Positions 1 to 64,000 of a stretch of DNA of 64,000 nt are shown here, piece by piece. The position numbers were made by a program, and so were the translations under genes. Each line of letters starts with the position of its first letter. The stretch's first letter is position 1. Source of the stretch: Nitrosarchaeum sp. (lineage in GTDB: Archaea > Thermoproteota > Nitrososphaeria > Nitrososphaerales > Nitrosopumilaceae); NCBI GenBank assembly GCA_023265135.1, contig JAHFUM010000001.1, positions 313,632 through 377,631 on the forward strand, in the 5' to 3' direction. A model generated the notes under the pieces. That model was given only the letters and a program-made list of their open reading frames with translations. It was not told the DNA's origin and ran no database searches.

Positions 1-575
1 CTCATCAATATAATGAAAAAGAATGGCCTATTGTTAGAAGAATAATTCATTCAACAGCAGATTTTGATTTTGCAAGAGAAAACAAAATAATTTTCCATAA
101 AGAAGCTATTGAAAGTGGAATAAAGGCTCTAAAAAATGGATGTAGTATTGTAGTTGATGTGAATGGTGTAATTGGTGGCCTGAATAAACAAAATCCAAAG
201 GATTTTCAAAATAGGATTATTTGTAATATTTCAAATCCAGAAATAATGGAAATGGCAAAAAAAGAAAACAAAACTCGCTCTCAGGTATCAATGAGAGCTG
301 CATTATCAGACATTAATGGTGGAATAGTTGCAATTGGTAATGCTCCAACTGCTCTAATGGAAGTAATACAAATGATAAAAGAAGGTATTGTCGAGCCAGC
401 ACTAATCATTGGAATTCCAGTAGGATTCATTTGTGCGGCAGAGTCAAAAGAAGAATTGAGCAAATTAGAAGGAACCCCATTTATTACCAATAAAGGGAGA
501 AAGGGAGGAAGTTCCTCGGCGTCTGCAATAATTAATGCATTATACAAGCTTGTAAGAGTAGAATCATCTTCTTGA
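1..575 (+). CDS. cbiC: Precorrin-8X methylmutase (cobalt-precorrin-8 methylmutase), 5' end outside window
   Basis: Moves the methyl group from C-11 to C-12 of precorrin-8 to give hydrogenobyrinic or cobyrinic acid in cobalamin synthesis. The open frame runs in from the left edge. It shows the family motif RRIIHSTADFDF near codon 14, with the catalytic histidine, then a glycine-rich body (GNAPTALMEVI; GIPVGFICAAESKEEL) and the C-terminal GRKGGSSSASAIINAL motif. Only the N-terminal start is missing. The 3' end overlaps the convergent cbiA by 12 bp, so two cobalamin genes face each other. Identification rests on family motifs and is firm. Confidence 0.92.
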   Translation, partial: HQYNEKEWPIVRRIIHSTADFDFARENKIIFHKEAIESGIKALKNGCSIVVDVNGVIGGLNKQNPKDFQNRIICNISNPEIMEMAKKENKTRSQVSMRAALSDINGGIVAIGNAPTALMEVIQMIKEGIVEPALIIGIPVGFICAAESKEELSKLEGTPFITNKGRKGGSSSASAIINALYKLVRVESSS

Positions 576-1916
576 ATGATCAATGCAATTTTTCACAAAA
601 ATTTTGGCATAATCAGAACTATCAAAATAAAGATGCCCGTAGGATGCAAGTGTGTTGTATTGAATCATGCCATCTTTGTGATTTTTAATTCCTTCACCAA
701 TATCCAATTTATATGCAAATTTTGAATCTGAAGAAACAGAATCTAATTCTGAATAGTGAAATTCATGTCCTCGTAAATCATGGGATTTATCCGAAATAAT
801 ATTTTTTGAAATTGTCTTACCTTTTGTATAATTTAGTTTCATTTTTTTGGTCATTTTTGTTTCTGCATCAAACAGACCGATCATTTTAAATTTTTTGTCT
901 CCATAATCAATAGATTTGGTAAGATACATCAATCCTCCACATTCGGCATAAATTGGGGTATTTTCTTCGGATAGTTTCTTTAAAGTTTTTTTCATAACAT
1001 AATTTTTTTCAAGTGAGTCACCGAGAATTTCTGGAAAACCACCTCCAATGTAAATTCCGTCAGATTTTGGAGGTTTCGCATCATGAATTGGACTAAAAAA
1101 TTTTAGGTTAGCACCTTCACGCCTTAATGCTTCAAGGTTATCACGATAGTAGAAATTAAAAGAACAGTCAAGTGCTATGCTAATTGCAATTTCTGGTTTT
1201 TTTACTATAATTTTAGATTTTTTAGGAAGAGTTATGGGATTTTTCATAATTTCAATAATTTTTTCCATATCAAGTAAATCTGAAATTATTTTGGAGGTTT
1301 TTTCAATTTTTGATTTAAGATTTTTTTCTTTTGCTGGAATCAGTCCTAGATGTCTTGATTCAAAATTCAGTTCTGAATTTTTATAAATTACTCCTATGAT
1401 TGGAAGTTTTGTTTTTTCAAGAGCTTGTCTACATAAAATTTCATGCTTTATACTGCCAATTTTATTTAGTATAATTCCTGAAATTCTAGAATTTTTGTGA
1501 AATTTTTGAAATCCGAGGGCAGTAGCTGCAATTGATCTAGCAGTTTTACTTGCGTCCAATATCAAAATTACAGGAGATTTGATTATAGATGCAACATGTT
1601 GGGTACTAGCATAGTTTGAATCTCCACTAAATCCATCATAATACCCCATTACTCCTTCAATTACAGAAACGGCTGATTTTGAATTAGATACAAAGCTCTC
1701 CAAAAGTTGATTTTCACCCATTAACCAAACATCAAGATTAAAGGCTTCATGTTTAGATATGCTTGATAGATAGCTTGGATCAATGTAATCAGGGCCTACT
1801 TTGAATGGTTGAACAGAAAAACCCCTTTTTTGTAATGCGTAGATAATTGCACATGTTATAGATGTTTTTCCAACTCCGCTAGTAGCTCCTGCTAATGTGA
1901 TTCTTGGGATTTTCAA
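564..1916 (-). CDS. cbiA: Cobyrinic acid a,c-diamide synthase (glutamine-hydrolysing)
   Basis: Amidates the a and c side chains of (cobalt-)cobyrinic acid using glutamine and ATP. At 450 aa it has the usual family length. The N-terminal half is a dethiobiotin-synthetase-like P-loop domain (AGATSGVGKTS at residues 9-19, then VGPDYIDPSY). The C-terminal half is a class I glutamine amidotransferase with the nucleophile cysteine in YAECGGLMYL and a late histidine in SYGHLYF. The start at 1916 places the P-loop close to the N-terminus, as expected. It is convergent with cbiC and divergent from the corrinoid adenosyltransferase gene, from which a 91-bp promoter region separates it. Confidence 0.93.
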   Translation of the reverse strand: MKIPRITLAGATSGVGKTSITCAIIYALQKRGFSVQPFKVGPDYIDPSYLSSISKHEAFNLDVWLMGENQLLESFVSNSKSAVSVIEGVMGYYDGFSGDSNYASTQHVASIIKSPVILILDASKTARSIAATALGFQKFHKNSRISGIILNKIGSIKHEILCRQALEKTKLPIIGVIYKNSELNFESRHLGLIPAKEKNLKSKIEKTSKIISDLLDMEKIIEIMKNPITLPKKSKIIVKKPEIAISIALDCSFNFYYRDNLEALRREGANLKFFSPIHDAKPPKSDGIYIGGGFPEILGDSLEKNYVMKKTLKKLSEENTPIYAECGGLMYLTKSIDYGDKKFKMIGLFDAETKMTKKMKLNYTKGKTISKNIISDKSHDLRGHEFHYSELDSVSSDSKFAYKLDIGEGIKNHKDGMIQYNTLASYGHLYFDSSDYAKIFVKNCIDHSRR

Positions 1917-2007
1917 TTCGTATGATTAGAATCGTTTTTTATTTAAATTGATACATTTGTTCTAAATAATACTCAATGTTTTTACTTGGATAATTCATGA
2001 ATTATTC

Positions 2008-2541
2008 ATGGATAAGGATGGGTTAATTATTGTATATACTGGAAAAGGGAAGGGAAAGACTACTGCTGCTTTAGGAATTGCATTAAGGGCTACGGGTTAT
2101 GCAAAAAAAACCTGTATGATACAGTTTATCAAAGGATCATGGCATTATGGTGAGATGTATTCATCTAAGAGACTAGAACCAGAATTTGAAATGGTGGCTA
2201 TTGGAAAAGGATTTGTCGGAATAATAGATGACAAAAGTACTAAGGAAGAACACGAAAGGATTGCAAAAGAGGCAGTTAAAATCAGCGCCGAGAAAATTCA
2301 ATCAGGAAAGTATGATATTGTAATTTTAGATGAGATAAATTATGCTGTAAATTTGGATCTAATTAAAGTTGAAGATGTTCTTAATTTAATTAAATCAAAA
2401 CCACGGGAATTAGATCTCATACTTACTGGAAATTATGCTAAAGATGAAATTATTGAATTAGCAGATCTGGTCACTGAAATGAGAGAGATAAAGCATCCAT
2501 TTCAACTTGGAATAAAAGCAAAGAAGGGAATTGATTTCTAA
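2008..2541 (+). CDS. cobO: Cob(I)yrinic acid a,c-diamide adenosyltransferase (CobO/CobA/BtuR type)
   Basis: Transfers the 5'-deoxyadenosyl group of ATP to the cobalt of a reduced corrinoid. The 177-aa length and the N-terminal variant P-loop YTGKGKGKTTAALGIALRA are diagnostic of the CobA/BtuR family; FIKGSWHYGE and the later VILDEINYA (Walker B-like) also match. The gene is divergent from cbiA and 40 bp upstream of the aIF2-alpha gene. A TATA-like stretch lies in the shared spacer at 1917-2007. Confidence 0.92.
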   Translation: MDKDGLIIVYTGKGKGKTTAALGIALRATGYAKKTCMIQFIKGSWHYGEMYSSKRLEPEFEMVAIGKGFVGIIDDKSTKEEHERIAKEAVKISAEKIQSGKYDIVILDEINYAVNLDLIKVEDVLNLIKSKPRELDLILTGNYAKDEIIELADLVTEMREIKHPFQLGIKAKKGIDF

Positions 2542-2581
2542 CTAGCAACATTAAATTATACAGAAGGAAAATTTAGAAGAA

Positions 2582-3379
2582 ATGTCTACAGAAGTTCAAG
2601 AAATGCCAGAACAGGGAGAAATTATTCTTGCTACAATAACCAAAGTAATGGATCATGGGGCTTATGTCACTTTAGATGAATACAATGGAATTCAAGGATT
2701 TTTGCATATTTCAGAGATTGCCCCGGGTTGGATTAGATCAGTTAGTAAATTTGTTAAAGATGGAGAAAAAAAGGTATTACTAGTTAAAAAAGTAAATACG
2801 GACAGAGGAGATATTGATCTTTCATTAAAACAAGTATCCAAAGATCAAAAAAAGCAGAAGTTAAAAGAGGTTAAGAAATTTGAAAAAGGAAAAACTTTAC
2901 TAGAGAATGTTAAAGAAAAAGGAAAACTTTCAGATGAAGATATTGAAAAATTAGAAGACATTATTTATTCAAAATTTGATTCTGTTTATGATGCTTTTAT
3001 TGAAATTGGAAGAAACGGAATAGAATCAATAAAGGAATTAAAAATTCCTAAAAAAACGGCATCAGTTATTGAAGAAATATGTTCTAAAATAAAACTTCCT
3101 TCAGTTGAAATCAGAGGAATTATGGAAATCACGAATAACAAATCAGACGGAGTTGAAATTATTAAAAAAGCGCTTTTGGATGCTACAAAAAAAGATACTA
3201 CAATAGATATTACTTATTTAGGTGCACCAAAATACAGATTGTCTATTACTGCAGAAGATTTCAAATCTGCTGAAAAAACACTTAAACCAATAATATCTGA
3301 AATTCAAGAAAACATAGAAAAAAAGAAGGGTTCATTCAAATTCACAAGAGAAGAATCGAAAAAAACAAGAGAGAATTAA
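2582..3379 (+). CDS. eif2a: Translation initiation factor aIF2, alpha subunit
   Basis: Part of the heterotrimer that delivers initiator Met-tRNA to the small ribosomal subunit. At 265 aa it matches archaeal aIF2-alpha. Residues about 11-85 form an S1 RNA-binding domain (GEIILATITKVMDHGAYV; GFLHISEIAPGWI; GDIDLSLKQV). A helical middle domain and an alpha/beta C-terminal domain follow, the latter binding the gamma subunit in the family. The next gene, nop10, starts one base after its stop, an arrangement conserved in many archaea. The partner gamma subunit is encoded at 6644-7906. Confidence 0.95.
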   Translation: MSTEVQEMPEQGEIILATITKVMDHGAYVTLDEYNGIQGFLHISEIAPGWIRSVSKFVKDGEKKVLLVKKVNTDRGDIDLSLKQVSKDQKKQKLKEVKKFEKGKTLLENVKEKGKLSDEDIEKLEDIIYSKFDSVYDAFIEIGRNGIESIKELKIPKKTASVIEEICSKIKLPSVEIRGIMEITNNKSDGVEIIKKALLDATKKDTTIDITYLGAPKYRLSITAEDFKSAEKTLKPIISEIQENIEKKKGSFKFTREESKKTREN

Positions 3380-3380
3380 A

Positions 3381-3536
3381 ATGAGATTTCAATTAAGAAG
3401 ATGTTTAAAATGCAATCACTATTCACTTAAGGAAAAGTGTCCATTGTGTAATGAAGAAACAGTTTCTGCACATCCAGCTAAATTTTCACCTGATGATAAA
3501 TACATGAGATACAGGTTAGCTGAAAGGTATAATTAA
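3381..3536 (+). CDS. nop10: H/ACA ribonucleoprotein protein Nop10
   Basis: A 51-aa zinc-ribbon component of the H/ACA pseudouridylation complex. The sequence MRFQLRRCLKCNHYSL followed by EKCPLC gives the two CxxC-type half sites. The C-terminal PAKFSPDDKYMRYRLAER tail is the typical Nop10 linear arm that contacts Cbf5. It begins one base after the aIF2-alpha stop codon, so the two are almost certainly co-transcribed and possibly translationally coupled. Confidence 0.93.
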   Translation: MRFQLRRCLKCNHYSLKEKCPLCNEETVSAHPAKFSPDDKYMRYRLAERYN

Positions 3537-3547
3537 AAAATATCAAA

Positions 3548-5689
3548 TTACTTAGTTGGAATAAAGTTTTTGTTTACTTCATAAATGAATACGCCTATCA
3601 TGGGCTGACCCTTTTCTACATTGAAACTTGGAGATGTATGTACAAGTCTTAATGGACCGTTGCCATCAGAAGGATATTTGATGTCTTTTACATATATTGG
3701 TGTAAATCCTGGTTGATATGTTGCAGATTGCTGATTATTTTGTAAATTGACATATGCTATTGGAGTAAATGGAAACATTTTACCTAGTAAAGCATTATTC
3801 CAAAAATAATCAGTGCCACTAATTCCATCAGATTGTAGATATTTTTCCAAAGGAACTCCTCCAATTCGCATAAACCACTGTTTTTTTGATTCATCTCCTC
3901 CTCCTTGTAATAAGTAAAGAGCTTGATCTCCGTTATCAACTGACAATCTCTGACCTGAGACAAAAACTACAACATAATCAGCTTGCATATCCTTTAACAT
4001 TTGCCATCCTTCTTCTGGTGAACTCATTAGCATTTTTGCAAGATTTTCTATAACAAGAGTACTTATCGTAGCGTTATCAGCAATAGTTGCTCTTTCTCCC
4101 AAGGTGGAGATCCAGTATCCATAATCCCACCATGATGCAAAAACAGCATCCTTAGGAGTATTATTTTTTATCCATTCCATTGATTCTAACCAATCATTTG
4201 TACTTACTGGGTAAGCAGAACCACCATTTAGAATTGTGGGGGGAGCTTTTGATGCTGTAACCCAGTTGCCATTTGTTGGATAAGAAATCGGTATAATTAA
4301 AAGAATTATTATTCCTGCAAGAAATGAAAATTTAATTATTAAATTTTTAAATTTTTTACCTTCTATTTTATTTTTCAAAATCTCTTTTACAAGAACAGAT
4401 AATCCTAATGAAGACAATATTATCAAGGATAATGATGCAAAGACTTCTAATCTTACAAATGCAGAGCTAATGTATATTCCAATTAATCCAAAGATTAATG
4501 AAAATAGAATCATATCATTTTTAATGAAACGAGAATTTTTTATTTGGTGATTTTTTATAATTAACCAAATTCCCAATCCTGCAAAGATCATTAGAATAGA
4601 ATGAAACATGAAGGATTGCTGAACTGTTGTACTAGCATGTTCAGCAACTGAATCTACTAAAGGATTAGAAGTAGTTAAAAATGGATTAATTGCATTAAGA
4701 TATCTATAACTTGGAAGTGGGAGAAAATGAGTATCAGCGTTAATTATTAGAAAACATGTACCAATTATTAAAATAAAGGTTAAAAATAATAAACCGTTTC
4801 TTGTTTTTTTGTTTTCATTGCTTTTACTTTGAATAAAAATGCAAGATATTACAAAAATTGTTGAAGTTATTAATGAAATTCCTCCCATTCCAAAGACAAA
4901 ATTTGAAGCTACTCTTTCAAAATTAAGACCAGTTAAAATTGCAGTAACTGTAAAAATTGGAATTGCCCATATGATAAATTTATGGTCGGATCTTACAAAA
5001 GGTAGTGTTAGAAAGAAAGCACCTATAGGAATTATAAAAAATTGGCATCCCCCCCATGCTGATATAGATAAAGATAAAAAAATTCCTCCGGCTATTAATT
5101 TGGCAATTGCTATTTTTTTATTTTTAGAGTTAATACCACTGAGCAAAAAATATGTTGCTAAAAGACCAAAGAATAATCCAAGAGGTTCTGACTTGAACCA
5201 ACCTATTGTTCCCCTTAATATCAAAGGTAATGAAACTGAACTAAACACTGCAGAAAATAACCCTGCAGTTGTTCCTCCTATTACCCTGACTAAAGCAAAA
5301 ATCACAATACTAGTAAGAGAACCCAAAATAACTGGAAAAAGAATTGTAAAGTCATAAAGATTCATTCCTCCACCAAAAATCCAATAAGTAATAGCAGTAG
5401 TCATATGAAGTATTACTTGCGAAGATCCTGCAACATCTCTTCCTGTAGGATACCAACTGAGATTATCATGCCATTGAAAATATGCATTTACTCCATTATC
5501 AACGAGGTATTGTGTAGCTCTATAATTGAAAAATGGATCAAATTCATTTAATTCAAAACCATAATCAGCTGCTTGTGATCTAACTAGGAATGAAACAACA
5601 AATGATAAGGAAAGAATTCCTACAATTAAAAGATGGTGTAATTTAAGATTAAATTTTCCTAGTGAAAGTAAGGTTATGTTTAAAATCAA
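3548..5689 (-). CDS. aglB: Oligosaccharyltransferase AglB/STT3 (dolichyl-phosphooligosaccharide-protein glycosyltransferase)
   Basis: Membrane enzyme that transfers lipid-linked glycans to asparagine in N-glycosylation sequons of secreted proteins. The 713-aa protein has a hydrophobic N-terminal part with about a dozen membrane segments, an early acidic motif ELNEFDPFFNYRATQ in the first external loop, and the signature SWWDYGYWI around residue 520 that opens the soluble C-terminal domain. The only start in frame before the first membrane segment appears to be TTG at 5689. The many secreted proteins in this window are plausible substrates. Confidence 0.93.
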   Translation of the reverse strand: MILNITLLSLGKFNLKLHHLLIVGILSLSFVVSFLVRSQAADYGFELNEFDPFFNYRATQYLVDNGVNAYFQWHDNLSWYPTGRDVAGSSQVILHMTTAITYWIFGGGMNLYDFTILFPVILGSLTSIVIFALVRVIGGTTAGLFSAVFSSVSLPLILRGTIGWFKSEPLGLFFGLLATYFLLSGINSKNKKIAIAKLIAGGIFLSLSISAWGGCQFFIIPIGAFFLTLPFVRSDHKFIIWAIPIFTVTAILTGLNFERVASNFVFGMGGISLITSTIFVISCIFIQSKSNENKKTRNGLLFLTFILIIGTCFLIINADTHFLPLPSYRYLNAINPFLTTSNPLVDSVAEHASTTVQQSFMFHSILMIFAGLGIWLIIKNHQIKNSRFIKNDMILFSLIFGLIGIYISSAFVRLEVFASLSLIILSSLGLSVLVKEILKNKIEGKKFKNLIIKFSFLAGIIILLIIPISYPTNGNWVTASKAPPTILNGGSAYPVSTNDWLESMEWIKNNTPKDAVFASWWDYGYWISTLGERATIADNATISTLVIENLAKMLMSSPEEGWQMLKDMQADYVVVFVSGQRLSVDNGDQALYLLQGGGDESKKQWFMRIGGVPLEKYLQSDGISGTDYFWNNALLGKMFPFTPIAYVNLQNNQQSATYQPGFTPIYVKDIKYPSDGNGPLRLVHTSPSFNVEKGQPMIGVFIYEVNKNFIPTK

Positions 5690-5791
5690 CTATCTTTTCT
5701 CTCTAAACTTTGTTTATTACTCTTTGTATAAAAAATAATTTAAGTTATTTACATATTTAAAAACAGTTATTAAAAATCCATAATTATTAAA

Positions 5792-6247
5792 TTAAGGAGA
5801 ATATTTTCCAGTCAATTTAGCTTCAGCAAGAATATGATTTTTAATAGATTTTTCTACATCTTTTTTAGTTGCGCCTTCGTTGAGATTTAATTTATTGTCT
5901 AATGCATATAATTTGAAGATGTATGTGTGCTCTTTGTCAGGTGGAGCTGGACCTCCATAACCAATTTCTCCAAAATCAGTTTTGCCTTCAATAGCACCAG
6001 TTGGAATTGAATCTTCTTTGATTTCTGTAATTTTGGGATCGATATTCCACACAACCCAATGAACCCAAATTTTTCCTACTGCACCCATTGCATCAGGATC
6101 ATCCATTATGAGAGCTAGTGATTTGGTATTTTGAGGTATTCCTTTAATCTTTAAAGGTGGATTTATGTTGGAATTTTTATAACCATATTTTTTTGGAATT
6201 TCATTGCCATTTTTGAAAGCACTGCTCTCTAAAATTAAATCGCTCAT
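5792..6247 (-). CDS. YbhB/YbcL family (PEBP/Raf kinase inhibitor-like) protein
   Basis: A 151-aa phosphatidylethanolamine-binding-protein fold. Visible family motifs are LALIMDDPDAMG (the DPD ligand-pocket motif), WVHWVVWNI (conserved histidine) and GYGGPAPPD (the GxxPP loop). The biochemical role of the prokaryotic family is unsettled. It stands alone between aglB and the PIN-domain gene on the same strand, with about 100 bp of spacer before aglB. Confidence 0.88.
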   Translation of the reverse strand: MSDLILESSAFKNGNEIPKKYGYKNSNINPPLKIKGIPQNTKSLALIMDDPDAMGAVGKIWVHWVVWNIDPKITEIKEDSIPTGAIEGKTDFGEIGYGGPAPPDKEHTYIFKLYALDNKLNLNEGATKKDVEKSIKNHILAEAKLTGKYSP

Positions 6248-6282
6248 ATCAATTAGGAATAAATTCTACAAGTTAAATTTTT

Positions 6283-6666
6283 CTATGATTCTAAAACGAT
6301 TTTGTCATTTGAGAAAGACATTATAGAGCCACCGTATTCTTTGATTTGTTTTTTCAATTCCTTGTCCATTGTACCAATTATAACTCGATTTTTTTTTACA
6401 TAATCAATGATTTCTTTATCTGCAAAATTTCCAGAAATTGATATAATTTTAAAATTTTTTATGAAATCTCTAGTTGTAAGTGCAACTTGAGCTTTTTGTG
6501 GATTTTTAATTAATTCAGAAAGTTCATTCTGAACAACTTGTGGAACAACAAAAGTGATTTGTCCTATTTCTACATCAATGTTATCAATATTTTTGATTCT
6601 TCTAGTAGCTAGATGAATTAGAAAGCTTGTATCGCAAATTACTTCAACCAAGTATTCCTGCTCCAA
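6283..6666 (-). CDS. PIN-domain ribonuclease-like protein (Fcf1/VapC9-like)
   Basis: A 127-aa PIN domain. The acidic metal-binding positions are visible in ICDTSFLIHLA (first Asp), VQNELSEL (Glu), and NRVIIGTMDKELKKQ (late Asp). The conserved archaeal location, overlapping the 3' end of the aIF2-gamma gene by 23 bp, and the resemblance to eukaryotic Fcf1/Utp24 suggest a role in rRNA maturation rather than a toxin. No antitoxin gene is adjacent. The function is inferred from family and context. Confidence 0.85.
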   Translation of the reverse strand: MEQEYLVEVICDTSFLIHLATRRIKNIDNIDVEIGQITFVVPQVVQNELSELIKNPQKAQVALTTRDFIKNFKIISISGNFADKEIIDYVKKNRVIIGTMDKELKKQIKEYGGSIMSFSNDKIVLES

Positions 6667-7906
6667 TTAATCTCCATCTATCAGTAATTTTTCTACTAAT
6701 AGCTACATTACCTCCTTCAAATATACAAGCTGGTCTTCGAAGTTCAACGTCTATACTATTTGATTTGATTTTAGAGACTTTACCTAGAATCGGAGCAGTT
6801 CCAATGTTTAATCGTAATAGTTCTCCTACCTGAATTGGGAGTACTTTGGTATCTTCAGCTGCTCCAACAGCAGAATCAAAGAGATTTACTTCAAGTTTTA
6901 TCTGAATGGAATTTTCAGGCAGTGTTCCAGGTTTTCCAATTACAGAGCCTATAAAAGAATCACTTCTTGTCATTGCAGGATCTAGTTTTGTGCCTATTGC
7001 CACCAAACCACCAGGTTTTACCGAATCAACAATTCCAGCAGCTGTACCTAGAGAGATAATTTCAGTAAGTAACGGTTCATATGTTTTCTTTTTTTCATCC
7101 ATTATGCCAGGTTTAATTTCAATTTCATCACCAACATTAAAAGTTCCTTGTGTTAAACTTCCACCAATTACACCGCCTTTGATATTTTTTAATTTTGTGC
7201 CGGGTTTGTTTACATCAAAAGAACGTAAGACATGCATTATTGGTTCTTTAGAGTCATCTCGTTCTGGAGTCTTTATAGTAGATTCTATTGCACCAATTAA
7301 TGCATCTATGTTAAGTCCAGATTGTGCAGATATTGGAATAATTGGTGCTTTTTCAGCATATGTTCCTTTAACAAATTTTGTGATTTCTTGATGATTAGCT
7401 ATTGCTTCCTCATATGAAATTAAATCTACTTTATTTTGAACTATAACAATTTGTTTTATTCCAAGTGTTTGAAGTGCCAAGAGATGTTCTTTAGTTTGTG
7501 GTTTAGGTACTTGTTCATTGGAAGCTACTAATAATAATGCTCCATCCATTAATGCAGAACCTGAAAGCATGTTTGCCATTAGACTTTCATGTCCTGGACT
7601 ATCTACAAAACTAACAACTCTAGATAGTTCACTTTCTTTTCCACAGTTATTACATTTTGGAACTGTTGAAAATCCTAATGGTTCTTCACAAGTTTTACAT
7701 TTGTAAAATGCAGCATCAGAATAGCCAACACGAATTGTAATTCCTCGTTTTAGTTCTTGACTATGAACACTTGTCCATGAACCTGTTAAAGCTTGAATAA
7801 GTGTAGTTTTACCATGATCCACATGACCTGCAGTTCCAATATTCACACATGGTTGATGACCATATTTTTTTATGTACCATTCAGGAAGTGTTTCTCTCCA
7901 ATGCAT
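6644..7906 (-). CDS. eif2g: Translation initiation factor aIF2, gamma subunit (GTPase)
   Basis: GTP-binding core of aIF2. The 420-aa protein shows all G motifs: NIGTAGHVDHGKTTLIQALTG (G1), FVDSPGHESLM (G3) and IVIVQNKVDLI (G4). A zinc knuckle (CKTCEEPLGF then PKCNNCGKE) is inserted before G3, as in archaeal and eukaryotic gamma subunits. Two EF-Tu-like beta-barrel domains follow. Transcription probably runs from S6e into this gene and then into the overlapping PIN gene. Confidence 0.96.
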   Translation of the reverse strand: MHWRETLPEWYIKKYGHQPCVNIGTAGHVDHGKTTLIQALTGSWTSVHSQELKRGITIRVGYSDAAFYKCKTCEEPLGFSTVPKCNNCGKESELSRVVSFVDSPGHESLMANMLSGSALMDGALLLVASNEQVPKPQTKEHLLALQTLGIKQIVIVQNKVDLISYEEAIANHQEITKFVKGTYAEKAPIIPISAQSGLNIDALIGAIESTIKTPERDDSKEPIMHVLRSFDVNKPGTKLKNIKGGVIGGSLTQGTFNVGDEIEIKPGIMDEKKKTYEPLLTEIISLGTAAGIVDSVKPGGLVAIGTKLDPAMTRSDSFIGSVIGKPGTLPENSIQIKLEVNLFDSAVGAAEDTKVLPIQVGELLRLNIGTAPILGKVSKIKSNSIDVELRRPACIFEGGNVAISRKITDRWRLIGAGILG

Positions 7907-7958
7907 TAATCAAAATGTAGAACCGGTATATGTTAAGTTATTCTTTTTATTTATTTTC

Positions 7959-8339
7959 CTAAGATTCTACTGCAACTTCAGCTGGAGCTTCGACTGGCAA
8001 TTCTCCATCAAATTTACAATTTATCTGGTATATTTCTTCTGAAACAGTATTTCCGCGCATGAGCTTTCTTACTCTTTGTCCAATTTCTGCTGCTTGCAAA
8101 CCAACTCCTTTTGAAAGTAAAACGTATTTTCTTGCTGAACCATGAATATCATTTCTCATCGGTACACCAGATTTATCACTACCACCGGTGAGTTTTAATT
8201 TTCCTTTTAATCCCACAATGGATGCATCTGTTTCGTTGCCTAGTTGTAAACCTAGTAATGTATTTGCATCACTATCCTTCAACTCTTTAGTGATAGATTT
8301 TCCTTTTACATCGGATATAGTAAGTTTGAAATTTGTCAA
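7959..8339 (-). CDS. rps6e: 30S ribosomal protein S6e
   Basis: A 126-aa archaeal S6e of normal length. Recognisable segments are FKLTISDVKGKSITKEL at the N-terminus, LKLTGGSDKSGVPMRNDI in the centre and VRKLMRGNTVS. It is 52 bp upstream of the aIF2-gamma gene on the same strand, the usual archaeal S6e/aIF2-gamma/PIN order. A short acidic C-terminal extension (LPVEAPAEVAVES) is present. Confidence 0.95.
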   Translation of the reverse strand: MTNFKLTISDVKGKSITKELKDSDANTLLGLQLGNETDASIVGLKGKLKLTGGSDKSGVPMRNDIHGSARKYVLLSKGVGLQAAEIGQRVRKLMRGNTVSEEIYQINCKFDGELPVEAPAEVAVES

Positions 8340-8413
8340 GTATTACAAAAAAAAGTTGAACGACTAATTAACCTTTGGACATTATTTTTAAATCAATATT
8401 ACTTAACAGACGT

Positions 8414-8536
8414 ATGGATGATGAAATCAGATGTCCCAGATGTGATAATAAGATGGTAGATATGCAAGCATGCCATATGTTTTGTCCTAAGTGCGGAGCT
8501 CATTTAGATTGTTCAGATAAAGGAAATTTTTGGTAA
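8414..8536 (+). CDS. Small zinc-ribbon protein (40 aa)
   Basis: A short frame, ATG to TAA, with cysteine pairs CPRC near residue 7 and CPKC near residue 24 plus two further cysteines (QACHMF; LDCSDK), consistent with a zinc-binding knuckle. It is divergent from S6e with a TATA-like run upstream, and its stop abuts the stop of the convergent zinc-ribbon gene at 8537. No function can be assigned. The dense spacing of cysteines in an AT-rich region argues that the frame is real. Confidence 0.65.
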   Translation: MDDEIRCPRCDNKMVDMQACHMFCPKCGAHLDCSDKGNFW

Positions 8537-8725
8537 TCAAAGACCAGATCTTTTTGGGATGTAATCATATGACATGTTAATTGCCTGATCTTTCATAATT
8601 TCAAGATAGGTATCGTAATCTGCTTCAAAATTGCAATGAGGGCATTTTACATGAGTGATTTCATCATTTAAAATTGCTACTTTTTCACATTCAGGGCAAC
8701 GTGCATCCATAAAGTAGTTTTCCAA
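8537..8725 (-). CDS. Small zinc-ribbon protein (62 aa)
   Basis: Contains a classic C2C2 ribbon: ARCPECEKVAIL then VKCPHCNFEADY. The tail is acidic and helical. It is convergent, without a gap, with another tiny zinc-ribbon protein at 8414-8536. The pair could be a regulator or RNA-binding module, but nothing more specific is visible. The tRNA-Gly gene lies 37 bp upstream on the other strand. Confidence 0.75.
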   Translation of the reverse strand: MENYFMDARCPECEKVAILNDEITHVKCPHCNFEADYDTYLEIMKDQAINMSYDYIPKRSGL

Positions 8726-8762
8726 CTAAGATATTTAATCATAATTAATGAATTTGAGATAG

Positions 8763-8836
8763 GCGGAGTTAGTCTAGCTCGGTATGACGTCAGCTTCCCA
8801 AGCTGAAGGTTGCGGGTTCAAATCCCGCACTCCGCA
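8763..8836 (+). tRNA. tRNA-Gly (anticodon CCC)
   Basis: A 74-nt cloverleaf. The acceptor stem GCGGAGT (8763-8769) pairs with ACTCCGC (8829-8835), with A as discriminator. The anticodon stem TCAGC/GCTGA encloses the loop TTCCCAA, giving anticodon CCC. The T arm is GCGGG-TTCAAAT-CCCGC. No intron is seen and CCA is not encoded (TAT follows). Confidence 0.95.
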
Positions 8837-8840
8837 TATT

Positions 8841-9803
8841 TTATAATTCTCTAATTGCTTGTTCTATAATCCCCCTGTCTTTTGCTTTGGGGAAAAGTTT
8901 CAGGTAACTTTTCAGATCATTTTTTGCTTCAGAGTTCTTTTTTAGTTTCTCTCTTAAATAAGCGCGATTTTTATAAATTTTTGCAGATCTTTTAGAATTG
9001 ATTTCAACAGCTTTACTATAACATGATTCAGCTTTATCAAATTGATGAGATTTCAGATAGTAGTTTCCTAGTCCATTATATGCAAGATAAAACATATTAT
9101 TAATTTTGATGCATTTTTCATAATACTGAACACATTCATTAGAATTTTGTTCGTTAAGTATGCTACCTAACAAATACAATGCGGTTTGATTGTTTTGTAC
9201 TAATTCAATTGCTTGTTTTAGTGATGTTAAAGCTTCAGGTGTTTTTTTTTGTATGCTTAATCTTTCAGAAATAAAACATAATCTGTTTGATCTTTCGCTT
9301 GAATCATTTTCTAGTTTTATAGAAGATAAGATATTTGAGGGAGCTAAAATTATCAGCAATCTTCCATCTTCAGACCATTCTTTATCAAAAATTTTCTGAG
9401 GAATGGCTCCTTCCTGCTGTTCTCCTTTTTTATTTCCTTTCTGAATGTAATGAAGAATAGTTTTCTCATTATCGTCATATCCAGATATTACTGAAGCATG
9501 CTGTGTAATTTCAGGAATTCCTGGAAGAATTACTATTGGAGGAATTCCAGAATCTATAATTTTTTTTAATTCAGACAAAGAAGAATTAACAATTTTACAA
9601 GTCAATCCATGCCTTTCTGCAGATTCAATTCCTTCAATCAAAATACTTCCGTTAAAATTGGCATATTTTTTTGCAGTTTCAATAGCCTCATCCATTGAAA
9701 GATTAACATTCCAATATTTTGTGACTACATTAATAGGTAAAGGTAAGCAGATATTTTCTTCTTCTACTAAAGGAAGTAAAAGTTGATGATTCAATGGATC
9801 CAC
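8841..9803 (-). CDS. C39-like cysteine peptidase domain fused to TPR repeats
   Basis: 320 aa in two parts. Residues about 15-155 resemble the C39-like peptidase fold: the cysteine of ICLPLPINVVTKYW aligns with the nucleophile in the family pattern C-x-P-x(9)-W, and HASVISGYDDNEKTI carries the expected His and following Asp region. Residues about 185-320 are helical TPR repeats (ALYLLGSILNEQ; AYNGLGNYYLKSHQFDKA; AKIYKNRAYLREK). The start is GTG at 9803. No signal peptide is visible, so it looks cytoplasmic. Bacterial C39-like/TPR fusions exist, but their substrates are unknown. Confidence 0.7.
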   Translation of the reverse strand: MDPLNHQLLLPLVEEENICLPLPINVVTKYWNVNLSMDEAIETAKKYANFNGSILIEGIESAERHGLTCKIVNSSLSELKKIIDSGIPPIVILPGIPEITQHASVISGYDDNEKTILHYIQKGNKKGEQQEGAIPQKIFDKEWSEDGRLLIILAPSNILSSIKLENDSSERSNRLCFISERLSIQKKTPEALTSLKQAIELVQNNQTALYLLGSILNEQNSNECVQYYEKCIKINNMFYLAYNGLGNYYLKSHQFDKAESCYSKAVEINSKRSAKIYKNRAYLREKLKKNSEAKNDLKSYLKLFPKAKDRGIIEQAIREL

Positions 9804-9838
9804 GAGATTAAATGTAGTTTAAGAGTTATTAAAATCAA

Positions 9839-10381
9839 TCAGAGAGAACAAAACTTTTGAATCAAGTTTTGACCATCATCACTCATTTCAGGATGAAATT
9901 GAGTTCCAAAAATTGGTTTTTTGATATATTGAATAATTTCAAATTTACAATTTTTGGATTCACCTACTACAAGTAAAATATTTGGTAATTTGGAAATCTC
10001 AAATCCGTGGCTCTCAAATACATGTAAATCATCATTGGAAAGAAGATTTTTTCTGTTAATTATGATTTTTTCATTACATTTCTGAGGTAAAGAGAGTTTT
10101 CGAATTGTTCCACCTAAAGTTAAAGCCAGTATTTCTGCACCATAACAAATTCCTAATAATTTTTTGTTATTTTGAATTGCATAATTAACTATTTTAGAAT
10201 TTATTTCATTTGTTTTTTTTTCATTTTTTCTTCTTCCAGAGAGTATAAATGAATTATAATTATCTAATAATTTTAGATCTAACAGATCAGGTGTTTGTTT
10301 TTCAAATGATATTTTTTTGTTGTTTAAGAAATCAACCAAGTTTTTGGTGTAAATAGAACCATTATCAACTATTAGTAGCAA
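9839..10381 (-). CDS. Class I glutamine amidotransferase (GuaA-type GATase subunit)
   Basis: A 180-aa single-domain GATase. The nucleophile cysteine is in LLGICYGAEIL and the catalytic His-Glu pair in FGTQFHPEMS. Size and motifs match the free glutaminase subunit of archaeal GMP synthase (GuaAa), which releases ammonia for the separate ATP-pyrophosphatase subunit. That partner is not in this window. Anthranilate or aminodeoxychorismate synthase subunits are less likely alternatives. Confidence 0.8.
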   Translation of the reverse strand: MLLIVDNGSIYTKNLVDFLNNKKISFEKQTPDLLDLKLLDNYNSFILSGRRKNEKKTNEINSKIVNYAIQNNKKLLGICYGAEILALTLGGTIRKLSLPQKCNEKIIINRKNLLSNDDLHVFESHGFEISKLPNILLVVGESKNCKFEIIQYIKKPIFGTQFHPEMSDDGQNLIQKFCSL

Positions 10382-10714
10382 TAGTAAATGGAAAAACTTC
10401 GCCTAATTTAATGTTCTAAAATATTTCAGGTGTAATTTCTATAAAAATAAAAAGTTAAAACTTTTAATTCTTAAAATTTTCGAGTCACCTTCTAAGTCCT
10501 AGCTATGTTTATTCTGTCTATATGTTTGAAGAAATCTTCATTATTTTTAAATAAAGAGATTTAACAGGAATATTTTCTTTATTACGTTAATGTTATTCTA
10601 AATCTAATATGTAACCTAAGTTTTTTATATCAAAAAAATAATCATAATTTAGAAATTTATTAGTTAAAAATACTTAATTCAGATTTTAAAAATAATTTTT
10701 AGAAAATTTTCAGA
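10382..10714. other. AT-rich intergenic region, no gene seen
   Basis: About 330 bp without a convincing frame, RNA or repeat. It lies downstream of the repeat-rich secreted protein (minus strand) and upstream of the GATase start, so it should hold the GATase promoter and a terminator for the secreted protein. T-rich runs follow the stop at 10715 on the minus strand. Confidence 0.5.
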
Positions 10715-11989
10715 CTAATCATCTTGATCATTGTTGTTTTCATTACCTTGATCATTGTTGTTTTCATTACCTTGATCATTGTTGTTTTCATTACCTTGAT
10801 CATTGTTGTTTTCATTACCTTGATCATTGTTGTTTTCATTACCTTGATCATTGTTGTTTTCATGGCTGTGTACATTGCCTTGTTCACTTTCGTGTTCACT
10901 TTCGTGTTCACTTTCGTGTTCACTTTCGTGTTCACTTTCGTGTTCACTGCTACATTCACCAAGCACATCACCATGTTTTAGATGTGCAGAAATAGCATTT
11001 CCTGAAACAGAAATTGTCTTCTTATCTTTATGACAAATATCGACTTTATCATCATCATGTTCATCATTAATAGAAAGAACGGTTACTTTCACTGAAGCTG
11101 AATTACCAATAGTTGTTCCATCAAATATAGTATAAGTGAAAGAGTCAGAACCTGTGAAATTTTGTTTTGGAGTATAAATGACAACGGTGCCATTTGTTGT
11201 AACAGTTCCGTTAGTTCCTTGGGTTATAGAATTAACTGTAAGCAAATTATCATCAACATCAAAGTCGTTATTTAATACTAGAATTGTAACTGAAGTATTT
11301 TCTAATGTAGATGCAGTATCATTCAATGCTATTGGTGCATCATTAACGGAACCAATTGTAATTGATATGGTTGCAGAAGTACTGTTTACAATACCATCAT
11401 ATGCATTGAACGTAAACGAGTCTGTACCTGTATAATTTCCATTTGGAGTGTAAGTGAGAGAAGCGTTAGAACCTGTGAGTATGCCGTGTAATGGATTAGT
11501 TACCGTGTTAAATGTAAGTGAATCGTTATCTACATCAGATCCTGTCAATGTTATTGGTACTGGAGTGTCTTCTGGAGTGGTTACAGTATCATTCAGTGCT
11601 ATTGGTGCATCATTAACGGAATTAATAGATAGTGTAACCGTGGCATTGTTGCTATTATTGGTTCCATTAGATATGGCATAAGTGAAAGAGTCAAAACCGT
11701 TGAAATTTAGTGATGGTTGATAAGAAAAGCTCCCATCCGAATTTAGCGTAAGAATACCAAAACCAACGTTAGTTTGTACAATTGCAAGAATGTCACCTCC
11801 AGTATTTGTGTCATTTGCGATAATTCCTGGTGTTGAGATGTTTAGTGTTGTATCTTCGTTTGTAGAGTAAGAGTCATCAACTGCGACTGGGGCTATTTGT
11901 GCAAATGTAAAACCTGATGAAAAAACTCCTGATATTAGAACCATCAGTAGAAATAATCCTGAAAGTTTTTGCATGCATAAGAAATTCAA
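10715..11989 (-). CDS. Secreted cadherin-like/Ig-like repeat protein with low-complexity repeat tail
   Basis: 424 aa. An N-terminal signal peptide (LFLLMVLISGVFSSG, then cleavage near TFAQ) precedes about three tandem 90-aa Ig/cadherin-like units with the repeated phrases AVDDSYSTNEDTT, ALNDTVTTPEDT, ALNDTASTLENT and YTPNGNYTGTDSFTF. A short module VDICHKDKKTISVSGNAI then AHLKHGDVLGEC resembles the ICHxP...AHLxHGD motif of many microbial surface proteins. The tail is five EHES and six ENNNDQGN repeats, acidic and Asn-rich. It is likely cell-surface bound or released. Many N-x-S/T sequons suggest N-glycosylation by AglB. Confidence 0.85.
   Translation of the reverse strand: MNFLCMQKLSGLFLLMVLISGVFSSGFTFAQIAPVAVDDSYSTNEDTTLNISTPGIIANDTNTGGDILAIVQTNVGFGILTLNSDGSFSYQPSLNFNGFDSFTYAISNGTNNSNNATVTLSINSVNDAPIALNDTVTTPEDTPVPITLTGSDVDNDSLTFNTVTNPLHGILTGSNASLTYTPNGNYTGTDSFTFNAYDGIVNSTSATISITIGSVNDAPIALNDTASTLENTSVTILVLNNDFDVDDNLLTVNSITQGTNGTVTTNGTVVIYTPKQNFTGSDSFTYTIFDGTTIGNSASVKVTVLSINDEHDDDKVDICHKDKKTISVSGNAISAHLKHGDVLGECSSEHESEHESEHESEHESEHESEQGNVHSHENNNDQGNENNNDQGNENNNDQGNENNNDQGNENNNDQGNENNNDQDD
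10718..10946. repeat. Two adjacent in-frame tandem repeat arrays (24-bp and 12-bp units)
   Basis: Reading the plus strand, a 24-bp unit containing TTGATCATTGTTGTTTTC is repeated about six times (about 10725-10862) with near-perfect identity. Then a 12-bp unit ACTTTCGTGTTC is repeated five times (about 10885-10945). Both are multiples of three and encode ENNNDQGN and EHES units at the C-terminus of the secreted protein. There are no spacers, so this is not a CRISPR array. Identity at third positions implies recent slippage expansion. Confidence 0.9.
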
Positions 11990-12109
11990 ACATTGCTTTT
12001 AATCAACAAGCAGAAAAGATCAGTAAGAATTATCAGAAATGGTTATAAGCAAAGTTCAGTCTAAATTAAAATTTAAATTTTTTCAGAAATAATTTAACAA
12101 TAATAACAA

Positions 12110-14968
12110 TTATTTGCCTACTGAAATTGATATGTAATGCATTTCAGGAATATTGTCTTTTACAACTATTGTTCCAATATTGAGGTTAGTGTCTTCTTGC
12201 CACATGAATACCCTCTCACTTCTTGGTTTCACAAAATTATCTATGAATTTAGCCAAAAAGGCTTCTGTGTCAGCTCGATCATTTTCAGTAAAGAAGAATA
12301 TCTCTCCTTCTTTAAACGATATTGGAATTTGTATTGATGTTGGCTCAGAAATATTTATGCCATTTTCTTTAAATGCAGATTTTATAATATCTATTCTATC
12401 TGCTTTTCCCAATTCAATGTAACTAGCATCTACTGAAGTTGAGGAACCAGCTACACCAGATACTTTTTGCAAATATGCTTCAAATGCCTCTTGTTGGGTG
12501 TCTCCCAAGCCGACATAATATTCCCCAGTGAAGGCTGCTCCTACAGCTGCGACAGTACCAAGTTGGGCAACAACTCCGCCTGCTCCTGCAGTATATACTG
12601 GTATAAAGTAGACATCGTGTTCACCTACTCTGTACAGAATATTATCTCCAATCCTAGGGTTTCTCAAAAGTGTCTTTAATTCAGCAAATTTTGGATCTTT
12701 ATCCAATGCTTCTCTGACTGCAGTAGGGCCAATCAATTTGGTAGTAGAGTTTAATGGAACTTCATAGAATTGTATGTCACCTAAGTTTTTAAGATCATTC
12801 TGAACTATCATATATCCTGCAAGATTTCTTCCTTGAGAACCTCTTAGTTCCAAGGAAAGTAATCCTATGAATTCTGTTTGATTAAAACCTGGTGGTTTTG
12901 CTTGCACATAGTAAGTCTCTAAACCTTGAGGAACCTCATAAAATTCATTTGCTTGAATAAATGTTTCAGCATCACGTACATGGTAAATGTTATACATTTC
13001 TGCTTTCCAGTTAAACAATTCAACAGGATATCGTATTTGTTTTTCAAGCCAGGTTGGGATTGGTTTGAATTGATCAGAGTATTGTTTTACAAACATATCA
13101 GTAAAGAAATCATCCCCAGTTTTCAATAGTTGAATATTACCATCATGACTATCAATTAGAGCAAATCCTACTAATCTTAGAAACGGATTTCCAGCAGACC
13201 ACGGTACACCGTGAGTATCAAATCCAATTATCAATGGCATCAACCAGTAAGAGTTTTGTCCATCAGTTACTGGAATAGAATCTAATTTCTTACCAAAGAG
13301 ATCATATAAGAAATAAGGATATAAAATCTTCATTCTGTCTTGAACATCTTTGTATCTCATTACGTGGACTGATTCTGCAGGAAAAGAAAGCAAAAAGTTT
13401 GGTTCAAAAGCCCAGCTAAGTGGTGGAGATACATCCAATCCTCCTTTACCATGATAAGATACTCCTCCTAGTTCTGCACTAGTAGATCTAGAATTTGGAT
13501 AAGCCGACCAAGTTTCTTCAAAGAGACCTCCTTCACCATAGTAGATTTCTCGTTGTTTGAAGAATTCACTACTATCTACAATTTGACCATTTGTAGCCTC
13601 AAGTGTGAGGAACCCATTTGGAACATGAGTGTATACAAGATGCTCATTATACCATTTATTTTCAAGACTTACAGAAGAAGGCAGTACAGGCTTCATTGAG
13701 GCTGTCCAGTATAACGTATTATTAAAACGAAGAATATCATTATCTTCAAAATCTACGTTTGGTATTAATCCAATTTCTGGTTTTAATTTAGCAAATGCTG
13801 CCTCCCAATCCCATATTCTAACTACATCAAGTACATCTTTGTTTTTATTTACATAATTTTTAATATTATTTGGAGAAACAGATTGTAATTTTACCTCATG
13901 TGTATTTTCTTTAATATCATTTAGTTGACCAATGTAACGATTAACACCAATTTGTTGAGAAGTATAAGGTCCCAAATATTCAATTTTTTTTGCATCTGCA
14001 ATACTGTTATTGACAGACACCAATCCGCCAACAATCACCGCAATTGCAAGAACTGTTAGAATTCTAATGTATACGTCTCTCTTAAACATATGAGTAAGAA
14101 CACGTGCTCTTATTCTATCTACAAGTGAAAAAGCTAAAAGAGCAAATCCAATTAGCAGCGTTCCGCCGACAACATATCTTGTATTATAATCAATTTGATC
14201 AGTAAAAAACAGATTAAGGCCTAACCATAGTACACCTACACCAATTATGGTTTCTACAGTTGAAACATAATTTAGATATCTTGGTTTTCCACTTTTTGAA
14301 TCCTGAAGATAGGAAGTAACTACATGAATGATTTTATGAATGCCTACATACAAAACTAAACGAATTCCAATTGCTGCAAGAATAGGAGGTAAAAGAATTA
14401 CTAATGTTGGAATCATTGGAACGACATGTTCAAGTGCATAGTTAGAATTAGAAATTGGTGTTACAAATGGTAAAGAAATTATATTGGATAAATTTTCTAT
14501 ACCCAAATGATTTCCGTTGATGAAAGATACTGCTGCAAATCCAAACATGACATTTACAAAAAATGCTCCAAAGAGCAAAATCTTTGTAATTTGCCAAATG
14601 GTGAATTGCAGTGGACTAAGCTTGTAATCCTTAAAGCTTGGAATATTATTTGAGATTGGTTGTTGAGTGCTTTTTCCGATAAAACCAATAGCTGTATGAA
14701 TGCTATACCAAAAGATAGATGATCTTCCAATGATGTTTACTCGTACCAGAGCAATTGCTGAAAGAATAATGGCTGAGACTAGAGAAAAATACAATGGTTT
14801 GCTAAATTGTTCTCCAAATTCGGTAAAATTCATCGATAAAATTACAGCCTGATTTCCTCCAACTGCGAATATTACAGCAGCAATAATGGCAACTATGATT
14901 AATCTAGCAAATTTTCCTGTATCAGGAGGTGGAGCTTGCTTATCAGTGGAGGCGCTATACAAAATCAA
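12110..14968 (-). CDS. UPF0182 family membrane protein
   Basis: 952 aa, matching the large UPF0182 (COG1615) family in length and layout: about seven hydrophobic segments in the first 330 residues, then a long extracytoplasmic domain. Typical motifs include YTSQQIGVNRYIGQL and WDWEAAFAKLKP, followed by YGEGGLFEETWSAYP and PFLRLVGFALIDSHDG. The family is common in actinobacteria and ammonia-oxidising archaea; its function is unknown. The gene stands alone with spacers of about 120 bp on both sides. Confidence 0.9.
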   Translation of the reverse strand: MILYSASTDKQAPPPDTGKFARLIIVAIIAAVIFAVGGNQAVILSMNFTEFGEQFSKPLYFSLVSAIILSAIALVRVNIIGRSSIFWYSIHTAIGFIGKSTQQPISNNIPSFKDYKLSPLQFTIWQITKILLFGAFFVNVMFGFAAVSFINGNHLGIENLSNIISLPFVTPISNSNYALEHVVPMIPTLVILLPPILAAIGIRLVLYVGIHKIIHVVTSYLQDSKSGKPRYLNYVSTVETIIGVGVLWLGLNLFFTDQIDYNTRYVVGGTLLIGFALLAFSLVDRIRARVLTHMFKRDVYIRILTVLAIAVIVGGLVSVNNSIADAKKIEYLGPYTSQQIGVNRYIGQLNDIKENTHEVKLQSVSPNNIKNYVNKNKDVLDVVRIWDWEAAFAKLKPEIGLIPNVDFEDNDILRFNNTLYWTASMKPVLPSSVSLENKWYNEHLVYTHVPNGFLTLEATNGQIVDSSEFFKQREIYYGEGGLFEETWSAYPNSRSTSAELGGVSYHGKGGLDVSPPLSWAFEPNFLLSFPAESVHVMRYKDVQDRMKILYPYFLYDLFGKKLDSIPVTDGQNSYWLMPLIIGFDTHGVPWSAGNPFLRLVGFALIDSHDGNIQLLKTGDDFFTDMFVKQYSDQFKPIPTWLEKQIRYPVELFNWKAEMYNIYHVRDAETFIQANEFYEVPQGLETYYVQAKPPGFNQTEFIGLLSLELRGSQGRNLAGYMIVQNDLKNLGDIQFYEVPLNSTTKLIGPTAVREALDKDPKFAELKTLLRNPRIGDNILYRVGEHDVYFIPVYTAGAGGVVAQLGTVAAVGAAFTGEYYVGLGDTQQEAFEAYLQKVSGVAGSSTSVDASYIELGKADRIDIIKSAFKENGINISEPTSIQIPISFKEGEIFFFTENDRADTEAFLAKFIDNFVKPRSERVFMWQEDTNLNIGTIVVKDNIPEMHYISISVGK

Positions 14969-15087
14969 GGTTTCTTGATGCTCGGTAAATTAATGTCTTA
15001 CCAGCAAAAATTCGGAATTTGGCATTATTTTTGAAATTATTTTGTAACAATGTTGATATCGTTAGTTAATAGACATGATTAGAAAAA

Positions 15088-16209
15088 TTAATAGATTGAA
15101 GCTAATTTTTTGCAAATCATGTATACTGCAGCATAAGTCGGAATAGACACTTTTTCATTAAAATATGGACCAAATTTTCTACTTTTTAGCTTAAATTCAA
15201 TGGGACAGTTTGCAACTACATCTACTAAATTTTCACTAAGAAATGAGGCTTGTGAGTAGGGATCAAATTTTAAAAGATCATCGCAGAAAATTTTTGTCAG
15301 ACCGCTTTTGCTATTTAGTGAACCAGGTAGTCTAAATATTCTATGGATATCCATTGTTACATTGGGATCTATTTTAGCCCCAATCTTAGCAGATACTTCA
15401 TCTAGAGTTTTTTGAAAAGAAGAATATCCATTGGCAATTAATTCTGAGATTATTTTTGAACGCTTTGATTTCGAACCGTATACATCTTTGGAAAATCTCC
15501 CTCTCCATCCTTTTTCTTCAAAATCTGGAAATGATGAACGGTTTGGTTTGAATTTTTTCATTCCAAAAGTTTCTGGTATTGCTCCATTAAACATGATATA
15601 ATCTGTTAACTCTGATCTTTCCCTTGAACCCAGTTGCTGAAATTGTGAATTAAATACATATACATGAAATCCTTCATTGCCAGAAAAATATACATGGATG
15701 TTATTTTGTTGAACATCCAAATCTTCAGTTAGAATTTTTGATAGTTTTATTACTTCAGCTTTAGAGGCATCAATACAATTTTTACATGGAAGTGATTTTT
15801 TTTCTAATTTAATAGAATTACAATTACTACAGTATTTACTAGTAATTGATATTTCATTACATTCATTGCATTTGGAAATTGTATGATTTTCTCTGCATTT
15901 TAGATTTAGATCTTTGGCATCAATATCAAAAATTAGATCTGCTTCTTTCCAGTCTTTTTCACTCATAGGTAAATTTGGGAATGAGTAATACGCATTAGAG
16001 CAATAGACATCAGATGGAATATTTTTCATTAGTAAAAGATGTAATTCTTTATCGTCTTTAATTGTGATATGGCGAGTCATGCCAGAATTGAATTTTTGGA
16101 ATCCAAATTCTCGTTCAGAAGTTCTATGTGGTACACGTATAAGATCAAAATGTTCAAAATAATAGTTCTTGAAAGAATCCTCTAGAAATTTTATATCGTT
16201 TTCTTGCAT
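15088..16209 (-). CDS. priS: DNA primase small (catalytic) subunit PriS
   Basis: Makes RNA/DNA primers for replication. The 373-aa protein has the catalytic acidic motif DLIFDIDAKD near residue 95, a zinc-binding knuckle (CNECNEISITSKYCSNCN) and the nucleotide-binding motif SGNEGFHVYVF near residue 170. A late IHRIFRLPGSLNSKSGL segment is also typical. Its ATG overlaps the priL stop (TGATG), so the two subunits are translationally coupled. Confidence 0.95.
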   Translation of the reverse strand: MQENDIKFLEDSFKNYYFEHFDLIRVPHRTSEREFGFQKFNSGMTRHITIKDDKELHLLLMKNIPSDVYCSNAYYSFPNLPMSEKDWKEADLIFDIDAKDLNLKCRENHTISKCNECNEISITSKYCSNCNSIKLEKKSLPCKNCIDASKAEVIKLSKILTEDLDVQQNNIHVYFSGNEGFHVYVFNSQFQQLGSRERSELTDYIMFNGAIPETFGMKKFKPNRSSFPDFEEKGWRGRFSKDVYGSKSKRSKIISELIANGYSSFQKTLDEVSAKIGAKIDPNVTMDIHRIFRLPGSLNSKSGLTKIFCDDLLKFDPYSQASFLSENLVDVVANCPIEFKLKSRKFGPYFNEKVSIPTYAAVYMICKKLASIY

Positions 16210-17234
16210 CAGATTCTCTTTTTTCCAAATTGAAGTGGATTTATGATATTATCGCATTCTGGAATTGCAAAACATAAATTTTGTGTCTTAAGTTTTTCAC
16301 ATGAAGGACATGAATAATGAGTCCCACTACCTGACGTTCCTGCTAAGTGATTTAGTTGATAAAGAGTAACTCGTTCATTGTAATCAGGAGCATTTTTGAA
16401 TAGTGGTGCAATTTCTTCTACTGATTGACCTTTTGATAACAGAAATGTGGCAAGCATAAATCTACCAGAATGTGGAAGATTTTCTCCTTTTTCAAGAATT
16501 TCAATAGCATGTTTTATGCATGGTGGATATTCTCCAGTAGTTATAGTATAAGTTGCAAATTTTTTAGACATTGAAATTAATTTGTTAACTGGTTCTTCAA
16601 AACCTGAAATCATTGGTGGTGTTTTTGCATTAATGATCTTAGAGCTGATATAAGTTCCCAATTCTTTTCGGATTAATCTGACTGTTTCATGAGGAGTAAG
16701 AAATACTAGACCGTTTTCTACATGTCTGTTTATTAATTTCCATTCTCTTTCATGAAAATTTATTGAATGCTTAAGATAATCAGATACTGGTATTACAAAA
16801 AAATCACCCTGTTTTTTTATCTGAACTGAAAATAAATCATCAATAACTCTAATTGCCAATTGTTTTTTTGATTCATCAGAAATATTTGCCAGGTCTTTTT
16901 CCAGGTATTTTTCAGCGCGTCTTGCTTCTGCAAGGGCAAATCTTTTGATTAATGTAGTCATGCCACTTAACTTGAGTAATACAATGGCTAAGAGAAAAGA
17001 GAATACTTCTCTTGGAAGTGCAGCTTGATTTGATGCTTGATCTCCTATCAAATCAGAGTGATAGATTTTTCCATCTGCAGCTACTTCAATTCTATTAAAT
17101 GCCTTTTCAACCAATAATTTCAAATCAGGATCAGTTCCAAATTGTTCTAGTGTGAATCCTTTATCTTTTAGATATTGACCTGCATCTGCTAAAAAGGGGT
17201 ATTTTGCAATTTCATCCTGTCCAAGTGCAAGCAT
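16209..17234 (-). CDS. priL: DNA primase large subunit PriL (iron-sulfur)
   Basis: Regulatory subunit of archaeal primase. The C-terminal half holds the cysteines expected to ligate the 4Fe-4S cluster: PPCIKHAIEIL, then HYSCPSCEKL, NLCFAIPECDN. The helical N-terminal region and the 341-aa length fit. It is upstream of priS in a two-gene operon and divergent from endonuclease IV with an 84-bp spacer. Confidence 0.94.
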   Translation of the reverse strand: MLALGQDEIAKYPFLADAGQYLKDKGFTLEQFGTDPDLKLLVEKAFNRIEVAADGKIYHSDLIGDQASNQAALPREVFSFLLAIVLLKLSGMTTLIKRFALAEARRAEKYLEKDLANISDESKKQLAIRVIDDLFSVQIKKQGDFFVIPVSDYLKHSINFHEREWKLINRHVENGLVFLTPHETVRLIRKELGTYISSKIINAKTPPMISGFEEPVNKLISMSKKFATYTITTGEYPPCIKHAIEILEKGENLPHSGRFMLATFLLSKGQSVEEIAPLFKNAPDYNERVTLYQLNHLAGTSGSGTHYSCPSCEKLKTQNLCFAIPECDNIINPLQFGKKRI

Positions 17235-17318
17235 GAAAAGTAATTAATCACAATTACATAAAAATCTGGTTTTAATTTTTCAAGCAGATGCTGATTTAAA
17301 TTATGTTTAGTTAAGGTT

Positions 17319-18164
17319 GTGAATATGCAGATCGGTTGCCATGTTTCGATCTCTGGTTCAATTGACAAGGCAGTGGATAATGCCGTAGAAAGAGAGTGTT
17401 CAGCCTTTCAGATATTCACTAGAAATCCAAGAGGGTGGCATGCAAAAGATCTTTCAGATAGTGATATTACAAATTTCAAACAGAAGTTAAAATTAAACAA
17501 GATAGACAGATTAGCAACATGTGCTCATATGCCCTACTTGCCAAATTTATCCACTCCAAAAGAAGATGGTTTTGAAAAATCAGTAAATACTCTAATAAAT
17601 GAACTTGAGAGATGTGGAAAGTTAGGGATTCCATATTTGGTTACACATCTTGGTAGTCATTTAGGTACAGGTGAAGAGGCAGGAATAAAACAATTGGTTA
17701 AAGGATTAACTAAAGCAGGGCAAACAAAAAATGATGTGATGATTTTGTTAGAGAATACCGCTGGACAAAAAAATTCTGTTGGTGCAAATTTTGAACAGCT
17801 AGCAGAGATTTTTAATCAGTTAAAGCCTGTAAAAAAATTTGGTGTGTGTCTTGATACATGTCATGCGTTTGTTTCAGGTTATGATTTGAGAACAGAAAAA
17901 GCAGTCAAAGATACTTTAACAAAATTTGGAGATATTGTTGGTTTTGAAAATCTAAAGATTTTACACCTTAACGATGCAAAGGGTGAGATTGGATGTAATC
18001 TTGATAGACACTACCATGTTGGACTAGGTAATATTGGAGAAAAAGGATTGTCTGAAATAATAAAAATGGCAAACAGAAAAAAAATTCCAATAATCTTAGA
18101 AACTCCAATTGATGATGTTAGAGATGATTTTGAAAACATAAAAAAAGCAAAGGAGTTGGCGTAG
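17319..18164 (+). CDS. nfo: Endonuclease IV (AP endonuclease)
   Basis: Cleaves abasic sites in base excision repair. The 281-aa TIM barrel shows the family zinc ligands: IGCHVSISGS at the N-terminus, VTHLGSHLGTG, LLENTAGQ, CLDTCHAFVSGYD, and HLNDAKGEIGCNLDRHYHVG. The start codon could be either of two ATGs two codons apart. The glycyl-tRNA synthetase gene begins 31 bp downstream. Confidence 0.95.
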   Translation: MNMQIGCHVSISGSIDKAVDNAVERECSAFQIFTRNPRGWHAKDLSDSDITNFKQKLKLNKIDRLATCAHMPYLPNLSTPKEDGFEKSVNTLINELERCGKLGIPYLVTHLGSHLGTGEEAGIKQLVKGLTKAGQTKNDVMILLENTAGQKNSVGANFEQLAEIFNQLKPVKKFGVCLDTCHAFVSGYDLRTEKAVKDTLTKFGDIVGFENLKILHLNDAKGEIGCNLDRHYHVGLGNIGEKGLSEIIKMANRKKIPIILETPIDDVRDDFENIKKAKELA

Positions 18165-18195
18165 GAATTTATTCAGTCATTGGTGAAACGGTATA

Positions 18196-19653
18196 ATGAA
18201 TTATGAAGATGTAATGAAGTTGGCACTTGAGCGAGGATTTTACTTTCCAAGTTGTGAGGTTTATGCAGATGCTCAAGCAGGTTTTTGGGAATATGGACCA
18301 TGTGGTGTAAGTTTGAAGAATAAATTTCTAGAGTTATGGCGTAGAGAACTGATTAGGAGAGATGGGATGATGGAAATTGACGGTTCACAGATTATGTCAA
18401 AATCCGTTTTTGAGGCATCAGGTCATTTGGGAAGTTTTGCAGATCCTATAATTAAATGCAAAAAATGCAAATCAACTTTTAGAGCAGATAGAACAATTTC
18501 TGAAATTTCAAAAATAGATATTCCTGAAAGTGCAGATTTGGAGGAGTTTGATAGTGCTATTTTACAAAATAATATCAAGTGTCCAAAATGTAAGGGTGAT
18601 TTTGAAAATACTAGAAAATTCAATATGATGTTCAAAGTAGGAATAGGTCCTGAAGAAGAAGCTGCATATCTTAGGCCTGAGACATGTCAATCTATCTTTG
18701 TTGATTTTCCAAGGCTCTTTAAGACTATGAGGGGGAAGCTGCCACTTGGAATTGCTCAAGTAGGTAAAAGTTTTAGAAATGAGATATCTCCAAGACAGAG
18801 TTTGTTGCGTCTTCGTGAATTTTATCAAGCGGAGATCGAAGTATTTTGTAATCCAACAAAATTAGATGAAGTGGAAAAGTTTTCTGAAATTGCAGACACA
18901 ATAATTAGAATTCAGGTTGATTCTAAACTTGAAGTAATCACATGCAAAGAAGCTGTAGAATTAAAGCTTATTCCAAATAAGTTTGTAGCCTATTATTTAG
19001 CAATATTAATCGAATTTTATGAGAAAACAGGAATAGATGTTTCAAAAAGTAGATTTAGGAAACTTGGAGATAAAGAAAAAGCATTTTATGCCCAAGTTGC
19101 TTATGATTTTGAAATTGAAACTACAATAGGTTGGCTTGAATTAGTTGCATGTAATTATAGATCAGATTATGATCTATCCAGTCATGCTAAGAAAAGTAAA
19201 GAGAAATTTGAAGTGATGGATAATGATGAAAAAGTGTTACCACATGTTTTTGAAATTTCAATGGGAATTGATCGTAGTCTTTACACAATACTGGAACATT
19301 CACTTTATGAGGATAAAGTAAATGAAAGAAATGTGTTATCTCTAAAACCATATTTAGCTCCTATACATATTGGTATTCTTTCATTGATAAAAAAAGACGG
19401 TTTAAAAGAAAAGACAGATGAAATATATCTTCAGATAAAAAGAAAATATGATGTGTTTTTGGATCATTCCGGTGCAATAGGAAGGAGATATAGAAGACTA
19501 GATGAAATAGGTGCACCATTTGCCATTACTATTGATTATCAAACTTTGGAAGATCAAACTGTAACATTACGTAAAAGAGATTCTATGGAACAAAGTAGGA
19601 TCAATATTTCAGAGATTGACTCTATACTTTCTGAATTTACTGCCTATCCATAG
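18196..19653 (+). CDS. glyS: Glycyl-tRNA synthetase (class II, archaeal type)
   Basis: Charges tRNA-Gly. The 485-aa protein begins with the usual ALERGFYFPSCEVYADAQAGF and WEYGPCGVSLKN motifs. Motif 2 appears in QVGKSFRNEISPRQSLLRLREF and motif 3 near SMGIDRSLYTILEH, followed by an anticodon-binding domain. An inserted zinc ribbon is visible (IIKCKKCKSTF, IKCPKCKGDF). A cognate tRNA-Gly lies at 8763. Confidence 0.95.
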   Translation: MNYEDVMKLALERGFYFPSCEVYADAQAGFWEYGPCGVSLKNKFLELWRRELIRRDGMMEIDGSQIMSKSVFEASGHLGSFADPIIKCKKCKSTFRADRTISEISKIDIPESADLEEFDSAILQNNIKCPKCKGDFENTRKFNMMFKVGIGPEEEAAYLRPETCQSIFVDFPRLFKTMRGKLPLGIAQVGKSFRNEISPRQSLLRLREFYQAEIEVFCNPTKLDEVEKFSEIADTIIRIQVDSKLEVITCKEAVELKLIPNKFVAYYLAILIEFYEKTGIDVSKSRFRKLGDKEKAFYAQVAYDFEIETTIGWLELVACNYRSDYDLSSHAKKSKEKFEVMDNDEKVLPHVFEISMGIDRSLYTILEHSLYEDKVNERNVLSLKPYLAPIHIGILSLIKKDGLKEKTDEIYLQIKRKYDVFLDHSGAIGRRYRRLDEIGAPFAITIDYQTLEDQTVTLRKRDSMEQSRINISEIDSILSEFTAYP

Positions 19654-19865
19654 TCTTAAAAAACATGATTAGATTACTTTAGAATTAATGGTAATATTTT
19701 TTGATTCTATTCTGATTTTTAACAGATGTGTCTTTCCTTGATTAGGTTGAGAGATTATTTCATAATGTATTTCCAGAGAATTCGTCAATAAATTTTTTAA
19801 AATATTTATGAATGGTGATTTTCTAAAGAAATAAAATAAAAAGTGACAGTCGTCTTTCCTAGATT

Positions 19866-20513
19866 CTAATAAGTAGAAGTGGAGGATTGGGACGATAGTC
19901 CAGTTGGTGTTGGTACAGATGGGAATTTGTCTCCAACCTGTTGCTCTGCTACTGCAGATGCTTCTTGTAAGATTCTTTCTGTTTCCTCACTTGAAGCACC
20001 AGTCTCCATGCTAAATGAGTCTCCTGCGAGAGAGTCCATCATTAGACCATTGAGTGTCTGAGTCATGGAATTCAATTCTGAGTCTGCTTCTGGCATGAAT
20101 CTTCCTAGTGATGACTTCAATCCCTTCATTGTAGACATCGCTGGGCCGATTGCTACCATAGCATCGCCTAGATCATGAATAGTTGTCAGTCTTAATTGGA
20201 CTTGTTCCAATGACATTCTTGCATTGCCGAGCATCTTTGTAACCTTACGAATTTCAGCTAATTCGTTTGACAAAACTCTGCTTGTACTTGTATCATGTTG
20301 CTGCATTGCAGTCACGACTCTCTGGAAGAGTTGCGCGTCTCTTTCATGCAGTTTTCCAAGCATAGAGTCCATCTTTGATATTTGGACTTGTAGTTTGTTT
20401 ACTGCGGTTTGGATTCGTGGTTTTAATGCACCTTGAGGTTTTATTGTCTCACGGAGTTTGTCGGTTACACCTGGTGTCTCTTGTCGAGCCCAAGTCTTAT
20501 CGAAGTTTGGCAT
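19866..20513 (-). CDS. cdvB: CdvB-family ESCRT-III protein
   Basis: A 215-aa Snf7-like helical protein of the archaeal cell division (Cdv) system. The basic first helices (LRETIKPQGALKPRIQTAVNKL) and long amphipathic helices (MLGKLHERDAQLFQRVV; RKVTKMLGNARMSLEQV) are typical. It ends with the conserved thaumarchaeal EILxEA-type segment (ERILQEASAVAEQQVGDKFPSVP) and a Ser/Thr-rich tail. No winged-helix domain is present, so it is one of several thaumarchaeal CdvB paralogues. A second paralogue sits at 63489. Confidence 0.9.
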   Translation of the reverse strand: MPNFDKTWARQETPGVTDKLRETIKPQGALKPRIQTAVNKLQVQISKMDSMLGKLHERDAQLFQRVVTAMQQHDTSTSRVLSNELAEIRKVTKMLGNARMSLEQVQLRLTTIHDLGDAMVAIGPAMSTMKGLKSSLGRFMPEADSELNSMTQTLNGLMMDSLAGDSFSMETGASSEETERILQEASAVAEQQVGDKFPSVPTPTGLSSQSSTSTY

Positions 20514-20617
20514 GTCAAGTAATTTAGAAATTAGCTCTTAATGGACAGAGTAAATTTAGATAAACTTTAGAGTAAATTTAGCTAACAAACTAATTCCAGC
20601 TACAAATTCAATAAATC

Positions 20618-21376
20618 ATGGTAAAAATAGTAGTTTTTGATTCTGGACTCGGTTCCTTATCAATAATTAAGGAAATTCAAAAAATATGTAAATCAGATAT
20701 TATCTATTTTGCAGATCAGAAGAATTTTCCATATGGGGGGAAATCAAAAAAACAACTAGAGGTAATTATTAAACAAACAATAAAACTATTAGAAGAAAAT
20801 TTTTCGCCAGATCTAATTGTAATGGCATCAAATACTCCAAGTTTGATGGTAAAAATTACAAACAAAAAAGTAATTGGAGTGAATCCCCCAATTAATGAAG
20901 CTATGATGCTTTCCAAGACAAAAAATATTGCGATACTTGGAACACGATCTGTAATAAAAAGTAAAAGTTTATCAAGTTACATAAAGAAATTTAATTTTTC
21001 AAAAAATGAAAAAATTTTTAAAGTAAATTCATCAGAACTCGTTAATCTTGTAGAATCAAATAAGTTTGTCACAGATAAAATATATTGTAAAAAAATTATA
21101 AAAAAAACTCTTGCCGATGTTATTTCAGATAAAATAGATGTGGTTACTTTATCAAGTACACATTTGACATTTTTAAAATCATTATTGAGTTCAGAATTTC
21201 CACAAGTAAAATTTGTTGATCCTGCAAATACGGTAGCAAATAACGTTCTTGCAAATATCAAAAAAGAATCGGAAAAAAATACAATCAAAATTTTTACATC
21301 CGGTAATGTAAAACTATTTAAAAAGAATTTACTCAAACTTGGGATAAAAAATAAAGTAAATTTTCTATCTACTTGA
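20618..21376 (+). CDS. Glutamate racemase-fold protein lacking both catalytic cysteines
   Basis: 252 aa clearly related to MurI: VVFDSGLGSLSIIKEI at the N-terminus and YFADQKNFPYGGKS. The first cysteine motif (normally ACNTAS) reads ASNTPS, and the second (normally LGCTHYP) reads SSTHLTF, so both racemase acid/base cysteines are serine. Racemase activity is therefore unlikely by the known mechanism. A binding or different catalytic role must be assumed. The gene overlaps the convergent cobM/cbiF gene by 8 bp and diverges from cdvB. Confidence 0.85.
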   Translation: MVKIVVFDSGLGSLSIIKEIQKICKSDIIYFADQKNFPYGGKSKKQLEVIIKQTIKLLEENFSPDLIVMASNTPSLMVKITNKKVIGVNPPINEAMMLSKTKNIAILGTRSVIKSKSLSSYIKKFNFSKNEKIFKVNSSELVNLVESNKFVTDKIYCKKIIKKTLADVISDKIDVVTLSSTHLTFLKSLLSSEFPQVKFVDPANTVANNVLANIKKESEKNTIKIFTSGNVKLFKKNLLKLGIKNKVNFLST

Positions 21377-22133
21377 CTTTTGCCTTTCTGTATCCATGAC
21401 TAAATTTTTTATCATAAAGTTTTGAATACTCGTAAGTTTCTGGATCAATTACATCACTAATAATTATAATTGCAGTTCGGGTAATTTTTTCATCTCTTAC
21501 TTTTTTTAGAATATCATTCAATGTTCCTTTGATGATTTTTTGATCATCCCAGCTTGCTCTATATACTACAGCAACTGGTGTGGTTTTTTTGTATCCTCCT
21601 ACAATTGCCTCTTTTACAATATTAGAAAGTAAATGAACACTAAGATAAAAAATCAAAGTTGCTTTGTGTTTTGCAAGTTCGGAAATTTTTTCTCGTTTTG
21701 GTACTTTAGTTCTAGATTCTGCCCTAGTTACAATAATGGTTTGAGTTACACCAGGTAGTGTAAGTTGGGTTCCGAGTGCAGCGGCTGAGGCTAAAAATGC
21801 AGTAACTCCAGGAATAACTATTGATTCAATTCCTTCTTTTGTTAGATTATCTATTTGCTCTTTGATTGCTCCATAAATTGATGGATCACCGTCATGTAAT
21901 CTAATTACCAACTTGCCATTCTTTGCATTTTTGTAAAGAAGATCAAAGATTTCTTCTCTTACTAAACCAGCTGCATCGTGAAGTTCTCCTTTTTTGCATA
22001 ATTTTAGAATTGGAGGAGGAATTAAAGATCCTGAATAAACTACAACATCTGCTTTTTGAATTAATTTTTTGGCTTTGACTGTAATTAATTCAGGATCGCC
22101 AGGACCGCAGCCAACAAAATAAACTTTAGACAC
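21369..22133 (-). CDS. cbiF: Precorrin-4/cobalt-precorrin-4 C11-methyltransferase
   Basis: SAM-dependent tetrapyrrole methylase of the cobalamin pathway, 254 aa. It begins VYFVGCGPGDPELITVKA and contains VVYSGSLIPP, VIRLHDGDPSIYGAIKEQ and PGVTAFLASAAALGTQLTLPG, all typical of CbiF/CobM. Its start overlaps the stop of cbiL by 8 bp, placing it last in a cbiT-cbiL-cbiF operon. Confidence 0.94.
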   Translation of the reverse strand: MSKVYFVGCGPGDPELITVKAKKLIQKADVVVYSGSLIPPPILKLCKKGELHDAAGLVREEIFDLLYKNAKNGKLVIRLHDGDPSIYGAIKEQIDNLTKEGIESIVIPGVTAFLASAAALGTQLTLPGVTQTIIVTRAESRTKVPKREKISELAKHKATLIFYLSVHLLSNIVKEAIVGGYKKTTPVAVVYRASWDDQKIIKGTLNDILKKVRDEKITRTAIIIISDVIDPETYEYSKLYDKKFSHGYRKAKVK

Positions 22134-22848
22134 GTTTTACCACCAAGATTGAAAAATATTTTGTAGTAAGTGTTCCGTTATTTACTTCACCTAATGTTAG
22201 TTTTCGAATAATTTCATTTTCTGTTCCAATATCTTGCCCAATTGCAAAAATAGAGTTATCAGGAAAGCCAGCTTCTCTAAGTAAGTCAATTACTTTATCA
22301 AAATATCTTCCATCTTTTAAAAAAACCATTGTTTCAGAATTTTTTGCAATTTCCTTTACAGTGCTCAAATCATAGCATGATGGAATTATTGCAACTTTTT
22401 CTGATCCTTCTGCAATGCTTATACCAACTTTAGCTGCAAAAGTAAACATAGAAACAATTCCTGGAATTACACTGATTTTGATTTCTGGGTGATTTAGTTC
22501 AATGTCTTTATGCATGTAAATCCAAGTACTATACAGATATGGATCACCTATTGTGAGATAGACGACGTTTTTTCCTGTTAAAACTTTTTCTGCCATAATT
22601 TTTGCATTTTTTTTCCATGTTACTTCAAGAATGTCTCTGTCTTTTGTCATTGGAAAAATCAACTTTATGATCTCTTGATTTTTTGATTTATCAATTAGTG
22701 AAGATACAATAGAAAATGCGATGCTGGGTTTGTCTTCGTCTGAAGAGGGACACATTATTGTATCGGCATTTTGAATTGCCTTAGCAGCCTTTACTGTAAG
22801 CAATTCAGGATCGCCAGGGCCTACTCCTATTCCAATTAATTCAGGCAT
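22126..22848 (-). CDS. cbiL: Precorrin-2/cobalt-precorrin-2 C20-methyltransferase
   Basis: SAM-dependent methylase, 240 aa. The glycine-rich start IGIGVGPGDPELLTVKAAKAI, VVYLTIGDPYLYSTWIYMH and VIPGIVSMFTFAAKVGISI identify CbiL/CobI. It sits 36 bp downstream of cbiT and overlaps cbiF, so the three form one operon. Confidence 0.94.
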   Translation of the reverse strand: MPELIGIGVGPGDPELLTVKAAKAIQNADTIMCPSSDEDKPSIAFSIVSSLIDKSKNQEIIKLIFPMTKDRDILEVTWKKNAKIMAEKVLTGKNVVYLTIGDPYLYSTWIYMHKDIELNHPEIKISVIPGIVSMFTFAAKVGISIAEGSEKVAIIPSCYDLSTVKEIAKNSETMVFLKDGRYFDKVIDLLREAGFPDNSIFAIGQDIGTENEIIRKLTLGEVNNGTLTTKYFSILVVKRV

Positions 22849-22884
22849 GAAAAATATGGTTTTATTCCCAATTAAAAATCTAGA

Positions 22885-23472
22885 TTATATTTTTGTCGCA
22901 GAAATTATCGTAACTGGATTTCTGGCAAGCATCATAGTGCCTTTTGAGGTCTTTCTACTCTTAGAGATGGTTACTTGAGTGATATCTACTGAATCAAATT
23001 GTAATTTCTCAAGGACTTGTAAGACAGAGTACAAAGTCTCAATTAAGATTATTCCGATGACGATTCTTCCTCCGGATTTGAGTTTGTCTTGGCATAGCTT
23101 GACAATTTCTTCTGTATCACCTCCAGTTCCTCCGATAAATATTGCATCAGCTTGACCAAGTTCTGAGATTTTTTCTTTTGCATTTGCAAGTATTACCGAG
23201 ATGTTTGTTAATCCAAATTTTTCAATATTTTTTTTTGTCAATTCTATTGCATTGGGATCATAATCTATTGCAATTACTTTGCCTGATTCAACTTGAATTG
23301 CAGACTCAATAGATATAGATCCACTTCCACATCCAATATCATATACTGTGTATCCTGGACAGAGTCTTGCTTTACTAATTTGAATAACTCGTACCTCTTC
23401 TTTTGTTATTGGTACATTCTCAGAACGCTCAAAATCTTCATCTGGAATTCCAGGTGTTTTATAATTCCACAT
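22885..23472 (-). CDS. cbiT: Cobalt-precorrin-6B C15-methyltransferase (decarboxylating)
   Basis: 195 aa Rossmann-fold methyltransferase. IPDEDFERSENVPITKEEVR is the typical CbiT N-terminus, and VYDIGCGSGSISIESA is the SAM-binding motif I. GGTGGDTEEIV follows. The CbiE-type domain found fused in CobL is absent, so this is the stand-alone form. It is preceded by a small membrane-protein gene 14 bp upstream. Confidence 0.92.
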   Translation of the reverse strand: MWNYKTPGIPDEDFERSENVPITKEEVRVIQISKARLCPGYTVYDIGCGSGSISIESAIQVESGKVIAIDYDPNAIELTKKNIEKFGLTNISVILANAKEKISELGQADAIFIGGTGGDTEEIVKLCQDKLKSGGRIVIGIILIETLYSVLQVLEKLQFDSVDITQVTISKSRKTSKGTMMLARNPVTIISATKI

Positions 23473-23486
23473 TATACCAACATTTG

Positions 23487-23960
23487 TTATGATAGTGGAG
23501 ATGGAATACCAGTTGAAACGGTACCTGCGTGTACTATGGTATACGTTAGAATCCAGACAAACAAGTATAGGAAAATATAACTCCCTATGCCTTGTGTTAC
23601 AATCTTCTTTTTATCGGATGATGGTAATTGCATATTCATTGATTTTGCAATGAATATAGTTACGATGAAAACAATAATCATAAATGCGATTGATGCCCAT
23701 CTTCTCTCCTCTCCCTGAATATTTTCAAATAGAAAAGTTGCAAGAGTGCCAGCAATTACTGCAAAACCAACCCTCAACCAAAACAGTTTGTCTAATTTTC
23801 TGTCTTTTTCACTTTTTCCATCTTGATTTACTATAGATTCTGGAGTTTTAGAGACACTTGATTCTGTCTCAGGAATTTCATTTTCCTCTTTGATTGACTC
23901 TTTTTTAGAATCTTCAGGGTCGGGTGTTGGTTCAGATTTCTTTTTTTTGAATTTTGCCAA
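23487..23960 (-). CDS. Small membrane protein with charged N-terminal tail
   Basis: 157 aa. Residues 1-60 are highly charged and Pro/Ser-rich, probably disordered. Three hydrophobic segments follow (FWLRVGFAVIAGTLATFLF; WASIAFMIIVFIVTIFIA; YIFLYLFVWILTYTIV). The three-helix layout is reminiscent of EMC6-like archaeal proteins, but I cannot confirm that. It is on the cobalamin operon's strand, immediately upstream of cbiT. Confidence 0.7.
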   Translation of the reverse strand: MAKFKKKKSEPTPDPEDSKKESIKEENEIPETESSVSKTPESIVNQDGKSEKDRKLDKLFWLRVGFAVIAGTLATFLFENIQGEERRWASIAFMIIVFIVTIFIAKSMNMQLPSSDKKKIVTQGIGSYIFLYLFVWILTYTIVHAGTVSTGIPSPLS

Positions 23961-24064
23961 GTAAATTTCTAGGTTAACTCCACTTTGCCTTGTTTAAAAT
24001 CTTTGGTCACAAAATGAGCATAAAATAGAGTAAGAGTATAATTTCGGATATTGGATAGATTGTT

Positions 24065-25981
24065 GTGACTCTTGCAGGAATAGAACTTCGTTATTTGGTG
24101 AATCAAATTTCAGAAGAAGCACAGGATTACTATGTAAGTAACATCTACGGTGTGACAAAAGACAGCATATTATTCAAACTTCATCATACTGAAAAGTCCG
24201 ATATCTATATGATGATATCTACTTCTGGAGTCTGGTTGACATCTGTAAAAATTGAGCAGATGGAACAAAATAGATTACTAAAAAGACTGCGAAGTGATCT
24301 GTTACGATTAAAACTAAAAAAAATAGAACAGATCGCATCGGAAAGAATTGCATATTTTACTTTTGCTGGATTTGATAAGGAGTTTGTAATTGTTGGTGAA
24401 TTTTTTGGTGAAGGAAATATTTTGCTCTGCAATAATGAGATGAAGATTCTTGCATTGCAACATTCTATTGATGTAAGACATAGGAAGCTTGGTGTCGGTT
24501 TAGTGTATACCCCACCACCTCTAAATGGTATAGATGTAATCAAGATCACAGAGTCAAACTTTGAAGAACTAAAGACATCAGATTTGCCTGCAGCAAAGTG
24601 GCTTGGACGAACATTGGGATTGCCCAAAAAATATGTCGAAGGTATATTTGAAATGTCCAATATTGATTCAAAATGTTTAGGAAGTAATCTGACATCTGAA
24701 CAGATAAAGAAACTCTATAATACAACAAAAAATATTGTTACAAATGTTGTTACAGGCAAACATGAGCCAGTAATTATCAGAAATGAAAAAACAGAAATCA
24801 TTCCTGTTAGATTAGGGAATTTAGATGACAAATGCACTGTTGTCAACAGTTTCATCAAAGGCTTAGATACAGTTTTTACAGAAAATCTTGTAGAGATTGG
24901 TAAATCAATTCAAACTGGAGGTTCGGATAAGAAAATAAAAGAACTTGAAAGTCAGATAGTAGAACAAGAAAAAGCAATAGATACTGTAAAAGAAAAATCA
25001 AACCATATAACTAATGTTGCCAATTCACTTTTTGAGATCATCTCAAAAGGTATCACATCAATTGAGGATTTAAGAGCTCAGGAAATTTTGACAACTCATA
25101 ATTCTAAATTAACTAAAGAAAAGGGGATTACGCTTATCATAGTTGATGATGAAAAGATAAAGATAAACTCACAATCTCCACTGCAATCAATTGCATCAGT
25201 ATTGTTTAATGAAGCAAAACGAAAATCAGGTGCAATAAAATCAATTGAGCAAATTAAAATTAATACACAGAAAAAATTAGCAAAGTTACAAAATAAAGCT
25301 GAAACAGAAAAAGATTCAATTTCATTCGCAGAGATCAGAAAAAAGAATTGGTATGAAAGATACAGATGGTTTTTCACGTCAGATGGAATTCTTGCAATAG
25401 GTGGTAGAGATGCTCCATCGAATTCTGCTGTAGTAAGAAAACATTTAGAAAAAAATGATAAGATATTCCATGCAGATATTTTTGGATCTCCTTTTTTCAT
25501 CCTAAAGGATGTAGAAAATCCACCAACAGCCAGTTTGAACGAAGTTGCTCATGCAACTGTTTGCTTTAGCAGAGCATGGAGAGAGGGTATGTATGGTGTT
25601 ACTGCATATTGGGTAAATCCAGAACAAGTCAAAAAATCAGCTCCGAGCGGACAATTTCTCCCAAAGGGATCATTTACAATAGAAGGACAACGAAATTTTG
25701 TAAAAATATCCACTCTTAAGTTGGCTGTAGGAATAGTTCCACAAGGAGATGATTATGTTGTGACATGTGGTCCTCCTGAAACTATTAAAAAAAATTCTGT
25801 CTGTTATGCTATAATTGAACCACATGGATCTGAAATGGTAGATGCTGCAAAGAAAGTTAGACTCGAATTTTTAAAACTCAAAGAGGAAATTGCAAAGAAA
25901 ATAAACATAGATGATTTTGTTCGTGCTCTTCCTGCAGGAGCAAGTCAGATTACAGAGGTAGGTTTAGGGGATGCCTCTTAA
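24065..25981 (+). CDS. rqcH: NFACT family protein (RqcH/Rqc2/NEMF homologue)
   Basis: 638 aa. The N-terminal NFACT-N domain (GIELRYLVNQISEEAQDYYV; VGEFFGEGNILLCN), a helix-hairpin-helix and coiled-coil middle (residues about 280-440) and the NFACT-R domain (NWYERYRWFFTSDGILAIGG; GRDAPSNSAVVRKHL) are in the usual order. The family binds stalled 50S subunits and recruits Ala-tRNA for C-terminal tailing in ribosome-associated quality control. The start is GTG at 24065. Its 3' end overlaps the Mut7-C gene. Confidence 0.92.
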   Translation: MTLAGIELRYLVNQISEEAQDYYVSNIYGVTKDSILFKLHHTEKSDIYMMISTSGVWLTSVKIEQMEQNRLLKRLRSDLLRLKLKKIEQIASERIAYFTFAGFDKEFVIVGEFFGEGNILLCNNEMKILALQHSIDVRHRKLGVGLVYTPPPLNGIDVIKITESNFEELKTSDLPAAKWLGRTLGLPKKYVEGIFEMSNIDSKCLGSNLTSEQIKKLYNTTKNIVTNVVTGKHEPVIIRNEKTEIIPVRLGNLDDKCTVVNSFIKGLDTVFTENLVEIGKSIQTGGSDKKIKELESQIVEQEKAIDTVKEKSNHITNVANSLFEIISKGITSIEDLRAQEILTTHNSKLTKEKGITLIIVDDEKIKINSQSPLQSIASVLFNEAKRKSGAIKSIEQIKINTQKKLAKLQNKAETEKDSISFAEIRKKNWYERYRWFFTSDGILAIGGRDAPSNSAVVRKHLEKNDKIFHADIFGSPFFILKDVENPPTASLNEVAHATVCFSRAWREGMYGVTAYWVNPEQVKKSAPSGQFLPKGSFTIEGQRNFVKISTLKLAVGIVPQGDDYVVTCGPPETIKKNSVCYAIIEPHGSEMVDAAKKVRLEFLKLKEEIAKKINIDDFVRALPAGASQITEVGLGDAS

Positions 25982-26468
25982 AACAAGAAGTGAACCTATA
26001 TTTTTTGTTGATGCTATGTTGGGAAATATTGCAAGGAAATTAAGACTGCTAGGTTATGATTCACAATATTTTTCAGATATTGACGATGAAAAATTAATTA
26101 ATATTGCAAGAAAAGAAAAAAGAATAATTATTTCAAAAGATGAAGAACTAATTAAAAAAGCAAAGAAACTTGACATGAAATCAATTTACATCAAAAAAGA
26201 AGATGAAATTGAAGAATTTCTTGAGATTATTAATAGCATAAATTTGAAAAGAATTAAGATAAATGGAAATGTAGCAAGATGTACAAAATGTAATTCATTA
26301 ACTGAATCAGTAGACAAAGAAATAATCAAGGAAAGAATCACTAATGGAGTTTTAAAGTCAAATGAAAAGTTCTGGATATGTAAGCACTGTAATCAGATTT
26401 ATTGGGAAGGTACACATATTAAAAATCTGCAAGAATTTGTAGATAAGATAAATGAAAGATTACAATAA
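25971..26468 (+). CDS. Mut7-C RNase domain protein with zinc ribbon
   Basis: 165 aa. The PIN-like Mut7-C domain shows FFVDAMLGNIARKLRLLGYD, FSDIDDEKLINIARKE and IIISKDEELIKKAK, with the conserved acidic residues. The C-terminus holds a zinc ribbon (CTKCNSLT then CKHCNQIYWEG). It overlaps both neighbours (NFACT by 11 bp, AMMECR1 by 17 bp), so it is part of a tight three-gene operon. An RNase role in RNA or ribosome quality control is an inference from context. Confidence 0.88.
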   Translation: MPLKTRSEPIFFVDAMLGNIARKLRLLGYDSQYFSDIDDEKLINIARKEKRIIISKDEELIKKAKKLDMKSIYIKKEDEIEEFLEIINSINLKRIKINGNVARCTKCNSLTESVDKEIIKERITNGVLKSNEKFWICKHCNQIYWEGTHIKNLQEFVDKINERLQ

Positions 26469-27063
26469 TCTATCAGATGATGATGGTCATATTCTTGTAA
26501 AAACTGCAAGGAAGATTGTTGCCGAATATCTAAAAAATGGCACAAAGCCAAAACTAGAAAAAGAATTTAAAAACAATTTTTCTTTTAAATCAGGCGTATT
26601 TGTCACATTAAATAACACATTGGGATTAAGAGGATGCATAGGGTATCCATTACCTGATAAATCACTGTTTAATGCATTAGAAGATGCAGCAATTTCAGCT
26701 GCAACAGAAGATACAAGATTTTCGCCTGTTAAGTATAAAGAATTGGATTCAATTTCATTTGAAGTGACTGTACTTACACCACCCAAGAAAATTGTTGTGA
26801 GTAAACCTGAAGAATATTTGTCAAAGATCAAAGTAGGAAGAGATGGATTGATTATAAAATGTGGATTTTATTCTGGTTTGCTTTTGCCACAAGTTCCAAT
26901 TGAGTACGGATGGAATGAAAAGGAGTTTTTAGAATATACATGTGAAAAAGCTGGGTTACCAAAAAATTATTGGAAAAATCCTGAAACAGTAATCCAAAAA
27001 TTTGAGGGAGTCGTTTTCAAAGAAGAAAATCCGAATGGCATAGTCGTTAGAGAAGCGTTATAG
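26452..27063 (+). CDS. AMMECR1 domain protein
   Basis: 203 aa. The hallmark LRGCIGYPLPD motif is present near residue 60, along with ATEDTRFSPVKYKELD and SGLLLPQVPIEYGWNEKEFL. The AMMECR1 family is near-universal in archaea and its function is unknown; it often lies beside genes of RNA or protein modification. Here it ends the NFACT/Mut7-C operon and overlaps the convergent aconitase-X small subunit by 17 bp. Confidence 0.93.
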   Translation: MKDYNNLSDDDGHILVKTARKIVAEYLKNGTKPKLEKEFKNNFSFKSGVFVTLNNTLGLRGCIGYPLPDKSLFNALEDAAISAATEDTRFSPVKYKELDSISFEVTVLTPPKKIVVSKPEEYLSKIKVGRDGLIIKCGFYSGLLLPQVPIEYGWNEKEFLEYTCEKAGLPKNYWKNPETVIQKFEGVVFKEENPNGIVVREAL

Positions 27064-27433
27064 GGTTAGAAGATTTAGTATCTAATAAAATTTTTTGTCC
27101 AGTTTGAAGTGATGAAAATTCATCATCAGTTACTATTACAAGTGGAATATTAGCTAGAGCACATCCTGTTGCAACAGTAAGATCTGCTTTTTGACAAATC
27201 ATTGCAAGTGGAGCAGTGTTATTAGATTTGATAGAGTAGATAGTATATGCGCCTACACTACTTCCAACACCATTTGGAAATACTAGAATGCTATGTTTGA
27301 TGGATTTATCAAATAGCTCATGGTTTTTGTCACTAATTATTCCAGTTTTTTTATCAACAGTACCTAGAAAATTAATTGGGTGTTGTGATTTTAGGATTAC
27401 TCCTTGTGTTTTTCCTTGAACTAGGATTTTCAT
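27047..27433 (-). CDS. Aconitase X swivel domain (phosphomevalonate dehydratase small subunit)
   Basis: 128 aa. The segment VFPNGVGSSVGAYTIYSI, then ICQKADLTVATGCALANIP, is diagnostic of the AcnX swivelling subunit. In archaea the AcnX pair dehydrates mevalonate 5-phosphate to trans-anhydromevalonate phosphate in the modified mevalonate pathway. Its start overlaps the large-subunit stop by 4 bp, so the two are coupled. Confidence 0.9.
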   Translation of the reverse strand: MKILVQGKTQGVILKSQHPINFLGTVDKKTGIISDKNHELFDKSIKHSILVFPNGVGSSVGAYTIYSIKSNNTAPLAMICQKADLTVATGCALANIPLVIVTDDEFSSLQTGQKILLDTKSSNPITLL

Positions 27434-28584
27434 CTTGTTTCATCTTCAATTATTTGAGAGAGTGGTTTTAGATTAACATCTACACCATTAGAATTTTTCA
27501 AATAATATGCTCCTTTGATACTGTTTGTTGTTACTGAATCAACATTATCTTTGCTGATTAGGGGAGTAAGACACGTGCAGCAATCAGCAAGAATCTCACA
27601 TCCAGCTCGTTCTAATTCATTAGTGTACCCAATCTTTCTTGCTTGATCCTTTACTGTTCTAGGACAAAAGATCATACATCTTTTCTTAAAGGAACGACCC
27701 TTTAGTCTACTAGTAAGATCAGAAATTTCTTCAAGACCCAACTGAGGACTACCAAGTGTTATTAGATCGCCTTTTTCTGCAGTGTTTAGTTCGTCATAAA
27801 TCTCATCCATCTCTTTTTTATCAAAGTCAACTTTTTCACAGTCAGGAGCTCCATCACCAAAAAGAAATTTTGCACACGTACCAGAAGTTCCCATCCCACC
27901 ACACAATGCTTTGCAGCTACGTCTGTCCATCTCTCCTACACCAGAGATATTTACAGAATTGTTTCCAACTTTGCCTGCAAAAAATCCAAGCATTCCATAT
28001 GTTAGCTCATTTGGATTGTCTATCTTCATTCTAATTGTCAGATTTGGAGAATCTTCTTTTCTTAGTGATGAATATGGGCTTTTTCCAGTAATTGCACTTG
28101 CAAGTGCACTGAATGCACTTTCCTTGTTTGTCTTGAGGTTATCAAATGAATTTGCATGAATTGCTGCATTACTTTCTGCAAAAGATACTTGTGTTCCATC
28201 TTTTGGCATATCAAAAATTTCGTATGGAATACAGGAAAACGATGGAGTCACTCCCATTGTTTCATATGATTTTCTAATAGAGAGTTGCTTTGAAATAAAA
28301 TTATTATCTAAACCATAATTAGATACATTATCAATGTCAAAGCCCATTGGATTAAGAGTAGTTCTGACTTTGACTCGGGCATTTTTACTGATGCCAGATA
28401 AAAATTCCTCGCCTGCATCTCCAATTGTATTATAGTTTACACCAGAAAGATGTGCCCATTCAATTGGAATTAGTTTCTCTGCGTCAGTTGCCTCACCTGT
28501 TGCAACCAAAATTCTGTATGCCATCTGCATAATTTCGCCTTGTTCGCCTTTTAGAGCAGATTCTTCTTCCTGTGTTAATTCCAA
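27430..28584 (-). CDS. Aconitase X catalytic domain (phosphomevalonate dehydratase large subunit)
   Basis: About 384 aa from a TTG start at 28584 (product MELTQEEESALKG), which aligns with the usual family N-terminus. The open frame extends another 50 codons upstream but would then run antisense through the start of endonuclease III. Cysteines for the iron-sulfur cluster appear in CKALCGGMGTSGTCAKF, GCEILADCCTCLTP and MIFCPRTVKDQ. It works with the adjacent small subunit in isoprenoid lipid synthesis. Confidence 0.9.
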   Translation of the reverse strand: MELTQEEESALKGEQGEIMQMAYRILVATGEATDAEKLIPIEWAHLSGVNYNTIGDAGEEFLSGISKNARVKVRTTLNPMGFDIDNVSNYGLDNNFISKQLSIRKSYETMGVTPSFSCIPYEIFDMPKDGTQVSFAESNAAIHANSFDNLKTNKESAFSALASAITGKSPYSSLRKEDSPNLTIRMKIDNPNELTYGMLGFFAGKVGNNSVNISGVGEMDRRSCKALCGGMGTSGTCAKFLFGDGAPDCEKVDFDKKEMDEIYDELNTAEKGDLITLGSPQLGLEEISDLTSRLKGRSFKKRCMIFCPRTVKDQARKIGYTNELERAGCEILADCCTCLTPLISKDNVDSVTTNSIKGAYYLKNSNGVDVNLKPLSQIIEDETR

Positions 28585-28616
28585 CAGTACTAGTTTTACT
28601 ATTACAGATATAATAC

Positions 28617-29291
28617 TTGTATGTAAAATTTCATACAGGGATGCAAAAAATTCTTCGTGGGATGATAGATACCATGGTTTCCGTAAAGCCACCAAGAATG
28701 ACTGCGTTAAGAGAGCTGCATGAAGCAGAAACGGGATCATTTAGTATTTTAATTGGAACAATCCTTTCAGCAAGAACAAAAGATGAAACTACAACAAAAG
28801 TAGTCAAAATGTTATTTTCAAAATACAAAAATCCAAAGGAACTTGCAAATGCTAAAATAAAAGATGTTGAGAAAATTATAAAATCAATTGGTTTCTATCA
28901 TGTAAAATCAAAAAGAATAATCGAGGTCGCTAAAATTATTGATTCCAAATACAAAGGAAAAGTCCCAGATAGTTTAGAAAAATTAGTGGAATTGCCAGGG
29001 GTAGGAAGAAAGACTGCAAACTGTGTACTAGTTTATGCGTTTGATAAACCAGCTATTCCTGTAGACATTCATGTTCACAGAATTTCAAATAGGTTGGGAT
29101 TAGTAGATACAAAAACTCCTGAAGAAACAGAACAAGAACTAATGAGAAAAATTCCAAAAAAATATTGGATTGAGATTAATGATACTTTTGTCATGTATGG
29201 TCAAAATATTTGTAAACCAGTATCACCAATGTGTAATGTTTGTAAAATTAAAAGAGATTGTAAATATTACAAAACTAAGAACGCTTCTTAG
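28617..29291 (+). CDS. nth: Endonuclease III (DNA glycosylase/AP lyase)
   Basis: Removes oxidised pyrimidines. 224 aa with the helix-hairpin-helix LVELPGVGRKTANCVL (catalytic Lys in GRKTAN), the catalytic Asp in VDIHVHRISNRLG, and the 4Fe-4S pattern C-x6-C-x2-C-x5-C in CKPVSPMCNVCKIKRDC. An internal ATG at 28641 is an alternative start. It is divergent from the AcnX operon with only about 32 bp between starts, and its 3' end overlaps the next, convergent gene by 17 bp. Confidence 0.94.
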   Translation: MYVKFHTGMQKILRGMIDTMVSVKPPRMTALRELHEAETGSFSILIGTILSARTKDETTTKVVKMLFSKYKNPKELANAKIKDVEKIIKSIGFYHVKSKRIIEVAKIIDSKYKGKVPDSLEKLVELPGVGRKTANCVLVYAFDKPAIPVDIHVHRISNRLGLVDTKTPEETEQELMRKIPKKYWIEINDTFVMYGQNICKPVSPMCNVCKIKRDCKYYKTKNAS

Positions 29292-29943
29292 TCAGATATA
29301 GAATGCCTACTAGTATTCCAACTCCTGCAGCTACATAAAATGGAAAAAATGCAAATGGATTTTTTGCTGGATCTCCAGACATAATTTCTACAGTCATGCT
29401 TCCAGAATTTACTGCGGGCGGATCAGTAGAGCTTTCCATTCCATGAACAGAGTAGGAATTAATTACAAATTCACCGATATCAAGATTAGATACTACTATT
29501 CTTGCGCCGTTGTTAACTGTTAATCCTGCTCTTTCAGTATATGATACAACTGTTTTAGATTCAGGAGACCACCCTCGTTCCAAGTCACTATGCACAACAA
29601 TATATCCTTCTTTAGGAGTCTGCACTGCAATCCAAAATTTTTCATTTGGTTGTGAACCCATACCTATTTCAACTAATTTCTCAGGATTATCTTTGTCATA
29701 AATTCTCAAAACTGCATCTCCATCAGGATTTGCATACACAAGATTGTTATCAATAGTAACTTGCCAGCTTATTGCATGTGATCTTTGCATCTGAATAATA
29801 TTAGCATCTCTAAGAATTTTATTGAAATCTGATGATGGGATCTCTATTGTATCAAAAATTAAAGTTGGATTTTTTGATTCTTCTGCAAAAATAGGTAACA
29901 TAACAAATCCAGAAAGAAAAATTAATGTAAGAAGATATTTCAC
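29275..29943 (-). CDS. Secreted, C-terminally membrane-anchored protein of unknown function
   Basis: 222 aa. A signal peptide (YLLTLIFLSGFVMLPIFA) is followed by an extracytoplasmic beta-rich domain (VVSYTERAGLTVNNGARIVV; IGEFVINSYSVHG) and a C-terminal membrane segment (FYVAAGVGILVGILYL) with a basic stop-transfer tail KKRS. The layout fits a surface-exposed sensor or structural protein. No family is recognised. It is 30 bp downstream of sat on the same strand but functionally unlinked as far as can be seen. Confidence 0.75.
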   Translation of the reverse strand: MKYLLTLIFLSGFVMLPIFAEESKNPTLIFDTIEIPSSDFNKILRDANIIQMQRSHAISWQVTIDNNLVYANPDGDAVLRIYDKDNPEKLVEIGMGSQPNEKFWIAVQTPKEGYIVVHSDLERGWSPESKTVVSYTERAGLTVNNGARIVVSNLDIGEFVINSYSVHGMESSTDPPAVNSGSMTVEIMSGDPAKNPFAFFPFYVAAGVGILVGILYLTKKRS

Positions 29944-29973
29944 GAGCTAAATCTATTCTGAGTGAATAAATAC

Positions 29974-31113
29974 TTAATCAACAAATGGGTGAGGATAATC
30001 CAAGATTACCTTTGAAACTTCAGGTCTCAGGATAAATTCAGATGGAGACTTACCTTCATCAATCATTTGTCTTAATTTAGTTCCACTAATCTGCTCTTTT
30101 GCATCATCATCATGTGGACATGCCTTTGGATTTGTATAGGTTAGACATTTTCTACAATAGAAAAATGCTGGAAAAAACACTGGTGATATTTCTAGTTCTG
30201 GATAGTCATCGAAGATTTTTTGTGCGGCAAATGGATCATAAAAGGTTCCAACTCCTGCATGATCTCTACCAATAATGATGTGAGAACATCCATAGTTTTG
30301 TCTCATAATTGCATGATGAATTGCTTCTTTTGGTCCAGCATACTTCATCTCTGTATGCAAAGTTCCAAGCTTGCATCTATTTTCTGGATAATAATGTTTA
30401 ATCATAGTTTCATAGCATTTTACAATCACTTCATCTACAAAATCACCTGATTTTTTCTTGCCAATTACTGGATTGACAAATACTCCATCTCTTGTTGTAA
30501 TAGATGTTTTTTGTAGCATCTCGTGTGCTACATGTGGAGGATTTCTTGTCTGAAAAGCCACGATTGTTTTCCATCCTGCTTTAGCAAATGCTTCTCTGGT
30601 TTGTAAAGGAGTTAATCTGTATTTTCTAATTTCAGTCTCTTCAGGTCTTGAAATAAAATCGATTTTGCCTCCAACTAGAAAATCTTGCATGGACATTGTC
30701 TTTGCAACACCGGGATGTGAAGAATCAGATGTTCCGTACACTCCCTTTGCAGTCTTTTCCTTATCAAAGGTGAATGTCTCTTTGACATACAAGATTGCTA
30801 TTCCCAATCCCTGTTGATTTTGTAGTAATACTTTACCTGCTTTTTTCATTTTTGCAGCTGTAGATTCATCTACATCAAGAACTATTGGAATAGTCCAAGC
30901 CAAGCCATTTGATAATCTGCCTTTTGAGATTACACTTTCATAGTCTTTTTTACCCAAGAATCCTTCTAGAGGGCTAAAAATTCCATCTGCAATGTTTTCA
31001 ACGTCATTTGCAAGATCTTCAGATATTGATATTGAGAATAATCCAGATGGATCATCTTTGGTAATTCTATTTACCAATTTTCCTCCGTGTGGCTTAATTG
31101 AATAATCAGACAT
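29974..31113 (-). CDS. sat: Sulfate adenylyltransferase (ATP sulfurylase)
   Basis: Activates sulfate to APS. The 379-aa protein carries [13 protein letters not shown] (HxxH nucleotide-binding motif), [18 protein letters not shown] and a late zinc-like cluster [17 protein letters not shown]. An N-terminal PUA-like domain (HGGKLVNRI) is present. It is 10 bp downstream of the reductase gene, forming an assimilatory sulfate operon. Confidence 0.95.
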
Positions 31114-31123
31114 ACTAAATTCC

Positions 31124-31840
31124 CTATTTATGGTCTATATGAAGGCCACATTCTTTATGCTCTCCTTGTTCCCACCACCAACGTCCTGCTCTCAAGTCTT
31201 CACCAGGTTTGATTGCTCTAGTACATGGTTCACATCCAATACTTGGATAGCCTTTGTCAAGAAGACTATTGTATGGTAAATTATTTTTCTTAATATAATC
31301 TTGAATTTGATTCCAAGTCCAGTCTATTATTGGATTAATTTTTAAAATTCCACCATGTACATGATCTATCTGAAAAATATTGACTTCCTTTCTTACTTCA
31401 GTCTGATCACGTCGTAATCCAGTAATCCAACCATCTAATGTAGATAGCATTCTATTAATTGGATGTACTTTACGAATTTCACAACATAATTTTCTATTTT
31501 CCACACTCTCATAGAAAAGATTCATTCCTTTTTCTCTAACCATATCTTCAACTTCTTTAGTATCAGGAAACAAAACTTCAATTGTTATATTGTATTTTTT
31601 TCTCACAACATCCATAATGTCATAGGTTTCTTGTGGTAGTCTTCCCGTATCTAATGTAAAGAATCTAAACTTGGAATTGATTCTGAGCATAATATCCATA
31701 ATTACTGCATCTTCTGCACCAAAACTAGATGCTTTGGCAACTCGTGGATGAAGATTTTCTGAGACCCATTGAAGGGCTTCATTTGTTGTCTTTATTTTTA
31801 AATTAAGTTGATCTACTTGTTCTTGAGTAAATTTTTTCAC
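31124..31840 (-). CDS. cysH: Adenylylsulfate/phosphoadenylylsulfate reductase
   Basis: 238 aa. The PAPS-reductase PP-loop-like region is visible ([31 protein letters not shown]). The CC pair in [11 protein letters not shown] and CxxC in IGCEPCTRA, with a final Cys in KECGLH, indicate the 4Fe-4S form typical of APS-using enzymes. It is first in the two-gene operon with sat. Together they convert sulfate to sulfite for cysteine synthesis. Confidence 0.92.
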
Positions 31841-31926
31841 AAATATACTTGATTTGTTTTGTTTTATATTGATTACCTGAGTGTTTTATCCTAAATTATA
31901 AACAGGCACATTTCAAAAAAGAAGAG

Positions 31927-33045
31927 ATGGAAGATATTTCTTATGTAGTAGTTTTTCCAACAATTTTCTCTAAAAATAAAATCCCCCAATTAGTTATAAA
32001 TATCAAAAAAATTCTAAAGATTCAGAATCAAGAGTTCAAGTCAGTAAAACGTGATGGAGATATTATTTTAGTAGATGCAAATGATCCTGTGTTTTCATCA
32101 TCTACAATAAATTTACTTTTTGGTATTGAAAAAATAGCTATTGCTAGGCAGGTAAAAAATGATTTTCAAAAAATCGTGTCAGAAATTACTACAGTAGGGG
32201 GTAATTTACTCTTAAAAGGAGAAAGATTTCTAGTTAAAGTTGAAGGAACATCAAAGGGATTTTTTACAAAAGATATTGAAATTGCAGCAACATCTAATAT
32301 TATAGAAAAAAAATCAAATATGGGAGCGCGTCCTGGAACAGAAGAAAATTTTGATAAATTATTGTACACATATCTAACAAAAGATAATGCATACATCTGT
32401 ATTTTCTCAGATAAAGGTCAGGGTGGTATACCATATCAATCTCAAAACAAAAATGCAATATGCAGTGTTTATGATGAGATTTCAGCAATTTCTTGTTTTG
32501 AAACAATTAAGCAGGGATTTGATTCAAAAATAATTATATGTTATAGACAAAAATCAGAATTAATGAATTTGGTTAAAATGATCAATCAAATAATCCCTAG
32601 ACTAGTAAAACAAGAAATTACACTTGAATTCTTTAATGTTAAGATTAGTCAAGCAGGAATCAAAAACTATCTGATGTTTATAAATTCTATATTAGAAATT
32701 ATGCTTCATGAAGCAAAAGCAAATAAGATAAGTCATGTATCTCTTGCATTATCCCCACTGATGTTTTCTGCAGATTTTATTGATCATTCGATGAAACAAG
32801 TATTTAAAAAAGATAGAATACCAGTTATTCCACTAAGCGGCATAGATACCAAACTTTTTGAAGAAGCCAAAGAAATTGGATTGGAAAAACAAATTACAAA
32901 GTTAGAAAAATTATTTATGATTAATTCAAATGAAATACCAAACTTTTCAAACAAAGACGTAGATTTTGCTATAAAATCAAAGAAAAAGGTGACTGTTAAA
33001 ATAGGGCCAAATAATGTTCATGATATCCTTGATTCTCTAGAATAG
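31927..33045 (+). CDS. THUMP-domain, ThiI-like protein with degenerate PP-loop
   Basis: 372 aa. Residues about 65-125 look like a THUMP RNA-binding domain (GGNLLLKGERFLVKVEG; FTKDIEIAATSNIIEK). In ThiI (tRNA 4-thiouridine synthetase) the next domain opens with SGGxDSPVA; here the aligned segment reads ICSVYDEISAISCFETI, so the ATP-pyrophosphatase loop is lost. The C-terminal part retains alpha/beta character (HVSLALSPLMFS; IPVIPLSGIDTKLFEEA). It could be a tRNA-binding remnant or a ThiI paralogue with a new job. The assignment is moderate. Confidence 0.6.
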   Translation: MEDISYVVVFPTIFSKNKIPQLVINIKKILKIQNQEFKSVKRDGDIILVDANDPVFSSSTINLLFGIEKIAIARQVKNDFQKIVSEITTVGGNLLLKGERFLVKVEGTSKGFFTKDIEIAATSNIIEKKSNMGARPGTEENFDKLLYTYLTKDNAYICIFSDKGQGGIPYQSQNKNAICSVYDEISAISCFETIKQGFDSKIIICYRQKSELMNLVKMINQIIPRLVKQEITLEFFNVKISQAGIKNYLMFINSILEIMLHEAKANKISHVSLALSPLMFSADFIDHSMKQVFKKDRIPVIPLSGIDTKLFEEAKEIGLEKQITKLEKLFMINSNEIPNFSNKDVDFAIKSKKKVTVKIGPNNVHDILDSLE

Positions 33046-33085
33046 AATCACTGAGAATTTAAACGGCATTAGATGATTGCAATTA

Positions 33086-34321
33086 ATGTTAAAAATTGGT
33101 GAATTTATCTATCCTTGGGGTAGTGGTCATTATTCACGAATGATGAGGCTAAATGCTGTTTTAGGTAATCACATAAAAGAGAAATTTGAAGTTCATTTTT
33201 CAAGCAAAGATCATGTTTATCAAAAGTTATTGGACAGATTCCCCGATCATAAAGATCAGATCCATGAGATATTAATGCCAACCCCAATTGATGGGAGATT
33301 TGGACCAAGTATTTCATTGTCACTGCTAAATTTGCTATTACCAGTTTCAAAAAATCCTCCTCTTGTAAAACAAGTTACAAGTTACTTGAGACAAGAAGGC
33401 AAATTGTATGATAATGAAAAATTTGATCTAGTAATTAATGATGGAGACATGGGTTCAAATATTATAGCAAAAAATCGGCAAATTCCTAGTTTGTTTATAA
33501 CAAATCAATTTAGACCAAAATTGTATAAATCAAGATCCTATTTTTATCCAGCACTAGTTTTTGTTTCAAAACAAATTGCAAAAGCCTCCAGAATTCTTGT
33601 AGCAGATTCTCCCCCTCCATATTCTCTGTGTGAATACAATCTCAATTTCACAAAAGATGTAAAAGAAAAAGTAACTTATGTCGGACATTTTACTACCAAT
33701 GTAAATGTTGAGAAAAAACCAACATCTGATCTTGAAAAACTTGTACAAAATTCAGAGTTTGGATATTGGATGAGAACGGGAAACATATCAACTAATGATG
33801 GAACAGGTCAAAGGTATGAGCAAGTGTTTAAGCAAGACGAGATGAAAAATGAGAAGAGAATTATTTCTCATGCAAAAAATAATTCAATGATTGATTCTGT
33901 TTTAGGAAAAGATGGGGAAAAATATACGATATCTAATGCTTTGGAGAAGAAAATTGATTGGATTCAAATTGATATTGGTTTTTTATCAGAACAAGAGAAA
34001 GAGACAGTTTTGAATTTGAGTAAATATGCTGTAGTAAATGGCTCTCATACTGTAATGGGTGAAATTTTGGGTGGAAAGGCAAAACCAATAATTGGCATAC
34101 CAATTTATGATGAACACACAAATAATATCAGATGGGCTGAGGAGAAAAACCTTGGAGTACTAGCAGTTAAAACAAAGCAAGTGATTGAGTCTATTTCAAA
34201 AATTAAAGACAATTATAACAAATTTGAAGAGAATTTGGCTGATTTTTCTAAAAATTTTGTTCCTAATGGAGCAGAAAATACGGCAAAGATAGCAGCAGAA
34301 ATGCTGGATGAAAAGAAATAA
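33086..34321 (+). CDS. GT-B fold glycosyltransferase-like protein (MurG/GT28-like)
   Basis: About 411 aa from ATG 33086; a TTG three codons upstream is possible. The N-terminal IGEFIYPWGSGHYSRMMRLN resembles the GxGHxxR loop of GT-B enzymes, and the C-terminal YAVVNGSHTVMGEILGGKAK then IPIYDEHTNNIRWAEE resembles the donor-binding G...E and Q/N...A motifs. It is possibly involved in surface glycan or glycolipid synthesis. The acceptor is unknown. Confidence 0.72.
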   Translation: MLKIGEFIYPWGSGHYSRMMRLNAVLGNHIKEKFEVHFSSKDHVYQKLLDRFPDHKDQIHEILMPTPIDGRFGPSISLSLLNLLLPVSKNPPLVKQVTSYLRQEGKLYDNEKFDLVINDGDMGSNIIAKNRQIPSLFITNQFRPKLYKSRSYFYPALVFVSKQIAKASRILVADSPPPYSLCEYNLNFTKDVKEKVTYVGHFTTNVNVEKKPTSDLEKLVQNSEFGYWMRTGNISTNDGTGQRYEQVFKQDEMKNEKRIISHAKNNSMIDSVLGKDGEKYTISNALEKKIDWIQIDIGFLSEQEKETVLNLSKYAVVNGSHTVMGEILGGKAKPIIGIPIYDEHTNNIRWAEEKNLGVLAVKTKQVIESISKIKDNYNKFEENLADFSKNFVPNGAENTAKIAAEMLDEKK

Positions 34322-34345
34322 TACTTTATTTTGCGATTTTTAGTT

Positions 34346-34414
34346 ATCTGGCACGCGGGATGTTCGATGGGCGAACTGACCGCAAGGGATGACGATAAAA
34401 TCCGCGTGTCAGAT
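34346..34414 (+). ncRNA. Candidate structured small RNA (about 69 nt, GC-rich hairpin)
   Basis: In an AT-rich spacer, CTGGCACGCGG (34348-34358) pairs with CCGCGTGTCAG (34402-34412) through 11 pairs including one G-U, extendable to 14 pairs. Inside are a 5-bp hairpin GTTCG-ATGGG-CGAAC (34362-34376) and CTGA-CC-GCAA-GG-GATGA, a GNRA-capped element with flanking GA/GA reminiscent of L7Ae-binding k-turns or k-loops. AGA follows the outer helix, as in archaeal H/ACA guides. Strand is inferred from the TATA-like CTTTATTTT upstream. It is not a tRNA, 5S or SRP RNA. Confidence 0.55.
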
Positions 34415-34476
34415 TTTAAGTCGATCATATAATAACGTGGGAACGCTTTTATGGAAAAAATTAAGCCAAATTATTA

Positions 34477-34785
34477 GTGCCTAACTGTCCAGAATGTACT
34501 GCAAGAGAAAGAAAGAAAATTCAAGCAAAATATGAAGCTGAAACTGCAGAAGAGAGTAGAGGTAGAGATGATTTATTCAAGTTATTTGATCAAGTGGAAA
34601 TTCCTATGAAGATGGATTCTGCTACAAAACATTTCATTTGTAAGAGATGCGGTTTGTATGCTACACGAGAACAGGTCTCTGATATCAAATACAGATTAAA
34701 TCAAAAAGAGAAGACACGTGAAGATAAGCAAGATGACTATCTTGAATGGTGGCAAAAAAGTAAGAAAGACAAAGAATTAGACTAG
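34477..34785 (+). CDS. Zinc-finger protein of unknown function (102 aa)
   Basis: A GTG start gives CPECTARERKKIQ at the N-terminus and FICKRCGLYATREQV near residue 68, together a probable C2C2 zinc site separated by a charged helix. The C-terminal third is very charged and helical (EKTREDKQDDYLEWWQK). It is 12 bp upstream of the next gene, so they are probably co-transcribed. The composition suggests a nucleic acid or ribosome partner, which is inference only. Confidence 0.75.
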   Translation: MPNCPECTARERKKIQAKYEAETAEESRGRDDLFKLFDQVEIPMKMDSATKHFICKRCGLYATREQVSDIKYRLNQKEKTREDKQDDYLEWWQKSKKDKELD

Positions 34786-34797
34786 AGTTGTTATTTT

Positions 34798-35241
34798 ATG
34801 GTAAAAAAGATAGATGAAGAGAAACCAGCTAAGAAAGAAAGAAAATCAGCTAAGAAAGATGACATTCCAGATTGGGTTTCAGATGAAATTCAAAATGCAA
34901 AGTTTGAGAAACCAGAAGAACTAAAGAGAGCTGGATATATTCTTGAAATTTATGATTCGGATAATAAAATTGATGTTCAATTATATGATTCAGTTGAAGA
35001 TGGGAGACATATAGTTACGCTTGATTTACCAAAAAAAATTAAAACATCAGATTTAGAAAAAGGAGTAGTTTATGAATTTGCTTTTGATCAACATAAAGCA
35101 CCATTAAGTAAGAAAGTAACAGAATATCTTCAAAAAGAGAAAGAGATTGATATGAATGCAATATATCAATTTGAATTAAAAGCAATGGAGTTGCTTGATG
35201 TAGGATCTAGTACATCTATAGATGAAGAACCAGAAGAATAA
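34798..35241 (+). CDS. Conserved hypothetical protein (147 aa)
   Basis: A Lys-rich N-terminal tail (KPAKKERKSAKKDDIPDWV) precedes a compact acidic domain with beta strands (GYILEIYDSDNKIDVQLYD; HIVTLDLPKKI; GVVYEFAFDQ) and a helical end. No family is recognised. It follows the zinc-finger gene at 34477 in what looks like a two-gene operon and converges on the SDR gene with a 2-bp gap. Confidence 0.75.
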   Translation: MVKKIDEEKPAKKERKSAKKDDIPDWVSDEIQNAKFEKPEELKRAGYILEIYDSDNKIDVQLYDSVEDGRHIVTLDLPKKIKTSDLEKGVVYEFAFDQHKAPLSKKVTEYLQKEKEIDMNAIYQFELKAMELLDVGSSTSIDEEPEE

Positions 35242-35243
35242 GA

Positions 35244-36044
35244 CTAGTTTTTTGTTTTCGAGTTCAATTGTTTTTTAAAAGCTATGCCCAAAATAGGATT
35301 TATTAGATAAGGAAAAGTATGTTTCAGCCATACAGCTACACGAATTACTGAAGGAACAATAATTTCTAATCGTGGAGAATTTGCAGCTCTTAAGATTGCT
35401 TTTGCAACGGTTATATCACTTAGTGATGTTGGTGAATACTTAGGCATTTTTTTAAAAGAAGGATGATCAAAAAAGTTAGTTCTAACCATTATTGGACTTA
35501 CAACTGTTATTCCAACACCTGTTCCTTTAAGTTCATGTTTTAGACCTTCTGAAAAACCCAACATTGCAAACTTTGATGCACAGTAAGATGCAATCCCAGG
35601 TAAACCAAAATTTGCTGCAACAGAAGCCACATTAACAATATGTCCAGATTTTTTTTTAAGCATTGATGGAAGAAAATTTTTGATGCAGTAAATCATACCA
35701 AAATAATTTGTTGCCATCTGTGATTCTATTTCTCCAGTTGTTAAATCAGAAACAAAGCCATAGATTGCAAATCCAGCATTATTTACTAAAATATCAATAG
35801 AACTATATTTTTCTAAAACAATCTTTGACATTTTTTCTACTTGTGATTTATCAGAGATATCACATTCACAAACAAAAGTGGAAATGTTGTATTTTTTTAG
35901 ATCATTGGCTATTTGTTCTAATTTTTCTTTTCTTCTTGCAACTAGAATTACATTAGAACCATTTTTGGCAAATTGAATCGCAGTTTCTTTACCTATTCCA
36001 GATGAAGCACCTGTAATTAACACAGTTTTATCTTTAAAATCCAT
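35244..36044 (-). CDS. Short-chain dehydrogenase/reductase
   Basis: 266 aa classical SDR. VLITGASSGIGKETAIQFA holds the TGxxxGxG cofactor motif. ILVNNAGFAIYG is the NNAG motif, and IASYCASKFAMLGFSEGLK contains the YxxxK active site with an upstream serine (NVASVAANFG). The substrate is unknown. It appears to be the last resident gene before the accessory island, which begins about 27 bp upstream of its start. Confidence 0.9.
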   Translation of the reverse strand: MDFKDKTVLITGASSGIGKETAIQFAKNGSNVILVARRKEKLEQIANDLKKYNISTFVCECDISDKSQVEKMSKIVLEKYSSIDILVNNAGFAIYGFVSDLTTGEIESQMATNYFGMIYCIKNFLPSMLKKKSGHIVNVASVAANFGLPGIASYCASKFAMLGFSEGLKHELKGTGVGITVVSPIMVRTNFFDHPSFKKMPKYSPTSLSDITVAKAILRAANSPRLEIIVPSVIRVAVWLKHTFPYLINPILGIAFKKQLNSKTKN

Positions 36045-36070
36045 AAATCAAAAAATTCATTAAAAGATAA

Positions 36071-36083
36071 AGTGGTTTCTATG
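36071..36083. other. Candidate left attachment site (attL-like direct repeat)
   Basis: AGTGGTTTCTATG occurs here and again at 54283-54295 next to the integrase gene; with flanks the match is 16 of 17 (ATARAGTGGTTTCTATG). The two copies bracket the accessory block of about 18.2 kb. This copy runs straight into the first dispersed palindromic repeat at 36077. Confidence 0.4.
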
Positions 36084-36109
36084 TGCTTATTTTGCCATAT
36101 AAACACAAA
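36077..36109 (+). repeat. Dispersed dif-like imperfect palindrome, copy 1
   Basis: The core is two inverted 10-bp arms, TGTGCTTATT and TATAAACACA (8 of 10 positions symmetric), around a 6-bp centre TTGCCA, preceded by TTCTA. Three further near-identical copies occur in the same orientation at 37072, 40141 and 45139. This copy ends 8 bp before the stop codon of the minus-strand gene at 36118. Confidence 0.85.
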
Positions 36110-36117
36110 TTTTAAGG

Positions 36118-36282
36118 CTATTTTGAGATTTTCTTTTTTAAATTGTTGATTTCTTTTTGTTGCGCATCTGTTCTTTTTTTGAGAGTGTCTATTCTAGATT
36201 TTTGCTGTGCAAGATCGCTTTCTAGTTTCTTTATTCTTCTGGATTGGTCCTGTTCATGTTGCTTATTTGATAATTGGGCCAT
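36118..36282 (-). CDS. Small coiled-coil protein (54 aa)
   Basis: Encodes MAQLSNKQHEQDQSRRIKKL followed by a heptad-like, Gln/Lys-rich helix ending NLKKKISK. The whole product looks like one coiled coil. The frame is complete with ATG and TAG. A dispersed repeat copy abuts its 3' end. Function is unknown; dimerising partner or anti-regulator roles are possible. Confidence 0.6.
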   Translation of the reverse strand: MAQLSNKQHEQDQSRRIKKLESDLAQQKSRIDTLKKRTDAQQKEINNLKKKISK

Positions 36283-36405
36283 AACTTAGTATAAAATATC
36301 TGAACTTAAGAATATCTTTCAAACAAATTGTAGGTTATTTTAAAAAGAAATTTAGAAGATTTTGTTATGTCTGAGTTCAAATTGGTTTAGGGGCATAACG
36401 TATCC

Positions 36406-37065
36406 TCATTTGAGGGATTTTGCGATTTGAAGCAGATCATCCATAGGAACAAATCCGTTTAATCTGTACAGCATTCCAGAAGAATCATCCACAACAAATA
36501 CTGTTGTTGGAGTATCGTATGTCTCTTCATTTATGGTTTTATTGTTTTCATCTATGGCGATTGATTTTCCTATCGATGCAGGAATTCCAATTATCTGTTT
36601 TCCGTTAGAAACAAATGAAACTATTTTATCTTTAGCTGGCGAGTTGTTTGCAAACATATTTGCAAGTTCTTTACCGTCTTTAACTTCAAATGCCGTATCT
36701 AATGGTCCAGCAATAATTTCTATAACTCCATCTCTTAGGGTTGCTTGTGCGCCACATACATTACCATCAAAATATTTCAGTTGAACTCTTGACGGTTCTA
36801 CATATTCAGCATCTTGGAGCGTATAGCCTTCCAGTAAAACAGTAGGTGTCAACACAGGAAATGGAGCTTTGTTTTTTACGGCGGACAAGTTTTGAGCACA
36901 TATAGTAGCTGCGCCCGCATTCATGACGATGTTATATGTTTTCAAGCCAAATATTTTCTTTGGAATATAGGTCACCTCATCATTTAGAGATAGAAATACA
37001 CTTCCAGTAACACCAATAACCGCAATTGAAAGTATTATTGATACTAATATCTTAGTATTCATCAA
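36406..37065 (-). CDS. Membrane-anchored extracytoplasmic protein, DUF4367-like
   Basis: 219 aa with an N-terminal signal anchor (ILVSIILSIAVIGVTGSVFL). The external part contains PTVLLEGYTLQDAEYVEPSRVQ and ends GFVPMDDLLQIAKSL, the layout of DUF4367-like domains (LPxGY near the start, ELIKIAxSL at the end). It faces the related gene at 37149 across a spacer of about 80 bp holding repeat copy 2. The role is unknown. Confidence 0.7.
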   Translation of the reverse strand: MMNTKILVSIILSIAVIGVTGSVFLSLNDEVTYIPKKIFGLKTYNIVMNAGAATICAQNLSAVKNKAPFPVLTPTVLLEGYTLQDAEYVEPSRVQLKYFDGNVCGAQATLRDGVIEIIAGPLDTAFEVKDGKELANMFANNSPAKDKIVSFVSNGKQIIGIPASIGKSIAIDENNKTINEETYDTPTTVFVVDDSSGMLYRLNGFVPMDDLLQIAKSLK

Positions 37066-37071
37066 TCCTAC

Positions 37072-37105
37072 TCTACATGCTTATTTTGCCATATAAACAC
37101 AAAAA
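37072..37105 (+). repeat. Dispersed dif-like imperfect palindrome, copy 2
   Basis: TCTACATGCTTATTTTGCCA followed by TATAAACACAAAAA. It differs from copy 1 by ATG for GTG at the left arm tip. It is the only copy not at a gene 3' end: it lies between two divergent genes, 7 bp upstream of the minus-strand start at 37065, where its ATATAAAC could also serve as a TATA box for the plus-strand gene at 37149. Confidence 0.85.
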
Positions 37106-37148
37106 ATTGAATTAGAAGACATTAAACTGTGATTGGGTTGCTTTTCTA

Positions 37149-37754
37149 TTGGAGAAAAAGAAAATGAAAACTAGGCTTTTGATAATAATTATTGCAGCTA
37201 TTTCTGTAGGTGCGTTATCATTTATTTTGAGTTCATTCCAAGACGAGGGCTGCACCAGTACGGGTAGAGGGGATGAAAACATGCCAATACTTCAGCAATT
37301 TGGTGGGAAGCAAGCATCCACACTAGAAGAAGCAACTGCAATTGCAGGTCACGACATCAAAGCCCCAAAATACTTGCCACCAGAATATAAAATCAGAAAT
37401 ATTTCCATTTCGGATAGCAGGATAGTCATCTTGGCATCAAAGTATCCTGTGACTAACGATACTCGCTATGATTACTATGTTTTTCAAGATAAAGGAATTA
37501 TCATTTATTATGATTATTTGACAGAAATGGATCATTCAAATTTTATCAAGTCATTTTTGGATAATACCCCAAAGGTTTGGAAAAAATTTGACGTAAATGG
37601 GATGCCTGCATTAGGATACGAGACAACCAGACAGCAGGATACCACAGCTTGCTTTGTAGCAATACTTCAATTTTATCAGAATCAGACAAGCATTATGATA
37701 ACAGGATTGTTTTCTACAGACGAATTAATAAAAATTGCATCAGGCATTGGATAA
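37149..37754 (+). CDS. Membrane-anchored extracytoplasmic protein, DUF4367-like
   Basis: 201 aa with an N-terminal signal anchor (LLIIIIAAISVGALSFIL). The external domain shows KAPKYLPPEYKIRNISI, an internal DVNGMPALGYE and the C-terminal FSTDELIKIASGIG, a close match to the DUF4367 layout. It appears to be a diverged paralogue of the divergent gene at 36406. An ATG two codons in (MKTRLL) is an alternative start. Confidence 0.72.
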   Translation: MEKKKMKTRLLIIIIAAISVGALSFILSSFQDEGCTSTGRGDENMPILQQFGGKQASTLEEATAIAGHDIKAPKYLPPEYKIRNISISDSRIVILASKYPVTNDTRYDYYVFQDKGIIIYYDYLTEMDHSNFIKSFLDNTPKVWKKFDVNGMPALGYETTRQQDTTACFVAILQFYQNQTSIMITGLFSTDELIKIASGIG

Positions 37755-37872
37755 TGCGATAGTTTGTAGAATTGTGAAATATTGAACAAACTTTTTCAAA
37801 TAATTTCAATATCTAAATTGATGTGGAGTTTTCATTTTTTAAAGTTATTTGAGTTTAAGTTGTGTTTCTATT

Positions 37873-38478
37873 TCATTTTCTTTTTACCAATAATACTGTC
37901 ATTATGACAGAGACTATTATTGCAATCAGTATGATTACTAAAATCAAGAACTCAGGCAATCCTTCTGATGCACTAACATATTCATCTTTTTCAGACGTAT
38001 TGTTGGATGAAACTATTACTGTCTCATTATCAACATGTTGCGGTATTGGATCAAAGTCAAAATTTAGAGGATATGTATTTGGTGCCTGTCCTGAAAAATA
38101 GTAATACTGCCAGACATTATGGTTTTGAATTGATTTCTCCACCCACTTAAATAATTGGCCGTTTTCTATTGCATTATTCATTTCGATTTTTTTGGATTCC
38201 ATAAACTCTGCGCCCTTGTAATCATAATATTTGGCCCATCCATCAACAAGATCTTGTGGATATTTGTGATCTATTACTAAATCTATACAAGGCGCATCAG
38301 GCCAATCAGTGTTTACAATGCAGATTCCAAATGCATGAGGAAGAATTAACCCAGTAAGCCCTGTAAAAAATAAAACCAATACAAAATATTTCATGGAGAG
38401 TAAAATCTGTAAGATCCTCATAAAGTATCCTAATCTTTGATTAGATATAAAAAAAGGGTTTTTATCGGAGTATCTCAA
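37873..38478 (-). CDS. Secreted protein with C-terminal membrane anchor, unknown function
   Basis: 201 aa. The probable start is internal (MKYFVLVLFFTGLTGLILPH), giving a signal peptide. The external part has paired cysteines (FGICIVNTDWPDAPCIDLV) and the tail is a hydrophobic anchor (FLILVIILIAIIVSVIMTVLL) with basic end KRK. It overlaps the next upstream gene's stop by 17 bp, so it belongs to the operon with the genes at 38462 and 39049. Confidence 0.7.
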   Translation of the reverse strand: MRYSDKNPFFISNQRLGYFMRILQILLSMKYFVLVLFFTGLTGLILPHAFGICIVNTDWPDAPCIDLVIDHKYPQDLVDGWAKYYDYKGAEFMESKKIEMNNAIENGQLFKWVEKSIQNHNVWQYYYFSGQAPNTYPLNFDFDPIPQHVDNETVIVSSNNTSEKDEYVSASEGLPEFLILVIILIAIIVSVIMTVLLVKRK

Positions 38479-39052
38479 GTAGAGAACTTTCCGATATTGT
38501 ATTTACATGACTGATAGCTTTTCCTTGCTCAAGTTTGTATATTCCATATTCGCCAGAAACTGGTTCAAAGTATTCTCCATCAAATGGTGCATGAAGGAGT
38601 ATTACCAAGTTATCACCAATTTGATATTCAGGAATTTCAGACACTACTGTAAATTCATTGAGTGCGCCACCCAATACTTTGAATTTGTACAAATTAGTTG
38701 AGGAGGAACTCTTGATGTTGTCTGTTACCTGTAACTCGTATACACGATAGGGCTGAGTTTGAGCAATTTTTGGAGAATCTTCCTTAACATAATTTCCAAA
38801 CTCATCCCTGTATTGAATTACTTGATATTTATCAACAATTTTTCCTTTAACCACTGCATCTGCCATATGTTTCATCTCTGTAAGATCTGTAGTGGTGTAG
38901 GAATTAAATACCAATATCTCATTTTGATTATCCTTAAGATTTGTTGTATTTACATTGTTTGAATCTAGTGTAGACGTAAAATATACACTGCCAATAACAG
39001 CTATTGTTATAACAGCAAGAATTGAAAATTTGTTTTTGTTTTTCATTTTCAA
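38462..39052 (-). CDS. Secreted or anchored protein, unknown function
   Basis: 196 aa. N-terminal signal anchor (FSILAVITIAVIGSVYF), then a domain with ADAVVKGKIVDKYQVIQY, YRVYELQVTDNIK, and IGDNLVILLHAPFDGEYFEP. This pattern resembles a bacterial exported family of unknown function. Its start overlaps the metalloprotease stop (ATGA), which suggests coupled expression. An inhibitor or chaperone role for the protease is possible but speculative. Confidence 0.7.
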   Translation of the reverse strand: MKMKNKNKFSILAVITIAVIGSVYFTSTLDSNNVNTTNLKDNQNEILVFNSYTTTDLTEMKHMADAVVKGKIVDKYQVIQYRDEFGNYVKEDSPKIAQTQPYRVYELQVTDNIKSSSSTNLYKFKVLGGALNEFTVVSEIPEYQIGDNLVILLHAPFDGEYFEPVSGEYGIYKLEQGKAISHVNTISESSLLEILR

Positions 39053-39645
39053 TAATTCGCCGCCATCATAGAGTCATCGTGTGTGTCAGGACTTCTTCGT
39101 ACTTGATTCTCAGCTATAGAGCCATACATAACAGAAATGGTATTTGTACTATGTTTCATATTTGCAAGATGTCCAAATTCATGTCCTGTTGCACTTCTCC
39201 AATCATATCCGTTAGTTGATGTGTCTTGTGCAGAATCTTCCCATGAAAGATTTTTGTTCATGGCAATGTAGGCTCCAATAGGCACACCATTATTAATGGT
39301 AATAACGGTTAGACCTGCTCCGGAAACTCCGCTAGTCCAGGCATAAACTGGTGTACCGCTAGATGCAGTCTCAGTTAAACTCCATGTACTACCGGAAATA
39401 CCCTCCCATACATTTGAAGATGTTGTCAAGTTAGAACAAGGTGAAACGTGACTAGTTTTTGTAATTGTAGTCAAACTAGAAGTACAAAAGTAATCTTGCG
39501 ATACATCTGCCCATTTCCATGAATATGAATTGGTTGCATATGCTTCACTTCCAATTAGAGAAAAGGCGCTTATAGCAATTGTTGCTATCATTATTGTTGT
39601 CATTTTTGAAGTCATTTTTTTGTTTTTAATAATCATTATTTTCAT
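39049..39645 (-). CDS. Secreted metzincin-type zinc metalloprotease
   Basis: 198 aa with a signal peptide (MIATIAISAFSLIGSEAYA). The zinc-binding motif is HEFGHLANMKHS, i.e. HExxHxxxxxH. The usual glycine of HExxHxxGxxH is Asn here. A Met-turn candidate, ISVMYGSI, follows about 10 residues later. The protein resembles matrixin-like (M10) archaeal peptidases. It heads an operon with two exported proteins, and a perfect inverted repeat lies in its upstream region at 39672. Confidence 0.82.
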   Translation of the reverse strand: MKIMIIKNKKMTSKMTTIMIATIAISAFSLIGSEAYATNSYSWKWADVSQDYFCTSSLTTITKTSHVSPCSNLTTSSNVWEGISGSTWSLTETASSGTPVYAWTSGVSGAGLTVITINNGVPIGAYIAMNKNLSWEDSAQDTSTNGYDWRSATGHEFGHLANMKHSTNTISVMYGSIAENQVRRSPDTHDDSMMAANY

Positions 39646-39671
39646 ACCATAAGAATTGCCTAATAAGTAGA

Positions 39672-39690
39672 ACTTAGTCTGGGACTAAGT
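39672..39690. promoter_or_regulatory. Perfect inverted repeat upstream of metalloprotease gene (candidate operator)
   Basis: ACTTAGTC-TGG-GACTAAGT, 8-bp perfect arms around 3 bp, lies 27-45 bp upstream of the metalloprotease start. The size and spacing suit binding of a winged-helix dimer such as the product of the adjacent gene at 39725. As RNA it could instead form a hairpin. Confidence 0.55.
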
Positions 39691-39724
39691 AATCCTTTTA
39701 AACTGTTTATTTTGGTAATATTTT

Positions 39725-40003
39725 TTAATTTTTTGTTTCTGAAAATCTGCGAAGATAAAAAGACATCCCAAGAGCACTTACACTAACGATTTCAGTATTG
39801 TTACTCGTTTCTCTATTTACCAGATCAATTAATTCAAGAAATTCCACATATCTGATAAAATAATCATAGTTTAGATTTGTCTTTCTTGCAAGTGCTGTCT
39901 TCTTTTCTGGACCGTTTTGAATTAATGAATAAAGTATACGTTCTATAATGCTGAGATCTACCCGTTGTAATTGTTTAGTTGTAATCATACCCATATCATT
40001 CAC
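39725..40003 (-). CDS. Winged-helix DNA-binding protein (92 aa)
   Basis: A single archaeal winged-helix domain: IIERILYSLIQNGPEKKTAL, then recognition-helix region TNLNYDYFIRYVEFLELIDL and a wing around VSVSALGMSFYLRRF. It resembles the small HTH_45-like regulators abundant in thaumarchaea. It lies immediately upstream of the metalloprotease operon on the same strand, making it a likely local regulator. Confidence 0.8.
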   Translation of the reverse strand: MNDMGMITTKQLQRVDLSIIERILYSLIQNGPEKKTALARKTNLNYDYFIRYVEFLELIDLVNRETSNNTEIVSVSALGMSFYLRRFSETKN

Positions 40004-40121
40004 AAACCAAACTCATCAGAAAAATCTAGTAAAGATTCCCGTATGTAATATCTTGACAGCACATCAATGCAAAACATATTTTTTTCTTGGAAATAACCTT
40101 CAAATAGTTTCATTAGAGATA

Positions 40122-40139
40122 CAGCTAAAATTTTAGCTG
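40122..40139. promoter_or_regulatory. Perfect 18-bp palindrome
   Basis: CAGCTAAAATTTTAGCTG is self-complementary. It sits between the winged-helix gene start (40003) and repeat copy 3, about 40 bp beyond the stop of the HD gene (minus strand). It may be an operator for the winged-helix gene or a terminator for the HD operon. Confidence 0.55.
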
Positions 40140-40140
40140 G

Positions 40141-40175
40141 TTCTACATGCTTATTTTGCCATATAAACACAAAAA
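40141..40175 (+). repeat. Dispersed dif-like imperfect palindrome, copy 3
   Basis: TTCTACATGCTTATTTTGCC then ATATAAACACAAAAA. It is identical to copy 2 over the core. It ends 1 bp before the stop codon of the HD phosphohydrolase gene (minus strand, 40177). Confidence 0.85.
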
Positions 40176-40176
40176 A

Positions 40177-41499
40177 CTATTGAATTGGTGCTATTTTTGT
40201 TAGATTCACTTTAAATCTATCAGATATTTTCGAGGCTATTTTTTTCCTAATCTCTTTATCAATTGGACCAAACACCAGATATTTTTCTATATCCTTACCC
40301 GATATTGGAGAAATTGTTTCAAGATCATAGATATCATCTCCAACTCTAAAGAGAAGTTCTCCTTTTTTGTATAGTTTATTCTTTATTGCTGATTTATGAA
40401 AAATCACTTCATATGATTCTAGACCTAATGAATTGCTAATTTCAGATGCAATTTTTTGATAATCATCAGGTTTCATTTTCATTAATTCATTTGCTACATC
40501 TGCATCCTTTTCTAGATCCTTTGGGGTAAATTCACAGACACGTTTCAATAATTTTCTTTTTTTAATATTATTTAGGATTAGTTTTGAGGTCTTAGCTTTA
40601 TCATTATCAATGATTTTACGATATATTGAAAAGTCATCTAGAGATTTGTAAAAGTTAAGAAATTCAGAATTAGTTTTTGCTGGATCAAATTTAAATAAAT
40701 CCTCATCAAAAATTTTTTCTTCATAAATAGCAATTTCAAGAGCTTTTAGAAACATTTGATCAGCTGCCAATCTTGCATGATGTTCATAGACTTGGACATG
40801 CATCAAATAACGTGCTAGTCTATAATTTTCAAGAGAATCTTTTCCTTTATTGGTAACACAGATTTGAGAGCCTTTTACTGTTGAAGTAAGAGTATGAAGA
40901 ATTCTACTAAAATCAAATTGTCCATATGCTACACCAATATGATAAGAATCTCGTCTCAGATAATCTAATTTGTCAGCATCAATACCGCTTGAAACTATAT
41001 CTGATTGAAGAGATTTTGACGGTTCTTTATAAGATTTAATTTCTTTACTTAATAATTCTACAATTTCATTTCGTTTTGAACCTAAAATTGAATCAAGCTC
41101 AGAATCTTCTTTTATAATTATTTTGGAAATTGCCTCATGAGGCTCTTCTATTGTTGGATTAGTTTTTTCCATTATATGTTCAAATAAGTGTGAAAATGGT
41201 CCATGACCAATATCATGAAGCAAGCAAGATAGTCTTATTTTTTCAATATCATCCTGCTTGTTAAAGCCTAATTCGTTAGCCATAATATTTGAAACATATG
41301 TGGTTCCTAGTGAATGCTCAAAACGAGTATGTGTTGCAGAAGGATATACAACATAAGCATGAGAAAGTTGTTTAATAAATTGAAGTCTCCTAAAAATTTC
41401 AGTGTCTATTATTTTAGTTTCTAATTCAGATAGATCAATAAAACCATAGAGAGGATCTCTTATTGCTTTGAACTTAAAATAATTATGTGATAGAGACAA
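40177..41499 (-). CDS. HD-domain phosphohydrolase (SAMHD1/dNTPase-like)
   Basis: 440 aa. The N-terminal HD domain shows HTRFEHSLGTTYVSNIM (His of the motif), LLHDIGHGPFSHLFEH (HD pair) and SGIDADKLDYLRRDSYHIG (distal Asp), the signature of the dNTP triphosphohydrolase/SAMHD1 branch. A C-terminal domain of about 180 aa follows. It overlaps by 17 bp the upstream gene at 41483, whose product resembles YwgA/Panacea proteins. Bacterial YwfO-type HD enzymes are encoded near ywgA. dNTP hydrolysis is inferred from the family. Confidence 0.88.
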   Translation of the reverse strand: MSLSHNYFKFKAIRDPLYGFIDLSELETKIIDTEIFRRLQFIKQLSHAYVVYPSATHTRFEHSLGTTYVSNIMANELGFNKQDDIEKIRLSCLLHDIGHGPFSHLFEHIMEKTNPTIEEPHEAISKIIIKEDSELDSILGSKRNEIVELLSKEIKSYKEPSKSLQSDIVSSGIDADKLDYLRRDSYHIGVAYGQFDFSRILHTLTSTVKGSQICVTNKGKDSLENYRLARYLMHVQVYEHHARLAADQMFLKALEIAIYEEKIFDEDLFKFDPAKTNSEFLNFYKSLDDFSIYRKIIDNDKAKTSKLILNNIKKRKLLKRVCEFTPKDLEKDADVANELMKMKPDDYQKIASEISNSLGLESYEVIFHKSAIKNKLYKKGELLFRVGDDIYDLETISPISGKDIEKYLVFGPIDKEIRKKIASKISDRFKVNLTKIAPIQ

Positions 41500-42049
41500 G
41501 ATCTAGTTTTTGAAGTAATTCAATTCCTGCTAATGCATCATCTGCAGAAACATTCCAATCAAAATCTTTTGCAATTGTTTCTACATCTCTTGCTGTGTAT
41601 TTACCTTGAAGTCCGTCTTCAGAGCTTGTTAAAATGTAATATGCTTTTGCTGCATATGATAAAGGAGTGGGCTTTAGTTCACAGTGTTCTTTACAAATTT
41701 TTATAGTGTTTGCAATAGTTCCAAATTCTTTTGGATATTTTTTTTGAGCAGTTTCAGCATATTTGATTCCATTTTCAGTTAATTTGTATCTATAAGTTTC
41801 ATAATAACTAGAGATTATATTTTCTTCAACATAAGAAAATTCAGACATATCTGCTAATGCAGTTGATACTTCTCGATTAAATGGCCCATAGAAATGATGG
41901 ATGTAATTTGATATATCCAAATTTGGAATCATTACAGTATGAAAGTAAATTAATTTCTGTACTGTTGTTTTACTGATAATTTCATCATTATTTGCATGTA
42001 AAGTTAATGCAATAGCATCAAATACATCCAAGCCCATATCTAGTTTCAA
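41483..42049 (-). CDS. YwgA/Panacea-like protein paired with HD hydrolase
   Basis: 188 aa. Key segments are ISKTTVQKLIYFHTVMIP, YIHHFYGPFNREVSTALADM and YRYKLTENGIKYAE, close in pattern to the LQKLxYF...GPF...L...G layout of YwgA and DUF4065/Panacea proteins. Panacea domains serve as antitoxins in some toxin-antitoxin systems. Its stop overlaps the start of the HD gene, so the two are coupled. The family call is from pattern recognition only. Confidence 0.65.
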   Translation of the reverse strand: MKLDMGLDVFDAIALTLHANNDEIISKTTVQKLIYFHTVMIPNLDISNYIHHFYGPFNREVSTALADMSEFSYVEENIISSYYETYRYKLTENGIKYAETAQKKYPKEFGTIANTIKICKEHCELKPTPLSYAAKAYYILTSSEDGLQGKYTARDVETIAKDFDWNVSADDALAGIELLQKLDLVSIT

Positions 42050-42238
42050 AAACGCAGGTGATGATTTAAGCTTACTGAGGAATTTTTAATTGATCCAAGT
42101 GTGATCGCAAATTGACCTTAATACTAGATCATGAATTTTTTAGATAAAATCATAAATTTTTATAAATTTCTTAATGGTTTTGAGGTTATTGTAAATAAGA
42201 GAGATCATATTTTTAGATGAGATTATGATGATAGTAAT

Positions 42239-42847
42239 GTGAGTGATTTTAGGGTAAATTGTCATTTATGTGATAAAGAAATTATTCGAAAACCTGCAGA
42301 AGATGGCACTTGGCCCATGTTCAATCTAGATGAGACAAATCACGAACATCTGGTAATTTCAGTTAGTACAATTTTATCTGATATTCATTATAAAGATAAT
42401 GAAGACAAAACAAAGCTAATTGGAGAGATGACATTAATGGAACTCGAAGATCGTATAAGAAGACTATCTTCACAAGAAGCTGCTATGAAAATAGGCTCAT
42501 ATTTACATGCAACAAACGGTTTTGTAAGTAGAGGATTCAAAGAAGATTTCATTAAAAAAAATGTTATTGTTAGTGGAAATGAATACTATATCACAGGTAG
42601 TTTGGATGATAAAAACGAGGACACCGTAGTTGAAGCAAAATTCATTGCTTCTAGACGACAATTAAAAAAAATTCGTCAATATGCTAAGGATCAATGCGAT
42701 ATTTACGGTTGGATTACAGGATTGCCAAAAAGTAAATTATTTTTACATATTATTGATGAACATAAAAATGAAGATGAATCACATTTTAATAATATAGAAA
42801 GGGGAGAAGAATTAGTAAATAATTATATTAAAAATAATTTGAGATAA
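42239..42847 (+). CDS. PD-(D/E)XK (Cas4/RecB-like) nuclease-like protein
   Basis: 202 aa from a GTG start. An N-terminal CHLC pair (VNCHLCDKEI) may bind metal. The centre holds YYITGSLDDKNEDTVVEAKF: an Asp followed by the EAK triad, i.e. PD-(D/E)XK motifs II and III. Then comes YAKDQCDIYGW, matching the Q-x3-Y motif of RecB/Cas4 nucleases. A single-strand or restriction-type nuclease is likely. No cas1/cas2 or repeat array is nearby. It lies within the island, divergent from the HD/YwgA-like pair. Confidence 0.68.
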   Translation: MSDFRVNCHLCDKEIIRKPAEDGTWPMFNLDETNHEHLVISVSTILSDIHYKDNEDKTKLIGEMTLMELEDRIRRLSSQEAAMKIGSYLHATNGFVSRGFKEDFIKKNVIVSGNEYYITGSLDDKNEDTVVEAKFIASRRQLKKIRQYAKDQCDIYGWITGLPKSKLFLHIIDEHKNEDESHFNNIERGEELVNNYIKNNLR

Positions 42848-42970
42848 TAATTTATTATATTTTATTTCTTGAACACTAAATTTTAATCAAAAAATATTCT
42901 AATAGTTATGAATAGTTAACTCAATTACAAACTTTGAATGTGTTGTAATAAGTTACATCGACATGATTCA

Positions 42971-43414
42971 TTACCAATCAAATATACTATTTTTCTTAGG
43001 TTTCTTTTTAGTTCTCATTCTAGTGATTGATATATTAGAATCCTTGGCATAGTCACGTACATCTTTAGGAATTTTAGTTTTCTTGGCAACTATTAATACT
43101 CCTTTCTTTGCATAATTTGGATGACCTTTGTATTTTCGTACTTGATCAACGTGTTTGAATTCAAGTTTCTTGACATTTTTTGCATCTCCAACAATTCGAT
43201 CATGTGGATTCTTCTTTGAATACCCTACAAAATCAGGTCTAGTATGAGTAGATTTTGAATATTTTTGTGTCTCAACCTTGTATCCTTTAAAATGATTTGA
43301 AGTCTTTCCTTTTTTCTCTAGAGTTTTCCAATGATTACCTACAGCGACTCCATTTTTCTTATGTCTTTTTGGTTTTGGTGTACTAGTTCCTAAAATAGAA
43401 TCCCAAAAACCCAT
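42971..43414 (-). CDS. Small basic PD-(D/E)XK-like protein (147 aa)
   Basis: A very basic N-terminal third is followed by TRPDFVGYSKKNPHDRIVGD, then AKNVKKLEFKHVDQVRKYKG, the order PD...(x)DAK...Q...Y expected for a restriction-like nuclease core. A beta strand (AKKGVLIVAKKTK) follows. The product is short for a nuclease but similar in size to Holliday-junction resolvase-type cores. It is divergent from the tiny basic protein at 43485. Confidence 0.6.
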   Translation of the reverse strand: MGFWDSILGTSTPKPKRHKKNGVAVGNHWKTLEKKGKTSNHFKGYKVETQKYSKSTHTRPDFVGYSKKNPHDRIVGDAKNVKKLEFKHVDQVRKYKGHPNYAKKGVLIVAKKTKIPKDVRDYAKDSNISITRMRTKKKPKKNSIFDW

Positions 43415-43484
43415 GAAATAGAATACTGTTAATGGGTTATGAGCATACCTAAATTTTTAAATAATATTTTGTTCTAAACAACCA

Positions 43485-43655
43485 ATGCCTGAATTCTTGG
43501 CAAAGAAAAAGAAAACAAAGACAAAGCGACCTGTAGAATTCAAGACTACCAGTGGAAAAAAGATAGAATTCAAAGCCAGACGAAAGCCACAGAGAAGAGT
43601 CAGAGTGAAATTCAAGTCTGAATCAGAAAAGTCTTGGTTTGAGAAGTTATTTTAA
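43485..43655 (+). CDS. Small highly basic protein (56 aa)
   Basis: Starts MPEFLAKKKKTKTKRPVEFK and continues with KKIEFKARRKPQRRVRVKF, ending in KSWFEKLF. About 40 percent of residues are Lys or Arg, so nucleic-acid binding is likely. It is divergent from the nuclease-like gene at 42971 and shares the basic, KPK-rich style of that protein's N-terminus. No family is recognised. Confidence 0.6.
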   Translation: MPEFLAKKKKTKTKRPVEFKTTSGKKIEFKARRKPQRRVRVKFKSESEKSWFEKLF

Positions 43656-43774
43656 ATTGATTGAATTTGTAATCTGTGTTGTCTAGATCATTAGTGTGAT
43701 CTTATCATCAATAATAAGTAAAAAAAAATAGATCATTCTGATCTATTAAACCCAAACTACCTCTACAGAAGATC

Positions 43775-44050
43775 TTGCAATCATCTAATTTAGAACATAG
43801 AATTTTAGATTGGAATGAGGAAGGAAATCATATTCAAAAAATTCTTTTAGATTATGATTGGAAATATAGAGAGAAAATTTGTACAAATTGCCCCCTAGAG
43901 ACACAAAAAAAATTAGAATGTTTTAGAGTAAATAATTACAAAAACAACATACAAGAAACGCATTGTAGAAAAATGGATAAAGCTAGAACTCAAAAATATA
44001 GAAAGTTAATTACAAAATTTATACAGTTTCATCCATTAAGTAATAGATGA
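43775..44050 (+). CDS. Hypothetical protein (91 aa), cysteine-containing
   Basis: The only start is TTG at 43775. The product has LLDYDWKYREKICTNCPLET, then LECFRV and THCRKMDKART, four cysteines that could form a metal site. It is strongly charged. It overlaps the 3' end of the convergent gene at 44036 by 15 bp. The reading frame is plausible but unsupported by family evidence. Confidence 0.5.
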   Translation: MQSSNLEHRILDWNEEGNHIQKILLDYDWKYREKICTNCPLETQKKLECFRVNNYKNNIQETHCRKMDKARTQKYRKLITKFIQFHPLSNR

Positions 44051-45028
44051 TAGAACTGAATATAGATCAGGTTTTGATTTTATAAATTTAGAATAATATG
44101 TTTTGTTAACAATATGCGGAATTGATAATTCAAGTTGAGATATTTGAGAATTGATTGAATGTGCTCTACTTTGTACATTTGAGATTTGAGTAGTTTCTTC
44201 AAAAGTATGAGTTTTTGAATCAAAATTAAGAATTTTCATCTTAGGTTTAGGCTTAGATTTTGTTTTATGATTTCTAATAGTGGGATAACCAAGAGATGCA
44301 GTGTGAACTCCATATAGATATACTATAGAAGTAAGGGAGATAGGATTTGCATTACTAAGATATCGTTGGGAAATTCCTACAACATTACACCAAATATCTA
44401 CTCCATGAATCTTTTTTGATAATTCTATCCAGTTTACTTGTTGATCATAGATAGAACGATAAACAACATTGAATCTTTCAAAACCATTATCAATTAATTT
44501 TTGGATTTTTTCTCCAAACAAACCTATAGTTTTAATTCCTATATCCACAGTAGGACTGACTACATATCCATCGTTGTTGCTACGTAATTCCAGTATTTGT
44601 TTTTCAAATTTTATTGCACTTTGTTCTATGTTAGATTCATAATCAGAGATTATTATAGCACCTGCTTGTTTTTGAATATCAATAATTGCTTCTCTTTCTT
44701 GTTCTGTTGGAAGATATTTTGGATAATATTGATAATAAAAATCCCATAATATAGTTGGATATTTTTTGATTAATAATTGATAATTATTTATGATGTTTTG
44801 CTTTTTATTAGAAGTGATATCAATTTTTTTTCTTGGTCTGTATACATACTGTGAGGTGGTACAATTTAGTTTAATTTTTGCATGTTCAGCATCATCAAGC
44901 TCACTTTGATGAGGAGATAGTATAGGAAAATTTGAATTCCAATGCCCTAAACTTGCAGATGATGCATTTGAATAAATGGAGTATAATTTTCCAATATATT
45001 CATCAGCACCAATATTTTTAATATTCAT
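44036..45028 (-). CDS. Hypothetical protein (330 aa), possible TIM-barrel-like centre
   Basis: I do not recognise the family. The middle shows alternating strand/helix phrases (AGAIIISDYESNIEQSAIKF; IGLFGEKIQKLIDNGFERFN; WIELSKKIHGVDIWCNVVGI) suggestive of a TIM barrel, loosely like tRNA-guanine transglycosylase relatives used in DNA modification. That idea is weak. No signal peptide or membrane segment is seen. It stands alone between the dispersed repeat copies 3 and 4. Confidence 0.65.
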   Translation of the reverse strand: MNIKNIGADEYIGKLYSIYSNASSASLGHWNSNFPILSPHQSELDDAEHAKIKLNCTTSQYVYRPRKKIDITSNKKQNIINNYQLLIKKYPTILWDFYYQYYPKYLPTEQEREAIIDIQKQAGAIIISDYESNIEQSAIKFEKQILELRSNNDGYVVSPTVDIGIKTIGLFGEKIQKLIDNGFERFNVVYRSIYDQQVNWIELSKKIHGVDIWCNVVGISQRYLSNANPISLTSIVYLYGVHTASLGYPTIRNHKTKSKPKPKMKILNFDSKTHTFEETTQISNVQSRAHSINSQISQLELSIPHIVNKTYYSKFIKSKPDLYSVLSSIT

Positions 45029-45138
45029 CTACACTTATGATGTTTTCAAGTATTTAATGGAAATCAATGATCGATTTTTTACAAATAGTAGAGGAACTTT
45101 CAATCAGGATTATTTTTTAGTGATCGCATGTAAAATGC

Positions 45139-45169
45139 TTCTATGTGCTTATTTTGCCATATAAACAAC
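45139..45169 (+). repeat. Dispersed dif-like imperfect palindrome, copy 4
   Basis: TTCTATGTGCTTATTTTGCC then ATATAAACAAC. The left part is identical to copy 1 and the right arm ends CAAC instead of CAC. Its last base is the first base of the stop codon of the minus-strand gene at 45169, so the site again abuts a gene 3' end. Confidence 0.85.
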
Positions 45170-45486
45170 TAAAAAAGAGATTTTCTTATCTTTCCACCAG
45201 TCAAAACTTGATCCAGTATACCAATTCCTGCTATAACTAGAACAGTTGCGCCCAATCTACTTTCTGCCATATGTTTTAACAAAGATTCTACAGAGTTGTG
45301 GGGATCATCTTTGTCATAATGAATTTTGCATATGCCAGTCGCAGAGTTACATTCTGCATGCCAATGACCGTTTCTAAAGTGAGTCATTGAGAGTTTTTCG
45401 CCTAGAGACTGACTCCAAGCAGGATCCCTTTGAAAGTCCTTCATGTAGTACAAATCCCATTCATAATTGTAATTGTTGTTTATCAT
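45169..45486 (-). CDS. Hypothetical protein with C-terminal hydrophobic segment
   Basis: About 105 aa if translation starts at ATG 45486. I prefer this start because an AT-rich TATA-type box (45506-45518) lies about 26 bp upstream, as expected for a leaderless archaeal mRNA. A longer frame to 45567 is also open. The product has YYMKDFQRDPAWSQSLGEKL, HWHAECNSATGICKIHYDK (two Cys, several His) and a hydrophobic end (ATVLVIAGIGILDQVL). No family is recognised. Confidence 0.55.
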   Translation of the reverse strand: MINNNYNYEWDLYYMKDFQRDPAWSQSLGEKLSMTHFRNGHWHAECNSATGICKIHYDKDDPHNSVESLLKHMAESRLGATVLVIAGIGILDQVLTGGKIRKSLF

Positions 45487-45557
45487 GTAGGTAGTTCTCA
45501 TCAGAGTATATAAATATTTTGATACTACTTTAGTACTATTATAGTATGGAATAAGGA

Positions 45558-45743
45558 TCAGGCCCATCTAAGAGGAGTTTTGCAACTAGGGCAATGAGAC
45601 GTGCCTTTCCTAAGAATATGACCGCATGAAGGACAAACGTATTGTTTTTGTTTGGTTGCTTCATTAATAATTTTGATTACTACTGCTGCACCTACAACTG
45701 CCAAAATCAATCCAATTAGTGCATTAGTAGATGAACCGCTCAT
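45558..45743 (-). CDS. Small membrane-anchored zinc-ribbon protein (61 aa)
   Basis: One membrane helix (LIGLILAVVGAAVVIKII) followed by a double zinc knuckle, YVCPSCGHILRKGTSHCPSC. Its ATG overlaps the stop of the ribbon-helix-helix gene (45740), so they are coupled. Such TM/zinc-ribbon proteins are common in archaea, but their role is unknown. Confidence 0.75.
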   Translation of the reverse strand: MSGSSTNALIGLILAVVGAAVVIKIINEATKQKQYVCPSCGHILRKGTSHCPSCKTPLRWA

Positions 45744-45937
45744 TTCTTAGCCTCTTTTGCAGTTTTTTCTAGATCGCTGATAAATACAGTGATTATTTTT
45801 ACAATTGATTCGTTTAATGATTTGAACATTTCAAGTTCTACTAAATGATCTAAAAATGTCGCTTGATATTCAGGTAATCTTAATACAAATTGCCTTTCAT
45901 TTAATTTGGCTTTCTTTGGTCTTTTCTTTGATACCAT
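45740..45937 (-). CDS. Ribbon-helix-helix-like DNA-binding protein (65 aa)
   Basis: A basic leader (SKKRPKKAKLNERQ) precedes FVLRLPEYQATFLDHLVELE and SLNESIVKIITVFI, the strand-helix-helix order of RHH repressors. It is first in a two-gene operon with the zinc-ribbon membrane protein. A TATA-like ATAGTATCATT lies just upstream. It is probably a local or plasmid-type regulator. Confidence 0.7.
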   Translation of the reverse strand: MVSKKRPKKAKLNERQFVLRLPEYQATFLDHLVELEMFKSLNESIVKIITVFISDLEKTAKEAKK

Positions 45938-46010
45938 AATGATACTATATCTTCAAAGTTTAAAACCATTCTATTATGATTTTGTTTTTTGGCATAATTT
46001 TACTCAAATT

Positions 46011-46244
46011 TTATCTGTAGTATCGTGATAAAGGAATAAAGATCAGTCCTGCAAGAAGAAGCTCTAACCCAGCTAATCGTGAACTTCCAATAATATCGGA
46101 GATTACTTTATCATTTTGGTAAATCGATAAATTATCTAATCCAGTATATGCATAGAAACCATACACAATGTTTGGTGTAAACAAGACCAAAACTGGACCC
46201 ATTATCAAAAATATTATTCCAAAAACAAACAATATTCCGTTCAT
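46011..46244 (-). CDS. Small two-helix membrane protein (77 aa)
   Basis: Two hydrophobic segments (ILFVFGIIFLIMGPVLVLF; LAGLELLLAGLIFIPL) flank a short external loop. It is divergent from the winged-helix gene at 46325, which may regulate it. No family is recognised. Confidence 0.65.
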   Translation of the reverse strand: MNGILFVFGIIFLIMGPVLVLFTPNIVYGFYAYTGLDNLSIYQNDKVISDIIGSSRLAGLELLLAGLIFIPLSRYYR

Positions 46245-46324
46245 ATGAGTATATTGTTTTAATAGTATAAAAAGGTTAGTAGGGGCTAACTAACTATATA
46301 ATGTGGCAATATTATAACATCATC

Positions 46325-46990
46325 ATGGGAAATTTCAGTAATACAAAACTCCAAATTTTAAGAATGTGTATTAAAACAAAAACATGGACAGACATAATTG
46401 AACAAACTGGATACTCGAAACCCACAATAAAATCCCATATCGACAAATTGATGCTGGAATCATTATTGGAAAAGACTGATAATGGATACAGAACTACATC
46501 AAAGGGAATTGAACAAATTAGTCTGAGACCGAATAGAAGAGATTACGCATCACAAGAAAAGATACCTTCAGAAGTACATGAGATGATTAGTGATGCAATC
46601 TTTCCTGGACTAACACTCACAGAGAAATTAAGTGGAATGTTTGCTGAAGGGTTGTTTAGAAATAAAGGTATGATTAAAAAAGTAAGATTGTATTTAGATG
46701 ATTTATCGAAAATAATGCGTGATTCTGTTGTTGTTTGGTTACCTCCAAATATAAAATTTGAGAAAGATGCATACAAGATAGTGAATCAACTTATTTCAAA
46801 ACAAATCAAGATAGTTGAAAAATTTGAAGATAAAGGTAGAATGACAATCATCATTGATTTTGATCTTCCGTTGGCATTTGACAATGTAATAAACAATGAA
46901 GAAGATCATGAAATAAAACAAAAATTAACTGAAAATAGAGATGAGATATTGGAAACACTGTACAAGAATTGGTCTAAATTAACAAAGTGA
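46325..46990 (+). CDS. Winged-helix transcription regulator (about 221 aa)
   Basis: The N-terminal domain is a winged helix (LQILRMCIKTKTWTDIIEQ; YSKPTIKSHIDKLMLESLLE; GYRTTSKGIEQI). The remaining 140 aa are helical with a conserved-looking FPGLTLTEKLSGMFAEGLF. The start at 46325 is chosen because the box ACTATATAAT lies 28 bp upstream, fitting a leaderless mRNA; an ATG at 46301 overlaps that box. An inverted GTTAG/CTAAC pair (46275-46290) lies above the box. Confidence 0.75.
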   Translation: MGNFSNTKLQILRMCIKTKTWTDIIEQTGYSKPTIKSHIDKLMLESLLEKTDNGYRTTSKGIEQISLRPNRRDYASQEKIPSEVHEMISDAIFPGLTLTEKLSGMFAEGLFRNKGMIKKVRLYLDDLSKIMRDSVVVWLPPNIKFEKDAYKIVNQLISKQIKIVEKFEDKGRMTIIIDFDLPLAFDNVINNEEDHEIKQKLTENRDEILETLYKNWSKLTK

Positions 46991-47005
46991 TCTATAAATC
47001 ATTCA

Positions 47006-47029
47006 TGTGTTTTTTAAAATAAGCACAAA
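47006..47029 (-). repeat. Diverged, shortened copy of the dispersed palindrome (opposite orientation)
   Basis: TGTGTTTTTTAAAATAAGCA followed by CAAA reads on the minus strand as GTGCTTATTTT then AAAAAACAC. The left arm is identical to the four main copies, the centre is shortened by about 4 bp. It lies 16 bp after the stop of the plus-strand regulator at 46990, again at a gene 3' end. Confidence 0.5.
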
Positions 47030-47055
47030 ATAGATCTGATTAATGATTGCGGATA

Positions 47056-47310
47056 TTATAAATTTTTTAATATTTTCTTTCCAATAACAGTCAACTCGTA
47101 TAGTCGCCCCTTCTTCAGCTTCGGTGTAAGGCAGACAACGAGTTTCTTTTCAACTAGTTCTGATAAAGTATTAGAGATATGGCTTGGGTAGATCTTAGTT
47201 ATCTCTGAAATTGCAGATGGGGTAGATGGTTTGTCTTGCAAGGCGATCATCACTTTTTTGCGGTATTCTGAGGCCAGAACAAAGCCAAGGGTGTATGAAG
47301 TGTCAATCAA
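47056..47310 (-). CDS. Winged-helix DNA-binding protein (84 aa)
   Basis: SEYRKKVMIALQDKPSTPSAISEI, a recognition region YPSHISNTLSELVEKKLVV and a wing (LKKGRLYELTVIGKKIL) make a complete MarR/ArsR-like archaeal winged helix. It is divergent from the membrane-protein gene at 47415, a probable target. Confidence 0.8.
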   Translation of the reverse strand: MIDTSYTLGFVLASEYRKKVMIALQDKPSTPSAISEITKIYPSHISNTLSELVEKKLVVCLTPKLKKGRLYELTVIGKKILKNL

Positions 47311-47414
47311 GTAGCTATCTGGTATCTATTTTGTGTCTGAGGTTTTTGGTATTATTACCAGATATGTACTACTTAATTACATATTTAGTACAAGAAGAAG
47401 ATCAGGGTAAGAAA

Positions 47415-48542
47415 ATGGGAGAAAAGAAGAATGCTGTCATGGGTATTGGTTTTGGAATAATTGCTTTGATTATTTTTGTAACAATTGTAGTTCTTGCAGT
47501 AGGCAATTCAGGTGAAACAAAAACAGAGAACGACGCAAAAGAAACAGCGAAAGATGTTTTGGATGAAGGCACAGATAAGAGGGAATCAACACCAGAAATG
47601 CAAGAGATAGAAAAGACATCTGAGAAAATTGCAAGTTCGATTCCTGAATATCAGAAAACAGATGAAATACTGAAATCATATTCCACAGTTGGAATAATAG
47701 AAGACATACTAGACGACAAGATAACTGCGTTGGATGACAGAATAGAATACCACAGCATGACAGAGCCGAAAGACAGCTTGAACAACGAAGACTTGCTGTA
47801 CATAGTAGGAGAGATAGAGTACGAGGTTACGACCTGCAAACAAAATATGCCTCCGACAGGAATAGGCGGTTTGCTGGAGAATTTGAGATATGATGTTGAG
47901 GACAAGATAAAATCAGGATATGGAAAGGATCCAGCCGTAACGTCAATACTGCAAAGGGCGAAGGAGGCAATCAATGAATATTCAGACTGTTCTAATGTGA
48001 GTGTCGTCAAGGAAACAAAATCAGTAACTCCAGAGACTAGTAGCCAACTCTTTTCACTGCTTCCACAAGAAGATGATCTGAGTTCAGAATGGAAAATTAC
48101 AAAGTCAGCTGATTATAATAAATCTACAAAGAGTTTCTACTACGAGAATGCTGGACAGGTGAATTATGAGAAGAATGTGCACACGATCAAGGAATATCGT
48201 ATGAACATATTCAAATTTTCAGATTCAAAATCTGCCCAAGAGGCATATGATAAAAAGTATTTTGCTGTTAAAGGTGTAGCAGGGCAATGGGTGCCAGGTA
48301 TTAAGAATGGAGTTGTTGTAGCTACTGCAGAATTTGATTTACTTTACCCAGAAATATTACTGATGGACTCTCAGAATTGTGTTGCAGTAAAACTCAGTGC
48401 AGACTACGGGGATTATGATCATTTGTATGGACACTGTTTAGTAAATAATTACCTCATTTATCAGGATGTAACTGGTTATTATCCAGACATGAAAGATGAT
48501 TTTATCAAGATGATGAATATCGCCAAAAGCAAGGTTTCATAG
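47415..48542 (+). CDS. Membrane-anchored extracytoplasmic protein (about 375 aa)
   Basis: The start at 47415 gives a short basic leader and a signal anchor (GIGFGIIALIIFVTIVVLAV). An in-frame ATG at 47364 is possible. The next 100 residues are acidic and helical; the C-terminal 170 residues look globular (FSLLPQEDDLSSEWKITKSA; YRMNIFKFSDSKSAQEAYD). GC content is visibly higher than in the resident genes, consistent with acquisition. No family is recognised. Confidence 0.72.
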   Translation: MGEKKNAVMGIGFGIIALIIFVTIVVLAVGNSGETKTENDAKETAKDVLDEGTDKRESTPEMQEIEKTSEKIASSIPEYQKTDEILKSYSTVGIIEDILDDKITALDDRIEYHSMTEPKDSLNNEDLLYIVGEIEYEVTTCKQNMPPTGIGGLLENLRYDVEDKIKSGYGKDPAVTSILQRAKEAINEYSDCSNVSVVKETKSVTPETSSQLFSLLPQEDDLSSEWKITKSADYNKSTKSFYYENAGQVNYEKNVHTIKEYRMNIFKFSDSKSAQEAYDKKYFAVKGVAGQWVPGIKNGVVVATAEFDLLYPEILLMDSQNCVAVKLSADYGDYDHLYGHCLVNNYLIYQDVTGYYPDMKDDFIKMMNIAKSKVS

Positions 48543-48879
48543 TCGGATAGGATTGTTGTTGATAATCAGGGCTTCATATTGTAAAAAGATCATACACATA
48601 GTATACCGGCTAGTGCTTTTGTAGTTCTAAAATAAATCCAAATTTTTTCACAACTCCCAATGTCCGTTTGTACTAGTGGTCAACGTCGTCATGGTGGTCT
48701 GCGAAACTCTATTGCCTCTTCAAAAGTGAAAAATGCTATGGATATTTTACGGACATAAATACGGAAAAATTGGATATTCAGAACATTACCTTGATGGTGG
48801 ACGTGTAAACTAGGCACGAATTTAGTAATAAATTTCATAAATCATAATAGTAATATATGATATATATGCTATCCATATC
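48543..48879. other. Intergenic region, no convincing gene
   Basis: About 340 bp. Only short frames are present, the longest about 33 codons from 48660. The right end holds a TATA-rich stretch (48851-48868) placed to drive a leaderless mRNA for the ribbon-helix-helix gene at 48880. No RNA gene is recognised. Confidence 0.5.
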
Positions 48880-49050
48880 ATGGTAAAAAAACAAGTAAAA
48901 TCAATCCGACTCTCAGAAGACAACCATAGAAGATTAATAATATTACAAGGGCGAATTCAAGCTGAAGAAGAAGAGATTACTTCGATGGATGATGTGATTG
49001 ACATTCTCATTACGTCTTATGAAATCAGTGGGAAAAAAAGTAAAAAATAA
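48880..49050 (+). CDS. Small ribbon-helix-helix-like protein (56 aa)
   Basis: MVKKQVKSIRLSEDNHRRLI gives the N-terminal basic strand of an RHH fold. LQGRIQAEEEEITSMDDVID and ILITSYEI supply the two helices. The AT-rich promoter (ATATATGATATATATG) lies about 25 bp upstream. Location ahead of an ATPase and within an integrase-bearing block suggests a plasmid-type copy or transcription regulator. Confidence 0.65.
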   Translation: MVKKQVKSIRLSEDNHRRLIILQGRIQAEEEEITSMDDVIDILITSYEISGKKSKK

Positions 49051-49194
49051 TCAGCAAAAGATTCATTTTTTGAAACGCAACTTGTTAATATCTTAGTGTT
49101 GCAATACTATAGTTGTAGCATTCTAATTGATGCTACGGAGATTAGGACAACTCCTCAAGTCCAATTAATTATGTAGTAGGGAGGAAAAGATGGA

Positions 49195-49335
49195 ATGGAG
49201 AAAAGAATCGCATTGAGCAGCGAAACAAAAATGTTCAAAAAGTATTGGAAAGCAGTAACGTCTTATGACGATGTAGTAAACTATATTGTACCACATGCTT
49301 CGGTATGCGATTATTACCGGGAAAACAAAAATTGA
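49195..49335 (+). CDS. Small hypothetical protein (46 aa)
   Basis: Starts MEKRIALSSETKMFKKYWKA and continues with SYDDVVNYIVPHASVCDYYR. A strong Shine-Dalgarno-like GGGAGG (49180-49185) precedes the ATG, unusual in this mostly leaderless genome. It lies between the RHH gene and the ATPase. No family is recognised; the frame is plausible rather than proven. Confidence 0.45.
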   Translation: MEKRIALSSETKMFKKYWKAVTSYDDVVNYIVPHASVCDYYRENKN

Positions 49336-49423
49336 AACAGGTAATTTACCCGTATCAGTTTGAAAATTTTCTTATCATAGCACTGGATTCCAAATGGAGT
49401 TCAGTTTTTAATGGTGAATTGAC

Positions 49424-49451
49424 CTTCCGAGCTTTCAAAAAAAATCGGAAG
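49424..49451. promoter_or_regulatory. Inverted repeat just before the ATPase start
   Basis: CTTCCGA (49424-49430) and TCGGAAG (49445-49451) form a perfect 7-bp stem with a 14-nt A-rich loop, ending 2 bp before the GTG at 49454. It could be an operator or a hairpin modulating initiation. If translation starts at ATG 49472 it would lie wholly in the leader. Confidence 0.45.
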
Positions 49452-49453
49452 TT

Positions 49454-50785
49454 GTGGATAGTTTCGAACCAATGTCTGAAGTAAAGGACCAATCTTCCAA
49501 CAAGGGAAAGTCAAAAGTTAAGGGATTAGTAAACAAGACTCAGTATGTAGAGTCTGTAATTGTTGATTCAAAACCTGCGTTTTTGATGACAGACATCAGT
49601 ACTGGTGAGAAATCGGTACTAGACAAAGTGCTTACGCCAAATGGAATAGTCAGGCCTCTTAAGAGAGAAGAGATGGGCTACATCCCGTTTGAGTTCACCT
49701 CTGCTGAAATTGAGGAGTGGAAATCTGTTGTTTTTGACAGAGAGCAGCTCCTAGATGACATTCTGGAAGTGGTTCAACAGTACCTAGACGTATCATTTCA
49801 AGAGCAGATACTGTTTACTGGTGACATCCTTCTTACATATTGCCTTGATTGGACAAGCACTACCCACTTCCTGTTTTTTGTAGGCGATAGAGGTTCGGGC
49901 AAGACAAATGCAACTAGGATTGTTTCAGAACTAGGATACCGGTGTATGTCGACTGCTCAGATGTCTCCGGCAAACATCTACAACTTTCTGTCAACCGATG
50001 AGGAAGGATGTGGAACCATATGCGAAGATGAAGCAGATGACATAGATAACAACACGGAAAAGTTGCGCATCTACAAAAGTTCCTATGCAAAGGGCCAGAA
50101 GATTCCAAAAATGGACATGTATGGAAAAAAGGTGCAATTGTACTACAATACATATTGCATGGTGTTTTTTTCAGGCGAAGGTCTACCAAAAAATCAAGCA
50201 TTAAGAGAGCGAATTGTTGCCGTCTATATGATAAAGGGAAATCCAAAGGACAACATCAAACGTCCAAAGGATCTGAAGTGGAAGGAGGAACACATTGCAC
50301 CGCTTCGAAAGAAACTGTTGATGTGGAAACTCCAGAACATAGGTAAAAAATTTTCTACGATAGATTCCGGACTTACTGGTCGTGATCAGGAATTATTTGA
50401 GGATTTCCTTTCTGTATTTGCAGGAACAAAGCATGAAAGCGATGCAAGAGATGTAGTGAATCATTATGTCAATAAGAGACAGCAGGCAATAGCTGATAGT
50501 CTTGAGGGAATAATCTTTAGAATACTTGAACCGCTTCTTGATGAAAACAGAAAGATTGAGTTCCAGCGATTGTATGACATTCTTACAACAAGTGATGAGT
50601 TGTCTGAATATCAATACAAGATAAACAGGAATGTGGTTTCAAAGATTCTCTTGGAAAAATTTCAAGCAGTAAATAAACCAATTATCAAGACGGTTAATGG
50701 AATCAGGAAGCAGACAACATACTATAGGTTTGATGAGAGGATATTAAAAGTACTATCCGAAAAATATCGTATCAACGATCTATAA
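49454..50785 (+). CDS. AAA-type ATPase (mobile-element replication/helicase-like) with C-terminal winged helix
   Basis: 443 aa. Walker A is FFVGDRGSGKTNATRI near residue 143. A Walker B-like CGTICEDEADDI follows about 45 residues later, and QALRERIVAVYMIKGNP supplies a candidate arginine finger. The C-terminal 100 residues look like a winged helix (IEFQRLYDILTTSDELSEYQ; RNVVSKILLEKFQ). The layout resembles helicase/primase-associated ATPases of plasmids and integrated elements. GC content is higher than in flanking genes. The start is GTG 49454, or ATG 49472. Confidence 0.72.
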   Translation: MDSFEPMSEVKDQSSNKGKSKVKGLVNKTQYVESVIVDSKPAFLMTDISTGEKSVLDKVLTPNGIVRPLKREEMGYIPFEFTSAEIEEWKSVVFDREQLLDDILEVVQQYLDVSFQEQILFTGDILLTYCLDWTSTTHFLFFVGDRGSGKTNATRIVSELGYRCMSTAQMSPANIYNFLSTDEEGCGTICEDEADDIDNNTEKLRIYKSSYAKGQKIPKMDMYGKKVQLYYNTYCMVFFSGEGLPKNQALRERIVAVYMIKGNPKDNIKRPKDLKWKEEHIAPLRKKLLMWKLQNIGKKFSTIDSGLTGRDQELFEDFLSVFAGTKHESDARDVVNHYVNKRQQAIADSLEGIIFRILEPLLDENRKIEFQRLYDILTTSDELSEYQYKINRNVVSKILLEKFQAVNKPIIKTVNGIRKQTTYYRFDERILKVLSEKYRINDL

Positions 50786-50848
50786 CGTGGTGTAAGTGGT
50801 AGTAGGTGGTGGCATACTACCACTACTACCACTACTACCACCTTTTTT
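50786..50848 (+). terminator. Long triplet-repeat hairpin followed by T-run
   Basis: Directly after the ATPase stop, GTGGTAGTAGGTGGTGG (from about 50797) faces CTACCACTACTACCAC and a further CTACTACC, forming a long, nearly perfect stem, then TTTTTT (50843-50848). It looks like an intrinsic terminator. The downstream arm is a run of (ACTACC)-like repeats, suggesting slippage. Confidence 0.7.
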
Positions 50849-50908
50849 GGTATAGTATGAAATTGGAAGGGAGTTGTGTAAAAAGTAGGCGCTGAACTCA
50901 AACAGTTT

Positions 50909-51010
50909 TCATTTTTCTCTTATTTTTCTCATGATTCTATTGATACAGATGTCTGTTCTCTTCTCAATGTCGTGTTCCCAGAACCGCAGAATAGACCAAT
51001 CGTTACTACT
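50909..51010 (-). pseudogene. C-terminal remnant of a Vsr/DUF559-like endonuclease (copy A)
   Basis: Read on the minus strand this gives DWSILRFWEHDIEKRTDI then INRIMRKIREK and a stop, resembling the C-terminal GWxVLRFWEHxI motif of very-short-patch-repair/DUF559-type endonucleases. An in-frame stop lies just upstream and no N-terminal catalytic part is present, so it is a stub. A related, more decayed copy lies at 52148-52245. Confidence 0.55.
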
Positions 51011-51096
51011 TTTTTAATGCATAACAAATGTTAACTAAAAATTGATCAGAAAATAAGTAATAAGATCCAAATACTAGGTTATTGTAACATTACCTA

Positions 51097-51321
51097 TTGA
51101 GATCTATCACATGTGGTATTTGTGGAACAAAATATAACCTGTATGGTACTCAAATTGAAAGAAAATCAATGAATTTTGGACGAAATAGTGATCTTCTGTA
51201 CAAATGCAAGGAATGCTTTGCTACTCTGAACATTGTAAGGAGAGATGAAGAATGGAAGATGAGATGGATTGAATCTCCAGATATGGTTTTAGAAGGATCT
51301 GTAAGAGCAGAAGATCTTTAA
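51097..51321 (+). CDS. Small zinc-binding protein (74 aa)
   Basis: TTG start. ITCGICGTKYNLYG and YKCKECFATLN form a C2C2 zinc site. The rest is charged. It is convergent with the gene at 51325 with a 3-bp gap. The protein is typical of small zinc proteins in archaeal mobile elements; function is unknown. Confidence 0.6.
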   Translation: MRSITCGICGTKYNLYGTQIERKSMNFGRNSDLLYKCKECFATLNIVRRDEEWKMRWIESPDMVLEGSVRAEDL

Positions 51322-51324
51322 TTT

Positions 51325-51633
51325 TTAGGATACATGCCTAAAACAGCCTGGTTTTGGTTCATACAGAAATCCAAACTGACATGCATCATTGAGATATTTT
51401 CGTGCCTGTACATTAGAAAATCTTCCAGTATCTATCAATTTTGAGATAATTGCTTCTCCTTCGATATTAGCAAATTCTTTTTCAAGAGATTCAATAATAC
51501 TTTCAAATAGTTCTTGTTTAGATAGGAGTTTTTGTGGTTTAGGTTTTGTATTTTTTTCTTTCGTGGAGTTTTTTACTAAAGCGATCAATTGTTCTTTGGA
51601 TAGTTTTGTTAGATCATCATTAATGAAATTCAT
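51325..51633 (-). CDS. Hypothetical protein with C-terminal winged-helix-like domain (102 aa)
   Basis: The N-terminal half is a charged helix (LTKLSKEQLIALVKN; KPKPQKLLSKQELFESI). The C-terminal half, IEGEAIISKLIDTGRFSNVQ then ARKYLNDACQFGFLYEPKPG, looks like a small winged helix. It is divergent from the zinc protein at 51766; the GATC-rich spacer between them may be its operator region. Confidence 0.65.
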   Translation of the reverse strand: MNFINDDLTKLSKEQLIALVKNSTKEKNTKPKPQKLLSKQELFESIIESLEKEFANIEGEAIISKLIDTGRFSNVQARKYLNDACQFGFLYEPKPGCFRHVS

Positions 51634-51667
51634 TTCTGTATTATGATATTATGTTCCTCAAGTAATG

Positions 51668-51729
51668 GATCGATCAATTCTGTTCACTATTTTGTTAGAT
51701 CAATTGATCCTATTAAGATCGGACTGATC
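51668..51729. promoter_or_regulatory. GATC-rich divergent promoter region
   Basis: Six GATC tetranucleotides fall within 62 bp (at about 51668, 51672, 51698, 51706, 51717, 51726), including the perfect palindrome GATCAATTGATC (51698-51709). It lies between the divergent genes at 51325-51633 and 51766-52086. It may be an operator array or a methylation-sensitive site cluster. Confidence 0.5.
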
Positions 51730-51765
51730 GCTATCAATATAAGAAAAGAGTTGTATGATAGTATT

Positions 51766-52086
51766 ATGGTTGACAAAAAATTAGATTTAATGCACCATGG
51801 TGACGTAAACAATACATTTGATACAGTAACAGATATGAAGTCCAATTCGGATTATTTTCATTTTGTATGTACAAAATGTGATTCTATTGCATCCATCTAT
51901 GGTTTCTTATTTGATAGTGCAAAAAGAGTGATTTTTAATTTAAAATGTAAAAATTGTGGAGCACAAAATGTTAGAAAAATTACGTTAGATGCCGCAGTTA
52001 CAAGATTAGATACAAAAATAAAAACAGAAATCCTAATCAGTAGAAAACATAAAGATTGTTTAACATCAAAAAAAATAGTTAATTAA
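51766..52086 (+). CDS. Small zinc-ribbon protein (about 106 aa)
   Basis: Starting at ATG 51766 gives MVDKKLDLMHHGDVNN, then FHFVCTKCDSIASIYGF and FNLKCKNCGAQNVRKI, a C2C2 ribbon, and a basic tail. A longer frame from ATG 51643 is open but would translate the GATC-rich promoter region, so the shorter form is preferred. Function is unknown. Confidence 0.6.
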   Translation: MVDKKLDLMHHGDVNNTFDTVTDMKSNSDYFHFVCTKCDSIASIYGFLFDSAKRVIFNLKCKNCGAQNVRKITLDAAVTRLDTKIKTEILISRKHKDCLTSKKIVN

Positions 52087-52147
52087 TTTTTGATACAATA
52101 CAAAATCATAAAGGAATAGTGTAAAAGGAAAGATAGGATCTAAAACA

Positions 52148-52245
52148 ATGGTTATTTTCCAAGACTTTCTTGAGGATCCTATTTATGCCACATTCATCCT
52201 CTTTTCAATGTTCTGCTCTCAGAATCGAAGGATAGACTACGCATT
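52148..52245 (-). pseudogene. Decayed remnant of a Vsr/DUF559-like endonuclease (copy B)
   Basis: On the minus strand the sequence aligns with copy A at 50909 (32 of 42 bases identical over 52196-52237), but the two conserved Trp codons are TAG and TGA stops, and a frameshift separates EKRMNV from INRILKK. Differences from copy A fall mainly at minus-strand third codon positions, showing past protein-level constraint. Confidence 0.55.
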
Positions 52246-52275
52246 CCATAAGGATGAGAAGTAGATGTGGTGTTT

Positions 52276-52542
52276 TTAATAAAATGAATATTGGGTTTTT
52301 GGAAATTCGTCAAGTATAGATTCAATAGTTTTTTTATTAAAAAGTAGATTTTGTCGAGAATTTTCAAGACTTTTCACAATGTTTGAATGTAATATCTGGA
52401 TATCATGCACACGAGTAAGGTCTTCTTGATGTATTTCTTGTTCTGTATCTTTAGGAACATGTTTTGGTTTTTTTGCATGTGATCTTGATGTTTTTTTAAC
52501 TAATGGTTTTGGTTTTTTTGCAGATCTTGGTGATTGAGCCAT
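52276..52542 (-). CDS. Small basic protein (88 aa)
   Basis: A Lys/Pro-rich N-terminus (SPRSAKKPKPLVKKTSRSHA) is followed by a helical part (ILHSNIVKSLENSRQNLLFN; IESILDEFPK). Its start is 4 bp after the stop of the coiled-coil membrane protein at 52547, so both are on one transcript. The basic tail suggests DNA or membrane contact. No family is recognised. Confidence 0.6.
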   Translation of the reverse strand: MAQSPRSAKKPKPLVKKTSRSHAKKPKHVPKDTEQEIHQEDLTRVHDIQILHSNIVKSLENSRQNLLFNKKTIESILDEFPKTQYSFY

Positions 52543-52546
52543 TTAA

Positions 52547-53011
52547 TTATCCTCCCTTTTTAATATCATGTTTTTCTATATAAGGTTGTACCATAGAATA
52601 AAATTTTTCTATATCTGATTTTCTATTATTCAGATCATCTAATTGGTTATTGGATAAATCAGAATATTGTTTTTCCAATTTGTTCCGCAATGTTTCAACT
52701 TTTATCATTTCATTATGTAGTTCGTTTGCTTTTATTTCAAGTAAATTTTTTTCTTTTTCGGTTTCCTGAACTTGGTTTGTTAATACTTGAGCTTGTTTTT
52801 GACCAAAAAAGTATACTAAAACTGTAGCAACATATCCACCCAAAAGAGCAGTCATTTCTTTTGTAACGTCTACTCCAAGAATGAATAATGATGCGCCAAA
52901 ATATCCGATAAACGGGATAATTACAATTAGTGCAATGTGATAGGCTTGTTGATTTTTGCGATGTTCAATATTTTGTGGCGGTTGTGGAGCTGGTGATGGT
53001 TGATATGCCAT
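52547..53011 (-). CDS. Membrane protein with long cytoplasmic coiled coil (154 aa)
   Basis: A Pro-rich leader, two membrane segments (AYHIALIVIIPFIGYFGASLF; EMTALLGGYVATVLVYFFG) and a coiled coil of about 70 residues (VQETEKEKNLLEIKANELHN; MIKVETLRNKLEKQYSDL). It precedes the basic protein gene and follows the integrase on the same strand with a 67-bp spacer. Similar membrane/coiled-coil genes are seen in archaeal integrated elements; the function is unknown. Confidence 0.65.
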   Translation of the reverse strand: MAYQPSPAPQPPQNIEHRKNQQAYHIALIVIIPFIGYFGASLFILGVDVTKEMTALLGGYVATVLVYFFGQKQAQVLTNQVQETEKEKNLLEIKANELHNEMIKVETLRNKLEKQYSDLSNNQLDDLNNRKSDIEKFYSMVQPYIEKHDIKKGG

Positions 53012-53078
53012 ATAATTTGATAAAAAATGACATTATCATAAGTAAGCTTGATAATAATTGGTTTTTTTGTCTAGAAAA

Positions 53079-54218
53079 TTATCTTAATAGAAAATCTGGT
53101 ACTTCAATACTGTTTGTTCTAAGATACTGCATTAGATCATCAACTTTGTTTTCCAAATTCTGATATTTTGTTGATAAAATCTTCACATTCTTTTCTACTG
53201 CCTCAAAGTCAGAAATCGTAAGGTACGGCTCGACCTCCAGATACATCTCCCTTTTCTTCTCGTCATTCAGCTGGTAGTAAGTATTCATGTAGAATTGGTG
53301 TCCTATGAGCGCCTCTGCAAAATCCCTGCCTGAGGCGTTGCCTACGGTAGTCCTGAAGAACTTTCTCAAAGCATGATAGTGTATTACCCTTATTCCATTA
53401 GGATTGGTCCTGTTCAAATCAGGAATCTTTTCAAGATAGTATTTCAGTTGCCTCATCAGCAGGCCCTCTGCTACAAGGTGGGCGGGCTGTCTTGGGTTTT
53501 CTTTTCTCTTGCGATTACTGGAATAATCTCTGCCAAATATCAGTACGTCATCAAGATGGGAGTTGTCTTTCTTCTCGTCCCACTTTAGAAATCTGGAAAG
53601 GTAATCTTTCAGCGAGTTTGTTGCCTCTGCTGTTATGAAAGTTTCACGTGCACTTCTTGTCTTTGTAATTTTTGCTGGAAGTCTTACTGTTGTAGGCGTT
53701 GTTGTAAAATCAACGTCAGATAGTTTCAGTTGCACAAGCTCGCCTATTCTCATTCCGCTTGATGACAGCACAAGTATTACAGTCTGTAGTCTTGGCGGTG
53801 CGTTTCTTAATACTCGTAAGATTATTTCTTTTGTAAGTGCGGCTTCGGGTTCCTGAATATTTTTTGGAACTCTGATGATGTGTTTGCAGTCCTCTGCGTA
53901 AATCTTCAGTCCTAAAAATCTCATGTATCCCTTGATTGCAGCAAGCCTTGACGTGATTGTCTTTGGTTTGTAGTTGTTTTTATCGAGGAAAATAACATAA
54001 TCTCTCAAAATAACATAGATGTCAAACTTTTCTTGTTGTGTCTGCTCTGCAAATTCCAGTTCGCAGATGCTGTATCTTTGCTGGAGAAAATCCCTGAACC
54101 CTGTCTTGTTCTTGTTTGAGATTGCAAGCCTGTACGAGCTTACTGTGCTGTAGCTGTGCGACATGATGAACACAGAGTCAAGGAACGCTTCTGCCTTTTG
54201 CATCAGGAGTTCTTGCAT
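53079..54218 (-). CDS. Tyrosine recombinase/integrase
   Basis: 379 aa, longer than archaeal XerA (about 290). The catalytic residues are visible: Arg in LSSSGMRIGELVQLKL, Lys region PAKITKTRSARETFIT, HxLR in IHYHALRKFFRT, His in ALIGHQFYMN and the nucleophile Tyr in NTYYQLND. An N-terminal SAM-like core-binding domain (TITSRLAAIKGYMRFLGL) is present, and the C-terminus adds a coiled coil. GC-rich codon use relative to neighbours points to acquisition. It lies 65 bp from the candidate right attachment site. Confidence 0.9.
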   Translation of the reverse strand: MQELLMQKAEAFLDSVFIMSHSYSTVSSYRLAISNKNKTGFRDFLQQRYSICELEFAEQTQQEKFDIYVILRDYVIFLDKNNYKPKTITSRLAAIKGYMRFLGLKIYAEDCKHIIRVPKNIQEPEAALTKEIILRVLRNAPPRLQTVILVLSSSGMRIGELVQLKLSDVDFTTTPTTVRLPAKITKTRSARETFITAEATNSLKDYLSRFLKWDEKKDNSHLDDVLIFGRDYSSNRKRKENPRQPAHLVAEGLLMRQLKYYLEKIPDLNRTNPNGIRVIHYHALRKFFRTTVGNASGRDFAEALIGHQFYMNTYYQLNDEKKREMYLEVEPYLTISDFEAVEKNVKILSTKYQNLENKVDDLMQYLRTNSIEVPDFLLR

Positions 54219-54257
54219 GCATGTATATGCAGTCCCAAATATATATTCTCTACTGTC

Positions 54258-54279
54258 TATATGACATATATGTCATATA
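54258..54279. promoter_or_regulatory. Perfect 22-bp palindrome upstream of the integrase gene
   Basis: TATATGACATA followed by its exact reverse complement, centred between 54268 and 54269, 40 bp upstream of the integrase ATG. It overlaps the likely promoter, so it may be the integrase operator; a recombinase-arm binding site is an alternative. Confidence 0.6.
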
Positions 54280-54282
54280 TAG

Positions 54283-54295
54283 AGTGGTTTCTATG
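54283..54295. other. Candidate right attachment site (attR-like direct repeat)
   Basis: AGTGGTTTCTATG, identical to 36071-36083. It covers the stop codon of the flippase-like gene (minus strand, TAG at 54291-54293) and lies between that gene and the integrase. Integration into a gene's 3' end with the stop restored is typical of tyrosine recombinases. Confidence 0.4.
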
Positions 54296-55307
54296 ATTTT
54301 TCCTTTTTAGGGATTTTACTCAAGGCTAATTTTACCAGTAAAAGCCAAGTTATGACAATAGGCACATAGTAAGTAGCAATTCTCCAGTCGATTACTGCAT
54401 TCCAAGTAACTGTACCTTGTGGGATAGTAAGATTGAATGGATCTAAGTTATTCAAATAAGCAATAATACCAAATTCTGCTAATCCTGAACCACCTAGTGT
54501 GATTGGTAGATTTCCAATTGCATTTGCACCCATTACAGCCATAATGGAATCAAAAATGCCAATTACCGAACTTGTTCCCATTGTAATTATCATAAATGAT
54601 ATTCCATAAAATAACCAAGATGTAAGTGAAAAAAGAAATGAAATTGTAAAAACTTTTTTTGATTCGGTTGTTTTAAGATTTTTTCTACTCATTATACAAA
54701 TTTCTTCCATCCATGAATTAGTTTGCTCAATGTATTTTGTTCCTTTTTCCTTTGCAAATTGTTTAGTTAAATTAACAAATATTCCTGGAACTTGAAAAGT
54801 TTTCCTAGATGACAAAAAGAATAGAACCATCCATAACGAAGTTACAGTGATACTGATTCCTAAAATTATGACGCCTACAACGTATGCTCCTTTCATCAGT
54901 GCAAATATGCCAGCCATGATAGATAACAAACCTCCTGCAAAAACTTCAGTGACTATATCCATTATTGCAATCCAGGTAGATTTTGAAGGTGCAACTCCTT
55001 TTTTATGTAAATAATAAATTATAACAAATTCTGCACCTACAAACATGGGAGTTGTAAATTTAATAAATTCGCTTCCAATTCTGACACCACTTAACTTCCA
55101 AAAAGAGTCAAATTTTCCAAGATATTTTCGTGAAATATATGCAAATTTTATTCCTTGAAGACCTAGCTTTATCATTATGGCGATTATAGCTGCTACGAAA
55201 GGAAGAAGTCCTATTGCCAATACATCTTCAATTTTTATATCAAATTGAATTGCTATAATAAAAATAGGAATTAGAGTAGCTGGTATAGCAATAATTCTCC
55301 AATTCAT
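54291..55307 (-). CDS. Lysylphosphatidylglycerol synthase TM-region/AglD-like flippase family protein
   Basis: 338 aa with about eight membrane segments (IIAIPATLIPIFIIAI; ILPFVAAIIAIMIKLGL-like region; IGNLPITLGGSGLAEFGIIA). The GGSGLAEF loop and the overall plan match the UPF0104 (LPG_synthase_TM) family, which in archaea is often associated with glycosylation or lipid handling. The substrate is unknown. This appears to be the first resident gene right of the island. Confidence 0.82.
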   Translation of the reverse strand: MNWRIIAIPATLIPIFIIAIQFDIKIEDVLAIGLLPFVAAIIAIMIKLGLQGIKFAYISRKYLGKFDSFWKLSGVRIGSEFIKFTTPMFVGAEFVIIYYLHKKGVAPSKSTWIAIMDIVTEVFAGGLLSIMAGIFALMKGAYVVGVIILGISITVTSLWMVLFFLSSRKTFQVPGIFVNLTKQFAKEKGTKYIEQTNSWMEEICIMSRKNLKTTESKKVFTISFLFSLTSWLFYGISFMIITMGTSSVIGIFDSIMAVMGANAIGNLPITLGGSGLAEFGIIAYLNNLDPFNLTIPQGTVTWNAVIDWRIATYYVPIVITWLLLVKLALSKIPKKEKS

Positions 55308-55698
55308 CGATAATTTTTTTTATATATTCAATATGAAAGTTGACCAAATTTCAATAACAATATTGAATACATGCATCTAGGCACAAATTTTAAAAAATTC
55401 CAAGAAATTAGTTAGCTAGTTTGTCGGTTTTTTGAATATTTTGTTTGACTTGAACAAATAATGAATCAAAAAGATCATAATCTGAAAAGTTTTTCTTCTA
55501 ATAATTTGATAACTAGTTCTTTTTAGATACATTTCTTTTTCATCAATATAGTTTGAATCATAAATTGCATGTAATATGACAAGTTATAGATCGATCCAAT
55601 TTTATTTAATTATTAATTGCCATTTTGGTATATTTTAAGAATTGATAGTAAAAGTAACTAGTTTGAAATATAAGCCAAGAAAGAAAATTTAGTAAGTA
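55308..55698. other. AT-rich intergenic region between divergent genes
   Basis: About 390 bp without a convincing frame or RNA. It should contain promoters for the flippase-like gene (minus) and the GPN GTPase (plus). Only short AT-rich runs and no notable repeats were seen. Confidence 0.5.
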
Positions 55699-56457
55699 TT
55701 GAAATCAATTTTTGTGACAGGAACAGCAGGAGCAGGAAAATCTCTTTTAACATCAAAATTATACGAGTATTATACAAAAAATAGTGCATTTGCAGCTGTA
55801 TTGAATTTAGATCCTGGTGTTAGAAATTTACCATATACATGTGATGTTGATGTTAGAGATTATGTTGATGTTATAGATATAATGGAAAAATATGATCTAG
55901 GTCCAAATGGTGCAGTAGTCATGGCAAATGACCTGATTGCTTCTAAGATTGATGAGATTCAAGAACAGATTGGCAAAGTGAATCCAGATTATCTTATTGT
56001 TGATACGCCAGGTCAAATTGAATTGTTTGCATATCGTTCTAGTGGTCGTTTTGTTGTAGAAAATATTTCGTCTGAAGAAAAAACAAACATATTTCTTTTT
56101 GATGGAGCATTAATTACAACTCCAGTAAACTTTGTTTCAATTGCTCTTCTTGCAACATCAATAAGATTACGCTTGAATCTATCATCGGTGAACGTCATTA
56201 CCAAAACAGATCTAATAGGTGCTAAATTGAGAGATATCATAGATTGGTCAAGCAATCTAAAATTATTAGAGAATGCCATTGCCAAAGAGGTAGATGGGGA
56301 GACATATAGTCTAACTACCAATATTTTACGAGGTTTGAATTTAGGGGGTTTTGCTCAAGGATTGATTCCAGTTTCTAATGTTACTGGAGAAGGATTGGTA
56401 AACTTGGAGGGTGCATTAAGCAGAATTCTTAATTTGGGTGAAGAGGTAGAAGATTAG
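55699..56457 (+). CDS. GPN-loop GTPase
   Basis: 252 aa from a TTG start. P-loop FVTGTAGAGKSLLTSKL at the N-terminus, the signature insertion LGPNGAVVMAND, VDTPGQIELFAYRSSG (G3) and NVITKTDLIG (G4). In eukaryotes GPN proteins help assemble RNA polymerase; archaeal homologues are single-gene dimers of unsettled role. It directly precedes homoserine kinase with no gap. Confidence 0.92.
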   Translation: MKSIFVTGTAGAGKSLLTSKLYEYYTKNSAFAAVLNLDPGVRNLPYTCDVDVRDYVDVIDIMEKYDLGPNGAVVMANDLIASKIDEIQEQIGKVNPDYLIVDTPGQIELFAYRSSGRFVVENISSEEKTNIFLFDGALITTPVNFVSIALLATSIRLRLNLSSVNVITKTDLIGAKLRDIIDWSSNLKLLENAIAKEVDGETYSLTTNILRGLNLGGFAQGLIPVSNVTGEGLVNLEGALSRILNLGEEVED

Positions 56458-57381
56458 TTGACATCTAAGATTACTGTAAAAGCGCCATCTTCTACTGCAA
56501 ATTTAGGTCCAGGATTTGATGTGTTTGGATTGGCAGTTGATGCTTTTTTTGATGAAATTACTTTAACGAAAAAGAAAAATGGAATAAGTATAATTACTGA
56601 AGATGACATTCCAACAAATCCAGAAAATAATACGGCGGGATTAGTTGTTAAAAACATGATAGAAAAATTCAAAATTAAAGACGGTATAGAAATCAAAATC
56701 AAAAAGGGCGTTCCTGCTGGATTTGGAATGGGAAGTAGTGCAGCTTCTGCAGCAGCTACTGTAATTGCATTTGATAAGATGTATGACTTGAAATTAAATG
56801 AAAATACACTTGTGGAATTTGCAGGATATGGAGAAAAGGCTAGTGCAGGTTCTGTTCATTATGATAATGTAGCAGCATCGGTATTGGGTGGATTTGTAAT
56901 AGTAAGGACAAATCCTCTAAATGTAATCAAGATAAAGGCACCAATGAATCTAAGGATGTGTATTGCAGTTCCAAAACTTGAAGTTCCAAAAAAGAAAACC
57001 AAAGTATCACGAGGTGTAATACCCAAAAAAGTTAGCTTAATTGATAGTATTGCAAATTTGTCAAATGCTGCAGCAATTGTTGTAGGGTTTATGAAAAAAG
57101 ATCCTAAGTTGATAGGTGATTCCATAAAAGATGTGATTGTAGAGCCTGCAAGACAACATATGATACCAGGATTTGCCAAAGTTAAAGAAAATGCTCTAAA
57201 GGCGGGTGCATTTGGTGTAACAATAAGTGGTGCAGGTCCTTCAGTAATTGCTTTTTCAAAGAGTTCGGCAGATTTAAAGAAGATAAGTTTAGCAATGTCA
57301 AGAGGATTTGCGTCTGCAAATACCAAATGTCAAACTGTAATTTGTAAGCCAAGCAAGGGTGCAATAGTAATAAAAAAATAA
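56458..57381 (+). CDS. thrB: Homoserine kinase (GHMP family)
   Basis: Phosphorylates homoserine in threonine synthesis. 307 aa from a TTG start immediately after the GPN stop. The GHMP motifs are VKAPSSTANLGPGFDVFG, the ATP loop GVPAGFGMGSSAASAAATV and the C-terminal GAFGVTISGAGPSVIAF. The substrate assignment follows the ANLGPGFD motif, typical of ThrB rather than mevalonate kinase. Confidence 0.92.
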   Translation: MTSKITVKAPSSTANLGPGFDVFGLAVDAFFDEITLTKKKNGISIITEDDIPTNPENNTAGLVVKNMIEKFKIKDGIEIKIKKGVPAGFGMGSSAASAAATVIAFDKMYDLKLNENTLVEFAGYGEKASAGSVHYDNVAASVLGGFVIVRTNPLNVIKIKAPMNLRMCIAVPKLEVPKKKTKVSRGVIPKKVSLIDSIANLSNAAAIVVGFMKKDPKLIGDSIKDVIVEPARQHMIPGFAKVKENALKAGAFGVTISGAGPSVIAFSKSSADLKKISLAMSRGFASANTKCQTVICKPSKGAIVIKK

Positions 57382-57397
57382 TCCGGAGAAAAGATTT

Positions 57398-58072
57398 ATG
57401 AAAAAAGCAGTTATTTTGTTTAGTGGTGGAATAGATTCAGTTTGTGCTGCAAGTTACCTAAAATTAAATTATGATCTTTATGGAATTTCATTTTCATATG
57501 GTCAAAAAGCAAATAAAGAAATTATTGCAACAAAATCTTTTGCGAAGAATCTTGGATTAAGACAGCATAAAATTATTGATATTGGTTTTATGAAGGAGTT
57601 GTATGGTGATTCTAATGTTTTAACTAGTTCAAAGAGAAAAATACCAAGTAAGTTTGATTATTCTATTGTGGTTCCGATTAGAAATGCAGTATTTCTATCT
57701 ATTGCTTCAGCATGGGCATTTACTCTTAATGCATCATTTGTAGGATATGGTGCACATACAGGTGATGTACACTATCCTGATTGTAGGCCAATATTTGCAA
57801 AAAAGTTAGAGTCAGCTTTTAATCAAGGTGAGATTGATGGAATAGATTCAGGACTAAGAAAAAACATTAAAATATGGTCACCATATCGTGAGGGTCTTTC
57901 AAAAAGTGACTTGTTAAAAATCGGTTTTAAAACTTTGGGCAATTCTATTTTCAAAACATGGAGTTGTTATTCTAGCAAGAAATATCATTGTGGTAGTTGT
58001 GAGTCTTGTAATAATAGAAAAATAGCTTTTCAAAAAGCTTGCATCACAGACAAAACAAAATATCTAAAATAG
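57398..58072 (+). CDS. queC: 7-cyano-7-deazaguanine synthase
   Basis: Converts 7-carboxy-7-deazaguanine to preQ0, the archaeosine precursor. 224 aa with the PP-loop VILFSGGIDSVCAASYL and the C-terminal zinc site HCGSCESCNNRK, preceded by the conserved TWSCY. Partner genes queE and folE are at 58991 and 58369 on the opposite strand. It follows thrB by 16 bp. Confidence 0.95.
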   Translation: MKKAVILFSGGIDSVCAASYLKLNYDLYGISFSYGQKANKEIIATKSFAKNLGLRQHKIIDIGFMKELYGDSNVLTSSKRKIPSKFDYSIVVPIRNAVFLSIASAWAFTLNASFVGYGAHTGDVHYPDCRPIFAKKLESAFNQGEIDGIDSGLRKNIKIWSPYREGLSKSDLLKIGFKTLGNSIFKTWSCYSSKKYHCGSCESCNNRKIAFQKACITDKTKYLK

Positions 58073-58074
58073 TT

Positions 58075-58326
58075 CTAGTATTTGTTATCAAGAATTTTCT
58101 TTTTGAAAATAAAATTTCTAATTATAATATACCAAATAAAGAATATTCCACCAACAATTCCCATGAATACATAATTTTGGATTTGTTGAGTTAGTCCTTC
58201 GATAGAATTAGTGATCTCTCTTGAAACTAACATTGAAATTGCAAGGACAACTCCAAATTCAATTGCGTACCATGTCCAATGAGGCCATGATTCTTTTGGA
58301 ATGTGAACATTTGGGTGAGATCCCAT
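58075..58326 (-). CDS. Small two-helix membrane protein (83 aa)
   Basis: Begins MGSHPNVHIPKESWPHWTWY with two hydrophobic segments (AIEFGVVLAISMLVS; VFMGIVGGIFFIWYIII) and a basic tail. It is convergent with queC with a 2-bp gap and 42 bp downstream of folE. No family is recognised. Confidence 0.7.
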   Translation of the reverse strand: MGSHPNVHIPKESWPHWTWYAIEFGVVLAISMLVSREITNSIEGLTQQIQNYVFMGIVGGIFFIWYIIIRNFIFKKKILDNKY

Positions 58327-58368
58327 GGTTTTTGTCTAAAAGATTGATTATTTAATTTTTCAGGAGAC

Positions 58369-58926
58369 CTAAAGTGCTGTGTCAGAGGTACGTCGTCTAA
58401 TCATAGTCATAATGCTCTCTTTTTCCTCCTTATTTTCGTAAATTCCTCTATAGGCAGATGTGGTAAGTGTTGCATCATTTCTAACTCCACGCATTTTCAT
58501 ACAGAAATGTTCTGCATCAGCTAAAACTACTACTCCCTTTACACCCTGGGCAAATAGCTCATCAGCTATATTCTTAGTCAGTCGTTCCTGAATTTGTAAT
58601 CTTTTAGAGTATTTTTCAACTAATCTAACCAGTTTAGATATTCCAAAAACTCTACCATTAGGAGAATATACAATGTGAATCTTTCCAAAGAAGGGCAGCA
58701 TGTGGTGTTCGCACATTGAATAAAATTGAATATTACGTGCAACAACTACATCAGAATCTTCAGAGAATTGTACAGATAATTCAGAATCGGATTCGTATCC
58801 TCCAAAGATTTCTTCATACATATTTGCAATTCTTTCGGGAGTATCTTTAAGACCTTCACGAGTGGGATCTTCACCAATTTCTATGATTAATTCTCTAACG
58901 AGTTTTTTTACACGTTCCTTATCCAT
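58369..58926 (-). CDS. folE: GTP cyclohydrolase I
   Basis: Opens GTP to dihydroneopterin triphosphate, the first step of the 7-deazaguanine (and folate) routes. About 185 aa from ATG 58926, which gives the usual start MDKERVKKLVRELI before EDPTREGLKDTPERIANMYE. The frame stays open to 59040, but that would overlap queE by 50 bp. Motifs YSMCEHHMLPFFGK and AEHFCMKMRGVRN hold the zinc Cys/His residues. It is downstream of queE on the same strand, so co-regulation is likely. Confidence 0.93.
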   Translation of the reverse strand: MDKERVKKLVRELIIEIGEDPTREGLKDTPERIANMYEEIFGGYESDSELSVQFSEDSDVVVARNIQFYSMCEHHMLPFFGKIHIVYSPNGRVFGISKLVRLVEKYSKRLQIQERLTKNIADELFAQGVKGVVVLADAEHFCMKMRGVRNDATLTTSAYRGIYENKEEKESIMTMIRRRTSDTAL

Positions 58927-58990
58927 TTGATATTTTGACAGATTTTTTCTAGTATTTGAACCTAGTCTGGTTTCTAGGCTGATGGTAAGA

Positions 58991-59704
58991 TTATGGAGCT
59001 CCGATAAATTTGTGAAGTTGAGGTACAACTTTGACATCAATATAATACGGATAGACTATGTCATACAAATTTAGAAGTAGATCTAAAGAAGGTTCTGCAA
59101 TTCCATATGTGGGTTGTATGATGAATCCATCAATGTCTTGCTTTGAAATAACGTGAAATATTTTATCAATCAAATCTTTGAAATCTTCCAATTTAGTTTT
59201 GGAGCTTACGACTATTTTGATATATGTAGTTTTTTTAGATACAGCAGATAATTTAAGACATTTCATTGCATTGTCAATTAATCTTTCATAATGTTTCGAA
59301 TCTACAAAATCAGAATCTTTTGTTTTAAATTCTATTTTAATAATATCAATAAATGGTAATACATGATTGAATCTATCAGAATCAAAGCAGGATGATTCTA
59401 AATATGTTGAAATTTTTTTGGTTTGAATGTATTTAGCAAGTTCAGCTACTGCATGATGTTGAATTAATGGATCACCACCTGTGAAATTTACTTTGTATGT
59501 TTGATTTTTAAGGTTAGAATCTATCAGAATACATGCTTCTTCAATTGTGTATTCTTTGCCGGAATCAAGTGGAAGTGATTCTTTAGTATCACAATAAAAA
59601 CAAGTAAATGGACAACCAGCTAATCTGACAAAAAGTGTTTTTGTACCATAAAGAATTCCCTCTCCTTCAATTGATGTAAATATCTCAAATAATCTAACTT
59701 TCAA
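58991..59704 (-). CDS. queE: 7-carboxy-7-deazaguanine synthase (radical SAM)
   Basis: 237 aa. The radical-SAM cluster motif is CPFTCFYCDT (CxxxCxxC), preceded by IFTSIEGEGILYGTKTLFVR; NFTGGDPLIQH follows. It makes CDG from carboxytetrahydropterin. With queC and folE it supplies preQ0 for archaeosine in tRNA. The QueD step is not encoded in this window. Confidence 0.94.
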   Translation of the reverse strand: MKVRLFEIFTSIEGEGILYGTKTLFVRLAGCPFTCFYCDTKESLPLDSGKEYTIEEACILIDSNLKNQTYKVNFTGGDPLIQHHAVAELAKYIQTKKISTYLESSCFDSDRFNHVLPFIDIIKIEFKTKDSDFVDSKHYERLIDNAMKCLKLSAVSKKTTYIKIVVSSKTKLEDFKDLIDKIFHVISKQDIDGFIIQPTYGIAEPSLDLLLNLYDIVYPYYIDVKVVPQLHKFIGAP

Positions 59705-59748
59705 GCAATTGCACTATCTTTTTTCATTATTTATTCAATGAGTTTTGA

Positions 59749-59943
59749 TTAGTGCATTACAGGTTCTTTTGTATAGAATAAACCCGAAATAAAGAAGACG
59801 ACTCCTAAAATTCCTATCAAGCTTCCTACAAATTCTACAGTGTTTTGCATTTCACTTTGTAATGGAGCCCAGAGCCATGCCATTAAAGCCCCTACTACTA
59901 TCATTGGAATTCCTACACCAACAGTAATTGTCTTAGAAGCCAT
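59749..59943 (-). CDS. Small two-helix membrane protein (64 aa)
   Basis: The start at 59943 (MASKTITVGVG) is preferred over one two codons upstream. Two hydrophobic helices (IPMIVVGALMAWLWAPL; GSLIGILGVVFFISGLFY) are joined by a short loop. No family is recognised. It is 40 bp downstream of the secreted helical protein gene but separated by a TATA-like stretch. Confidence 0.65.
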   Translation of the reverse strand: MASKTITVGVGIPMIVVGALMAWLWAPLQSEMQNTVEFVGSLIGILGVVFFISGLFYTKEPVMH

Positions 59944-59989
59944 ACTCAATTCTGTTAAGAAAATGTATATGAAGTTTTTGATAAGATGA

Positions 59990-60988
59990 TTAATTTCTGA
60001 ATTGTTCTAGTAATGTTGTTAATGATTGTAATAATTCATTTGCTGTATCAAATTCACCTTCAGTTAAATGATGTTTAATGGTTTGAAGTGTTTTATTAGC
60101 GTCTTCTAGATTAATTTGACTCAATTTATCAGAATTAGATAATTTGAATAATATTTTTTCAACTTGCATTACTTTAGATTCCAGTTGATCATTTTTTGTT
60201 AATTCGAATTGTTGCTTAATTGATATGATTATTCTTATTTGTTTAATTATCTCATGAGGATCTTTTGCTGAAGAAAGATTTTCTCTAGCAGTTTCAAGTT
60301 GTTGGATAATATCTTCAGATAGTCCTTGATTCTTTGCATTTGTAATCAGTCTATCAAATTGTTCTAGATATTTTTGGGCATATTCTTTTGCAGTAGATTG
60401 TTCTTGCTTTGATGCTTGTAAACGAATTATATTATTGAAATCTACAGTAATTTGTTTGATTTTATTGATTGTTTGTAGTGCATCATCAAATTGTTTATCT
60501 GTAATTTGTTTTTTTGCTGTTAGAAATAGACTGTCTATTTTAGAAAAGTCAATTGAGGTATTGTATTTTTTAGCAATTATCTTGAGGTTATTAACATAGT
60601 CTTGCATTCTAAAAAGATCAGCGGAAGGATCTTCTACAGTATCTTTAAGAGTTGTTATTTCTGTTTGTGAAGGTTGAGTATCTGTTAATTGTTGATATAT
60701 TTCTTTGAATATTTTCATAGCAGAAAGAAAATATTGTTTTGCTGAATCCGTGTCATTATTTTTAAGAGATTTTTCTAAAGCATTAACTTGTTGTATGCCT
60801 TCTTTGAAATGTTGTTTAATTTTATCAGATGAATCTTGATTTATTTGACTTTCAAGTTGTTTCTGAGCATATTTTGAAATTTTTAGGAGAATCAATGGAT
60901 CAGTTTCGGCTTGAGCAGTATTAGTCATACTACCTAGAATCATGCTAGATGCTAAAATCAATAAAACAAACAAGATAATTTTTTTCAT
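59990..60988 (-). CDS. Secreted all-helical protein (332 aa)
   Basis: A signal peptide (IILFVLLILASSMILGS, cleavage after AQA) precedes about 300 residues of helical, Gln/Lys-rich sequence with weak repeats (AKQYFLSAMKIFKEIYQQL; DDALQTINKIKQITVDFNN; FDTANELLQSLTTLLEQF). It probably acts outside the membrane as a coiled-coil or helical-bundle protein. Its start overlaps the stop of the membrane-tethered regulator by 4 bp, so the two are coupled. Confidence 0.75.
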   Translation of the reverse strand: MKKIILFVLLILASSMILGSMTNTAQAETDPLILLKISKYAQKQLESQINQDSSDKIKQHFKEGIQQVNALEKSLKNNDTDSAKQYFLSAMKIFKEIYQQLTDTQPSQTEITTLKDTVEDPSADLFRMQDYVNNLKIIAKKYNTSIDFSKIDSLFLTAKKQITDKQFDDALQTINKIKQITVDFNNIIRLQASKQEQSTAKEYAQKYLEQFDRLITNAKNQGLSEDIIQQLETARENLSSAKDPHEIIKQIRIIISIKQQFELTKNDQLESKVMQVEKILFKLSNSDKLSQINLEDANKTLQTIKHHLTEGEFDTANELLQSLTTLLEQFRN

Positions 60989-62013
60989 GTTTCATCCTCC
61001 AAATCTTTCTTCAGTTTCACTAAATTTTGTAAATCTTTTTTATCAATCTCGATAACTCCTAATCTCTCTAATCTTTTTACTGCTCTCCACATTGTAGTTC
61101 TAGGTTGAAGAAATTTCTTTCTTAACTCACTTTCAAGTACTTGTCCTCCATTATCTGAGATGAATTTCACAATTTCTTTATCATCTTCACGCATTTCAGG
61201 TCTAAAGTTGAATATGGCTTCTGTGTTAATAGATTTGATTTCAACTTGTTTTTCAGAAACGGATTCTGTTTGTATGATTGATGGTGAAGGATGTGTATGT
61301 TTTCTTTTTAGTATTAATACAGTTCCTAGAAGTGCAGCTATAATTGATCCACCAATAATTCCAGCATTAGTATAATTCAATGGTGATTCACTTGAAATTG
61401 TTGGTTGATGAGTAGTTGGATTTATTGGAGTAAAGATATAGTTTATCTCAAATGATCCTGCAGTAAGATCTAATTTCGTTTGTTCATCTACTAGTTCCAT
61501 ATTGCTTGGTAAATTACTCATTCCTACTATGACTGAATTTTTTGGCAATAGTAATGTGTAATCCTGTGTGGAATTAAATGAGAATGTCCAAACTCGTCCT
61601 TCTTTTGAAACTAAATCATGAATATCATAATCAATTATAATACTTGATGAACCAAGAGTATCAATAATTGCTTTGTCTTCAACTATTTCTTGAGATAGTA
61701 AAAATCCGGCATCTCCTACTGCGACAAAATTGTCTACTGCTTTACCGAACAAATCAATCTTGAAATCAGGTTCTAAAGGATCCACGTCCATATGGGTAGA
61801 TACATGTGTAGACCCATCAGAATAAATGATAAGGTCAAGATTTCGAGCAGAGCTGAATGAGGTTTGAATAGGTAAAACTATTACAACAATAAGCAAACTT
61901 GCAAGTATCAAAGGTGCTTTAACCAATGTTTCGAGGATACTCTCAGTCCTTACAAAAAGCATTCTATCTTGAATGTACCCTTCTCTATGAATAGGTACAA
62001 TTTCTGAATTCAA
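60985..62013 (-). CDS. Membrane protein with extracytoplasmic sensor-like domain and cytoplasmic winged helix
   Basis: 342 aa. A hydrophobic segment (ILASLLIVVIVLPIQTSF) leads to an external beta-rich domain (residues about 55-205), a second membrane helix (AGIIGGSIIAALLGTVLIL) and a C-terminal winged helix (KEIVKFISDNGGQVLESELR; FLQPRTTMWRAVKRLERLGV). This is a one-component, membrane-tethered transcription regulator layout. It lies between the small regulator gene at 62016 and the secreted helical protein gene. Confidence 0.8.
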   Translation of the reverse strand: MNSEIVPIHREGYIQDRMLFVRTESILETLVKAPLILASLLIVVIVLPIQTSFSSARNLDLIIYSDGSTHVSTHMDVDPLEPDFKIDLFGKAVDNFVAVGDAGFLLSQEIVEDKAIIDTLGSSSIIIDYDIHDLVSKEGRVWTFSFNSTQDYTLLLPKNSVIVGMSNLPSNMELVDEQTKLDLTAGSFEINYIFTPINPTTHQPTISSESPLNYTNAGIIGGSIIAALLGTVLILKRKHTHPSPSIIQTESVSEKQVEIKSINTEAIFNFRPEMREDDKEIVKFISDNGGQVLESELRKKFLQPRTTMWRAVKRLERLGVIEIDKKDLQNLVKLKKDLEDET

Positions 62014-62015
62014 GG

Positions 62016-62303
62016 CTAGTACCTCAAATTCATACTTTCAACAAGCCCCTGGAATCTTTTGAATTCCTGGAAAAATTGAAGCCCCTTTTCGGTGATCAGG
62101 AAGACTCTATTCCTGTCATTTTTGACTGAATCTATCAAGCCTGCTTCTACCAGTTTCTCACATTTGTCTAGTACTGCATAGTGAGATAGGTTGGCTTTGC
62201 GAGAGATCGCAGATACGATGACTCCAGAACGACCACCATCGGCAGTTACGTCTAAGATGTCACCCATTATGCCCATTTCGGACCTGTATTGTTGTTTTGT
62301 CAT
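62016..62303 (-). CDS. Winged-helix DNA-binding protein (95 aa)
   Basis: Archaeal HTH_45-type domain: YRSEMGIMGDILDVTADGGR, IVSAISRKANLSHYAVLDKC, and LVEAGLIDSVKNDRNRVFLI with a late helix EKGLQFFQEFKRFQ. It is first in the operon with the membrane-tethered regulator (2-bp gap). It probably autoregulates from the adjacent intergenic region. Confidence 0.85.
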   Translation of the reverse strand: MTKQQYRSEMGIMGDILDVTADGGRSGVIVSAISRKANLSHYAVLDKCEKLVEAGLIDSVKNDRNRVFLITEKGLQFFQEFKRFQGLVESMNLRY

Positions 62304-63004
62304 GTCTTAGTATAGAACTAATTGCTTAATGAGGGACATTCTGAAACTTTAAAGCGGAACACATAGCGGAACAGGTATTTCATCTCTTAAAATTAATTAT
62401 TTTATCAAAAATTCCTGAGGGGGAGAGAATATGCCAGATTTTTATATGCCTAAAATATTACTAAAAATTGAATTTTTTTAAAAGTTTAAGAAAAAATTAT
62501 TTTTCAAACAATTTTTCATGATTTTAATGATGTTTAATTGATTTTTATATATAAAGAACAGATAGTGAAACATTATCTGATTCATCTAAATAAGATCCAT
62601 TTCAAAAATATTTTTGTAAACATCCACTAAAGAGAATTATTGAAGTATTACAAAAATTTAGTCTGATTTGTGAAGGAACCAAATTCATACTAAAATTATA
62701 GTTTTCATATGTAAAATGGTGTTTAATTATGAAGAAATTTGTTGCATATCACATTTTATAGAAATATGATGAAATGAAGGCTGTTATTTGATTAATTATA
62801 GTCTAAAATGAACTAATTCAAGATGGTAACAAATAGGTTCAGATTGGACATCTACAGTAAATCAAAAAAATTTATAATTCTAATCTAGTAACATAATTTT
62901 TAGTAGAATAGTCATTTTCATTTTGATGATCAAAAAATCAGTCACCAGGTCAGCTTTGAGATTCATAATAACTTTTTATTCCCATTTTGAAAAGAGAACA
63001 TAAA
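62304..63004. other. Long AT-rich intergenic region
   Basis: About 700 bp, the longest gene-free stretch. It contains a near-direct repeat AGCGGAACA...AGCGGAACA (62353-62373) next to the winged-helix promoter, and a purine-rich GAGGGGGAGAG (62417-62427) directly before ATG 62431, which opens a 16-codon frame (MPDFYMPKILLKIEFF). I see no longer gene or recognised RNA. Confidence 0.5.
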
Positions 63005-63472
63005 ATGTTTGATAAGTTCAAAAAAGAAGGTGGAGAAATGACTGAAGAAAAAACTGCAGGTGACCATGTAGATATGAAATCTAGAGATGTTTCATCTGAT
63101 GAGAAAGTAGGTGAAATCGGAATTGTGGAATTGATGGATAAACGTGCCAAATTGGAAGAAGCGATTGATTATGTAGGTTTAATGATAAAAAATCTAAAAG
63201 ATAAAAGAACTGTTTTGGAAAAAGATATTGAGGAAGAATCTGTTGATATCAAAAATTTAAAAGAAAAATTAGAGAAAGTAAGTCAGTATATTGAGGAGGA
63301 GAATAAAGGAATTAAAGAATTGGCTCATAAGAGACAACAAGTTGAAAATGAGGCTGATGAGGTAGGCTTATTGATTAATAGTTTAAGAGACAGATTATCT
63401 GGAATTGATAGAATAATAGATAATGAAGGAAATAGAATTAAGAAAATTAAAGAATCCAGAGAGTCTCCATAA
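63005..63472 (+). CDS. Coiled-coil protein (155 aa)
   Basis: ATG 63005 gives MFDKFKKEGGEMTEEKTAGD; a TTG six codons upstream is less likely. From residue 35 on, the protein is a continuous heptad pattern with an internal repeat of about 35 residues (AIDYVGLMIKNLKDKRTVLE; EADEVGLLINSLRDRLSGID). It converges on a CdvB paralogue 17 bp away. It has no PRC barrel, so it is not CdvA, but the neighbourhood suggests a possible link to cell division. Confidence 0.7.
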   Translation: MFDKFKKEGGEMTEEKTAGDHVDMKSRDVSSDEKVGEIGIVELMDKRAKLEEAIDYVGLMIKNLKDKRTVLEKDIEEESVDIKNLKEKLEKVSQYIEEENKGIKELAHKRQQVENEADEVGLLINSLRDRLSGIDRIIDNEGNRIKKIKESRESP

Positions 63473-63488
63473 AGATGAGATTTTGATT

Positions 63489-64000
63489 TTAGAAAAATTT
63501 ACTTTTGGTTAAAGTTTTAGTGTTTGCAGGTATAGAGGGAAATCTATCTCCCACCGAACTTTCAGCTACAGCTGCTGCCTCATGTAGAATTTTCTCGGAT
63601 TCAGAGTTAGTTGTTTCATTCATTCCAAATGTAGAGTCATTAGAGAAACTATCAGTCATAAATTCACCTAACATTTGTGCCATCTGATTGATTTCTTGAT
63701 CAGCACTTGGCATGAATTTCACAAGAGATGATTTAAGATTCTTCATTAAACCTATTGTAGGTATGATAGTAACTATAGTATCTCCAAGATCATGATAAGT
63801 TGTTAATCTTAATTCAATTTGTTCTAATGCTATTCTTGTATTTCCTAAAATTTTTGTAGTTTTTCTTACCTCTACCAATTCTTTGGACAAGATTCTGCTT
63901 GTATTCATATCATGTAATTGAGTTGATTCAACTATTCTTTTGAAAAGTTTATTGTCTCTTTCGTTTAATTTTATAATCATTGAATCAAGTTTAGTAATTT
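63489..64000 (-). CDS. CdvB-family ESCRT-III paralogue, N-terminus outside window
   Basis: The frame continues to the window edge as ITKLDSMIIKLNERDNKLFK, matching the equivalent ISKMDSMLGKLHERDAQLFQ of the CdvB at 19866. The helical core (TRILSKELVEVRKTTKIL; RIALEQIELRLTTYHDLGD) and the C-terminal SEKILHEAAAVAESSVGDRF segment are conserved between the two. The tail is shorter and basic (KTLTKSKFF). It is a separate, more diverged member of the Cdv set. Confidence 0.88.
   Translation of the reverse strand, partial: ITKLDSMIIKLNERDNKLFKRIVESTQLHDMNTSRILSKELVEVRKTTKILGNTRIALEQIELRLTTYHDLGDTIVTIIPTIGLMKNLKSSLVKFMPSADQEINQMAQMLGEFMTDSFSNDSTFGMNETTNSESEKILHEAAAVAESSVGDRFPSIPANTKTLTKSKFF

Follow-up and report, generated by a model that had tools for sequence, protein, structure and literature searches.

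The 18-kb island (36084-54283) of the window, by which we mean the whole 64,000-nucleotide stretch of Nitrosarchaeum sp. DNA analysed here, is probably a composite island, integrated at a single attachment site, and an accretion array of the CIME type (a probability of about 0.65, from sequence comparison). In such an array, three integrase-less blocks (units A, B and C) sharing the left end of an integrase-bearing element (unit D) would have been added successively on the attL side of that element, each with its own core-plus-arm left end. The blocks may have originated from elements that decayed yet kept their ends, and they might have been moved in trans, or carried along with the autonomous element, as in CIME-like accretion; through the intact outer cores (36071 and 54283) the integrase would excise the whole 18-kb composite.

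The repeat that divides the island is real. Its 22-bp motif, TGCTTATTTTGCCATATAAACA, is found without a mismatch at four positions (36084, 37078, 40148 and 45146), each time on the plus strand, in agreement with the sequence-only reading, which had described four near-identical sites on one strand; dinucleotide shuffles of the sequence (n = 100) gave a mean of 0.00 copies. Rather than being spread evenly over the chromosome, the copies are confined to the island, with no further match at up to 3 mismatches in its own genome (1,816,188 bases in 25 contigs). Leftward, the identity extends to TCTAYR plus the 22 bp in all four copies, and copies 2 and 3 share an identical stretch of 35 bp. The inverted 10-bp arms around a 6-bp centre that had been proposed for these sites pair at 8 of 10 positions in copy 1 and more weakly, at 6 of 10, in copies 2-4. 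Minus-strand ORFs adjoin with their 3' ends, as first noted, copy 1 (a small coiled-coil ORF), copy 3 (the HD gene, whose stop codon at 40177 is 7 bp away from the motif) and copy 4 (a 132-aa ORF, with its stop at 45169), and the arm read on the minus strand contains the TATA-like TTTATATG.

The chromosomal gene on the left (35244-36044, minus strand, start 26 bp from the left core) is an ORF of the SDR dehydrogenase family, named so from its sequence, and 13 of the 18 Nitrosarchaeum genomes searched have this flank over a length of 800 bp or more. Seven of these 13 (G115, G075, G081, G093, G032, G048 and G061) have an empty site, reading AAAGTGGTTTCTATGATTTTTC or close variants, and the empty sites locate the crossover in the core GTGGTTTCTATG, left of the 22-bp motif and at the stop codon of the neighbouring gene; the left half of the dif-like dyad is absent from them. 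By comparison with the seven empty sites, copy 1 is attL (36071-36105, plus strand), made up of the core AGTGGTTTCTATG (36071-36083) and the arm (36084-36105), and the 22-bp repeat forms the element-side (left) arm of attL. At the other end, the attR core AGTGGTTTCTATG (54283-54295, plus strand) overlaps the stop codon of a chromosomal LPG_synthase_TM gene (54291-55307, minus strand; PF03706, E 2.4e-19), the 3' end of which is the target. An inverted second arm motif, TGTCATATAGACA, lies on the attR side (54254-54266, minus strand); the attR-side inverted arm TGYCATATARACA is found in the window and in G099, and with 1 mismatch in G014. The core is common to attL and attR, with the variable base being the same at both ends (G in the window and G099, C in G014 and in G249). 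These sites show a family of elements with a putative tyrosine integrase inserting at the 13-bp core over the stop of the LPG-synthase-like gene, beside the SDR gene, and the attP junction of the circle is predicted to read CATATATAG-AGTGGTTTCTATG-TGCTTATT. A tRNA-targeted island was also considered and rejected, the sole tRNA found in the window being at 8763.

Copy 4 (45140-45167, plus strand; degenerate core AATGCTTCTATG and the 22-bp arm) was probably the original left end of the autonomous element, unit D (45146-54283). When the ORFs of the island were compared by tblastn with the elements of G014, G099, G139 and G182, all similarity found lay within 47056-54218 and nothing was found in units A-C; because this similarity is confined to the right of copy 4, 45146-54283 looks like an autonomous element and the three blocks on its left look like accreted units. 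Unit D encodes the tyrosine integrase (53079-54218, minus strand, 5' end towards attR; Pfam Phage_integrase PF00589, E 2e-11), which confirms the recombinase noticed earlier in the island, and a 443-aa backbone protein (49454-50785, plus strand), which is 69% identical in the G099 element and 38% identical in that of G139 and has no Pfam match at E<=0.1. Homologues of the integrase are carried by elements at the same locus in G014 (86% identity), G099 (85%) and G139 (57%; another genus, with a diverged arm). The integrase scores 63.7 bits against the archaeal XerA model (cut-off 220), 52.7 bits against XerC (cut-off 335), 49.9 bits against XerD (cut-off 330), and 33.7 bits against the integron integrase IntI (TIGR02249; cut-off 265).

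Unit A (36084-37077) carries a DUF4367 gene (36406-37065, minus strand) besides the small coiled-coil ORF, and none of the related integrase elements in the comparison resembled it. It is separated by copy 2 (37072-37099, plus strand; degenerate core TCCTACTCTACA and the 22-bp arm) from unit B (37078-40147), which contains a DUF4367 gene (37149-37754, plus strand), a matrixin-like protease (39049-39645) with two adjoining ORFs, and a winged-helix ORF (39725-40003); the protease was found in only 1 other genome of 250 (G206, 38% identity), from which no context was gained. Copy 3 (40142-40169, plus strand; degenerate core GCTGGTTCTACA and the 22-bp arm) is followed by unit C (40148-45145), with an HD-domain gene (40177-41499), a DarG-C-like (YwgA-like) gene (41483-42049), a weakly Cas4/PDDEXK-like ORF (42239-42847), and more ORFs up to 45028; the pair of HD and DarG-C-like genes was found again at all 7 other loci compared (1 cut).

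The claim that the sites split an integrase-bearing island into blocks is borne out by the empty-site comparison, in which the copies correspond to element-end sequences. As in CIME arrays, a defined target is occupied by an element that has an integrase gene and whose attL and attR are both intact, next to units without integration genes (none of 19 query integrases matched units A-C at E 1e-3). What speaks against accretion is that the cores of copies 2-4 are degenerate relative to GTGGTTTCTATG, with identical arms, unlike clean attL x attP junctions; the internal junctions yielded neither a right-hand arm nor an intact core. Because of these degenerate cores, the mobility of single blocks is something that we can only infer, and their excision today is doubtful.

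At the same locus in other Nitrosopumilaceae, inserts of 0.3-5 kb without an intact integrase were found. G105 and G135 (also G069, cut by the contig end) have an insert of about 0.3 kb with one small gene, and the core pairs of these three, which differ at the variable base (GTGG on the left, where seen, and GTGA or ATGA on the right), are a further point against accretion. In G068, G163, G148, G190 and G073, the inserts are about 0.6-2.7 kb long and gave no match to the 19 integrases at E 1e-3, G249 retains a 54-aa remnant of the integrase family of this island, and in G160 the integrase is fragmented and belongs to another kind (insert sizes run from the core to the end of the LPG gene, this end being estimated from partial matches in G041, G151, G190, G030, G157 and G221). 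A remnant of the HD gene that lies beside copy 3 (69% identical over 77 aa) is present at a different locus in another genus (G203), where it ends 8 bp from a related site. The earlier interpretation of the island as a mobile cassette array is partly supported: single genes and small blocks are present or absent between the site and the target gene in relatives, and the HD remnant agrees with it; independent movement of the window's own blocks did not find support, and whole-unit presence or absence of A, B or C was seen in no genome compared. Since small blocks of a similar kind occupy this position in relatives, the locus seems to be a hotspot for the exchange of accessory genes.

Sites with 0-1 mismatch number 22, in five genera of ammonia-oxidising archaea, and 6 of them are at other loci; we relied on these 22, and weaker sites (G249, G221, G157, G154, G073, G066 and the second site of G181) were admitted only after inspection of their context. 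At up to 3 mismatches, the family-wide pattern matched 58 places versus about 59 (our own count of the table) for the reversed control, which was counted for all such matches together and not split by mismatch number; because the control is equally common, 3-mismatch matches are mostly noise, and by simple arithmetic over 22 fixed positions about 0.15% of chance matches would have 0-1 mismatch. The 20 compared regions were picked for carrying the site, and outside Nitrosarchaeum the counts therefore show which states occur, not how often; the information profile leaves out 6 of 33 rows (the three internal copies of the window, G157, G221 and G030). The first ORF to the right of the site is on the minus strand with its 3' end sitewards at 20 of the 25 sites followed by an ORF (G105 and G135 counted as one, nine sites with too little gene room left out, and directions taken from mechanical ORF calls that disregarded the shorter of overlapping ORFs). 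In G181, one 670-aa ORF is flanked by a pair of sites in the same orientation at a distance of 2.2 kb, the second of which has 3 mismatches; an island with more than two sites was seen in no scanned region other than the window. No array was found in 17 other elements (several seen in part; 16-mers in at least 3 copies), the only other such repeat lying in G139 outside its element; a direct-repeat search for att sites of distant integrases gave no clear result, and scans of IMG/VR with two patterns gave no match. In two bacterial contigs (L064 and L066) there are 20-mer matches, which were taken as chance.

An integron-like cassette system that arose by convergence, its integrase capturing in trans, at a resident site, small circles in which a gene is closely followed by a single core-plus-arm site, would make the blocks cassettes rather than decayed elements. 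The direction of the first right-hand ORF, the occurrence at this locus, in several genera, of single-gene inserts in which no integrase was detected, the six sites at other loci and the site pair of G181 are all consistent with it; we nevertheless consider it unlikely, given an integrase below the integron cut-off, the restriction of more than two sites per island to the window among the regions scanned, the integrase remnants of G249 and G160, which point to decay, and the degenerate internal cores. By eye, the island core GTTTCTA departs from the GTTRRRY box of attC sites. That the Nitrosopumilaceae own an independently arisen cassette-capture system, with a non-IntI tyrosine integrase, a core-plus-arm site of about 34 bp, and single genes or operons circled in trans and stacked at a conserved hotspot, is likewise an unlikely, if possible, explanation. 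More improbable still is a reading in which copies 2-4 are no insertion marks but owe their spread to homologous recombination or to duplication, or serve as additional sites for integrase binding or regulation: arms that are the same in four copies with differing cores, and the 35-bp identity of copies 2 and 3, would fit this, but the core edge TCTAYR is kept with the arm in every copy, the end of the HD gene sits next to a related site in another genus as well, and similarity to autonomous elements is found only to the right of copy 4.

Short same-orientation sites between gene blocks are also a feature of pdif modules, and the layout had been taken for one of Xer/dif type, on which a host Xer recombinase would act at the centre of the dyad. 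Copy 1, with its 6-bp centre, comes closest to such a dyad, and pairing is 6-7 of 10 in the same-genus elements that share the arm (G014 and G099), but at 25 sites of other genera it is 0-6, median 3 (G105 and G135 are absent from this table because their sites lack the 2 bp after the core). The crossover lies outside the dyad, the island's own recombinase is not XerA by score, the copies of the genome are island-only and none could serve as a chromosomal dif, and Thaumarchaea are stated to lack xerA in the relevant part of PMC2958812, where the dif site is also described; the Xer/dif reading is rejected on account of the empty sites and of the loss of the dyad outside the genus, and we give it next to no credence. 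No more credible are transcription terminators, promoters or an extragenic repeat, which the position of copies 1, 3 and 4 at gene ends and the TATA-like stretch in the arm might suggest; this is disfavoured by the widely varying spacing between the copies and the starts of genes to their left, by the confinement of the copies to one island, and by the relatives, in which such sites are insertion boundaries.

Work on ICESt1 is cited in a review on the accretion of CIMEs and ICEs (PMC5704250). Accretion of CIMEs and ICEs at a shared att site, as the pertinent sections of PMC5704250 present it, resembles the island in that att-bounded, integrase-less units are stacked beside an integrase-bearing element, and resembles the relatives (compare G249 and G160) in that decaying elements are reduced to remnants with att flanks. 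The island differs in its archaeal host, its 13-bp core, its units of down to one gene, and its internal junctions that have the arm but degenerate cores; the likeness is one of layout, not of conjugation. Tandem islands with a short direct repeat between them, downstream of one gene, are likewise described, in the corresponding part of PMC3146451, at ssrA in Dehalococcoides, where 15 of 31 islands are without an integration module and are read as possible cis-mobilizable elements; there a serine recombinase and an ssrA target are used, whereas the window's island has a tyrosine integrase and a protein-gene target. Short attachment repeats, targets at the 3' ends of protein genes and tandem integration at a single site are shared with the thaumarchaeal cryptic integrated elements (PMC6563490) and other archaeal integrated elements (PMC8371274), among which elements without an integrase, presumably lost after integration, are known (PMC8371274); arrays of integrase-less units, as in the window, are not among the features described in the relevant sections of these two papers. 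Integrons, the archaeal ones included, as portrayed in the relevant sections of PMC9668308, are similar in having gene 3' ends mostly sitewards, one site orientation and one integrase nearby, and different in that the island's integrase is below the IntI cut-off and several units hold more than one gene. The matching passage of PMC6563490 also lists integrons among bacterial classes that might have counterparts in archaea.

With its core and arm recurring (0-1 mismatch) in five genera of ammonia-oxidising archaea, the locus is a hotspot defined by sequence, at which empty, near-empty, single-gene, multi-gene and full-element states can be seen side by side. The gain and loss of accessory genes in these archaea with their small genomes can thereby be tested directly by means of a single integrase and a 13-bp core, and if it is true that cassettes move in trans, the system would be an archaeal counterpart of integrons.

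The island in the window (36084-54283) is best read, from its sequence, as a probable accretion island in an archaeon, at a hotspot for small units that lack an integrase. The 22-bp motif TGCTTATTTTGCCATATAAACA has four exact matches on the plus strand (36084, 37078, 40148 and 45146; copies 1-4), which bears out the four same-orientation repeats reported by the sequence-only reading, and these copies delimit unit A (36084-37077), unit B (37078-40147), unit C (40148-45145) and unit D (45146-54283), the last carrying an integrase gene (53079-54218). No further match was found in the whole genome of the window at up to 3 mismatches, and at 0-2 mismatches in 200 genomes of the family (Nitrosopumilaceae) the motif was present, besides the window's genome, only in G014 (two copies), G099, G105 and G135, all of the same genus (Nitrosarchaeum).

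The left end of the island (attL) lies beside a chromosomal SDR gene, the flank of which was compared in 18 genomes of the genus and is present over at least 800 bp in 13. The site is empty in 7 of these 13 (G115, G075, G081, G093, G032, G048 and G061), AAAGTGGTTTCTAT or a close variant leading directly into the 3' end of the LPG_synthase_TM (LPG) gene, and G087 has a short insert at this SDR/LPG locus. In the window, G014 and G099, the left end joins AGTGSTTTCTATG to the 22-bp motif, which has one mismatch in G099, and at the right end (attR; 54283 in the window) the 13-bp core is repeated (its last base being T in G099), at a left-to-right core distance of 18.2, 22.5 and 16.0 kb, respectively. 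From the empty sites and the presence of the core at both element ends we infer that crossover occurs within the core, which overlaps the stop codon of the LPG gene, and that the 22 bp are element sequence. Ahead of the attR core, the window and G099 have TGTCATATARACA, which repeats the right part of the motif in inverted orientation; G014 has it with one mismatch. G139, a genome of another genus, carries at this locus an element with the arm TTTCTATTAGGTATTTTTTGTATATAAACA and an integrase that is 57% identical.

The sequence-only reading had likened the repeats to Xer/dif-type sites, with inverted arms around a short centre. When 10-bp dyad pairing was scored over 33 aligned sites, copy 1 reached 8/10 and copies 2-4 6/10, the three sites of G014 and G099 with the common arm 6-7/10 and a diverged G099 site 4, and the 25 sites of other genera ranged from 0 to 6 with a median of 3; unlike the dyad, the core and the ATAAACA arm are conserved across the aligned sites. 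The top NCBIfam model for the island integrase is archaeal XerA, but its 63.7 bits are far under the 220-bit cut-off. With crossover in the core, and with the 22 bp forming an element arm, the sequence anatomy is that of an attachment site at which arm sequences accompany an integrase core, and a Xer site is improbable.

Island ORFs of at least 50 aa were compared by tblastn with the elements of G014, G099, G139 and G182 and with a region of G014 contig C2. All matches fell within 47056-54218, to the right of copy 4, and units A, B and C had no match to 19 query integrase sequences at E 1e-3; unit D therefore has the make-up of an autonomous element, and units A-C look as if they had been added to its left side. 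Among the island's cargo are DUF4367 proteins and a matrixin-like protease, as well as an HD gene that scores weakly as dGTPase-like and overlaps a gene resembling the C-terminal part of DarG (40177-42049). These two genes are adjacent in all seven other loci compared (cut in one), with identities down to about 40 and 31%, and may form a defence pair. The arms of internal copies 2-4 are identical and their cores degenerate, and neither an intact core nor a right arm was found on their left sides. Under the usual rules for tyrosine integrases, sites with degenerate cores are expected to recombine poorly; the internal copies have either decayed or been made via some other route. Because whole-unit presence or absence of A, B or C was seen in none of the genomes compared, stepwise stacking is what we infer rather than observe.

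Small inserts are found at the same locus in relatives. In G105 and G135 only about 0.3 kb with one small gene, which we take to be DUF1059-like, lies between the site and a second core, and G069 carries the right part of the same insert at a contig end; the two cores of this insert disagree at the variable base, which is unexpected for a fresh insertion. In other genera, 16 genomes with the site beside SDR and LPG genes (plus G139) were selected for having the site: the LPG end is 37-136 bp from the core start in nine, and the remaining seven (G068, G163, G148, G190, G249, G160 and G073) have inserts of about 0.6-5.2 kb, with a second GTGSTTTCTATG immediately ahead of the LPG stop in G068, G163 and G249. 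The 4.5-kb insert of G249 (region L243), both cores of which carry the variant GTGC, contains a 54-aa C-terminal remnant of the window's integrase family (2046-2207 of the insert), and that of G160 a fragmented integrase of another type; the other five (G068, G163, G148, G190 and G073) gave no integrase match at E 1e-3. Integrase remnants and integrase-less inserts fit decay of elements into att-bounded remnants. A protein of about 100 aa (MKxLFDENCSP...) in the integrase-less G163 insert resembles, by eye, one near attL of the element on G014 contig C6, a hint of possible common cargo.

A family-wide pattern (GTGSTTTCTATN7TTTTN5ATAAACA) scanned in 250 genomes gave 22 sites at 0-1 mismatch, 16 at the SDR locus and six elsewhere (G059, G203, G182, G014 C2, G228 and G181). 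At up to 3 mismatches it was no commoner than its reversed control (58 versus about 59 places), and weaker matches were therefore considered only where their context could be examined. An HD-gene remnant in G203, sharing 69% identity over 77 aa with the HD gene of the window, has its stop 8 bp beyond the site, just as the window's gene stops 7 bp from copy 3; the association of this gene end with this kind of site thus predates the window's island. The first ORF rightwards is on the minus strand, its 3' end facing the site, at 20 of the 25 sites followed by an ORF (exceptions: window copy 2, G073, G154, G066 and the second G181 site). The site on G014 C2 (91151-91184; 15151-15185 of region L027) has the exact arm and the core GTAGTTTCTATG, adjoins genes of a different, integrase-like element and is followed by a minus-strand gene block; a right-hand core was looked for there and not found. 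A diverged copy that includes some 50 bp of the flank upstream of SDR lies at an unrelated locus of G099 (C24:86061-86133; L048), and three-copy repeats extend over about 900 bp outside the G139 element (C3; L118, 9784-10900).

A second attachment-site family is represented by the element of G182 (genus g12; C1, about 2017700-2031400; L123), inserted at the core GTATAAAATGATTTAGAT upstream of what we take from the sequence to be a riboflavin operon. This site is empty in G233 and G190, G074 and G104 have tiny arm-like inserts there, and G109 has a possible larger insert at the locus. A GTGG-type site lies within the G182 element, some 90 bp in from the left end, which looks like one unit within another.

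In Thaumarchaeota, tandem proviruses and casposons have been described, with integron counterparts left open (PMC6563490), and archaea are known to have integrons with IntI and attC (PMC9668308). Tandem integration and integrated elements without integrase are both mentioned in a review on tyrosine recombinases of archaea, the terms "cassette", "arm-type" and "CIME" being absent from its searched text (PMC8371274). Arrays of this kind were not found described for these archaea in the open-licence literature, as far as available. In bacteria, both CIME accretion and tandem islands are known (PMC5704250, PMC3146451); what is new, and what stands of the proposed mobile gene-cassette array once its Xer/dif site is given up, would be an accretion island in an archaeon, at a hotspot for small integrase-less units.

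Follow-up and report, generated by a model that had tools for sequence, protein, structure and literature searches.

An HD phosphohydrolase of the SAMHD1 family paired with a YwgA/DarG-C-like protein on an archaeal integrative element: a candidate partner-restrained dNTPase

The window, a stretch of 64,000 nucleotides of a Nitrosarchaeum contig (JAHFUM010000001.1, assembly GCA_023265135.1), carries two overlapping genes that encode an HD phosphohydrolase of the SAMHD1/EF1143/YwfO family and a small YwgA-type protein resembling the C-terminal domain of DarG. The reading that we prefer, and to which we give about even chances, is that the DarG-C-like protein is a dedicated brake on a dNTPase that drains deoxynucleoside triphosphates (dNTPs) when released. 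The pair may therefore be a regulated antiviral or growth-control switch.

The HD gene (40177 to 41499, minus strand) encodes 440 amino acids and opens with a TTG at 41499, where the gene of a relative from another genus (G483) has an ATG. The protein matches the Pfam families HD (E = 1.3e-14) and HD_assoc_2 (E = 1.6e-16), and its nearest PDB sequences (E-values from 9e-45 to 6e-34) are 2hek, 9mr6, 2q14, EF1143 (2o6i) and SAMHD1; 9mr6, labelled just 'HD domain-containing protein', may be a structure of CloA from the Clover system. The catalytic set is complete (H62, H95, D96, H99, H104, H121, E122 and D176). Across 67 aligned HD proteins the equivalents of SAMHD1 H167, H206, D207, H210, H215, H233 and D311 are invariant and that of E234 is nearly so, SAMHD1 numbering having been placed on the window protein through alignments and the SAMHD1 sequence. 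An earlier note on this DNA, made from the letters alone, had called the product a SAMHD1/dNTPase-type HD enzyme; the Pfam domains, the PDB relatives and the catalytic residues bear this out, and the protein is predicted to be a dNTP triphosphohydrolase.

SAMHD1 and EF1143 share the enzyme family and the catalytic residues of the window protein but differ from it at allosteric site 1. In SAMHD1 this site includes D137, Q142 and R145, and mutation of Q142 or R145 impairs tetramerisation and hydrolysis (PMC7045340). The window protein retains the aspartate (D32, equivalent to D137, a position that is highly variable across the HD family) and has R37 and Q40 instead of Q142 and R145. Both residues are replaced throughout the window-type clade, whose eight members all have arginine at the Q142 position and glutamine, leucine or histidine at the R145 position; among the 59 HD proteins outside the clade, glutamine is found at the former in 58 and arginine at the latter in 57. 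The loss of these residues limits the extent to which 'SAMHD1-like regulation' may be assumed, not membership of the enzyme family. The alteration predicts that enzymes of the window-type clade have a changed activator, or that their control has been handed to the partner.

The partner gene (41483 to 42037, minus strand, 184 amino acids from its ATG) lies upstream of the HD gene and overlaps it by 17 nucleotides, as the earlier description of two overlapping genes implied, and an identical 17-nucleotide overlap exists in G483. Its open reading frame begins with a TTG at 42049; translation probably starts at the ATG of position 42037, because the 73%-identical partner of G483 (L211) begins at the same residue. 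The LQKLIYF...YGPFNREV pattern ascribed to this protein is present in the form VQKLIYF...HFYGPFNREV, with VQ rather than LQ as the first residues.

The partner had been described as a YwgA/DUF4065 (Panacea) protein, of which only the YwgA-type label is kept here: the protein (P0002) has no Pfam match, Panacea PF13274 included, and its relatives reach 0.0018 to 0.034 against the Panacea model. DarG models, by comparison, match it over approximately residues 18 to 144, in the C-terminal region of DarG (NCBIfam, E = 1.2e-5; PADLOC, E = 1.5e-6), and the NCBIfam model is matched by 47 of the 47 aligned members of the partner family (best E = 1.4e-10), these matches being partial and under the cut-off for the full-length DarG model. 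AlphaFold models of the window partner (pLDDT 76) and a relative from Kurthia (pLDDT 90) share the same first Foldseek match, DarG in the Mycobacterium tuberculosis DarTG complex 7yk3 (E = 1.6e-3 and 7.1e-4; probability 1.00, TM 0.48 to 0.60), and PadR/MarR winged-helix structures appear lower in the lists. Entry 7yk3 is also first in a profile search of PDB sequences with the partner, at an E-value of only 0.054. A Haloarcula protein found by the partner-family profile (3.7e-16) itself passes the Pfam Panacea cut-off. As judged from sequence and predicted structure, the nearest characterised relative of the partner is thus the C-terminal domain of DarG, which inhibits DarT by occupying the DNA site of the latter (PMC11481870), and Panacea (DUF4065) is more distant.

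HD and YwgA genes are paired well beyond the window. A contig scan returned 80 YwgA loci (79 from Bacillus-group bacteria and one from Nitrosopumilus), all 80 of which have an HD gene immediately upstream on the same strand; as the query aligned three YwgA proteins that are encoded next to HD genes, this figure gauges constancy within that subfamily and not among all YwgA relatives. Among 397 Thermoproteota genomes, each represented by one locus, an HD gene adjoins 13 of the top 15 YwgA-like loci by score and one of the next 15, and two or three of the HD genes at these best loci appear truncated or split. The survey of co-occurrence that the earlier note had proposed thus finds the pair recurring in archaea and in Bacillus-group bacteria, and the statement that YwfO-type HD enzymes are encoded near ywgA in Bacillus is confirmed. 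Bacteria have the order HD-YwgA, and archaea show both orders on a single strand: the window type is YwgA-HD, usually with overlapping genes, and the others are HD-YwgA. The HD protein of G483 is 78% identical to that of the window, is accompanied by a partner and is encoded near the same membrane-protein gene. A copy of the YwfO-YwgA pair also occurs on a Priestia plasmid; the window partner used as a query against plasmids gave no match, and scans of IMG/VR viral sequences yielded no confirmed relative.

Pairwise distances among the HD proteins and among their partners are strongly correlated (r = 0.94 over 22 pairs and 0.96 within the window clade, range 0.94 to 0.97), with a correlation as high being reached in a fraction of no more than 0.002 of permutations; part of this correlation is due to shared descent and co-transfer, which alone could yield it. 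The sequence comparison indicates that HD enzyme and partner travel together, with no evident partner swapping.

The pair is cargo of an integrative element of approximately 18.2 kb, which gives substance to the mobile island postulated earlier. The element is recognised because it has an integrase, direct repeats at its ends and an empty counterpart in relatives. The gene for a tyrosine integrase (53079 to 54218, minus strand; Phage_integrase, 2e-11; phrog_1, 2.4e-22) occupies its right end, and the 13-bp repeat AGTGGTTTCTATG is perfect at both ends (36071 to 36083 on the left and 54283 to 54295 on the right, plus strand; chance expectation 0.00). An empty site is found at L227, the same locus is empty in G016, where the sequence reads GATAAAGTGGTTTCTATGATTTTTC, and several relatives have the two flanking genes, for a membrane protein and a dehydrogenase, next to each other.

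Within the element, the 20-bp repeat CTTATTTTGCCATATAAACA is present in four exact direct copies on the plus strand (chance expectation 0.06), located at 36086 to 36105 (the element end, beside the left attachment repeat), 37080 to 37099, 40150 to 40169 and 45148 to 45167. The copies split the element into segments, and the third and fourth form the left and right edges of the segment (40150 to 45148) that holds the HD-YwgA pair. The repeat sites that the earlier note took as boundaries do bracket this segment, but the true ends of the element are the 13-bp repeats. This layout suggests a stepwise accretion of segments, similar to the build-up of cassettes at an attachment site. An Xer/dif module, suggested by a 28-bp site with an 11-6-11 appearance in four copies, was rejected because most genomes of the genus lack the site, as do empty loci: with as many as 3 mismatches allowed, the 28-mer occurs in just 3 of the 18 genomes of the genus, and the empty loci carry the 13-bp core alone. 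It is thus the 13-bp repeat, and not the 28-bp site, that forms the attachment core. A promoter function of the repeat was also discarded, since the site occurs as well where the left neighbour faces the opposite way (L064).

Two nuclease-like genes had been placed alongside the pair. Both reading frames exist on the same segment and have matches of PD-(D/E)XK type, but these are weak: the gene at 42239 to 42847 (plus strand) encodes a possible PD-(D/E)XK nuclease with DUF3799/Cas4-like matches, and that at 42971 to 43414 (minus strand) a possible small PD-(D/E)XK protein (PDDEXK_3, E = 0.2). They lie outside the pair and were rejected as members of the system, as no homologue is found beside other pairs. 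Positions 43775 to 44050 and 44036 to 45028 hold convergent, tail-overlapping genes (91 and 330 amino acids) that belong to no family. The same two convergent genes occur in G020 (L051:11616-12629 and 12615-12905), and both loci carry HD-YwgA pairs, of different type; being present at the G020 locus and absent from the other scanned pair loci, these genes were likewise not retained as members.

Other genomes have defence-related genes in comparable positions. The same chromosomal attachment site is occupied in the sister genome G002 by genes for a TIR-domain protein and a short Argonaute, in a SPARTA-like arrangement (L066:6769-9758), and in another sister genome, G001, by genes for a PDC-S11 candidate and a protein of HNH type. 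In G478, another HD-YwgA pair adjoins a type IIG restriction enzyme. The case for a defence function of the pair is circumstantial.

HD genes without a partner are also widespread. The source genome has a second HD gene (C21:485322), whose product is 39% identical to the window HD protein. An HD gene is present in 39 of 41 relatives, and the near-universal copy is flanked in the source genome and in G018 by kinase-like genes that we read as thymidylate and nucleotide kinases. The tree includes 30 core-type copies, and a YwgA gene is absent from the flanks (about 1.5 kb) of every one. The window-type HD proteins form one clade with 100/100 support, separate from the near-universal partner-less clade, and this split excludes the window gene as a recent duplicate of the near-universal one. 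Listeria (L181) and Staphylococcus (L182) keep the HD gene and its neighbouring genes with no ywgA alongside, a profile search of the flanks being empty, and G435 (L210) has a window-type HD gene with no partner in its neighbourhood. The window-type HD gene is the sole HD match in the genomes G113, G429 and G435; in the first two it is paired and sits near replication-factor-C-like and uracil-DNA-glycosylase-like genes. The partner-less genes imply that the enzyme is not generally lethal by itself. As a separate observation, the family is expanded in G018, which has about eleven YwgA-like genes (at L046:6080-11334 and other loci), several of them in a tandem array and none beside an HD gene.

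Under the preferred reading, the pair would act as a two-gene cassette on the integrative element, the overlapping genes probably being translationally coupled. The HD enzyme would hydrolyse dNTPs, and the partner would bind its own HD enzyme and either restrain it or set its threshold of activation, much as the C-terminal domain of DarG acts on DarT. Infection, a nucleotide signal or another stress would relieve the brake, and the released enzyme would drain dNTPs, bringing the replication of virus and host DNA to a stop. This model is supported by the two protein families, the intact catalytic residues, the pairing, the co-divergence, the altered allosteric residues, the mobility features of the pair, its location at a hotspot, and the broken HD gene with intact partner of G023. 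Against it stand the partner-less HD genes (those of Listeria, Staphylococcus and G435 and the core copies of archaea), as well as G113 and G429, where the paired enzyme is the sole HD match and is encoded by replication and repair genes. In addition, the PadR/MarR-like winged-helix matches would also fit a transcriptional role of the partner.

The pair could alternatively be a classical type II toxin-antitoxin system, with the HD enzyme as a toxin when unrestrained, the partner as its neutraliser and a more stable integrative element as the outcome. We consider this improbable, despite an overlapping two-gene operon with a DarG-like antitoxin fold on a mobile element, despite G023, where the HD gene is broken and the partner is intact, and despite the accessory HD genes with inspected neighbourhoods in Nitrosopumilaceae, which nearly always have an adjacent partner. 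The partner-less HD genes listed above argue against it, partner-like genes without an HD gene are common (as in the G018 array), and a YwfO-like protein has been discussed as a house-cleaning enzyme in the minimal JCVI genome (PMC4993169). The toxin-antitoxin pair proposed in the earlier note is weakened in its obligatory form; strict addiction is unlikely to hold generally, although the mobile copy may differ.

Similarly improbable, in our estimate, is a housekeeping regulation of the dNTP pool, with YwgA as a metabolic co-regulator of YwfO-type dNTPases and the element holding a spare copy. One argument for it is the apparently stable chromosomal operon of the Bacillus group, which favours metabolism over defence, and the genomic setting of the paired enzymes of G113 and G429 points the same way. 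However, the pair is sporadic in archaea, it is carried here by an element that has an integrase and sits at a defence hotspot, and the same genome already has the near-universal HD gene. Least probable of all appears to be a partner that controls the transcription of its own operon as a winged-helix regulator instead of inhibiting a protein. The structural likeness to PadR/MarR regulators that suggests it is secondary, DarG and not PadR being the top match for both fold and sequence models; moreover, the signature QK...H..GP...Y.Y is common to the window partner and its bacterial relatives, and the C-terminal domain of DarG acts by inhibiting a protein (PMC11481870).

Several known systems resemble the pair in part. 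YwfO-YwgA of the Bacillus group consists of the same two families, adjacent and on the same strand, but has the HD gene first, is a chromosomal operon and keeps the allosteric glutamine and arginine; identity with the window proteins is about 25% for the HD enzyme and 16 to 19% for the partner. In DarTG, the DarG C-terminal domain that physically blocks DarT shares its fold and a weak sequence similarity with the partner, whereas the window partner is a single domain of 184 amino acids without a macrodomain and its associated enzyme is an HD phosphohydrolase; no DarT match was found among the ORFs scanned. The Panacea system PanAT has a two-gene neutraliser layout and, by way of the Haloarcula protein, belongs to the same broad superfamily as the partner, although PF13274 gives no match to the latter. 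The published survey of Panacea proteins, in whose main text the phrase 'HD domain' is absent, applied the Pfam gathering cut-off (PMC8832971), a threshold that the partner family does not reach. The open-licence literature gave no account of an HD-YwgA pair under YwgA, YwfO, or DUF4065/Panacea together with HD domain. The nearest functional analogue is Clover, an HD dNTPase held back via a partner gene, in which the dGTPase CloA is restrained by a nucleotide from the nucleotidyltransferase CloB (PMC12265719). There the brake is the nucleotide made by CloB, whereas the window has a small protein of DarG-C type as the partner, and no nucleotidyltransferase match was obtained for the ORFs scanned in the HD-YwgA segment.

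We tentatively suggest, as a possibility that we rate below the brake itself, that the pair represents an undescribed form of nucleotide-depletion immunity common to bacteria and archaea. A dedicated DarG-C-like protein, and not a nucleotide signal, would act as the brake on a SAMHD1-type dNTPase, and the window-type clade would have switched its activating ligand or come under control of the partner protein in place of guanine nucleotides. If true, this would join the dNTP-depleting HD enzymes (SAMHD1, dGTPases and Clover) with the DarG/Panacea antitoxin superfamily, and in relatives of Nitrosopumilus it would provide a concrete candidate antiviral effector on an integrative element. The pair is common in the Bacillus group and so offers a route to the function of the widespread uncharacterised ywgA, and it could reveal how YwfO-type dNTPases are restrained.

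Three further genes deserve mention. A gene for a Cdc48-like ATPase lies beside HD-YwgA pairs or remnants of them at L101, L216 (G483 C104) and L053 (G023), possibly marking a second hotspot. Positions 49454 to 50785 of the window encode a P-loop protein of 443 amino acids (GDRGSGKT) with no family match, possibly the replication helicase of the element. On the neighbouring segment of the element, positions 39049 to 39645 encode a matrixin-like metalloprotease (Peptidase_M10, 5e-6) that is probably secreted.
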